From the NCBI GenBank assembly GCA_963930775.1, contig OZ005706.1, positions 4,640,545-4,704,544 of the forward strand: a DNA stretch of 64,000 bases, read 5' to 3'. Source of the stretch: Cliona cf. orientalis (taxonomy: Eukaryota; Porifera; Demospongiae; Clionaida; Clionaidae). Shown here one piece after another: positions 1 to 64,000 of the stretch. Both the position numbers and the translations under genes were made by a program. Under the pieces are notes generated by a model, which was given only the letters and a program-made list of their open reading frames with translations, ran no database searches and was not told the origin of the DNA. The first letter of the stretch is position 1; every line of letters starts with the position of its first letter.

Positions 1-2
1 CA

Positions 3-995
3 ACGTATGCAGATGCCAAGGAACCTCCTGTACTTTCTGCTATAAAGGAAGCAGCTATTCCATACAAAGCGCACTTTAAATTTAATAATTCTGCCTTATT
101 CGTGGAGAATTCTAGATCTGTTTCTTCATTTGATAAGCTGTTTTGGGTGTGGGGAATGGAAAGCTTTGAGAAATTCTTCAGAGAACTTGAAAAGGTTGAG
201 CCCCATAGCCTACAGCTGACAAGGGAAAATCTTAATGAGCGTCAAAACTTAGAAGCTGTAATTGAAGGTCTGAAGATGCAAATCAGAGTAGTTCTTGCTA
301 AAATTGATGTGCTACATCAAAAGCAATATATTTTACGGAAACATGAATCAGAAATTCTTCAAAATCAACATTTTACATATGAAGTAACAGTATCAAAGCA
401 AAGGCGAATTGAGATACCAGAAAATGTGGTTGTCACAAATTGTAATCAGTGTGAATTTACATGCCACTATCCCTGTCCAATTTCCAAAGATAATGAAAAG
501 TATCGATGCAAAGCAATGGATGGAGGTGGACCAGACAGTGCTCGCTGTACTGTGTGTCCCGGGAACTGTCCATGGTCTCAGCATATTAACGCAACATACC
601 GATTTGAAACTTATTATGAAATAGAGACTCAAACGTCAGACGATCTGAAGAAGAATTTGTTTGAGGCCATTGAAGGGAAGAGTCAGATTGAATCCATGAT
701 TGCTGGCATTGAAGAAGAACTAGAAATGCTACGAGGTGTGATTGTGGGCATGGTCAGCGAAGCAAAACGAAGTCTCGAACGATTACAGGATATCGCTCTT
801 AAGCCTAACCCACTGAGTGAGATTGAGTACATTGAGTTGCTAATGAAAGCCGAGAATTCGGAGAAAAGTCCGGGTTTTACTGAACGTATCAAGGTATTTG
901 AAATGATTAAAGATATTGTGAAAGCTCAAGGTGCAGTGGCAAGTGGGAAGAAAACTGACAACACATGGTGGAAGAATTTACACGCAAGGAAGTAG
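3..995 (+). CDS. C-terminal exon of a P-loop GTPase (receptor-GTPase family), 5' end outside the window
   Basis: The frame is open from base 3 to the stop at 993-995, about 330 residues. It begins just after the G4-like region (reads TYADAKEPPVLSAIKEAA), so the P-loop and switch regions lie to the left of the window. It continues with a coiled-coil-prone stretch and a Cys-rich module (CNQCEFTCHYPC, then CTVCPGNCPW, about nucleotides 432-580), then a second helical stretch. It aligns without gaps in most places with the end of the gene at 4809-18784, and several nucleotide stretches in the Cys-rich module are identical, so the two are recent paralogues. The whole visible part is one exon. There is no internal start; a GTG near 102 should not be taken as one. 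Whether this copy also has an Ig/FN3 ectodomain cannot be seen. Confidence 0.85.
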   Translation, partial: TYADAKEPPVLSAIKEAAIPYKAHFKFNNSALFVENSRSVSSFDKLFWVWGMESFEKFFRELEKVEPHSLQLTRENLNERQNLEAVIEGLKMQIRVVLAKIDVLHQKQYILRKHESEILQNQHFTYEVTVSKQRRIEIPENVVVTNCNQCEFTCHYPCPISKDNEKYRCKAMDGGGPDSARCTVCPGNCPWSQHINATYRFETYYEIETQTSDDLKKNLFEAIEGKSQIESMIAGIEEELEMLRGVIVGMVSEAKRSLERLQDIALKPNPLSEIEYIELLMKAENSEKSPGFTERIKVFEMIKDIVKAQGAVASGKKTDNTWWKNLHARK

Positions 996-1285
996 CCTAT
1001 ACTTGTAGTACATGTAGTAATATGTAACTCTATTAATTTTATATACCGAAGACTGATATTATTGTGCATTTTGTGTGTGTACGGAAGTTCTAGTTTGTAT
1101 GCACGGAAGTTTACAGCTAGCTATGGTTTACACAAGACACGTGTACGTGCAATTTGCACGCGCAACGGCAGTGCAGTACAAAGCGTAGTCTCCTGGGCCC
1201 CCTTGCGTTTAGGGGGCTGGGTCACGAGACAAAAAGTGCAGGCTGTCACCCGCAAGACCAGTAATCGAGGTTCAAGAACCGCATT
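996..1285. other. 3' flank of the GTPase gene
   Basis: No coding signal. Around 1187-1228 there is an imperfect inverted repeat (GTCTC...GGGCCCCC against GGGGGCTGGG...GAGAC) that may be the remnant of a short inverted-repeat element. Confidence 0.4.
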
Positions 1286-1289
1286 TTAA

Positions 1290-2720
1290 GGTACCATTAA
1301 ATTGCGTGGGCGTGAGGTGGGGGATATGACACCTAAACCACATCAAAGTCATTAGTGAGGTGCATGTTGCGTAACCACGCCCTTTTAATTGCACAGGTCT
1401 CAGGGGTGTGGCTGCTAGAGCCGGAAGTGTTCATTTAATATCCTCCATGGACCGGAAGCCGAGCCGGAAGGGAGGGGCCAGGCCACGCCCAAAACAGCCC
1501 CACCCTGTTCCCCAAGGACCACCATTCTCAATCAAGTGCCTACTAACCACCGGATGTCCACCGGAAGCCCACAATCAATCCCAATTAAAACACACAGCTT
1601 CCTCAAGGCCAAAACACACACAAACACTTGGAGGCCGTTCTGCCACACCGCCCACGCAAGAGCTCACCTCATTTCCTGTGTGGGCGGAGTAACAACACGT
1701 CATCGCAACCACATCCGCTTCAAACCATCGTCAGCTTCCGTCCAGCCGTACAGGCCCCTCGATCGCACCGCCGTACAGTGCCTCATTAACAGACATGGCC
1801 TCACCTTTGACCTCCTGCCACGCCCCCAAAGCCTCCTCGCGGGGTTCAAAGGTCACCACCGCTTCCGGGACACGCCCACCTATCGCCGAGGCCAAGTCCC
1901 AGGCGCCGATGTCCAAGCACTGGCCCGTGAAGCCACGCCCAATCGGAAGCAATAAAACCTGCATTAACGCACACGCACACACTCCGCACAGTGCCAGGAA
2001 CACGCCCACATGCTTAATTAGGCCTAATAAGCTTTTTTTTTTTTTTTTTTTTTTTTCAAGGAGACCAGAACACTAAGCAGAAAAAAAATTGTCCGAAAAC
2101 CACCACATAGTCGAGCTGGATGCATAGTAGAGCCATACAATGCAAGCAGGCAGCCTATACATCAATTTTGACCAAAGTGGGTAATGGTCGTCACGTTGAT
2201 GTGCGCGCGTGGCCCCACCCCTCACGTAGCGCGTGGGCGGAAAACATTGCAAGTGCATGGCTTCCTATACAAACATATGGGGAAACTTCAAAGGGCCATA
2301 ACTTTAATTGTAAGGTGTGAATCAAAATTTCCCGCCATCAAAATTCTAGTTTTGACCCATTCTGCGTGCCCATGTAAAAATTATCCCCCCAAGTGCTCCC
2401 AAACCCCCCATGAATTAGATTATTTATTTATTTAATTATTTAAATTTGCTTTTTTTTTCTACTTAGTGTTTAATTTGTCGTTGCGGTTAATAGTTAAGAA
2501 AGAATGCTTTGATCTTGCTTTGATGTGGGCAATTACCGGCCTTTTCTTCAGGGGCCACTTCCGGTCGCTAATTACACGCGCATAATCATCCCTGGCCGAT
2601 TCTGGACACGCCCACCTTCGACCAAAAGCACTCGTATGGCCTCTTCGGCCACGCCCCTTCACGATTCGCTAATTGAATTAGCCATTCCTGACGCTCACGC
2701 CCACGCAATTAAATGGTACC
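1290..2720. mobile_element. 1.4-kb TTAA-flanked non-autonomous DNA transposon (piggyBac/Kolobok-like)
   Basis: The ends are inverted repeats of about 28 bases with one mismatch (GGTACCATTAAATTGCGTGG on the left, its complement ending GGTACC on the right). Both ends are directly flanked by TTAA (1286-1289 and 2721-2724), the target duplication used by piggyBac and Kolobok elements. The interior is much richer in G and C than the neighbourhood, with many CACGCCC and CCGGAAG motifs. No convincing transposase is visible. A T-tract and a second inverted-repeat pair inside suggest a nested insertion. The superfamily is inferred only from the TTAA and the TIRs. Confidence 0.7.
2070..2471. mobile_element. 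Inverted-repeat element nested in the TTAA element
   Basis: AACACTAAGCAGAAAAAAAA at 2070-2089 is repeated in inverted orientation at about 2452-2471 with one mismatch, giving a unit of about 400 bases. A run of about 24 T lies just outside its left end. No target duplication is clear. It could also be part of the host element's own structure. Confidence 0.4.
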
Positions 2721-2877
2721 TTAATACAATCACCTTACTTGCGTCATAGAGCTCGGTTATTTTGCCTAGCGCCTCTTTACCGCGTAACATCACTACAGTA
2801 TGGATGTCAGGGTGTTTAAATTAACCCAAGCGCTCAATCAAACCGAAGAGACCCCCTAGCATCTGTATACAGAAGAC

Positions 2878-3075
2878 ATGAGCTCGATTGAGAAAAAACG
2901 GCAGTATGATCAGAGAGTGAGAGAAGTGGAACATGCCACCTTCACACCCCTTGTTATGTCAGTCACCGGAGGAATGGGCAAATCGGCTACAACCTTCTAC
3001 AAGAGGTATGATTAGCGAAAAAAGGGACACTCCCTGCAAACTGAGCTTCAGATCGATCATCCATAATGTCGATCA
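2878..3075 (+). pseudogene. C-terminal remnant of a retrotransposon reverse-transcriptase ORF
   Basis: The frame from 2878 reads EVEHATFTPLVMSVTGGMGK followed by SATTFYKR and then stops at 3013-3015. This matches from memory the conserved tail of RT ORFs that are common in sponge and cnidarian genomes (E-V/I-EHG-x-FTPLV...GGMG...TTFYKRLA). Past the stop, the +1 frame continues with ISEKRDTPCKLSF, as expected for the next part of that tail after a small deletion. Upstream parts of the ORF are absent. It is a short broken fossil, not a gene. Confidence 0.5.
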
Positions 3076-3719
3076 GAGCCTGAGGAGCAAGATCCTCAAG
3101 ACACCATCCGATGTACAAGGCCAACCAGGGACCAATTGACCTTCAGTTAGCTGAGAGTCAAATCCATTAAATCTGGATGACGAGACAGTGCTCACTATAT
3201 TATTACTTTCTGTATCATCTACCTGAGAACTTGTTTCTATAATAAATTTATAGACTGTTCACTACACTGTTTTTTATACCATTTGCTTTGTTGTGCTATT
3301 GTATTATGACGTAATCGTATACGGTAGCTACTATGCGTATAGTGCGCGTACGCAGTCTTCTTCATAGAGGACATTGTGTGGTAATTCTAAAACACATCGT
3401 ATACCAGACAACTATGCATCGCGCTAAGCTTTGTAATGCCAATTAATTACTGTGTGGTGTAGTTTACATCCGGTATACGTCAGAGTTTCCTGTTCGCGCC
3501 CCATGCCCATAGATTGCGATTGATCATTGCCAGATGATAATCGGAGAAGCCGCCCACATCTGACTATAGTGTTAATTACAAGTAGTCTGATTTTGATCTA
3601 TTGGTAATTTCACTCGAACACTGCGTATAGTCACTCACGAAGTAACAGAACAACTCCTCTGACTCGGGCGGAACCTGAAGACGCGCGAAGAGTTCCCAGA
3701 AAAGTATCGATTGAGCATA
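3076..3719. other. Intergenic, no feature recognised
   Basis: AT-rich spacer between the retroelement remnant and the first candidate exon of the receptor-GTPase gene. I see no coding or repeat structure. Confidence 0.5.
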
Positions 3720-3791
3720 ATGAAGTTGCATATACTATTGAATCTGGTCATTGTATTATCGGTCTTTCATTGCTACAGCTGCATACAAAAG
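3720..3791 (+). CDS. Candidate signal-peptide exon of the receptor-GTPase gene
   Basis: An ATG at 3720 opens MKLHILLNLVIVLSVFHCYS, a good signal peptide, and the frame reaches a GT donor (AAAAG/GTATGG) at 3791/3792. It is the only signal-like exon I found upstream of the first FN3 exon at 4809. The exon ends in phase 0, whereas the exons from 4809 on need phase 1. At least one more exon is therefore missing between them, or the true first exon is elsewhere. Confidence 0.35.
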
Positions 3792-4808
3792 GTATGGCTA
3801 CTTGCTTCGCGTGTGTTTATTTAAACAATACTCATTGTGTCCTGCTGCGCTGCATGTACCACATATACGGCTATGACCGGCCTGTGGGGGGTGGATCTAT
3901 AGTCTACATAGGGGCTGCCCCCATTAATACTATTTACCAAGTCGTCATTAGCTATGCATACACTCTCATGTGGAAAGGCTATCTACAATATGAAGCCGCT
4001 CACAGTGTCCATATAATATTACATAATAATATTAAATCTTATGGTTGTGAATGGCTGTAAGAGGTCATGACTAAAAATTATACTGATGCACACATCTTCA
4101 ATGATTGTGTATCTGTAATCTGGGTAAAAGGACCAGAATCTAGAGGCTCCTTCCGAAAACTTAGCTAAGCACGATTGAGGCTACGAAGTATGCACTATGA
4201 AAGTGGTCAAGCCAGCAGTAACACCATGCACCAATTGAGGAAAATAGTGTTTTACTTTGTACCTTCATGATAATAATGTAGGAAAAGCAATATGATGAAG
4301 AAAGCACAGGTTTGGAAGGTAAGATTCTAAATATCTGTCACATTTATATCAGAGGGAGATACACAAAGTGTAGCATTTATGTATATCAAATAGCATAAGT
4401 GTAGCATGACTTGTAAGACTCACCCTATACTGTTCTATGCAAATGCGACGATCATTGATACTAATGGATATACTAGTAAGGAGTTTGCCACCACGCGTAG
4501 CAGTGTTTACTTCCTTAGTTGCGTGAAAGGAGTAAACCTTACCGGTAGAGCTACATAGAGGCAGTCAGTGCATTTGCTCGACCCTTTACCACACAGTCAC
4601 AAATACTCTGCTGTCTGCTTTTATAGTTTACACACGAACTGCGAGCTGGATGATTCACCAGTATGTAGAGGAGTTGGGATGTTCTGTGCTTCGATCATTG
4701 GTGGTGATGTATAATTTAATTTTCAATGATGGTTATTCACTGGTTGGTGAGTGTCTCAAACGTCTGGCACAACCTTACACTGAGTAATTATAGCTATTTT
4801 TCCTACAG
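3792..4808. other. Presumed intron(s) or unassigned 5' part of the receptor-GTPase gene
   Basis: No full Ig or FN3 exon is recognisable. Near 4630-4690 one frame contains cysteines and ends at a phase-1 donor (ATCATTG/GTGGTG, about 4699) that would join correctly to VPPSRPENL of the first FN3. It may be the remaining end of an Ig domain, but its acceptor phase does not fit the signal exon. Confidence 0.3.
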
Positions 4809-6398
4809 TTCCACCTAGCAGACCAGAAAACCTGCATATATTGGAAATTGGTTCATCTTGGACTAGTCTACAATGGGAATGTCCATCTCACTCAGCAGAA
4901 TCGAGCTCAATATTTTCTCATTATGAGATCACAGTCATTGATAGCAGGGATGGAATAGGAAACATATTTTATTTCAGCCCCGAATACATGAACATATCTT
5001 TTTTCAATGTCACCAATCTTCAACATGAAACTCTGTATGAATTTTCAGTTACAGCAGTCTCTAAGTTTTGCGGCATTCTTGCTAGGAGTTTATCAAGTAA
5101 TTTAGTCCACTCTACCACAAAGCCCCAAGGTATTACTATCTTTCAGTGTAGATATATTACATTTAGAATTGAATTTGTGCACTTAACATTAATGCTATAG
5201 AGCAACATTTAATTTATGATCAGTAAGCTTAATTAGACCTCACCTTCTCCCATTTATCATATCCGTCACAATAAGCATTATAAAGATAGCTCCTTACCCA
5301 TTTTCATGATACAATATCAGATCGAGTAGAGGCTCATCCGGCTTGTGGTGCTCTAATAGCTGGATATGAAAGAGCAAAAAACGTGTCTGCCCTTGTGTGC
5401 AACGTATTCAGAGACAATCAACCAACAACAACAGTCTGGAGTACTGGCACCGTCACTTCAAGCGAGATTATTCCATTATCACAGAGTTCAGTATCTCTGT
5501 GTGCATCAGGTGGTATCTATGCAAAAAAATTAAGCATAGATACTTTAGCCCCTGATCTTGATAATGTGGTTGTATATTGTGGTACAAAAGAAAACCCAAA
5601 GCTAGCCAACTTCACACTGAGAATCTATAGTAAGAGCTGCTCTGATCTTTGGTGCTATTTACATTCTTATCTCTTTCATAGGACCTCCCATTTTGAAATG
5701 TAATGTTTCAATAAAAATTCTGGAGCATAGCACAAATGTTTCGATCAATCTTAATGATCAGCGAAATACTGTCTTTCCTAACCCTCAATATTATGCTTTG
5801 AAGAAGGACAGACACCTCTTGGCAACTCCTGATGACATCAATATTACCTTAAATTCATATTCAGTTTTGTTTCAGAACTTGTCTAGGGCTAATTCAGGTA
5901 ATTATTCAATGACAATCCAAAACTATGAACTGGGTTCATCCAAGGAAGTTGGTACATTCACTAGCACTTTTGAAGTTGATGTTCTCTGTGAGTTTTGTCA
6001 GTTTAATATAATTAGAGGTATCTTCAGTTTCCATTATTTCATATTAGATGGTCCGGAGATTCTACCAGGTATGAAGAAACACTATGTACTTTCTGGATCT
6101 CCAGTGTCTCTAATTTGTGGCTACAAGCTGGATAGCAATCCTCCAGCTAACATTACCTGGAGGGATCCTCGAAAGAAACCAGTAAAAGCAAGTAGTGTGT
6201 TCATCTTGGATGATGGACCAACAGTGGTTCGACTTAACATCTCTAATGCAAGCAATAGTGACAGTGGAACATGGATATGTAGTGTAGATGTTAGTGCTAC
6301 ATGTGTTCACAAGTCCATTGAGGGTAAGCTGAAACAAGACTGTCAAGCTATTACACACATAGGGAGCAAGAGCTTTGATATGGAATTGATTGTCATTG
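4809..6398 (+). repeat. Cassette 1: FN3-IgA-IgB-IgC
   Basis: Exons 4809-5129 (FN3), 5321-5629 (IgA, ends CGTKENPKLANFTLRIY), 5682-5987 (IgB) and 6048-6398 (IgC, LICGYKLDSNPPANITW). IgA lacks a clean start and follows an unusually long intron of 191 bases. Confidence 0.8.
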
Positions 6399-9300
6399 GT
6401 AAGTATTATTCTTAGGTGATATTATCATAAAAAGGGTACAGTGTAATCATGACTGCTCTCTGTAGACCGTACCAGCCAACCTTACAATTTGAGCATTGCT
6501 GACTGTGGTCTAACTTGCATTCAGCTTAGTTGGTACCAAGTGAACTTACCAGGAGTATCACGTTTTGAAATCACTTATGTTAATGAGGATGGAGAAGGTG
6601 CAACAGCAGCAGTTGATGGCAGCAAAACTACTCACAATTTCACTGAGCTCATACCTGGAAAGGCATACCACTTCAGTGTAGTGGCTGTATCAGTAGCTGG
6701 TGATGTTGTTGCGAGGAGTCCACAAAGTGGTCCTATCATATTTTCAGGTTTGAAATTGCTGACATAATGCGTAATATGAAGTGTATGTACATATTCTTTT
6801 TTACCTCTGCAAAGGTTTTGACACGCGTATGAGATCTATGCCATTAAGTGCCACACTCTTGGCTGATGATTTAGGAACTAAGAGCTTTACTGCATTAAAC
6901 TGCAGCATTCTTTCCAGCAATAAACCAGTCTCCATACTATGGAGTTTGGGAAATTTCAGAGAAGTCAGCTCTAACCAATCGATTGATAACGAAACAGCAC
7001 CAGAATTGTTCTACATTGAAGAAGTAATCAAGAGTACCAGCAAAAACTTCTTTACTCTAAGTCGTTTCATCATCCTCAACTTGACATCTGATTTTGATGG
7101 TGTAACTGTATTCTGTGGCACAAATGAAGATACAAAAATGGCTAATTTTAGTCTACGAGTATACTGTAAGTGACTAAATTGAATTAAAATTGTAGATAGA
7201 TAAAGCTTCTGTTTCTTGTCACTTCAGATCCACCAATTTTCAAGACTGGGAATTACACAGTTAAAAAAAGATGTGGAGAACAAAATGTTGAAATACACCT
7301 CAGCCTCACCCCTTTGCCTTTTCCTGCACCTGGCAAAATTAGGTTGGAGAGAAATAGTCAAAGCATTCAACAATTTGACAGCATTACTGTGGTTAATGGT
7401 TCAATACTCCTATTTGATGAGATAATTATAGAGCATGCCGGAATGTACTGTCTCACTGCCACAAATTATCGTCTTGATGATAGTAGCAGAGAAGTAGGCA
7501 CAGGTAGAAGTTGCTTTACACTGGATGTGATGTGTAAGTATGAACAGTAAAGCTATAATAGTGCTTATCCTTGTACCTCTATCTCTACAGATGGTCCCGA
7601 ACTAGTTCCAGGTCCAGCTGAGTACTTTGTGCTTTCAGGGTATCCAGTATCTCTCATCTGTGGCTACGATCTCAAGAGTAATCCTCCAGCCACTGTATCG
7701 TGGACTGACCCACTTAGAAATAGTGTCACAACAAATGATAACACAGAAGTGATCCAATTTTATATTGCAAAAGCTAGCCCGAAGAACAATGGTACCTGGA
7801 TATGTACTATTCACCAGAATGGTACAGAGCAAGATAAAAGTAAACATCATGAGATGATAATGATTGTTGTTTGTAAGTTCATTTTATCGAGCACTACAAG
7901 TACAAGTACAAGTACTAAACACTAACTTTCTTTTTTCATAGCTCCACCTGATCCTCCACATGATCTCTTCATCCGTAATTCTGGTCCTTCCTGGGCACTT
8001 CTCCAGTGGACAAATCCACAAGTGTTTAGCGGCTTTGAAATAACTTCCTTTCACAATGATGGAGTAGACAGCAAAATATTCTGTGTACAAAAAATGGAGG
8101 ATTTAAATTTCTATAATGTAACTGGACTTAAAACGAATGGATCCTATCATTTCACAGTTGTAGCTTTCTCAAGAGCTAGCAGTGTTATTGGGAGAAGTCT
8201 GCTGAGTAACCGAGCGCATTTTTCAAGTAATACCTGCATGAAATGAAACTACTTATATTAATTGTCACTTATATATGTAGGTTTTTCTGCCAAGAAATCT
8301 CAAGATATCAATAGCACTAAAGAGTTATTCACATTATCAGTAAAATGTTAGTCTGAATTCCATGTAGATAATTATGATCCATGCAGCTTGTTTCATCTTG
8401 GATTAGGTGGTCCAAGGTTGAAGAACTTGACAGTCAACATACTTGAGGGAATTGAGAATGCGGCATTTGACTTAGGTTCCCATGACAATAATATTACATT
8501 GGCCAGTTCAGTTAGCCTGAGTCGCACAAGCCATTCTAATATTGATGTTAACTTCTCTATAAGTAATGCCACCATATTATTTGCAAACATAACCAAGAAC
8601 CATGCTGGAACCTATCTCCTCAATCTCGTGTATTATTGTGTACATGATGATATCATGGAAAATAGGACAGAAGTTGGAAATCTCACATTAAATGTGCTGT
8701 GTAAGTTATTAGTTCCTTGTGAAATATGCCATCCTCATTGTAGCTAACATTACGGTATGCAGATGGCCCAGAAATGAGAAATGGTTCTAACAAAACTTTC
8801 TCACTAGAAGGAGATTCAGCATCTTTGGTTTGTGGCTACCAGCTTCATAGCAATCCCCCAGCCAACATCACATGGCTGTATCCCAATGGAAGCACAGTTG
8901 AAAACAGTGACAGGATCATCAGAGATAATAGGCCAGATTTGGTTCAACTCAACATAACAGACACTAGTGTTAGTGATGGTGGAAACTGGACTTGTAGAAT
9001 AGAAGTTCAACATACTTGTGTTTGGGAAAGGGAACAACTTTGTGGTGTCAGAAACATATCACAGGAATATAAAATTGAATTGGTTGTTATTGGTGAGTTG
9101 CATAAATCTATGATCATAATCAATTACATTTCATGTGACCACTTCCATAGTTCCTCCTAGCAAGCCACTTGACTTGAAAGTTGCTGACTGTGGTCCTGTC
9201 TGTATTCATCTCCAATGGCAGACCCCACTCAAACTAGGCCAGCCAACTTTATCGTACTATGCAGTAACTTACGTCAATGAAGAGGGCAGAGAATCTACAA

Positions 9301-12300
9301 TACAAACATATAAAAATGCTATCAGATTCAGTGAACTTGTACCTGGAACGACTTATCAATTTACTGTATTAGCCGCTTCAAAAGTGGGAAATGTTATAGG
9401 AAGGAGTCTTCCGAGTGATCCCCTAAAATTTCCAGGTAAATTAGCACTACTCTCGACGTATAAGACTGACATGATTTTCATTTCTTCATTATAATATCAT
9501 AGGCTTTGATACAGGTATCAAAGTTAAGCCACAAAGTGGATCAGTTGTTGTTGGCTTAGAAACAACTTCGACTAAAACTCTAAATTGTAGTATTGTTGCC
9601 AATAAGAATATCTCCTTACTCTGGAGTGTGCAATACTTGAATGGTACACGACTTCAGCCAGTTTTGAGTAGCACAGCACCAAATCTCTTCAATATTACTA
9701 CCTCTAGCAATCATAGTACATACATCCAGAGCCACTTTCAAATCTTAAATTTGACCTCAGACCTGGATTATGTCATAGTATTTTGTGGTACAAAAGAAGA
9801 ATATCAGCTTGCTAATTTCACATATAGGATCTATCGTAAGGTTTAAACCATGCAGTAATATAATCTATGTGAGCCAGTGTATAATGCATTAATTTTAGGA
9901 CCTCCTGTTCTACAAGGAGCAGCAAATATCCCTGTTAAGGAGAATAATAGCATCACAGTGAATCTATGTCCATCTGGGCATCAAGTTGCTTTTCCTCAAC
10001 CACACTCTGTTTCTTTACAAAAATTAGATGACAATATACCTATTGATGATAGCATTATTCTCTCTGATTGTGGTGTGAAATTCCTCCAAGTAAAAAAAAG
10101 ACATAGGGGAAGTTATCAGTTACAGGTTATTAATTACTATGAGGGCCAAGTTGGAACAGATGCAGGAAATTTTTCTCTTAATGTGGAGTGTAAGCATTGA
10201 ATTGATTTATTTGTCATACTGTAGATAATAATCCTATATTGGCATAGATGGTCCAGAAGTTATGCCTGCTTCTGTAGAGTACACTTGTCTTGAGAACCGT
10301 CCTATTTCCCTTGCCTGTGGCTACAACCTTGAAAGTAATCCACCAGCCATCATATCCTGGAGTGATCCTCAAGGAAGACTTGTGGAGAATAATGATTTTT
10401 ACACCATTGATAATGGACCCAAGGAGGTTCAGCTAAATATTTTCAATGCTAAAAGGGAAAATAATGGAACATGGAAGTGTAGTCTGACTACAAAGTTCTC
10501 AAATGCTACTAATCGAACTCTGGAGTTGTATGTACCGCTAATAGTCATTGGTAAATTGTTTTTTCTTCTATTGGTTTTATATCTATCACAGTGGCCTTAT
10601 ATATGCATGTAGGGTCCCCTAGTGAGCCTTTAAATATTTCGGTGGACACAAGAAGTTTCAGCCAATTAACCATTAGCTGGAATTCACCGTTGGATATCGG
10701 ATATCCTTACCTATCTCACTATGAACTTGGATTCAATAATGTTACATACTGCCTAAATAATTCAACTAATTCTTATATCTTCACTGAACCTTTCCAGAGT
10801 TTGTCACACAATCTCACACTATCAGCTGTTAGTGTATTCGGTGGGCATGAGTTTAAGAGTTCACAACATGTCATCAGAGTAAACATTTTTAGTAAGTGGA
10901 TAATCTTGGCTTTCTTGTAGTAGTTTAATGAAGTGTTAGTTCACAGATCATGTCAGGTGGTAATGTAAAACATACAATTGATTAAAATAGTACTTGGTCT
11001 TGCATTTAACTGTTTCAAGAACCCACATCTATAACAACTATTGCATTATTGCTGTATGAATACAGATTCTGTAGATTATACTGTCGAAATGACTGATCCA
11101 CAAGAAACAGTAAATTGTAGTTCAGTTTACAGAAGTACTGAATATAAGGAGGTTGATCAACCACAATCCATGCATGGAGTTACATACAGTGAGTAAAGTT
11201 ATCCTTAGAGATAAAACTGATTAATATTGAATCTTTGTTTTTCATACAGATCCTCCACGCTTTGCAGACAATCACACTGAAATATTCCCTGTGAAGGAAA
11301 TGGCTCAAAACATATATGTTGAGTTCAGAATGCTTCCAGATAATAGTAGTATGGCTGGGTTTAGCGGAACAATGTGGGAATTTGATGGAGAATTAACTGA
11401 GGCAGAGCCACCTACTTTAGTAAATTCTACCTACCTACTGTTCAATGAGATAACAAGAGAACATGGAGGAGTGTATACACTATCGATTACAACCTGTCAT
11501 GGAGGTGATTGTAATGTCAGTTCTGGAAGAATTAAGGTGGATGTGCAATGTAAGTATTATTAATAAACAGTAAGATTATGATAAATTTAGCAATGTTTGC
11601 AGATGTTCCTGAGATATCAAACGGTCCAAGTAGGCAACATGCTACGACTGGAGATCCTGTGTCACTAATTTGTGGTTACAATCTTAAGAGCAATCCTCCT
11701 AGCAGTGTCACCTGGAGTAATCCAAGAGGAGAGAGAGTGCTCAACAGTGAGAAGTACTCAATGGATGATGGACCAGAAGTGGTTCAGTTGAACATAAGCA
11801 ATGTGACTGAAAGTGATGGTGGGACATGGAAGTGTTCATTGCAGATGTTGGATAAAGATCAGAAAGAGAATATGTTCAATATTAGCTTGAGTGTTCTAGG
11901 TATGTAATTTCTGTTTGTTTGGTGTATTCTATTATGACATTATATATTTCACAGTTCCTCCTGGCAAACCGAGTAACTTGTCAGTAACTGAAATTACTCC
12001 AAAATCAATTAATCTAACATGGAGCAGTCAAGGTCACTCAATCTCACACTATGAAGTGATGTTTGCCAATGAAAGTGGAAATGAAATTATCCACGTCTCA
12101 CAAACTACCAGTGCATTAATAGATAAACTTAGTTACAACAGCAAGTACAGATTTCAAGTGGTGGCTGTTTTAGTTGCAGGAAGTCTAGTGGAAAGAAGTC
12201 CACCAAGTGATCCAGTTTACTTTTCAGGTAAGTGCACTACTGTTTGCAATACTCAGACACAAATAAATGTTTGTTTTTAAAGCAGCAATTAGACATAGTG

Positions 12301-15300
12301 TTAACATCACAACTGAACCAGAAAATGGTACGATGTTCACCGATCTTGAAGGATCTATGAATTCTACAAGTTTTACTTGCAATATTTTTCACACAATCGA
12401 CTCTGAGCAGCAGAATACAGTGTGGAGATTGCAGAAACCAAAAAGCAAAGCTTCAGAGTTTATCTTCTATAGTAATCTCTCTTCAATGTTTCATGCTCCT
12501 AATGACAGTTATAAAAACAACAAATTGATAGTTCATAATTTGACTTCTGAACTAGATGGTGTGACTATTTTTTGTGAGAATGAAGTTGAAATCAAGCTAG
12601 CCTTCTTCACTTTGAAAATCAATCGTGAGTTCTTCAGTTTCAAAGATTTACCAAGACCTAATTTTAATAATTTGTAGGTCCTCCAAACTTGGAGAAAAAC
12701 ATGGTGTACACAGTAAAGGAGGGCGAACGTAATGTTGTGATGAACCTCAGTCTTTCACCTCCAGCTTTTCCTCCCCCAAGTTTTTATAAGTGGACGAAAC
12801 CAGCAGCATATGCCACTTTGAACAATAGTGCAATATCCTTTGATAACATTACAAGGAAACATGCTGGTGTATACACTGTGATGGCTACAAACTATCACTT
12901 GAATGACAGCAGCAGTATGATTGGTACAGATACAGGAAATTTTTCATTGGATGTTGTTTGTAAGTTTTCCGATTAATTTTAGGTTTATTTTCTCTCCGTT
13001 TAACATTAATTTATTCTAACAGATGGCCCAGAGATGCAAAAGAATGAAGAAGATGTTTATGTTCTTTTAGGATTTCCAGTATCATTGGTGTGTGGCTATA
13101 ACCTCATTGGTAATCCTTCTGCCGTGATCTCTTGGACAGATCCTCAAAATAAGCAAGTAATTAACAGTGACAGGTATTGGGTGGACACTGGACCAACTGT
13201 CATTCAACTAAACATCACTGAGGCTAGCAAAATGGACAATGGAACATGGAGGTGCACAGTGAATGTGTCTAGTTCATACAATTCCTTTGATCCAATGACA
13301 AGCAACTTTTACTCTGAAGCAATAGAGATTGAAATCAGTCTTACTGTTGTTGGTGAGTACACAATACTATCTATGAAACTAATTTTACATAAAGCCATTA
13401 ATTGTACATATATTTCATGAAAATGTAGTTCCACCAAGCAAACCATATAACTTATCACTTATTGATATGAACTCGAATTGTACTCAACTGCGATGGAGTG
13501 CACCAACTGAAGATGGGTTTCCTGTCTATTCATACTATGAAGTTCTCTTTGTTAGCAATAGAGGAGATGGAAGCATAAATCAAACTTCAGAAAATTTTAT
13601 TAACTATACCATCATTGAGCTCAAAGGATCATATGAGTTTTCTGTAGTGGCTGTATCTAAAGCTGGTGATGTTGTGGGAAGGAGCCTGCGAAGTGATTCA
13701 ATTCTACTCACAGGTTTGTTGGAAAAATACAACTGACTATAACACTTCATTGAGGTAATATAATATAATTGTGCTTCATTTCATGCTTAGGTTTTGTCAC
13801 TTCTAGCAATTTTGATCCTCCAAGTGGTTCTGTTTTGCCTGGTATTCAAGGAACTATCAATTTTACCACTCTAAGTTGTGCAATTGTCTCTGGAGATATG
13901 AACAGAACAGTTGTGTGGAGTATCCAGTTGCTCAGTGATAAGGAAATCACACAGATTAATGATTCCAAAGAGGCGGGATTTCTTATTCATGGTTCCTTGC
14001 AAAATAAGCTGACAGTCCATAATCTAACCTCTAACTTGGACGGTGCTGTGTTGTATTGCGGTAAAGAGCAAGAACCTCAACTAGCAAACTTCACCTTAAG
14101 AATTTACCGTAAGCATCAATTAATGTGTGGCTGTATGTATATAGAGTAATATCCTTGTTGTATTTATGATTTCAGATCCACCACGGTTTCAAAACAATAA
14201 CATAGAGAAAAGTATTGCGGAAAATAAGACGAATATTACAATAGACTTTGGCCTCACCCCTTTACTCTTCCATGTACCTAGCAAGATCACACTAGAAAAG
14301 GAGGGACAGAGAGGACCAATACCTCAAAAATTGGGCGACATTACTGTAATAAATGGATCGATACTCTTCTTTAAGTTAATAACAAGATATCATGCTGGAC
14401 AATACACATTGACTACTACATACTATCATCAAGACAATACTTCGCAAGAAGTGGGTACATCTGTTGCCAAATTAATATTGAATGTGACATGTAAGTGATC
14501 ACAGTCATAAAAATTACACAAGTATTGGCTTAATTATTGAATGCCTTTCTTCCTACAGATGGTCGAGAATTAGTGCCTGATCCAACTATACAATTTGCTC
14601 TTTTGAATGATCCAGTATCTCTCATCTGTGGCTACAATCTTGACAGTAACCCTTCAGTAAATATCACTTGGACTAACCCCCAAGGGAAGGTGGTACACAA
14701 TAGTGATAGGTACATCCTCGACAATGGACCAGAGATTGTAAGACTGAATATTACAAATACTTCCGGTGATGATCATGGAACATGGACATGTAACTGTGCA
14801 AACTTTGAGTTCATGCCCAAGTTGACTGTAGTAGGTTAGTCATGATGTTCATTTACGAGTGCAAATTGTGTATGAGCTCAACTTATCTCCTTCAGTTCCT
14901 CCTGGTACACCAAGAGCGGTTTCCAACAGCAGTATTGGTTCAACCTGGGTCAAGCTTAAATGGGGTATACCTATCATTTATTCAAACATTATACATTATG
15001 AAGTCACTTATGCTGATCATAATGGAAGTGGAAAGACAATCAGCATAGAACACATTGCAGTTAATATCACTGGTCTTACACCTGAAACAACATATTATTT
15101 TGTAGTTGTGGCAGTCAGCTCAGCTGGTGGTGTTATTGGGAAAAGTCAACCAAGCAATCCAATTCAGTGTCGTACTACTATTATGAGTAAGCAATTAATT
15201 ATTTCTATATTATTAAATTTTGTAAGAGTATACTCTTGACGATTATTGTACAGATTTTGTTACAACCGATCCACCAAGTGGGTCTTTAGTGGCAGATTAT

Positions 15301-18300
15301 GAAGGCAGAAATGTAACTTTGAGATGTAATAGATTTCTGGATGGTCACAAATCTATAACTTATTGGAAAAGTGGTCAATCTTCCTATGATGGATATTTAC
15401 AAAACAAATCGACCATTTCATTGATCTTGACTGCTAACCATGATGATATGAAAGTTTATTGTGGTACAGAAGAGCAGCCTGAGATGGCCAACTTTACATT
15501 AAGGATCTATCGTATGCAAAGTGTAATTCTTACTACTGAATTTTTTTTATGCACTATATAATATTTTCAGGTCCACCAAAGCCTCAGCTAAATATCAATA
15601 GGAAGCCCATTGTTGGAAATGAGACTTTGCAGGTGGATTTTGATAATCTTTCAGCTGCCTTTCCCAAACCTTTCTTCCTTCAAGTGGAGAAATTTGGTCC
15701 ACCACCAGATGATGTAACCATTGTAAATTATTTCACTCTAAGACTTTTCTTTCACAAAATAGTTAAAGAAAATACTGGGACTTACACTATCACGGCTGCC
15801 AACTATCATCTAAAGAATGAGACAGAACAAATTAGTTTGGGTGCTACTAATCTCACTCTTAATGTTCAATGTAAGGTGTGCAACTTTGTAAATGTACACT
15901 ATAATAACATTTTGTTATCTTTCTGAAGATGGTCCAGTTTTGACAGAGGGTCGAAGAGAATACTATGCTCTTCTTGGTGATTCCTTATCATTGATTTGTG
16001 CTTACAACCTTGACAGTAACCCAGTAGCAGTTATCACCTGGATAGATCCTCTGCAGCAACCAGTGACAAATAACAGCAACTACCAACAGCTTGATGGACC
16101 AGAGTTAGTTCAATTGAACATACCCAGAGTAAGTAAAAGCCACAATGGAATGTGGAAGTGCAACATCTTGGTAGCAAATGGTGCAGATCTGATAGGAAAC
16201 CAAAGCTATGACATTCAAGTCAATGTAGTTGGTAAGTTTGTATCTTTGTCTATAGAATAGAAAAACACAATGGATTTATGCAATGATGCAATCCACAGAA
16301 ATTCCCATGTCAATTAATGTGTCTATCAATGCCATGGGACATACATGGGTTGTTCTCAACTGGACATTTCCTGAGAGTATTTCTTCAAATATTAAACACT
16401 TGGAGATCACTACCGTTAATTATAAGGGAAGTGGTAGTATTGTGCCAGTTGATCATAAAAGGTTGACTATAAACATCACTGATCTCGACCCAGACAAAGC
16501 TTATGACTTTAGCATTATGGTAGTTTCTGATGTTAATGGTACTATTGGAAGAAGTCTTCCTAGCTATCGTGTAAGAAAAGGTAAGTAATATGTTATATAT
16601 ACACAAAATTATATATTACGATAATTATGACTGGGTGATGTAGATAAAACTTAACCATGGTACGAAATACGTAATTTCATTTCAGAACCCTTTCCGTGGA
16701 ATGATATACTACTATCTATAGTAATAATCATGACTGTAAGCATGATCACATGTTTAACTCTGGTTCCATGTCTTATTAAGAAGCGTGGAAATAAGACCAC
16801 TAAAACTTTGGAGACAAAACAACAGCATGCTCCTACACAAGATCAAGAACTAGAACAAATTAGCTATGAATCAGAATCAAACAAAGTTCCAGGGAAACCT
16901 AGTGGACAGCCAATCATTTCAAACATTACCACTAACAGTGTATTCCTATCTTGGAAAGAACCAGAAAGCAATTCTGAACTTGTGATAGGTTATACGATTT
17001 TGTACCACATTGCTTCTGAAGATATACGAAAACAAGAGCAATACCCAATTGTTGGAAACATACAAACTGCTGAAATAAAAGGACTTAAATCCAAAGTAGC
17101 ATATGTATTCAAAGTACGTCCAGAAGGTAAGAATGGTAGTGGGCCTGAAAGCGATCTGAGTGAAATGACTGAAACCAAACAATCACTAGCACACTTTGTC
17201 AAAAGTTGTTCACAACTGATTGATAGGAAATCCGGTCTTGAAATCTTTAAACCACCAACTGAATGTAGAAACAGTGCAAAAGGAAAGCAGAACAGGTTTT
17301 CTAGGTGTGATGTTATTGGAAGATCAAGACCAGTAGGAACACCAAATGAAAGGGTCCTATTGCTTGTTGGAGCTACTGGAGCTGGAAAGAGCACCTTGAT
17401 CAATGGAATTGTGAACTATATCATGGAAGTTGGCTGGAATGAGGATTTTAGATTCAAAGTTATCTCAGAGGGTGGGGGAAAATCCCAGTCCCAGAGTCAA
17501 ACAAATCAGATAACTGCATACTCTTTCCATGGATCCTGCCTTCCCTACACACTCACAGTCATTGACACTCCAGGATTTGGTGACACCAGAGGACTCGAAA
17601 GAGATAGAGCTATCGTAGACCAAATCAAGGAACTTTTCTCCATTGGAAAATCTGAGAGTATTGACCAAATTCATGGCATTGGCTTTGTTTCCCAAGCATC
17701 CAACCCTCGTCTAACACCAACACAAAAGTACATCTTCGATTCAGTCTTATCGATTTTTGGTAAAGATATTGCTTCCAACATTTTTCTCTTACTGACCTTT
17801 GCTGATGGTCATGATCCTCCTGTACTTGCTGCTATAAAGGAAGCTGCCATACCTTATCAAAAAGAATTTACATTTAACAATTCTGCTCTTTATGCCAATC
17901 AATCTGATTCGTTCAATGAGATGTTCTGGAATTTGGGGAAGACAAATTTTCAGCTATTTTTCACGGAATTTGAGAAAGTAGAAGCTCACAGTCTACAACT
18001 GACTAGAGAAACACTAAAAGAACGCCAGCAACTAGAAGTCATAGTAGAAGGCCTTAAAACACAAATTAAAGTTGGCATTACCAAAATTGACGAACTTCGT
18101 CAAAAACAACGTATTCTGCGCAAGAGAGAAGCTGATATTCTACAAAATGAACACTTCACATATGAACAGACTGTTACTAAACAGAGAGAATTAGAGCTAC
18201 CTGGTAATGTATTTGTCACCAACTGTCTCCAATGTCATTTCACATGCCACTATCCCTGTCCAATTTCCAAAGATAATGAAAAATATCAATGCAAAGCAAT

Positions 18301-18784
18301 GGATGGAGGTGGACCAGATAGTGCTCGCTGTACTGTGTGTCCTGGTAACTGCCCGTGGTCTCAGCATGTTAATGCATCTCATCGTTTTGAGATTTTCTAT
18401 GAAGTGGAAACCCAGACATCAGATGATCTTAAGAAGAATCTCAATGAAGCCATTGAAGGAAAAATTCAAGTTGAAAACATGATTACCAGCATAGAAGCAG
18501 AGCTAGATATGTTGCAGGTAGCTATTGTTGGGAAAGTCAGGGAAGCCAAACGGAGCCTCGAGAGGCTACAGCAGATTGCTCTTAAGCCTAATCCACTCAA
18601 TGAGATTGAGTACATTGATTTATTGATCAAGAATGAGAAGTCAGAAAAAAGCCCAGGCTTTACTGAACGCATCAAGGCATTTGAAATGATAAAGGAAGTG
18701 GTGAAGCATCATGATGATGCATTGGATACTGAGACAAAAATTGATGTTGCATGGTGGAAAAACGTTATGCCGAGCAATATCTGA
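4809..18784 (+). CDS. Giant Ig/FN3 receptor with cytoplasmic FN3 and GTPase domain (receptor GTPase)
   Basis: Thirty-four exons, all joined by phase-1 introns of mostly 50-80 bases, give about 3,880 residues without the N-terminus. Order: eight cassettes of FN3, IgA, IgB, IgC (two with a reduced IgA), a ninth FN3 (16299-16580), then one 2.1-kb exon (16686-18784) with a TM helix, a basic stop-transfer sequence (KKRGNK), a cytoplasmic FN3, a P-loop GTPase domain and a coiled-coil/Cys-rich tail. FN3 and Ig domains are extracellular adhesion modules with many NxS/T sequons. The GTPase must lie inside the cell by topology. The C-terminal half is a paralogue of the gene at the left edge. I know no named animal receptor with this domain order. 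The exon chain is well supported by lengths divisible by three; the 5' end is unresolved. Function in recognition or adhesion signalling is inference. Confidence 0.85.
6466..7872 (+). repeat. Cassette 2: FN3-IgA-IgB-IgC
   Basis: Exons 6466-6747, 6815-7165, 7228-7533 and 7591-7872. All four domains are complete. The IgB carries the family pattern INGS-I-L-F...HAG-x-Y in the form VVNGSILLFDEIIIEHAGMY. Confidence 0.85.
7942..9092 (+). repeat. Cassette 3: FN3, IgA reduced to a 66-base exon, IgB, IgC
   Basis: Exons 7942-8226 (FN3), 8281-8346 (22-residue remnant in the IgA slot), 8407-8700 (IgB) and 8763-9092 (IgC). The mini-exon keeps an acceptor, a donor and phase 1 on both sides, so it can be spliced in or skipped without changing frame. 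Confidence 0.75.
9151..10550 (+). repeat. Cassette 4: FN3-IgA-IgB-IgC
   Basis: Exons 9151-9435, 9503-9835, 9899-10189 and 10248-10550. The IgA shows the conserved LNLTSDLDYVIVFCGTKEE motif around the second Ig cysteine. Confidence 0.85.
10613..11899 (+). repeat. Cassette 5: FN3, IgA reduced to a 123-base exon, IgB, IgC
   Basis: Exons 10613-10891 (FN3), 11066-11188 (41-residue remnant in the IgA slot, contains TVNCSS), 11250-11549 (IgB) and 11603-11899 (IgC). The FN3 has lost the usual VPPxxP start. The small exon again keeps phase 1 on both sides. Confidence 0.75.
11955..13352 (+). repeat. Cassette 6: FN3-IgA-IgB-IgC
   Basis: Exons 11955-12227, 12283-12624, 12678-12959 and 13023-13352. In this copy the IgA motif reads CENEVEIKLAFFTLKI, less conserved than in the others. 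Confidence 0.85.
13429..14834 (+). repeat. Cassette 7: FN3-IgA-IgB-IgC
   Basis: Exons 13429-13713, 13791-14108, 14176-14490 and 14559-14834. The IgC is the shortest of the set (276 bases) and ends KLTVV before the next FN3. Confidence 0.85.
14896..16231 (+). repeat. Cassette 8: FN3-IgA-IgB-IgC
   Basis: Exons 14896-15186, 15254-15511, 15571-15870 and 15929-16231. The IgA is short (258 bases) but keeps VYCGTEEQPEMANFTLRIY. A lone ninth FN3 (16299-16580) follows and leads into the membrane exon. Confidence 0.85.
16686..17190 (+). other. Transmembrane helix and cytoplasmic FN3 of the receptor GTPase
   Basis: After the acceptor at 16685 the frame reads a juxtamembrane EPFPWND, a hydrophobic stretch (ILLSIVIIMTVSMITCLTLV, about 16707-16766) and a basic KKRGNK. 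From about 16889, PGKPSGQPIISNITTNSVFL opens a complete FN3 ending near 17185. By topology this FN3 is inside the cell, which is rare for this normally extracellular module. The same exon runs on into the GTPase domain without an intron. Confidence 0.8.
17340..18784 (+). other. P-loop GTPase domain, coiled coils and Cys-rich module
   Basis: G1 P-loop GATGAGKST lies at about 17368-17394 and G3 DTPGFGD at about 17566-17586. The G4 position carries TFAD (about 17797) in place of NKxD, as in AIG1/IMAP and septin-like GTPases where this motif is relaxed. Helical, charged segments flank a Cys-rich module at about 18223-18362 (CLQCHFTCHYPC, then CTVCPGNCPW) that could bind zinc. By the G motifs I place it with the AIG1/septin group of TRAFAC GTPases; the exact family is uncertain. 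The lack of introns across 2.1 kb contrasts with the 33 small exons before it. Confidence 0.75.
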
Positions 18785-19199
18785 ATTTATAATTATTTCA
18801 CTGGTATAGACCAGAGTATTTGAACTATTTTTGTGGCTAGGAAATTATTTGTAAGAGCTTGTATATTAATGGTTTTGTAGGCAACTATTTTTTCAGATAA
18901 CTATATAAGCTGTGCTGATTAAACTATTGCATGTAGTGAGCAAGAATCCTGCTTGGAGTGTGCACTTGATAAAAATTAATGGTATGCTATAAAATACTGC
19001 ACTGAATGTTACTCACCCACCTACCCTGCTGCTGGTAACTTTAATTTCTAACATTATGTCATTCATTAGAACTATGCATTGTCATTGGTGGACCATAAAA
19101 TTTTAATACTGTGTAGCTGCATGCATAACATTAATTATCATAATATTAAGTGTAGCACTTGGTAGTGAGGTCAAAATCTTACTTCATTCTTCCTGCTTG
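18785..19199. other. 3' flank of the receptor-GTPase gene
   Basis: AT-rich, no coding signal. ATTAAA near 18920 could act as a poly(A) signal, but the evidence is weak. Confidence 0.35.
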
Positions 19200-19640
19200 T
19201 TTGTATCATCTTCTTGCTGAATTCATTGCTTTTGGTTTATTGAATGGGGACTTAGGAACTGTGTCTTCTTATAATGATCACTGGAATCAATACTGTCGGT
19301 TAGGTGTTGGTCATGTTTGACAGCTGAACTTCTCCAAAGGTTATTTCAGCAACTAAGATAATTGCTGCTATTTTGATCTTTAGAATGGGTGTGCAATTGC
19401 TTGAATCAATTTCTGCAGATATCTTGGTGATTGGTCACAGTCCAGTGCCTCATTACTTTATTAGGACATTCATAGCCTAGTGGAACATTTTTGTTTTGGA
19501 ATTGTTGCTAACTCTTGCGATAGTTTCTGATCGAGGTATATGCTGAATTTTCAGCAGATGATGAGCTTTAGGTCTGTGGCTACTCACTATAGCTCCCTTA
19601 ATTTCAACCTGGCTAGCAGCTATTAAATATTTATTATTAA
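19200..19640 (-). pseudogene. Decayed copy of the adjacent GPCR tail exon
   Basis: Several stretches match the GPCR tail exon at about 20115-20390 in the same order, for example GACATTCATAGCCTAGTGG against GGAGATTCATAGTCTAGTGG, and TTTCAGCAGATGATGAGCTT against TTTCGGCAGATGAGGAACTG. The reading frame is destroyed by stops and indels. It is best explained as an old tandem duplicate of that exon. Confidence 0.55.
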
Positions 19641-19943
19641 CAGACTTCTTTTAATATGTTAATTTCCAAAATCAATAGCATTTAAATATGTGCACTTTTA
19701 GTTTCATTACACAACTAAAATTTGACGATGTGTGAATCATAAACTAATAATTGCTAGCATGCACCCTACAGATACCTCACCCTGTATAATAATGAATTAA
19801 TGATGGACTATAGCTCAGTACTAATAGTTATAAGACAACCATGCAGGTGATTACTGCTAGCAAAATTAAGGCAAAAAATGCTATCTAACAATATGACGAG
19901 CTACTCAAGCATTATTGTTCTTTTATCAGTGAATATTACATCA

Positions 19944-20815
19944 TTACTCTTGTGTCTCCTCTGTCTCAATTCTCTCTGCTTCCTTTTGCTGTGGATCATT
20001 TGCATTAACTTCACCACTGAAGGCTGTCTCATCTATCACAACAGCCGCTTCACTGACGCTGCCCCTGCCGGATGTGCTGATATCATTGGAGGCTGTCACA
20101 GCATTAGCTTCAGATTCATTGTCTTTTGATGTCGACTCACTGGAGTTATCACTATCACCACTCGTGAAAGTTTGGGTAGTTGGCTCCACCGTTGCAATAC
20201 ATTGTTTTGGAGATTCATAGTCTAGTGGGATTTTTTCAATCTGGCTAGTCGCTACTTGCTTGATAATTGTATTTGACTCGTAGTGGTTGCTGACTTTTGA
20301 AATAGTTTCTGAGGCATATCCTGACTTTTCGGCAGATGAGGAACTGAGTTCTGTGCTTACTGTAGCTTTCTTAATTTTCTTGGCAAAGGCTCCACTGGTT
20401 GAGATATTCCTTGTCTGTGAAGGGTGGAGAAATTGAGATGTGAATCGGCTGCAAGAGAGCACCTCTTTCCTGTATTCCCTGGCTTCCTTGCTGAAGACAC
20501 AAGATAAAGAAGCCTTGGAAAGAATTGAAGACAGTGAAAAGAGCCTGAAAGGTCTCCCGAAGTCCAGGTGCAGAGAAAGTGAGGATAGCAAAGAGCCAGG
20601 TGAGTCCAAAGAGGAACATCACTCCACTGATGCTGATCATCAAACGTACGATGGTTTTGTTGCTGACTGCTTCCTTCTTTCGAGCAGCCGTGCCCCTAGT
20701 GTGACGAACCAGAATCACCATCACCCAGATGAAGATGACCATATTGAAGACCATAACCGTTAGTATGGGGGCAAGAAAGGCTCCCCAGAAGGCTCCAGGA
20801 TGAGACAAAAAGCAA
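19944..20815 (-). pseudogene. Adhesion-type GPCR fragment: TM5-TM7 and cytoplasmic tail, frame broken in TM7
   Basis: Reading from the acceptor at 20816, the exon starts CFLSHPGAFWGAFLAPI (second extracellular loop and TM5). It continues through TM6 (RLMISISGVMFLFGLTWLFA) and into TM7 (FNSFQGFFI), all typical of the adhesion/secretin GPCR family. Just after FQGFFI the frame must shift (about 20485-20515) to reach VFSKEAREYRKEV and a Ser/Thr-rich tail of about 165 residues that stops at 19944. About four TM7 residues seem to be missing there, so a small deletion is likely. TM1-TM4 are not found; a piece near 20970-21020 (VPITFVFIPLI) might be a TM4 relic. The next sequence upstream belongs to another gene. 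A sequencing error cannot be ruled out, but loss of most of the receptor favours a pseudogene. Confidence 0.6.
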
Positions 20816-21112
20816 CTGAAGGAAAGAAAAACGAATATACGACATTCATTATCGAGGTATCACTTTTTTCTTACAATGGGATATCCCGATCAGTTGTAGC
20901 ATTAGCCCTGTGCACCACAACATCACTTGCAGGATCAGTGCCAGTAGCCAGGTGACTGGTCAGCAATCAGAGGGATGAAGACAAAAGTAATAGGAACAGC
21001 TATTGATCACAAAAGACTTAAAATTATCACCGCACCAGGAGTCCTTTCTGGCTGGTTAGCAATCTCTATTCTATTACTGCTACTGATTAACATGACAACT
21101 CACAAATGACAG

Positions 21113-22140
21113 GCAAAGCTAGCTATGACAAAGCTACAGATCACATTGAGAAGGCGTTGGAGCTCTACAAGGAAGCACTTGGCGACTGCTACCTACTGTG
21201 TGAAGATTGTATACATGTTAATCTGACTCAACCTGATATGAACCCACAGAAGGAGAAACTCTATGAATTAAGAGTACAGTCTGTATGCAGAGACAATGGA
21301 GTATTATGAATTGCTAGTTGCTATTGTTAAGAAGGTATATCTCACCAATGTTATCGAAGTTTAGATTGTGGACGGTTTGGTTATCTGTACAGGTACTGTC
21401 ATGCCGTATCAACTGCCATGAGCGCATGGCCGTTATTGAAGGAAAAAAGCTACCGAACTACCTGTCAGTGAGTGAACACTTCAACTATCTACAGTATGCC
21501 TACTTCAAATCAGAGAGAGTATGTACCTGCTGTGTGTGAAACCTACTCTTGCATTGTATAGTGGGTCACTTACGAAAGGCTGCAAGTGCTGTTGCCACTT
21601 TCCTTGCAAGAGAACCGTCTGATGATGCCATGACCAGCAATATTCGCTTTTATGTGTCAGAGTTGAAGTTGTCACAAGAAGAATTTATTCCCAGACAAGT
21701 GAGTCAACTTAGGAGATAATTGTTGTACGTGTGTTTCTAATGGCTACTATAATATTATAGTCTACTGCTACTTAGTAACTACATGACATTGTATTAATGG
21801 CAAGGGTTTATATGGGTCTCTATAAGCCCTTGATATTAAGGTTGTTTTTAAACATCCTTGAGTGTGTATTGTCGTTGCATTCATGATGTGTACTTATCTG
21901 TCACACTTTTTGTAAACATTGTAGAGGCTACATACCATTCTGGCTGAGGACATGTGCTAAACATGCATGCATGCTTAATATTTCTTACAACATTTGTAGG
22001 AGTTTGTGGACATTCAGCTCAAGTTAGAGACAGAGATGAGGCTGCTACACTATGCTGAGCATGGCAGCGTGAAGAAGAGGGAAGGGCTGAGGGGAGATGC
22101 AACTCCCTCTCTCATGCCTCCTAGACATGAAGAACTCTGA
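21113..22140 (+). CDS. CRTAP/leprecan-like protein, C-terminal part only
   Basis: Exons 21113-21216, 21275-21334, 21393-21522, 21562-21698 and 22000-22140 join with matching phases. They give about 190 residues: a TPR-like start (DKATDHIEKALELYKEAL), then SVSEHFNYLQYAYFKSER, KAASAVATFLAREPSDDAM and QEEFIPRQ. This pattern is that of the helical N-terminal domain shared by CRTAP, SC65 and prolyl 3-hydroxylases of the endoplasmic reticulum, which modify procollagen. The first exon needs a phase-1 donor upstream, so the ATG at 21106 is probably not the start. No upstream exons are visible before the opposite-strand GPCR fragment, and no hydroxylase domain follows. The gene may be truncated or partly misassembled. 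AATAAA lies at 22412-22417. The intron between the first two exons is an inference made to keep the frame. Confidence 0.6.
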
Positions 22141-22661
22141 ACCTAGCTGAACCATGTATATAGGCCTAATTAATCTCAATCATGATCAATGGTGTAAAAT
22201 TATTGTGTATCAGACTCACATTTTTGTAGCTATTATCGTAACCTAGACTAGTGGTACTAAACACAGGATAAAGCATGCAGTCTATACGCAATTATTACTA
22301 TTAACAACCTAATGACACTACAGCTACAATAGCGTACATACAACAGCTGCAGACATGCCATGCAGTACGTGTGTTGATTGATGTGGAATGCCAGTATAAT
22401 ATAATATCAACAATAAAATTATTCCTGATCTCTATAGTATTATAAGGAGGATGTGAATCTATCATGCATGTATGTGACATTGTGAGTTATAGAGTAAGCC
22501 CGGCCAATAATAATATTGATGTCGTGCATGATAAGCTCTGTTTGCTATTCTTACAAGGTGCAAAAATTATTATAGCATGGTTATCAATAACAAAAACTAA
22601 TGATACTAAAAGTATAGGGAAGTGTACAAATAATCACATACATTGAAGGATAATATAATAA

Positions 22662-22667
22662 TTTATT
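22662..22667 (-). terminator. Poly(A) signal of the giant FN3 gene
   Basis: AATAAA on the minus strand, 23 bases after the stop codon at 22690-22692. It supports the end assigned to the minus-strand gene. Confidence 0.55.
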
Positions 22668-22689
22668 ATCATTATACAATACTATAATA

Positions 22690-41174
<18,485 letters not shown>

Positions 41175-41343
41175 GATTGAAGGCCAGCTACTTTCACAAA
41201 AGCTACGTGGAGCTGCTACTCAATTCCACTTGTGTGGGCTGCATGCATGCTCATGTATGACATGTCTTCATGATTAAAATTCATATGCATGAATATCACC
41301 AAATTTGGCCAGTGAATGTCATTTAATTGTGTCATAATATTAT

Positions 41344-42079
41344 TTAATCATCCTTTAATGGCTTATGAAAAATATACTTTCTGCAAATAAATTTAGCTAA
41401 ATGACAACTAAATATTACTCCTACAGTGTACATCATCATTCCACCTAGTTTGGCGATGGGCTCCATCCTTGGAGAGAGCAATGTCCACACCAGGAATGCA
41501 CTACCAACCACCACTCTGGCAGCAAAGAAGAAAAACACAAAGCCAAAGTCTATGAGTAGCGCCAAGTTGCCAGTGTACTGGCCTTTCTGTTTCAAAAACC
41601 ATCGATACTGGAGAATGGGATTTGTAAATTCACTTGCTCCCAAGACTGCTATGAGTTCACATCCATACAGGTTGAAGAGCAGTCCGTGGAAAAATCCATA
41701 GAGTGATAGTATATGGTGGGCCAACATGACAATCCCTTCTGTCTTCATATAGAGGCACCAGATGAGGTCAAAGAGAAAGTACCCAAAACTGATGATGATG
41801 ATGTTGCAGTGAAGTGGATCGGGTGAATATCCAATATAATTAAAGGGCCACGGACCCAGGATGAATACTGAGATGAAGCNNNNNNNNNNNNNNNNNNNNN
41901 NNNNNNNNNNNNNNNNNNNNNNNNNNNNNNNNNNNNNNNNNNNNNNNNNNNNNNNNNNNNNNNNNNNNNNNNNNNNNNNNNNNNNNNNNNNNNNNNNNNN
42001 NNNNNNNNNNNNNNNNNNNNNNNNNNNNNNNNNNNNNNNNNNNNNNNNNNNNNNNNNNNNNNNNNNNNNNNNNNNNNNN
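41344..42079 (-). CDS. TLCD5: TLC-domain membrane protein (TMEM136/TLCD5-like), 5' part lost in gap
   Basis: From the gap to the stop at 41344 the minus strand is open: ILGPWPFNYIG, GYFLFDLIWCLYMKTEG, MLAHHILSLYG, GASEFTNPILQYRWFLK and a basic end. These match the TRAM-LAG1-CLN8 multipass domain, including the HH pair and the S/A-E-x-TNPxLQxRWF motif of the TMEM136/TLCD5 group. The upstream side of the gap reads as a pyrimidine tract, so the exon start probably lies inside the gap. The neighbour at 43064-45526 is its paralogue. First exon(s) are unknown. Function in membrane lipid homeostasis is inferred from the family. Confidence 0.75.
41880..42079. other. Assembly gap (200 N)
   Basis: Unresolved bases that remove the 5' coding part of a TLC-domain gene. 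Open frames drawn across it are artefacts. Confidence 1.
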
Positions 42080-43063
42080 ACAGAAAAATAGAGGACAGGC
42101 AATGATTAAATTACAACTAAAGTAGTGAAAGTACGAGTGCTCGGCCCCAGCATAAACTAAGTCTCTTTCCCAGTCGGGCTACAACGTGCTGAACATAGTA
42201 AATATTTTTAGTTTTATACCTCGTATAGTTCTGATCTGGAGAGCGGTAGTCCCACTTGAACAATAAATGTTGAAGATCCTAAGGTACTGCACCCATAAAC
42301 CAAGTTTCGAGATTATTGCAGGTGATTTAGTGCGTGCACTAAAATTGTGAAGTTGGCTCAGACACTCGAACATGGAAGGTAGTGGCGGTAGTCTTCGAGC
42401 TCTTACGACGAAAATAAACGAGGAAACAAGTTTAGACTACGATATTTTAGCTAAAATACAATAACTTCATCTAGTTCTTGGTTCAAAAGCCTTCGCACTG
42501 GCTTTGTTGACAAGTAGAGTCGACTGCAGTTGACCAGCTGTTTTGTCCGCCATGTTGGAATTCGCCTGTGCAAAATCCCCATAGTGTAAACGTAACTTCC
42601 GCATGCGTGATTCACTTCCGGGTGCGTAAGGGTCTTCGTGCAGACTGTAGTTACTCTAACCCCAACCACACCCTATTTATTATACCAACCTACCTGCTTT
42701 AAGTTATAGTATTGGCTCCAAGAAAGGGTTAACAATGACGACATGATTATCATGATCACACCACTCAGGAACCTATGAACACTGATACAACGTTAGAACA
42801 CTAATACCTACATGTGTGTATATATTATAATATAGCTACAAGGTTCTTATTTCTGCTACTAGTTCTATTATGTAGTGGTGCATGTATGTACAAACTTCCA
42901 AAAAATTATTGTGGCTGGTTCTGTGGAGAAGTATATAATATTATATTCATGTATACAAAATAATATAATTATCTCATATAATTATTATAGCTTACCAAAA
43001 CTCCTAATAATATTATTATCATGTAGAATAAAAATGGTTACTAATAATAATTACTATAGTAGC
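42080..43063. other. Spacer between the two TLC genes
   Basis: Should contain the first exon and promoter of the gapped TLC gene, but I cannot place them. A plus-strand mini-ORF at 42373-42465 (MEGSGGSLRALTTKINEETS and ten more residues) has no recognisable relatives. The stretch around 42590-42650 is richer in CpG than its surroundings and could be promoter-like. Confidence 0.3.
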
Positions 43064-45526
43064 TCAGTCTCTCCTTTGAGGCCTGCTGCTAAGGAAGTAC
43101 TTTCGATAGAGAAACATGCACAGTTGAATTCCAAACACCAAACTGATGATATAAAACGCTTGGCCGCCAGCTTTGGTGATGAGATCAACCTTGGGAGAGG
43201 TCTGACACACATAGTGGAACACAGTCCCCACACCGAGCCTTGCACACATAAACAATATAACGAATATCCAGTCGAGCAGTAGAGCTTTCTTGCCGTGGTA
43301 GTGACCAGTGGCCTTAAGAAACCACCTCAGCTGGAGCAGTGGGTTAGTCAGCTCACTAGCACCCATCACTGCCGTCAGTTCCGAGCCAAACCTCTTCTGG
43401 TAGAGAACGTAGGACATACTAAATATGGACACGACATGATGGGCTAGCATCACTGGTCCCTCGGTCTTCATGTACATGCACCACACAAAATCGAACAAGA
43501 AGTAACCAAGGCTGAGAACCATTGCAGCATTGTGAAGCTTAGTGTTGGCTTCCCCAAGGTAGGTGAATGGCCAAGGACCTGTGATACACGCTGAGGTGAA
43601 GCAGAGGGAGGTAGAGAGAAAGGCATGGGCAACAGTGATCAAACGACAGTTCCACTCAGCAGAGCGCTTGCGGTTGATGGCATGAAGGATAAAGTAAGAG
43701 TCAGTCCACATGAGGAAGCTCCCAATGGCTGCCAGCAGTAAGCTGTGAGAGCCGGGCCTAGTCATGGCATCCCCTGCTGAGATAGTGGCTTTCAGAAGCA
43801 CATCTTGGGAATCATACTGCAGAAAATGAGCATTGAATAGGATCAGTGATACACTAGAGGGGCTTTATGCTCATGAATCACCTCACACCTCAGTCATACT
43901 CTAAGATAGCATGGAGTTAAGTATTTACTGGTGCTTCCTCTACCTAGAGATGCTATACACGTATGCTATAGGAAGGTAACCCCTACCGTTCAGAATCACC
44001 TGGCTACTTTGGGGGTGGGGTGGGGTGGTACATGTAGTATGAGTTATTAAAAAATGTAGGATTCACTTTAGAACCTCCCCTGCCTTAGAATAGTGTACAT
44101 AGCACCTCCCTCTACTGTTATAAAGAGTTATTTTAGTGAGATTGGTGATTAGATCATTACATTCTTATGGTTCTGGAAGAATGGTGGGGTGGGCAGTTGC
44201 ATGCACAATACGAACATTGACCTATGCACACTCAAGACATGCAGGCAGGTGTACTCCTCAAGAAAACACAATGATGATACAAGTGTACCATGTTTATGAA
44301 CAGCTACACAACGCTATACCTGAAAGGAAATGCAAATTTTGTATGGGCACATACATGTAGGAACCTATGCCTACTACAAGTAAAATTAATCAGAGCATAA
44401 GCTTCCTGATAGAAATTTCCACTTCAATTTCTATTTCAGCTTCCTATCACATACATGTACATGTACAAAACTTGATGCACTAGATACAAGTATCTGAGAC
44501 CTCAATAGTATTATTATAGCTGTCCACCCAATCAAGGTGTGAATAGAGTACATGTACATGCAATTGGACCACAACACTGCCTACAGCACTGTTTTACTCT
44601 ACACAAAATAGTACTGAAAAAAATGCTATTATAAATATTGCTGCTAATCTAGACTACAGTTCAATAAGAGTGCATCTCACCAATAAGACTGTTCTGTCGT
44701 CATAAAGTTTATACTTGGCATGTTGCATCCATCCAAAACTAATATCACCCATGTGAGGCCTTGGAGGGAGGGGGTCATTCCCGTAGGCACTGTGTCCAGA
44801 GCTGCGACACACGGTCAAGATGCAGTCAAATGATCAAGGCACTTCTTGGGGATCAGTCAAGTGGTGTTCTGGGCCCTATCTCTAGTACAGCTAGGTGGCC
44901 AAGAGGCGTGGCTGAGATTTTTCACATGCACAGAGTTAGTTGATAGTGAACCGGTCAAGGGAAAAATTCACTGTGGTCAAGCGGTCAAGGCCATTTTTGG
45001 ACAGTCAAAAATCTTGACCATGTTTGCAGCACTGAATGCAGCACCGATGGGAGTGACACCCCCCCCCCCCCCCCCCCCCGGAAGATTTGCATGCTAGCTT
45101 AGCATCAGAATGTACTGACGTCTAGGGTGTGGAGGTCATAACATTTATAAGAGTTACTAGCAGTATACATCAGAATTAGTCTATAGTATAATACTATGTT
45201 TAATACAGGGGAGGGGGTGGGGGTGGTTGGGGGTTTATAAAGCTGTGGATAGACTTCGAAGCGACATGCACATTCACTGGGGAAGTAAAAAAAATCATAC
45301 ACAATACACGTACTAAAATTAATTTAGAACTTTCCAAGTCGGTGTACATGCAAGAAGAACGGCATACGGTACCCCCCTCGCTGCAGATCAGGTGCACTAG
45401 ATGAAACTACTCTTACCACAACATCTGTTTTCATACTACCTTCAAGAGGTACAAAGTACGTACATGTACTTCGATTTTAATATAGCTCACCAGTGCTTCT
45501 TGTGAAACTCCCAGCTCTACAGACAT
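43064..45526 (-). CDS. TLCD5: TLC-domain membrane protein (TMEM136/TLCD5-like), complete
   Basis: Two exons: 45491-45526 (MSVELGVSQEAL) and 43064-43816 (YDSQDVLLKATISAGD to the stop), joined in phase 0, 262 residues. It has several TM helices, the LAHHVVSIF histidine pair, GASELTNPLLQLRWFLK and a basic C-terminus (SRPQRRD). Length and motifs fit the TLCD5/TMEM136 branch of TLC proteins. An alternative first exon at about 44689-44755 (MGDISFGWMQHAKYK...VLL) also ends in phase 0, so two promoters are possible; that exon ends in YDDRTVLL, strangely like the start of exon 2. The intron of 1.67 kb contains no other gene. It diverges from XRCC2 with 185 bases between start codons. Confidence 0.85.
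45059..45079. repeat. Poly-C tract
   Basis: About 21 consecutive C. Similar C or G runs occur near 46861-46874, 54927-54945 and 62595-62620. They are low-complexity DNA prone to length errors. Confidence 0.8.
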
Positions 45527-45711
45527 GACGGTAGGCACGCCTCACACACATGCACCGCGCGGCTGCTACAGCTGTGTGGGATCACCAGCCAACGTCAACC
45601 TCACCTTTTAAAAAGTCTAGAGGTGTGGTCTAGCTAAATGACCACGCCTATAGATCTAATTTGACGCCTCAGTGACAGCATAATTTGCTGACCTCGCTAC
45701 ATCATTGCACT
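45527..45711. promoter_or_regulatory. Putative bidirectional promoter between TLCD5-like and XRCC2
   Basis: Only 185 bases separate the two divergent start codons. The segment includes the most CpG-rich bit of the area (GCACCGCGCGGC). No TATA box is evident. Shared regulation is inferred from the arrangement. Confidence 0.45.
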
Positions 45712-48700
45712 ATGACAGCAGCTGAAACTGCTGCTCAGGTAAGTATTAAACCTGTGTGTGTGTTCTGAATCCACAGGGGCTGGCACCCAGACTATTAAAT
45801 GTGTACTAGGATATGTGTGTAATTATGGGGGATTTGAGATTCAGTATGATGACCCCAAGTTTGCATGATTAATTTTTGTCTAGAGTACATACCCCACATG
45901 CTGTACTGCTGTATCTGCATCCATATCCTGGCCTGCTGCACTATTGCAGCAGTACAGCTACAGCGAGGCTGTTGACGACCTTTACCTATAGGTTGTGCAA
46001 GGCCAGCAGTGGGTGCGGTTGATAGGCGTGGCCAATAGTGCGCGTGGGCCTTGCTAAAAATTAATTTCGGAGCTAGTTTTTTTGACGGATTCGTTGTATT
46101 TAGGAGTCGCTCTGATGTCCAGATCTCGAGATCTGGCGAATTTCATGCTGACGATACTATTAGACAGATAATGACTTCTTGGATGCATGAAATATTATAG
46201 CTTTGCAATATTCATGAGAAAGAGTGCGGTGCATATCTAGGATCTCCTGAGTTCTTGCTTAAGGTCCCATCGCTAGTTCTGTCACGTGATATTTGGACCC
46301 CCGAAATATTCGGACCCCCCATGCAGACCCTGAAGACTAACCCTGCCATACAGACCCTGGAAACTCACCCTGCTAACCATTTATACCCAGACCTAGTCTC
46401 GTCCCCAGACCCTCCAGTGCGCGAGAAGAGAGAGGGAGGGTCTGGAACATAACCCTGGGCGGAAGTGTCCCAAAAGCAGAAATTCCGCGACAGGTGTTGA
46501 TTGGCCACAATACAGGGTGTTAAACCACTATACTCGAACGGACGGCAAAACGTGCCCAAACGTGCTGCATGCAGTGCTTGTGCGCGTGCGCACTTCAGTA
46601 AGATACTACGTAATTTGCATTCTTTGTACGTGCGCGAAACCACAAAAGCCAGATTACGCGTCACGATTACTTGTGCGCAACATTCCTTCGGGACACTTCT
46701 GCCCGGGGTTATGTTCCAGACCCTCCCTCTCTCTTCTCGCGCACTGGAGGGTCTGGGGACGAGACTAACCCAGACCCTGATCTTTCTGAATCTCTGCTAT
46801 ACATGTACATGTAGTTGATAATATGCATGGGGGTCCATATATTTCAGAAATATAAGGGCCGGGGGGGGGGGGGGGAGTCCAAACATTTTGAAATATATGG
46901 ACCGGGGGGAACAAAAAAAGGGGGTCCAAACTTATCGTGACAGTTCTATAGCATTTTTCTGGACACTGGGCCAGGCCATATTTATAGTGATTCCGTATGA
47001 TCAGCCTGAAGCCATAAAAGCAATGCATCCTTAGCTAGCAATTAGGAGTTGCCATGTGAATAGCATTAGTTAATTATTGAATCCTCTCTTTTGAGCCTTG
47101 AATGAAGCAAATAATTTTAATTATTGGTTAAGCTTACTATATAGCTCTAAAGAAATGAAATGCAACTCCGTTAACGAGGACAGCGTAAAATTGATCCTAT
47201 CTTAAGGACAGGTTTAATTACGAATACTTAATTTTGCGATTTGGCTACCCCTCACATTTTGCTGGTACTAATAATTGCGGAATTGCAAAAAAAAACTACC
47301 ACACCCACTAATTATACAGTTAATGTTCTTCAACTATAGTATTGTTGTATAACCAACAATGTCAATAAGCATGATTACGCCCCCCTCCCCATGTGCATGC
47401 TAGGATTAGGTAAAAGTGGGGAAGGGGCTTATACGCGGGGTCGTTACAGTTCTATGTAACGACCACTACCGACCGTTGAATACAACGTGGGCGTGCAATC
47501 TGTTCTCTTTCTGGTTGTTTGGTGGACAAAACTCGAGAAAAATGACAAAGTAGGGTATAATAATATGACACAAATAGCTAGTTTGCTAGCTGTAGCTACT
47601 GTTTTCATATATTTGTTTCCAATTAATTGAATTTCAAAATTACGTTTATAAAATATTATATATTCGCGAGTATTATGTATTGCGATTATGACATAAATCA
47701 CAAAATTTGCAATTAATAGTACCTGTTATTAAACCTATCCCTAAATTCATCCCCCCCTCCCCCCCAAAATAAATTCCTTGCAAGAGAGCATGATCAACAC
47801 TTGCGGTTACCATTTCCATACAGGACTGTAATGTATTGGTGTTATCTGTGGGCCATAGGTATATATAGTGAGAATTTCCCGCTATATGGCAGTAAAGCAT
47901 AAATTTGTAAAACTGCTCGGATCCCTCTTCACACTATAATGATGTCACTTATGATGTTATCACAGAATCTGATATCTATAATTATATGTGTAGCTGTTCT
48001 CCCGTCTTGGAGAAAAGGCAAAGCTAGGAGATTTGAACTTGCCTATCTTCAGTAGCACTGGGCTGCAGCCTGGGAATGTTGTGGAGTTCTGTGGAGCTGA
48101 AGGAACAGCAAAATCTGAACTTCTACTAAACATTGCCGCAATCTGCATCTTACCAAAATTCTGGCATGGCATAACTCTCCCTGGAAGAAATGTTGATGCT
48201 CTTTTCATCTCAACAGATTATAAGTTCAATCTCAGGAGGCTTGCCACTATCATGGAAGGTATCACACAGTCTCATGGAGTTCAGTCAACCACTCAGATGA
48301 ACTGCAAAGAGCTGATTGCTTCTAGTCTGAGTCGCCTCCATGTGATGAACTGTGACTCAATGGATGAACTCGTCCTTACAATGTATTCACTCAGAACATT
48401 CCTCAAGAATCACCCTGAAGTTTGTGCATTGTTCATTGACAGTATTGGCACATTCTGGTGGACAGACAAGGCTGAAAGGTGGACCGCTGCACTGGTTGAA
48501 TTAATCAGAGAATTCCACCTTGTGGTGTTTGCTGCCCGACCACTACTCATCAAGGACATGACTACTCATGTTGAAAAGGTTATCTACTCCATCTCTCAGC
48601 ATGTACACATTACTAAAAATGCAAAACTTTTAAGCATGCACTGTAACAGATTGAATTTGCAATGCATAATGAATTATTGCTAGTGATTATTAACTACAGT

Positions 48701-50114
48701 GGAATCCTGCTTAGCAGACGTCCTCAAAGGCTGACACATGCAATATAACGGACAGTTCTGATTGTCCAGATTGTATCTCCATAAACTTCAAACCTGGTCA
48801 ACAGCAGATGCTGCCATTCCATATAGCAGACACTATGCTTTTGTCCCTTTTGAGCCTGTACAATAGTGAATGACCATACATAACTGCTATTTAGCCACAC
48901 AATCACTTAGTTTCAACAAAACCCAGATGTGTCTCCAGGTCTTGTCTAGAAAGTGGAAATTGATAACCTATTTTTTATTGTCCCAGATAAAGAATTCTCT
49001 TATTTTATTGCTTGCAAACATGCTTTCAAAATGTATACGTACCTATAGTTCTCATTTCTTGCTCCTCAAATTTCACATTACAAAAATAGCACTAGGAGCA
49101 CTACCAGAACCACTAGAACACGGTATACAATGTTTTATCAATGAGTCAGATGATCTACTATTTTGAATCTTTAGTGAGTATTTGATGCAACATAAAAGGT
49201 TTAGGATGCTTTGGCTTGTGAGCCCAGGTCATCATTAAATCCCACATCCGCATTCCATAATATTACCACAAGTTGATAGAATAGCTGTTTGCCAATGTCT
49301 GTCTCCCAGCAGATAAAATATTTGTGTACTGCCTAAAGCATAATCATAAGTTGCCTATAATTTCCAAATATTGCTCATTGCTTCTAGGATACCTATACCG
49401 TAGGTCGGGTTTTAATTGCAAGTATCTATTAATTGCGAATTGCAAGTTTTTCTACGTTTCACAATTAATAGATTCGCAAACATAAACGTGCACGTATACT
49501 ACAGTATGGTACGGGGTCGTCCATCGCAACTATTGGACTTGCGATTTGGCCTGGAACGCAATTATTATTAAACTATGTAATTAAAACCCGTCCTACGGTA
49601 TTGCTAGAAAAATGCCCGCGTTATTAATTTTATCTGGGGCTATATAATCCTTGATTGTGAGAGGGGCATGGTCAACCACTAATCCCTGAGCTAAGGACAT
49701 TTATTAGACAGAATATTAAATTTTGTCTTGGAGGTGTCCATTGTAGAGGGGTTCCACTGTAGTTAGCGGTAACTATCAGGAGCTGAATTAGTCTGATCCT
49801 GTTCCTGCTAGGGTCGGCTATGCCAGACTAGAGCTTAGCATGAGCATTGCAAAGATGCATTACTTTATGGGTGGTAAAATTGTCAAGATTCATGTCCATG
49901 TAGTGCTACAAACAGATTATTGGTGTGTATTAATCTTTCATAGGCTACAACGGATGAAGTATTGTACAAGCACTGGTACAAGCTGGTGAAATTTAGGTTC
50001 TTCCTGGAGAAAGTAGCACATGATTCAACTGTCCTCATTCACCTTTCAAGTCCCCAGGGACCCACTTATAGACTAATAGTTTCGTCTACTGGAGTTGCAT
50101 TTTTATCCACTTGA
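45712..50114 (+). CDS. XRCC2: XRCC2, RAD51-paralogue DNA repair protein
   Basis: Three exons, 45712-45738 (MTAAETAAQ), 47994-48578 and 49944-50114, all phase 0, give 260 residues (human XRCC2 has 280). Exon 2 reads LFSRLGEKAKLGDLNLPIF, then the Walker A region GAEGTAKSE, CILPKFW, ALFISTDYKF and the Walker B strand VCALFIDS. Exon 3 carries YKHWYKLVKFRFFL and a C-terminus that follows the human order. XRCC2 acts in the BCDX2 complex that supports RAD51 in homologous recombination. In Walker A the glycine before Lys is Ala (TAKS for TGKT); ATP binding by XRCC2 is reported to be dispensable in mammals. Reading past 48578 into the intron gives a false C-terminus. Both introns are packed with transposon remnants. 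Confidence 0.93.
46276..46945. mobile_element. Outer inverted-repeat element in XRCC2 intron 1
   Basis: CTGTCACGTGATATTTGGAC at about 46277-46296 matches, in inverted orientation and with a few mismatches, GTCCAAACTTATCGTGACAG at about 46926-46945. Next to each end is a run of G or C and an inner inverted motif (TATATTTC...GGTCC). The 374-base element below sits inside it. Confidence 0.5.
46394..46767. mobile_element. 374-bp MITE with long TIRs and 9-bp target duplication (Mutator-like)
   Basis: Terminal inverted repeats of about 80 bases with very few mismatches (start TAGTCTCGTCCCCAGACCCT, then CTCCAGTGCGCGAGAAG). The element is flanked on both sides by ACCCAGACC (46385-46393 and 46768-46776), a perfect 9-bp duplication. 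Long TIRs plus a 9-bp duplication are typical of Mutator-like elements. The flank itself is rich in CAGACC repeats, so part of the duplication could be pre-existing. Confidence 0.75.
48697..49759. mobile_element. TA-flanked DNA transposon remnant in XRCC2 intron 2
   Basis: Ends TA/CAGTGGAATCCTG and GGGGTTCCACTG/TA are inverted repeats at TA sites, the pattern of Tc1/mariner/pogo-type elements. The inner parts of both ends keep GTCC motifs in mirror order. No transposase frame survives. Another TIR-like GGATTCCACTGTA lies alone near 53080. Confidence 0.55.
49398..49598. mobile_element. 201-bp MITE nested in the TA-flanked element
   Basis: CCGTAGGTCGGGTTTTAATT and its complement AATTAAAACCCGTCCTACGG (one mismatch) form the ends, flanked by TA at 49396-49397 and 49599-49600. 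The interior has further palindromic AATTGCGAATTGC motifs. Confidence 0.7.
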
Positions 50115-50311
50115 CTGTCTTTGCTGACTGTGCATGTAATCATAACGGATGTGAATTCATATTAAAGAAGTACCCACGTCCTGCCACCTTTGAACCTAAT
50201 AAAATTAGCAATTGATCAAGGCGCATGTCATTGCACTGTGTAGTAAACACCTTCAAAAGATACGTAACGCTGCATTTCACTATAGAGAGCTGGACTTGAA
50301 TAGTGTGCACG

Positions 50312-53300
50312 ATGTCCAGGAACGGTACCTTCAAGGCCAAGATACGAGAAGAATTGATCTGTGCTGTTTGCTTGGACTTTCTGCGAGAGCCGAAGGTACT
50401 GCTGTGTGCTCACTCGTTCTGCAAGGAGTGTTTGGATAGAATCATAGCGACCAACAGCAGGTTGGCCGTAGATTCAGAAAGCAGACACGAGCTAGAGTGT
50501 CCAAGCTGTCGCCAGGTGACGCAGCTGACCACCGGGAGAGCAAATGAATTGAAAACCAACTTCAACCTAAAACGTTTGGTCAACATCGTCTCTGAAGAAG
50601 ACAAGAAGGCTGCTCGCGATGCGTTACAGCGAAGGAGAACCACTCGACCCTCGATCAGAGCAGCACCACGCAGTCTCTGCAAGCAACACCACAGGCAGTT
50701 TGAGTACTTCTGTGTTGACTGTAGTGAGCTGCTGTGCCCGCGGTGTGTGACTGCTACCCACAGGGACCACGAGTTCCATGACGTTGACCAGGTGCTTCCC
50801 AGGCAGATTGAGCAACTGCGCTCCCTCATACAACCAGCATACGAGGTAAGGAAAAAAAATCCAATAGTAGCATACACGTATATTAACCTCTTGTACCCAG
50901 ACCTATCAATATGTCCTTGGCGAGAAGGAGTCTGCTATATAGGAGATATCCATTGAAAGCCAGGGGTGGGCATGAAATTGTAGCAGGACATGTACGTAGC
51001 AGCCACACCCTCATGTAGGTATTCTGGTGCTGTTAATGGACTACTAATTAGCACTTATCTAGAGGTTTTAGTTTAGGCCCAAGCATTTCTCAATAATGGC
51101 CTCCAATAGTATCCGGCTTGGCTTCCTCTAAATCAGTGCACTTTAACAGCGCGTTGATTTTATCATGCATGCTTATGTTCACAATGGCATGACCATGTGT
51201 TTCATGAAGCGTGAGACAAACATCTGCATCATGCGAATTCGTCGACATAACTTGTACTCATGTGCATGAACAAGAAGTTACATGGTTTACCAGTTGAGTA
51301 GCTTCTGTAGCCTGGGTACAATGCTGTATGGTGTATTAGTGGAGTCTCTATTTTTAGTGCTCGTCATTAGAATATAGTTGTAACTACCATGATTACAGTT
51401 GCTATTATTCTAAATCAGTTAGAGACCTCGTCTAATGGTCTCTACGCTTTTAAGAGACCCTCAGGCCCTTAGTAGCACCCTCACTTCCGCTTGGATGCTA
51501 CAGCCCAGAGCCTTCGAGCCTCTTAAAGGGCGTAGAGACCTTGGACTTGGTCTCTAACTATTTAGAGCATGATGTTGTTAATGATTGTGTGTAGATTCTC
51601 ACTTTGGAGTAATGCATATTCAGATGGTATAACATGATGAAGCTGAGGTACTATTGACTATGCAAGATAAACATGGGTGTGTATCTTGTAGTGTGTAGAT
51701 TACTTTGGGGTTATGTCACTGTTTCCGTTAGTGAGCCACTGTGGAGAAAACTGCACATGCCAATCGATCATAGCGTTAGAGAGGTAGCTATGTAGCTACT
51801 TATTCACTTTGATAGGCGGTGGACGATTAGGTTATTCTGGTGTGCCTTATGTTGCTCCTTTGTGGTTAGCTATGCTAGCTTCCTGTAAATAGCCTTTAGT
51901 CGATATCTTACTCTTTACTATGTGTTTAGTAGTAAAAGTCACACATACAATTATCTTCATAAACTATTGATGGTTGAGTGACTGTCACAATAGCTTCTGC
52001 CCTCTTCACTTTCATTTCTCGTGATTGATGATCAGTCAATTGTATGAGTGTGAGAGTTTGTGAAAACTGGCAGGGAAGGGTGGAAGTAGATTGTGAAATG
52101 TGTGAGCCATGCACCTGTATAAATGTAGCACTGTGCTAGGTTTTTAAATCATAGTGGCAACATCATTGCTTGCTTTCAGCGCTTAGATTAGCAAAGTGTG
52201 TTCTGATAGAGCCACAGTTTTGCTATCATATTATATACTACCTTATGAGAAATACATGTAAGCTCCCATGTACTGCATTTCAAGGGGTCAGTGTAGCAAG
52301 CTTCTATACAAATGTATATAGTTGATATCCTGGGTAAGCAGCACCCATGCTGGCGCCCATGGGCGCTTACCCAGGACAGTGCAGTATCATAGATTATTGG
52401 CGGTATGTACGTGTAGAGGTGAAAATTCTACACAAGAGTGGTATAATAATATTATAGTGTTGATAATTACTCAGTACCCACAAAGTTAGTTTATGTCGTC
52501 CTATGGTATGTAGTGGTGAGCAGGCTGGTATCCACTGACCTTGTCTTTAGCATGTTAGGACATGCTACCTCTGGAAGTCAAGTATCAATATAACAATTTA
52601 GCTTTGTCCCCAGCTTCAATGCAGAAACCAAAGGGCCTACGTAGGTGATCATAAAATAGAGTCCAAGATCTCAGGTAGATCATTGGAGGCTAGGTTACTG
52701 TTGCCCCCATGCACATGTGCAAGAGGTAAAGTAATTGGTCGTGTCGTTGTTGTTGTTGTGGACACAAAAATCGCCATATTTCAATACCTAGGCACCTGAG
52801 CAACTCGTAAGCACAACAAATCAGTCAAATTTTGTGAAAAAGTGGCTACAGCATGCTTCAAATTGAGGGACACAATCCACGAGCGTCCACAAATAGTGCC
52901 TTTTTGTTAGCCATTGTTTGCCTGCTAGCTATCCGCAGACTGAAATGCGAAGCCCTATGGAACTGAATCAGAATGTAAGTAATAAGGTAGCAGTTCATAT
53001 CTTCCTAGTCTAGATCTGGTGCAGAGAGAGAATCAGTGGTATATGTACTTTGGCTTCATTTCAGCGGTGTCATAGAGGGATTCCACTGTATACTGGTAGC
53101 TATAGCTTATGATGACATGATCTTTGAAGAGACGATGGTTATGATAACTACATGTACATTAGCCATGACAAGCATAAACACATTGGAGAGTGCAATCACA
53201 TGTTTATGTTTAAAATGGCGTGATGCTCAAGTACTCTAAACTTAATGCAAACAAGAGTGCATTAGGGATATCTTTGTCCCCAGCCCAGGCTTCTCCACCT

Positions 53301-56300
53301 TCTCCTTGTCTTTATCTGCACAATTTTATTCGTTTGAAATTATGAGGCTTTGATGATGTATGGATACCAATGACACCTAATGCACATTGTCTCTGAGAGA
53401 GATTATGACTGGATCGCATCAGCCAAATCATCCGAGATGAAGAGCACGAGACAAATTTAATGGTTGTGACAATTTAGACATGAGATAAATTTAGAGCAAT
53501 GTCTATATTTAACATCGGCAAGTATACTTAACAGTCCACAGAGAAGCATCCATGCAGATAGCAACTGAGAACGATGTCACTGCATAACTATTCTGTTATG
53601 AAGGTTTACCATTGGAATCCCTAGAAACTAACTAGTGGTACTATGCATCATTGTGTGTGCACTTCAACTGATTACATTCACTCGTGTATATACCAGCTCT
53701 TGTAGCGTACACACTTCTTGGGATAGAATGTTTTGTTGTGGTATACATGTACAATCATGCTCATGACAGCAATTGTTGAGTCACTTTATGTTATAATGAA
53801 CACTTGACCATCTCCCCAGTAGCTGCACAGTGTAATGGTGCATGTGGTAAAAGGTCGTCAATAGAATACGTACACATCGATCGATGCTGGCCCCAGAAAT
53901 CATGGAGATGGCGTCTAAGATCGACTCTCAACCTTGATAGCGATAAGTTTCGATGCTTCAATCACAGAGACGAACTCAACAACACAGTATTCCTTCCGAA
54001 GTTCAGGTTGGTCACGCTGCTGCAGTCGCGCGCGGGCCAGCCCCTTGTGGCAGTGATGCGTGCTATATATAGTGCAAGGCTAGCTTTATTTATCCATGGC
54101 ATTACGTAAGCCAAGAAAACACGTGAAGTTCAACCAACAGTACTTCTCAGAGAAAGTAGCGCTCAGCTTGTAATCTATTCGCTGGATACACGCGTAAGAT
54201 ACTCTACATATTTACTGATTTTCAAGTCTCAGAAAGGCTCCAGCGAGGCCCTGAATTTTCTCATAATTACCTCATAGATTACCTAAGAGATTACACCATA
54301 GGTTTCATCATAATTACACTCATAACCACAGAAAAGTAAATTGCTACTGGGGAGATAATGAAAAACTTAGAGACTACATCCCTCGTCCCTCATGAAAAGT
54401 ATTACACCTCGCTACTGTACCCGCCATAATTCGAACTAGGACACATCGACAAACTGCGCATGCTCCGTATACGCGAATATTGGGGCGCGCGGCTTGAGCC
54501 GGTTGACCCGGACGTGACCTCCATCTAGTACCTGCCATGTGCTATATATAGACTGAATAGGGAAATCCCCACTAGTGCGTGCTTGCCAAAGAAAGCGAAC
54601 TGAGAAAATTGCCATATCTCATCGATAGTCCACGATGTCTTCTACGCTAGGTTTGAATTCTGGGCCCCAACAAGATTTCATGCGCGCTAAACATTTTGAA
54701 ACAGTCTTAACCGCATTTTCGTCATATTTTACGTCACAATTACCTCATCGGTCGGCCGAACAGATTTTCTAATTGGGACTCGGGATGTAATGATATTATT
54801 GTGTAGTGTGGACAGTGGCCGGTGATATACTTTCTGCATGCCACAACGTACTGTCATGTAGCTTTCATTGGTATCTAGGAAAGAGTTCCAGTATGAAACT
54901 AGTGAACCTATGTAATGCAGAAATCCCCCCCCCCCCCCCCCCCCCAAGTGTTTTCCTTTACCATACATGTGTATAGTGATTAAGTCATTCTTGCTTTCCG
55001 GGATAGCCATGCTGGCCTAGTGTGGTTGACAGAGCCTGAAGGTGCAGCGGCACGAATTATTGCATTGTATGACCTACATTGTGTATTAAGCTATGCACAT
55101 GAGTAACATTATACAGATCCTATTACTTAATACTACAAGTAATCCTGTATGCACGTGTGAGAGGTAACGTGATGTTTATTAGTCTATTGCTATCATTGCG
55201 CCTACAAAGATCTACTAATCTGATCATTGTGTACATGCGTTGTGTCATCTAACACCACCAAAGAATGTCAAAAACCAACATTGTCAGCACTCCTGCATCG
55301 TTATGCACATGCTATAGAGCTCTAGTTTGCTCTCAGGGTTTCATACAGAGGGTGGGAAAGGGGAATCTTCCAAGTATTAGAAGGGGAGCGCTTGGATAGC
55401 CCCCCCTCCCCCCAAGATGAGATCCCCCTCCCAGCAATAAAAGTGCAATGACCGTGACCTTCCATACAATCACTCTAATTATAGTACATGTACATGTGAG
55501 GTCATTTTGTATGTGGGTGTATTTTATCTCAAGAATCCACTGTGTGTATACATTATCTCAACTTGGCCTCCCACAGGTTGCCTCTCAAGCAGAAGGCCTA
55601 ATGAATGAGCTGTTTCAGGATAAAGGCAAAGTCAGTGACAATTCCCACCAAGTGGCAGATTCAGTAAGGGCCTACTTTGATAAGATTCGGAAAACACTAG
55701 ATCATCGAGAGAAGGCATTATTGTCTACCATCCACAAATATTCAGACATCAAACTAACCAGGCTTGATATTCACTATAGGACACTGGAACAGCATCGTAC
55801 CACTATCCATGATTGCATATCAAAAATTCAGCAGTTGATTGAAAATGACGACAACGTAGGTATCCTCAGTCAGAAGCAGACACTCAGTGAGGACCTGGAC
55901 GTCCATGAGCAGTCTATTATCACCCTGGTCGAATCTCTATCAGAAGCAAGAAAGCTCTCCTCTCACCTCATGTTTCGAGATGATCACACGATTCCCTCCA
56001 GTGTTAGTGAGCTGGGAACGCTGAATGAGTGTCGCAAGGAGCCTAACTCTTTGTTCATGTCTCTGAGGCGCGTGATAGTTACGGAAGAGGAGGATCCCTA
56101 CCTTGATGTCCCGCTGAGGTTTGAGGACATGGAGGGTGGGGAGCACATGCGCATCGATGAAAGCAAAGAGCAGGTGGAGTATGAACCACAATCAAAGCCA
56201 AATCAACAGGTGAATGGCAGTGACAAGGATGATGAGATGAATGCCTCTAAACCGTTACCCAGTCTGCCAGTAAAGCCGGATGTTCCTCCCAGAAGATCAT

Positions 56301-57598
56301 CCATTGAAAGGAAGCCAGTCGTGACCCCTCGACCTCAACTGACCCCCGACTACTACAATGCCCCCCGTAGACCACCAAAACCTCCCCACCTTCAGCCAAG
56401 CACTCATGGTGCTAAGGGAAAGTCCGTTACTCTGCCACGCCTGGCTACTGATGCTTCAAAGGCCCCGAACATTATCGCTCATGAAAGACAAGACAGCAGT
56501 GATAGTGACAAAAGCGACTATGAACCCCTTCCGGAGTTGCCCACCCCGTCCCCCCGCACTGTACCCCCTCCACTACCACCTAACCACCCAAGCCGGGACA
56601 AAGAAAACAGACCCATCCCCCGGCCAAGAAGACAGCTGTCTGGTCTGACTACCCCGCCTCCAACTCCTCCCAAACCAAGGTCCAAGACCCTGCCCCCCAG
56701 AGCCAGCTCTCACATTGTCCATCCTCCCCCACCAGCTGAGATTTTAAAGCCTCTCCTGGTTATTGACAACAAGGACTTGAGTTGGCCTTACAGTCACGAA
56801 AATGTCTATCCAAGTGGTGTATGTTGCTCCACAGAGCTTCATGACACGCTGATTGTCACAGATGTGTTCAACCACTGTCTCAGACTCATTGACTACAAAG
56901 GAACGTTCATAGAGAAAGTGGGCAGAGAGGGAAGGTCGGGAGGTCAATTCAAGGAGCCCTCTGCTGTTACAGTAGATAGTAGTGGTCACATATATGTCAC
57001 TGAGCGAGATAACCCACGTGTGCAAAAATTCACTTCCACTGGAAAATACATTACCAAATTTGGACAGAAGACCCTGCGAGGAAGTCAACTAAGTGACCCC
57101 ATTGCTATAGCAGTCACTTCCAATGGATTAATTGCTGTCTCTGACTGGGACAAAAACCAGATTTTCTTGTTTTCTAGTGGAGGAAAGGTTGCCAATACCA
57201 TTGCAAAGGAAAGTAGCTTTCTAAAGCTGCCGGCTGGAATTGCCTTCAACAGGCTGGGTCACCTACTGGTAGCTGATAGAGGAAATCATTGTGTATGGGA
57301 ACTGACTATGAGTGGAGATCTAGTGAGGAAGATTGGTTCCCATGGCTCCAATCCAGGACAGCTCAACTTCCCTTATGGCATCGTCATTGATGATGAGGAT
57401 AGAATCATTGTTTCAGAAAGTGGAAATTCCAGAATTTCAATTTTCTCTCAAATGGGTGACTTTATTCGTTGCTTTGGAGAGCTGGGAACTGAGCCGGGCA
57501 AATTTGACCATCCAAGACATCTTTGTTTAAATAGCAGAAAACAGTTGATAGTCGCAGATGAAATGAACCAAAGATTGCAGGTGTTTGATAGTTTTTAA
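50312..57598 (+). CDS. TRIM-NHL protein: RING, B-box, coiled coil, Pro-rich linker, NHL propeller
   Basis: Exons 50312-50845 and 55577-57598, phase 0, 851 residues, separated by a 4.7-kb intron. Residues about 14-60 form a RING finger (CAVCLDFL, CAHSFCKEC, CPSC), about 118-160 a B-box (CKQHHRQFEYFCVDC...HRDHEF), about 180-330 a coiled coil and about 395-560 a proline-rich stretch with several PxxP sites and YEPLPELP. About 575-850 hold six NHL repeats (PSAVTVDSSGHIYVTERDN and so on) ending in VFDSF. It belongs to the TRIM2/TRIM3/TRIM71 class of ubiquitin ligases and RNA regulators. The filamin-type Ig domain usual in that class is missing and the proline-rich part sits in its place. I chose ATG 50312 because it directly precedes the RING; translation of the second exon begins at 55577, not at the ATG at 55448. 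Confidence 0.9.
51418..51558. mobile_element. 141-bp inverted-repeat element in the TRIM intron
   Basis: GTTAGAGACCTCGTCTAATG and GTCTCTACGC...AAGAG at the left are mirrored by CTCTTAAAGGGCGTAGAGACC and GGTCTCTAAC at the right, about 38 bases with mismatches. A second, more decayed copy lies at 58331-58450, so this is a small local family. Confidence 0.6.
52328..52376. repeat. Compact 49-bp hairpin
   Basis: TCCTGGGTAAGC and GCTTACCCAGGA form a perfect 12-bp stem. The loop contains a second palindromic core (GCGCCCATGGGCGC). It could be a tiny MITE or a structured intronic element. Confidence 0.5.
53812..54357. mobile_element. Possible 546-bp inverted-repeat element in the TRIM intron
   Basis: ATCTCCCCAGTAGC at 53812-53825 and its complement GCTACTGGGGAGAT at 54344-54357 form perfect 14-bp ends. 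No target duplication is clear and no coding region is visible inside. Confidence 0.4.
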
Positions 57599-57760
57599 GA
57601 CTTTAATATGGGGTCAGTGTCATTCATGCTAAGTCTTTTTCAGTATCAACTTCTGTCATACATGTGAAACGATATTATGTGTACATGTTCTGTATAATGG
57701 AAGTTATAATAGTCATGATGGCAATTGGAGTAGCTAGAAACTTATATCCCCACGTATGTA

Positions 57761-58196
57761 GTGTTGATACTAACACGTACAGGCTGAAAAGGGGGAATGT
57801 GGAAAAGAACTGGGTAGCCGCTGGGAATCTAACCCAGGTCGCTGGCTTGAGCCGCCATGCAGTGCTCTAACCACTGAGCTACGACCACCCACGGCCACCA
57901 ATCCCCTCCACATTCCATACTGCTGAGTGGTACTGCTATACAGCAGTCTCACACCTAACAGCCATCAGTGTGTGCTGTCAGAACACCTTCCGGTGTCGAC
58001 CGGAAACAATTCTCCCTGCAGAGAAGAGCCATATGCACTGATGGTTTTTAACCTCAAGGAGATTAAGTAGTTAGATCACACTGATGGTTTTTAACCTCAA
58101 GGAGATTAAGATTAAGTAGTTAGATTTTATCTAACTACTTAATCTCCTTGAGGTTAAAAACCATCAGTACTTAATCTCCTGTGTTAGTATCAACAC
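57761..58196. mobile_element. Composite inverted-repeat element carrying a tRNA-like sequence
   Basis: The ends are GTGTTGATACTAACAC and its complement GTGTTAGTATCAACAC. Inside, a unit starting CTGATGGTTTTTAACCTCAA and ending TTAGAT occurs twice in direct order (58037-58075, 58081-58126) and once inverted (58129-58168), giving a strong cruciform. The tRNA-like sequence at 57813-57889 makes it a candidate SINE-derived element. Confidence 0.6.
57813..57889 (-). tRNA. tRNA-derived sequence (degenerate, SINE-like)
   Basis: On the minus strand GGTGGTC pairs with GGCTACC (acceptor stem, two G-U pairs). The A box TAGCTCAGTGG and D stem GCTC/GAGC are intact, and the T arm CTGGG-TTAGATT-CCCAG is a perfect stem, with B box GGTTAGATTCC one base from consensus. 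Between D and anticodon arms there are too many bases, the anticodon stem has only four pairs, and position 33 is not U. A functional tRNA is therefore unlikely. Confidence 0.5.
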
Positions 58197-58330
58197 CTTA
58201 CTAATTATTATAATTTACCAGGCTACATAGAACCATGGTAGGGACTGCTGTGGTTGTTGTAAAAAGAAATTATATGCTCCCCATGCCAAATGTCATCATT
58301 TTACAGTAACTGTTGCTATTATATTATTTA

Positions 58331-58450
58331 GAGTCCTCATCCAATAGTCTTTATGCTTTTACCCTCAGGACCTCAGTTGAACCATCGGTTTGCTTGGGAT
58401 ATACTACAGCCTCAGGTCTAGGGTCTCTTAAAACATGTAGGGAGGACAAT
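58331..58450. mobile_element. Decayed copy of the 51418 element
   Basis: AGAGTCCTCATCCAATAGTC and TTTATGCTTTTA correspond to AGAGACCTCGTCTAATGGTC and TCTACGCTTTTA of the copy at 51418; the right half keeps GGTCTCTTAAA. About one in five bases differs. Confidence 0.45.
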
Positions 58451-58847
58451 AATATTATAGATGCACATGAAGTGACTGCATTAAGTGTCAATATTATTAT
58501 TGACTCTTCTATATATTATATAGCCTGTGCACTTGTATGAGTTGACTCTTTTGTCCACTTGCATACCGATATGGGTTCACCTCTCGTATTCACAAGTGAC
58601 CTTTCATATTATTATGTTATTGTTATGGCAAAGTTTGTTGTATTGGGGTACATGAAGTGACCTTGTGAAGCTAAGTGACCCGGCCTGTTCAGTTCATGGC
58701 ACTGCAGCCGACCCTCATGCACGGAGGCAACCTAGCTATGGCACCAATAAACCTGGCCTATGTCACTGATATGAATGATGGATTGAGCTAGTAGCTAGTA
58801 TCATTGAGTGTCACACCTACTGATGGTAGCTAATTTATTATTAATTT

Positions 58848-58975
58848 GCATTCATCAAGTCAATTTAATATTGTGTGATGTCAACCCATGATACTTAAAA
58901 TTTTAGTCGAGTCCGTGCCAACAAATTATTATCCACTTCTGTCATACTCATAGGTTTACTGATCACAACTGCATG
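58848..58975 (+). pseudogene. Relic FN3 exon homologous to the 60341-62157 receptor gene
   Basis: GCATTCATCAAGTCA, GTGATGTCAA, GATACTTAA and TTATCCACTT occur in the same order and spacing as in the FN3 exon 61060-61347. Frame is lost at once (a TAA after the first few codons). It shows that a second copy of this receptor once stood to the left of the present gene. Confidence 0.65.
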
Positions 58976-60340
58976 CTATATGATAGTCTGATATCATTAA
59001 ATGGCTCTAATCTGTGGCATATCACAGATGATGTATGTATAGAGGAAGTAGGAAATTTAGTAAGCGGTCACCAGTGAGTACATAGTTTAAATGAACATTG
59101 CCTATGCCTACTACATGTAACTTGCATGCATATGAAGTCATTTCTCTCTTATATCAGCATTGTAGCTTTTGAAGCAAGAGACCTAAGGTAACGTTGTCTG
59201 AACACAGCTTCTTAATAATATTATTGTCCAGAACAAATGCATGAAACTGTAAGCACATGCAGTTCCCTCAGACAAATCTATTTCATATTAAATCATGCAC
59301 AAAATAATCATTATTATAATGCAACAACAATATCACCTGGCATACATAGTTAGACACAAGATGACAATGATTGACAACACCATTCTATTATTTCCAGCAG
59401 CCTGATATGCAAAAGGTTATTAATTAAGCTAGCTATATTCGTACTTACGCTATATAATTTCCATTCACATGATAATAATGTACATAATAATATTATAGTT
59501 TTTCTGCACTGAATAGCAACACGTACTGTTAACATTTACTTGCTGCATGTAGACTATACACATCTACATGATACCGCAATAATGCACCATGACATTATGA
59601 TAATAATTAGAAGCTCGACAATTATCCTATGACATTGTATAAATAATTGATTTATTAATGTCATGCTGAAAGGCATGGTAGATCTATATGCATGATCAAA
59701 AACTTTAACTTTTGATTAATTTTGGGACTTCAATATTTTGCAAACTACATGCAATCTTTCTGTGTTGTGCATCAAGTTTACATGAGTTACTGTAGCTAAC
59801 TGTAGAAATTCAGCATTATCATGGTGATACTTCAATGATTATGAGTATGATTACTATAATTTTAATATTCTACAAGAGTAAGCCTATAAACAATCATGCA
59901 GACTTCATTGCTGTAACATCTAGTGCCTATTAGGGTTGTCATGCATGGTGCATGAAGGGCCTCAAATTAAAGGGCATTATTATTATAATTACGTTTATCT
60001 ATCCACCTGTCTGTCACTGGAGGTCGGCTAATACTTACATTACGAGCCACAATTAGCTATAATGATAATTTTTATGTTACTGTACTACTAACTAGTTGGA
60101 TTGTAATGACAATGCAGAACTCGCTCTTGGCTTGAATGTTTGCCTCGTTGCTCTGTGTAACATCATCTGCAATAACTATTATTCAGTCAAAAAATATCCA
60201 TCCAGTGTGCTGTATAGGAATGAAATAGCAGTTTACAACAACTTGCAGACTATAACCATACACAATGTCATTTGGCAGTACTTATTCTGATGTAGTCTCT
60301 TGTCGACCTCCACTATACAGCAGCTGCACAAGCTTGAATA
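58976..60340. other. AT-rich spacer upstream of the Ig/FN3 receptor
   Basis: No coding or repeat structure that I can support. Confidence 0.4.
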
Positions 60341-62157
60341 ATGCAGTGGCCATCAATAATCATTTTTTTCTTATTACTGTTGACATTTTCAGGTAACTTA
60401 TATTATTATCATTTAGACTAAGTACGTTTTTGAAGAATATATATTATGCTATGGATCTTTCAGATGAAACTGAACTAAAAACAATCACTTCATATGTCTG
60501 CCCTGGACAAGAAGCTGTATTCAGATGTATAGTTCACGATGGTGTGACAACTACTTGGCGAGGATCAGCTTTAGAGAATTGTTCAGATGGCTCTGTTACC
60601 TTACGCCATAGTCAGTTTGGTAATGGAACCACTATCAATAAGACGTGTGGTGCCACTGGACAAGTAATTGGTCAAGCAATATCTGCTGAGAATGGATCTT
60701 TTGTCTCTCAATTAACCATTTTTGCTTTTCAAGAATTAGATGGCAGTATCATTGAGTGTGATACCCATAGAATACAAGTACTCCTAATAACAGGTGCCAA
60801 ATCTATAATCATAATACTTTTGTCAGGGGCGTAGCTAGCCCATGAACATTGGTGTGGCTGAAGTGGGGGTTGACGCTTAATTTTGTATACAGCCAAGATT
60901 TAGGAGCCGATATTTTTAATAGCATTATTCAATAAGCTCAAAATATCTAATAATCTTGTGAAGATTGGTGTGGCGAGAGCCACACTCTGCCATACCCTGG
61001 CTACGCCACTGCTTTTGTAAAGATCTAAGTAACTGTAGACTAAAATTTATTCTTATTAGCTTATCTGCATTCATCAAGTCAGATTGTTGTGAGTGATGTC
61101 AATCCAGGATACTTAACTCTTCAGTGGAGTCTCCCTGCAGTTTCAGCATACTCTTATCCACTTGTATCCTACTACATCATAAGTTCCACTGATAGGAGCA
61201 ATTGCACTAATACCACCACAAATGGGAATGCAATCATCTGCAGTATCCCTTTGATACTGCAACCTACATTCATACTGAATGTTCAGCCAGCAGTGTGTGG
61301 GAACATTTTAGGAGCAGTTAGCACATTACTAGTACATTTAATTAAAGGTACCAGGTTGTAATTAAAGACATTTTGCATGTCATAAAATATTATGACATTG
61401 TGTTTTTTTTTAGTACCAAGCACTCCTACTGTCAAATCAACAAAGGTTTTTAACTCCCAAACTGTGATACTGACTACATTTCATAAAAGAGTATGACTGT
61501 GCACATGCAGTGTACATCGCATTTTTTGCTTCAAATTATGGTCATTATTAATCTTTTAGAAACCATTCAGTATTGCTGAAGGAATCGATGGTTCTGCCTC
61601 CTCCTACACAGTCATTTATACCGATGCTGAGTCTGGTGGCATATCAGTATGCGATTCTATTGAAGTACCAGCACTTAGGTGCCAGGAAGGTCTCTGTAGA
61701 CACCTGTTTGATGTATCTTCCTCCCCTTGTGTTAATTCTACCAACATCTCTGTAGCTGTATACGCTACAAACATACTTGGAGATGGACCAGCATCAGAAC
61801 CTGTCTCTATTGAATTATATCATCATAATAGTAATAATTATTATTGTGATTCTACAGTATATTAAAATTTTGTTCTCAATAGGAGGAGGTGAAAGTTCAT
61901 CCTGTGAATACCTTAAATCGGATCTAGATACATCATTGTTTATTGGCATTGGAGCTGGGATGATCACTCTACTCATTATGAGCCTGAGTATCGTAATTAT
62001 TGTTGCACTGATAAGGAGTAAGGCAAAACTTCAAAAGGAGCTAGAAACATTGTCAGTGGGAAATACGAAGGTCATCTATGAAGAGGTGAATAATCATCCT
62101 TCCCCCTCTCTTGCTCTTAATACTCGAGAAAATTCTGCTTACGGAGTATGCATATAG
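60341..62157 (+). CDS. Type I membrane receptor: signal peptide, Ig, FN3 x2, TM, ITIM-like tail
   Basis: Exons 60341-60392 (MQWPSIIIFFLLLLTFSG), 60464-60793 (Ig, CPGQEAVFRC...IIECDTH), 61060-61347 (FN3), 61414-61490 and 61560-61845 (second FN3, split by a phase-0 intron), and 61889-62157 (TM and tail). Phases agree throughout, total 433 residues. The TM is FIGIGAGMITLLIMSLSIVI, followed by KAKLQKEL. The tail contains VIYEEV, a fit to the ITIM consensus V/I/L/S-x-Y-x-x-V/I/L, and a second tyrosine (SAYGVCI) at the very end. The acceptor of the last exon is uncertain: the first two AGs would create a stop, so the third (61887-61888) is preferred. A MITE lies in the second intron. I recognise no named orthologue. 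Confidence 0.75.
60824..61011. mobile_element. 188-bp hAT-like MITE in an intron
   Basis: Ends CAGGGGCGTAGCTAGCC and GGCTACGCCACTG are inverted repeats with two or three mismatches, of the CAGxGGCGTAGCCAGG type common in animal DNA elements. CTTTTGT flanks both sides (60817-60823 and 61012-61018), a 7-bp direct repeat close to the 8 bp of hAT elements. Confidence 0.7.
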
Positions 62158-63021
62158 ATAGCTAATTCAAACATTATTGGTGACTACCTGCGTGGGCAAT
62201 ACTAATATTTATACAATACTATTATAGACTATAATGTAGCATGGACCTTGTCTAAACTATTTCAATAATAATCTTAAGTTCATCAGTGTTGATTTGATCA
62301 AGATCTGGTTGAAAATTTAAACAGTCAGGGATAACATTTACGGAAAGCACCAAATTTGGAAAATAGTAGCAAACTGTTGTGCTAAAGTGGCCAAGTGTGT
62401 TTTCTCCAGGTGCCACTAACTCAGCATAGTTTAGACAACCTTATTCCTCTTGCTTAGAACTGACATAAGAAAAACATAACTGTTGATTTTACTTCATTAA
62501 TTTTATTGGATACACAGAGATTCATTTAGGGAGGGGGTACCCTGGGATATATCCTCCCCTTCAAGGAAAGGTGTCGCCATCCCACCTCTCCCTCCCCTCC
62601 CCCCCCCCTCCCCCCCCCAAATGTTGAGAAATTAATAATATTATATACATTTGCAGATAAATAATTAAGTTAATTGATTTTCCTGTTTGACTCTCAATAA
62701 ATATAATATTATTGCATTAATTCAACAATATTTTTACGCTAGAAATTCAATCTCAGGGATCTTAAAGATACATTATTCCAGCCCCCCTCCCCCAAGAAAA
62801 AAACCTGCATATGTACGCACACGTACTGATTGGACATCCCATTGTGAGAGGGTTATGCAAAACATTATCAGTATCAAGTAGAAAGACAATGTCGTATGCA
62901 TAGACAACATGCATGCACACAATAATAATACCCTGAATCAGAGAGGAGATCAACCCAGTTTTATGAAGATATAATAGCAGTCAAAACTCAAAAACTTCAA
63001 CCATAAATGTCCACATATGAA
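62158..63021. other. 3' flank and spacer
   Basis: AT-rich with a C-rich tract at about 62560-62620 and a second near 62780-62795. No gene seen. Confidence 0.4.
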
Positions 63022-63115
63022 TAGCCTAGCACAGACACAGCATATTGGGCAGGATTATATAGCTGCATGGGCGAGTTCACTAGCTGCTGTCCAGTGCTGT
63101 GTTTGTGCTAGGCTA
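63022..63115. mobile_element. 94-bp hairpin element
   Basis: TAGCCTAGCACAGACACAGC at the left is mirrored at the right by GCTGTGTTTGTGCTAGGCTA with one mismatch, a 21-bp stem around a 52-base loop. Probably a very short MITE. Confidence 0.55.
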
Positions 63116-63358
63116 ATTTGGTTGAGTCAATTCACATGCTTGAAAGCATACCAGACTTACCCCAGACTGGAGTAGAAGAATCTAGATAATGAGATACTCA
63201 AGGATTAGAGTGAGGCTGTGGTAACTCTTTTAATAGATAAATCCCACGATATAATTCTCCCATGATATTGATATCCCTGCTTGGCAGTGTCCATATGTCT
63301 ACTACTATAGTACTAACTCTTATATTGATAATACATAATTATTGATGTTGTAGCTAAA

Positions 63359-63558
63359 TTAATGTAGATGATTACTAGTAATTAAATACCTCTTCAATGC
63401 TACCACCATTGCTATAATTATGACTATTAATATGATTATGGTAACTACCGACAGTCCTGAGATAAGAATGAGATATGTATTTGCATCTGGTTCTTTTTTT
63501 CTTGTAGTTAGATCATCCCCAGTTTTTCTTGAGCTGTATACTGTAGTCAGATCTACCC
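63359..63558 (-). CDS. Isolated transmembrane exon of a receptor-like gene
   Basis: Behind an acceptor at 63559-63560 the minus strand reads VDLTTVYSS...KEPDANTYL, then a TM helix (ILISGLSVVTIIILIVIIIA) and KRYLITSNHLH with a stop at 63359. The phase-1 start matches the local receptor genes. Upstream exons would lie to the right, where a plus-strand gene seems to begin, so it may be a stranded exon of a broken receptor. Confidence 0.4.
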
Positions 63559-63919
63559 CTATATATATACACGGAAAGTTTATACCACATTGCATGGAAT
63601 AGCATATCACATGCAGTTACGGTATACTACTGGCATGAAATTATAATAATAATATAGGCTACCTACTGTCGATAGGCTCAACTTGTATTATCACAAATTG
63701 AAAGCTCATGCCACACATAAGCTACTAAAGTATAATATAATAATATGGTTGGTGGTATTTGAGTTCATCATAATAATAATAATTTTATTATTATCATGGA
63801 TAGCAAACCAGGATGGTACCTGATGATAAACTTTTCTCTTTAGGTCCCCCACCTGCAATTATTAATGTGGATGCATGACATTCAGATATTTTCATTGATT
63901 CAGAGTTAACATACCAAAC

Positions 63920-63974
63920 ATGCTACATGTTACGGATTCATTGTTTTTCATAGCGATTGTAGCATTAATAATAG
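63920..63974 (+). CDS. Signal-peptide exon of a gene running off the right edge
   Basis: ATG at 63920 opens MLHVTDSLFFIAIVALIIG and ends in phase 1 at a good donor (ATAG/GTGAGC). Length and phase match the first exon of the receptor at 60341, so this is probably the next member of the same cluster. The rest is outside the window. Confidence 0.4.
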
Positions 63975-64000
63975 GTGAGCATGAAAATGAAGTGCCACAG

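Follow-up and report, generated by a model that had tools for sequence, protein, structure and literature searches.

Sponge Ig-TIR (TLR-like) receptors, as described in the accessible text of three reports (PMC6208332, PMC8242945, PMC12909245), combine an Ig ectodomain with an intracellular module of a type used in animal defense. The protein analyzed here is likewise built, but where those receptors carry TIR inside, it carries FN3, a septin/AIG1-like GTPase, and a Cys module. The AIG1/GIMAP GTPases, including the AIG proteins of Biomphalaria, share with it a P-loop GTPase, an AIG1 match, FNN at the G5/IAN position, and tandem arrays (accessible parts of PMC7053062). According to the same parts of that paper, some Biomphalaria AIG genes carry TM segments or death-fold partners, no signal peptide was found on them, and AIGs are, as far as known, absent from the sponge Amphimedon; neither "fibronectin" nor "immunoglobulin" appears as a word in its main text. 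An SNTX (stonustoxin/verrucotoxin-like) protein of Geodia barretti, P0091, has the FN3-GTPase-Cys cassette in common with the focal protein (46% identity over 86% of the query), but its N-terminal half is MACPF_SNTX, helical, and thioredoxin-like, whereas the focal protein has Ig/FN3 domains and a transmembrane (TM) helix. Septins, which supply the nearest solved G domain, are to our knowledge soluble and without an ectodomain; their nucleotide-dependent assembly is established, and membership in the family means the whole septin domain, including the C-terminal unique element. Integrin beta-4, receptor tyrosine phosphatases, ROBO, and neogenin, which gave FN3 matches, are also single-pass proteins with FN3, intracellular in the case of integrin beta-4, and we know of a GTPase end in none of them. 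No description of an Ig/FN3-TM-GTPase architecture was found among the papers listed from the literature searched, which was mostly open access and excluded preprints, so that its absence is weak evidence.

Within the window (the whole 64,000-nucleotide stretch of DNA analyzed), a model of 32 exons with AG/GT borders spans positions 4809 to 18784 and encodes 3,817 residues, with its sole stop at the end. It comprises 31 exons of FN3, Ig, or Ig-like type (4809 to 16580, plus strand) and one terminal exon (16686 to 18784, plus strand) encoding the TM helix, FN3, a P-loop GTPase, and a Cys-rich tail. The exon-chaining script allowed phase-1/phase-1 exons alone, and uniform phase is thus an imposed condition of the model and not a result. 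Some exon borders were placed by hand from the resemblance of the repeats to one another, and the final model omits two short candidates picked by the script (4627 to 4746 and 11066 to 11188). The splice into the TM exon, placed by the preliminary description at 16231 to 16686, was corrected to 16580 to 16686; positions 16231 and 16299 flank another intron, and an FN3 exon separates the two introns. From this model we infer that the focal gene is spliced into one Ig/FN3-TM-GTPase transcript. The gene probably starts upstream of 4809, because a signal-peptide-like exon with an ATG lies at 3720 to 3791 (plus strand; hydrophobic; MKLHILLNLVIVLSVFHCYSCIQK; donor AAG/gtatgg, phase 0). This candidate can be joined in frame through a candidate linking exon of 85 bases at 4662 to 4746 (plus strand; phase 0 in, phase 1 out), whereas the alternative acceptor at 4627 is out of phase with the 3791 donor. 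So joined, the focal protein would carry a putative signal peptide.

The 31 ectodomain exons, whose types were assigned by eye, include 9 FN3, 8 type-C Ig, 6 type-A Ig-like, and 8 type-B Ig-like exons, and their order is mostly a recurring FN3-IgA-IgB-IgC unit. A Pfam scan covered 20 of the 31. Among these, all six FN3-type and all five type-C Ig exons passed the cut-off; none of the nine type-A and type-B exons did, and six of those nine gave sub-threshold Ig matches. The last ectodomain exon, at 16299 to 16580 (plus strand), is a juxtamembrane FN3 (fn3 E value, 2.9e-7). N-glycosylation sequons number 113 before the TM helix (shuffle mean, 43) and 6 after it (shuffle mean, 4.8). The helix itself (16709 to 16777, plus strand; hydropathy peak, 2.56) is followed by KKRGNK and is the sole stretch of the model with hydropathy above 1.8, the next-highest region reaching 1.69. 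Among the 22 relatives with a TM above this threshold, basic residues outnumber acidic ones in the 15 residues after it in 21. Because of the single region above 1.8, the 113 versus 6 sequons, and these basic residues, the predicted protein has the topology of a type I single-pass receptor, with one TM between a putatively glycosylated ectodomain and a cytosolic domain.

The preliminary description had located a TM helix, basic stop-transfer residues, FN3, G1 (GATGAGKST), G3 (DTPGFGD), and a Cys module on one exon, and the open frame at 16655 to 18784 (709 codons) and Pfam confirm this arrangement. The FN3 after the TM, predicted to be intracellular, lies at 16898 to 17164 (plus strand; fn3 E value, 4.9e-10), and profile matches to AIG1 (1.2e-7), Septin (7.5e-7), and MMR_HSR1 (5.5e-5) were likewise above their curated cut-offs. 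No TIR match was obtained in the terminal exon at E values up to 1. The predicted GTPase domain occupies 17357 to 17806 (plus strand), with G1 at 17369 to 17395, G3 at 17564 to 17584, and a G4-like TFAD at 17795 to 17806. The GTPase motifs are largely intact: GxTGxGK is kept in 40 of 41 aligned rows (the exception being GATVAGRT), D-T-P-G-x-G-D is invariant, and FNN stands at the G5/IAN position in 40 rows. G4 is not NKxD but TFAD in 31 of the 41 rows and TFSD, TYAD, TFCD, or TFTD in the others. On these motifs, the domain may bind and hydrolyze GTP. The Cys-rich module at 18224 to 18367 (plus strand), with eight Cys and one His invariant across the 41 rows, resembles zinc-binding modules and probably binds metal.

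The earlier label "AIG1/septin-like" held as a resemblance but not as septin membership. The AIG1 match scores 31.8 bits against a cut-off of 27 and spans only profile positions 3 to 127 of 212. By the definition in the accessible text of PMC7053062, an AIG1/GIMAP protein has all of G1 to G4, G5/IAN, and the conserved box; the focal domain has G1, G3, and FNN, a TFAD-like G4, and a likeness to the conserved box (RLTPTQ) seen by eye only. The Septin match covers only profile positions 7 to 78 of 280, and a plain septin was rejected on this partial match. When PDB was searched with a GTPase-only profile, used because an alignment including FN3 gave FN3-bearing chains among the matches listed, septins were the closest solved relatives of the G domain, with similarity over about 115 residues. 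For the adjoining FN3, PDB sequence matches included adhesion receptors and integrin beta-4. MACPF_SNTX, helical, and thioredoxin-like domains were absent by Pfam from the terminal exon and the 20 ectodomain exons scanned, and a plain SNTX protein was likewise rejected.

Other members of the family carry the same fusion. An upstream tandem paralog (G000:C18), whose 3' end occupies positions 1 to 995 of the window (plus strand), encodes Ig, TM, FN3, FN3, and GTPase in a single uninterrupted frame of 900 codons ending at base 995, and all five Ig and FN3 frames scanned upstream of it passed the Pfam cut-off. Among the best 120 of 2,076 homologs, 10, the tandem paralog included, combine Ig, TM, and GTPase within a single ORF, all with a TM-grade stretch ahead of the P-loop; the Ig before the TM was recognized by Pfam in 2 and by a W-x-C motif in the other 8. 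Since the fusion is encoded in one ORF in the paralog and homologs, at the family level it is independent of splicing. Between the tandem paralogs, pN is 0.161 versus a pS of 0.681, with dN/dS about 0.10 for the GTPase, which by these substitution patterns is evolving under purifying selection. In the tree, receptor forms dominate a 30-row clade (SH-aLRT, 100) whose members sit on many contigs; 27 rows are labeled TM, 22 by hydropathy and 5 by judgment where the ORF was thought to be cut, and P0015 (1.39), P0022 (0.92), and P0053 (1.54) fall below the 1.8 threshold. A single origin of the receptor form is not evident from the tree, which requires at least six changes of the TM label. Together, the tandem paralog, single-ORF homologs, sequon topology, and receptor-dominated clade support the originally proposed fusion of an Ig/FN3 ectodomain through a TM to an FN3-GTPase. 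Across 11 proteins, median pairwise identity is 0.745 for the GTPase and 0.78 for the Cys/coil region versus 0.538 for Ig and 0.436 for the linker; the Ig parts close to the membrane have diverged more quickly than the GTPase.

The FN3-GTPase-Cys cassette also occurs in the same genome with MACPF_SNTX, Stonustoxin_helical, and Thioredoxin_11 (L038/L008) and in short frames without a TM (L009-L013 type). On a TM/FN3 protein it follows a Death-like segment (E value, 0.0031, below the cut-off); a scan of the entire frame did not list this segment, and no death-domain chain was found when it served as a PDB query. Precomputed domains among the best 120 homologs include PF00531 Death in 3 and MACPF_SNTX in 6.

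We put at about 0.5 the probability that the focal gene encodes a single-pass receptor GTPase in which clustering by an extracellular ligand drives the intracellular G domains to assemble in a GTP-dependent manner. The roughly 31 Ig/FN3 domains outside would bind a microbial, matrix, or self/non-self ligand, and the one TM helix would link them to the intracellular FN3, the septin/AIG1-like GTPase, and the probably zinc-binding tail. Clustering of receptors would raise the local concentration of G domains, GTP would promote their pairing or polymerization, and the assembly might draw in proteins of the same genome that share the cassette: TM-less GTPases, the MACPF/stonustoxin-like protein, and the Death-like FN3 protein. 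If this is real, animals have a type of receptor in which a GTPase itself serves as the intracellular output domain; this would widen the range of functions of single-pass receptors and offer a testable way into the coupling of recognition to defense or self/non-self responses in an early lineage of animals, probably the sponges. The receptor form recurs across several contigs of relatives, and the output cassette is common to pore-former-like and Death-like proteins. A broader reading, speculative and on balance improbable, is of a receptor class with a GTP-dependent polymer output, whose clustered G domains nucleate FN3-GTPase-Cys proteins, including the MACPF/SNTX pore-former-like and Death-like ones. 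Early animals would then have had a homotypic pathway from receptor to effector, comparable to those that run through TIR or death folds but with GTP as the switch.

That the TM-GTPase exon forms a gene by itself, adjoining an Ig/FN3 gene, as a database ORF (P0002) beginning at a Met within the terminal exon might suggest, is extremely improbable: the tandem paralog and nine other homologs listed place Ig ahead of the TM within a single frame, which led us to reject an independent GTPase gene. Separate transcription of the exon is unlikely because its first Met, that of P0002, falls inside the TM helix and similarity starts at the acceptor in two other ORFs. A chance retrogene insertion was rejected because the clade dominated by receptor forms is spread over many contigs, and an assembly chimera because the identical architecture is found on other contigs. 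Very little weight goes to a pseudo-GTPase that lost GTP binding or hydrolysis and kept its fold for protein interaction only; the non-NKxD G4 of all 41 rows and the single row deviating at G1 favor it, but G1 in the other 40 rows and the invariant G3 oppose it, as do variant G4 motifs (TxGD, TxCD/E) in invertebrate AIG1 proteins (accessible text of PMC7053062).

The alternatives to receptor signaling through G-domain assembly that keep the fusion differ in what the GTPase does. A giant Ig/FN3 adhesin for cell-cell or cell-matrix contact, integrin beta-4-like, could use its septin-like domain to template a cortical scaffold at contacts without defense signaling. We consider such an organizer unlikely, though deserving of serious attention: the FN3 beside the GTPase matches adhesion receptors, and the nearest solved G domains are septins, but the cassette also belongs to a MACPF_SNTX protein and adjoins Death-like segments, which points to defense or cell death over pure structure, and the faster divergence of membrane-proximal Ig also counts against it. 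Less credible still is a trafficking receptor, of scavenger or adhesion type, whose internalization or recycling the GTPase would control in the manner of dynamin or GIMAPs instead of signaling downstream, a role in keeping with the AIG1 match over the cut-off and with the membrane anchoring of certain GIMAPs (accessible text of PMC7053062).

Searching with the tandem paralog's Ig-TM region retrieved just four proteins, the query included. In a stretch where no clear Ig frame was seen by eye, L049 encodes a third TM protein, with seven FN3 domains and a GTPase.

The terminal exon of the focal gene (16686-18784, plus strand) is open up to its stop codon, within a frame of 709 codons (16655-18784). 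As the preliminary description had claimed, this exon encodes, in order, a transmembrane (TM) helix (hydropathy 2.56 across 19 residues), the basic residues KKRGNK, an FN3 domain, a P-loop GTPase domain, and a Cys-rich tail. The FN3 domain exceeded its curated Pfam cut-off (E = 4.9e-10). The HMM search that the same description had proposed for the GTPase domain returned AIG1 (E = 1.2e-7), Septin (7.5e-7), and MMR_HSR1 (5.5e-5), and all three matches cleared their curated thresholds. Upstream, we modelled 31 ectodomain exons from 4809 to 16580 with AG/GT borders and in-frame joins; together with the terminal exon they give a protein of 3,817 residues with a single, terminal stop. Exons were chained by a script that accepted only phase-1/phase-1 exons; part of the borders were afterwards set by hand, two short candidate exons picked by the script were omitted, and exact borders are those of the model. 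The ectodomain exons sort by eye into 9 FN3, 8 type-C Ig, and 14 Ig-like exons, the last belonging to types A and B. In the 20 of 31 that were scanned, curated Pfam cut-offs were passed by all six FN3 and all five type-C exons and by none of nine type A/B exons, six of which gave sub-threshold Ig matches. The gene may start at a candidate ATG exon with a hydrophobic leader (3720-3791), from which an 85-base candidate linking exon (4662-4746) allows an in-frame join.

The first 995 bases of the window belong to a tandem paralog (P0017; stop at 993-995), of which they are the 3' end. In the last exon of this gene, from the same genome, Ig, TM, FN3, FN3, GTPase, and Cys tail lie in one unbroken 900-codon frame, and all five frames scanned upstream of it passed a Pfam Ig or FN3 cut-off. 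Among the best 120 of 2,076 homologs, 10 (P0017 included) carry a precomputed Ig family, and in every one of them a hydrophobic stretch of TM grade lies ahead of the P-loop. Pfam places Ig before the TM in P0012 and P0017, and a W-x-C motif does so in the other eight. Because the last exon of the paralog is a single frame and these homologs join Ig, TM, and GTPase in single ORFs, the fusion is, for the family, independent of an inferred splice, and at that level the claim of an Ig/FN3 ectodomain fused to a TM-GTPase holds. For the focal gene, the predicted splice would likewise join the Ig/FN3 exons and the TM-GTPase exon into one protein. The first Met of the terminal exon falls within the TM helix; a separate transcript would therefore begin mid-helix. 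In the homologs P0004 and P0010, similarity sets in at the acceptor (WPFPWKD; EPFPWND), and the sequence before it differs.

The modelled ectodomain (3,126 residues) contains 113 N-x-S/T sequons; when its residues were shuffled 2,000 times, the mean was 43 and no shuffle attained 113. Past the TM, the remaining 668 residues have 6, against a mean of 4.8. Such a contrast is expected if the ectodomain is secreted and the part past the TM is cytosolic. Basic residues outnumbered acidic ones in the 15 residues past the most hydrophobic stretch in 26 of the 30 members examined of the clade described below, and in 21 of the 22 whose stretch meets the TM threshold; TM calls were made by hydropathy alone.

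Across 41 aligned rows, the G3 motif D-T-P-G-x-G-D was invariant, G1 (GxTGxGK) was kept in 40 (the exception reading GATVAGRT), the G4 position was TFAD in 31 rows and closely similar in the other 10, and the G5/IAN position read FNN in 40. In the tail, eight Cys and a single His were also invariant. With FN3 excluded, a profile built from the GTPase part of 10 sequences had 40 matches among solved sequences with E no higher than 0.1. Septin-family chains accounted for 35 of these, including the first 34, led by Septin-2 (E = 1.1e-6, about 115 residues); CDC3, CDC10, and CDC11 among them we take to be septins. ABC, PilT, and DotB ATPases made up the remainder, and no GIMAP was among the 40. 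Since septin chains lead the solved matches, yet the Pfam AIG1 match is as good as that to Septin, we describe the GTPase as septin/AIG1-like and place it in neither family: the likeness claimed in the preliminary description stands, without assignment to either.

The tree of the GTPase region held 127 rows (121 of 129 offered proteins and six own-genome loci). Eight proteins (P0050, P0064, P0069, P0079, P0123, P0126, P0130, and P0131) were removed for lack of the P-loop pattern or for fewer than 430 residues in the region, as was own-genome locus L015 (variant P-loop); L007, whose frame is P0017, and P0001 and P0122, which overlap P0002, were omitted. Focal and paralog types share one 30-row clade (SH-aLRT 100), within which they form separate groups (support 93 and 98), each with members from several contigs. 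TM was assigned to 27 of the 30 rows, 22 via the hydropathy threshold and five by judgement, their predicted ORFs being taken to start within or just past the TM (P0002, P0005, P0006, P0007, and P0019). The three sub-threshold rows are P0015 (1.39, with a stretch that looks TM-like), P0022 (0.92, beginning in the TM as judged against P0018), and P0053 (a 473-residue ORF). The TM label required 7 changes on the tree versus 30.3 in shuffles, a low count aided by near-copies; starred branches impose at least 6 changes, and the tree does not demonstrate a single origin. TM row P0082 was placed far from the others, and six more (P0025, P0028, P0099, P0119, P0120, and P0124) fell outside the clade. 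Among the matches listed, at least two TM-type homologs occurred on each of seven contigs (sizes 943217, 300713, 684372, 252489, 662769, 867050, and 676335), equal size being taken as identity; these shared contigs suggest that tandem clusters of TM-type genes exist elsewhere too.

From GTPase to end (474 codons), the tandem paralogs are 71.5% identical (pN 0.161, pS 0.681), with dN/dS about 0.10 at a dS of 1.79, which is near saturation. Median pairwise identity among 11 single-ORF proteins (55 pairs) reached 0.745 in the GTPase and 0.78 in the Cys/coil part, compared with 0.538 in the membrane-proximal Ig and 0.436 in the linker/FN3 part. Four of the best 120 of 2,076 homologs were species-named: the sponges Dysidea avara and Geodia barretti, the coral Montipora foliosa, and the fish Gadus morhua; with sponges accounting for two of these names, the focal gene probably comes from a sponge.

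The FN3-GTPase-Cys cassette also occurs elsewhere in the genome. On contig C1 at about 10.942-10.946 Mb (L038:7544-8755 and L008:1099-3480), it follows MACPF_SNTX (E = 3.7e-9), Stonustoxin_helical (2e-25), and Thioredoxin_11 (2.1e-18) in a stonustoxin-like gene identified by Pfam; the gene occupies two adjacent frames, neither of which has a TM-grade stretch. A 1,770-residue frame at about 15.28 Mb of C1 (L049:644-5956, minus strand) has a TM-grade start (2.8), seven FN3, a Death-like segment, and a GTPase with a variant P-loop. The Death-like segment scored E = 0.0031 and 18 bits against PF00531, below the cut-off of 22.6; it was absent from the hits when the whole frame was scanned at E 0.01, and it matched no death-domain chain in the PDB. 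Nine further loci (five on C4, three on C14, one on C1) show nothing of TM grade ahead of the P-loop in the frame read and may encode soluble proteins. GTPase relatives are clustered at 6.73-6.79 Mb of C4 and 7.67-8.02 Mb of C14, some copies having internal stops. Precomputed annotation of the best 120 of 2,076 homologs listed MACPF_SNTX in six and Death in three.

To our knowledge, animal receptors end in domains other than a septin/AIG1-like GTPase. A full-text literature search, covering titles and abstract starts with partial coverage, found no description of an Ig/FN3 receptor ending in one. Of the designs described in the literature examined, that of sponge Ig-TIR receptors comes closest (PMC6208332, PMC8242945, PMC12909245). 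Another paper describes snail AIG genes with TM and without signal peptides, and gives AIGs as absent, as far as known, from the sponge Amphimedon (PMC7053062).

The receptor's anatomy, conservation, constraint, and shared cassettes are documented at the level of sequence. For its action, all of whose dynamic steps we infer, we favor a mechanism in which ligand binding or homophilic contact would cluster the receptor, the clustered G domains would come together, with GTP promoting pairing or polymer growth, and this assembly would draw in other cassette proteins. In septins and AIG1/GIMAP proteins, GTP favors G-domain pairing or polymer growth. Our preference is mainly guilt by association, since the cassette occurs with receptors, pore-former-like proteins, and Death-like proteins, and a domain so paired is a usual sign of a shared signalling module. 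The strongest rival is that the protein acts as an adhesion-cortex organiser instead of a signalling receptor.

Other frames in the window were noted by eye. More FN3-like frames at 24557-35414 (minus strand) are perhaps another large FN3 gene. Two related frames at 41344-43864 (minus strand), adjoining a run of unread bases, look like multi-pass, TLC-domain-like membrane proteins, and a 725-codon frame at 55421-57598 (plus strand) resembles a TRIM/NHL-repeat protein.
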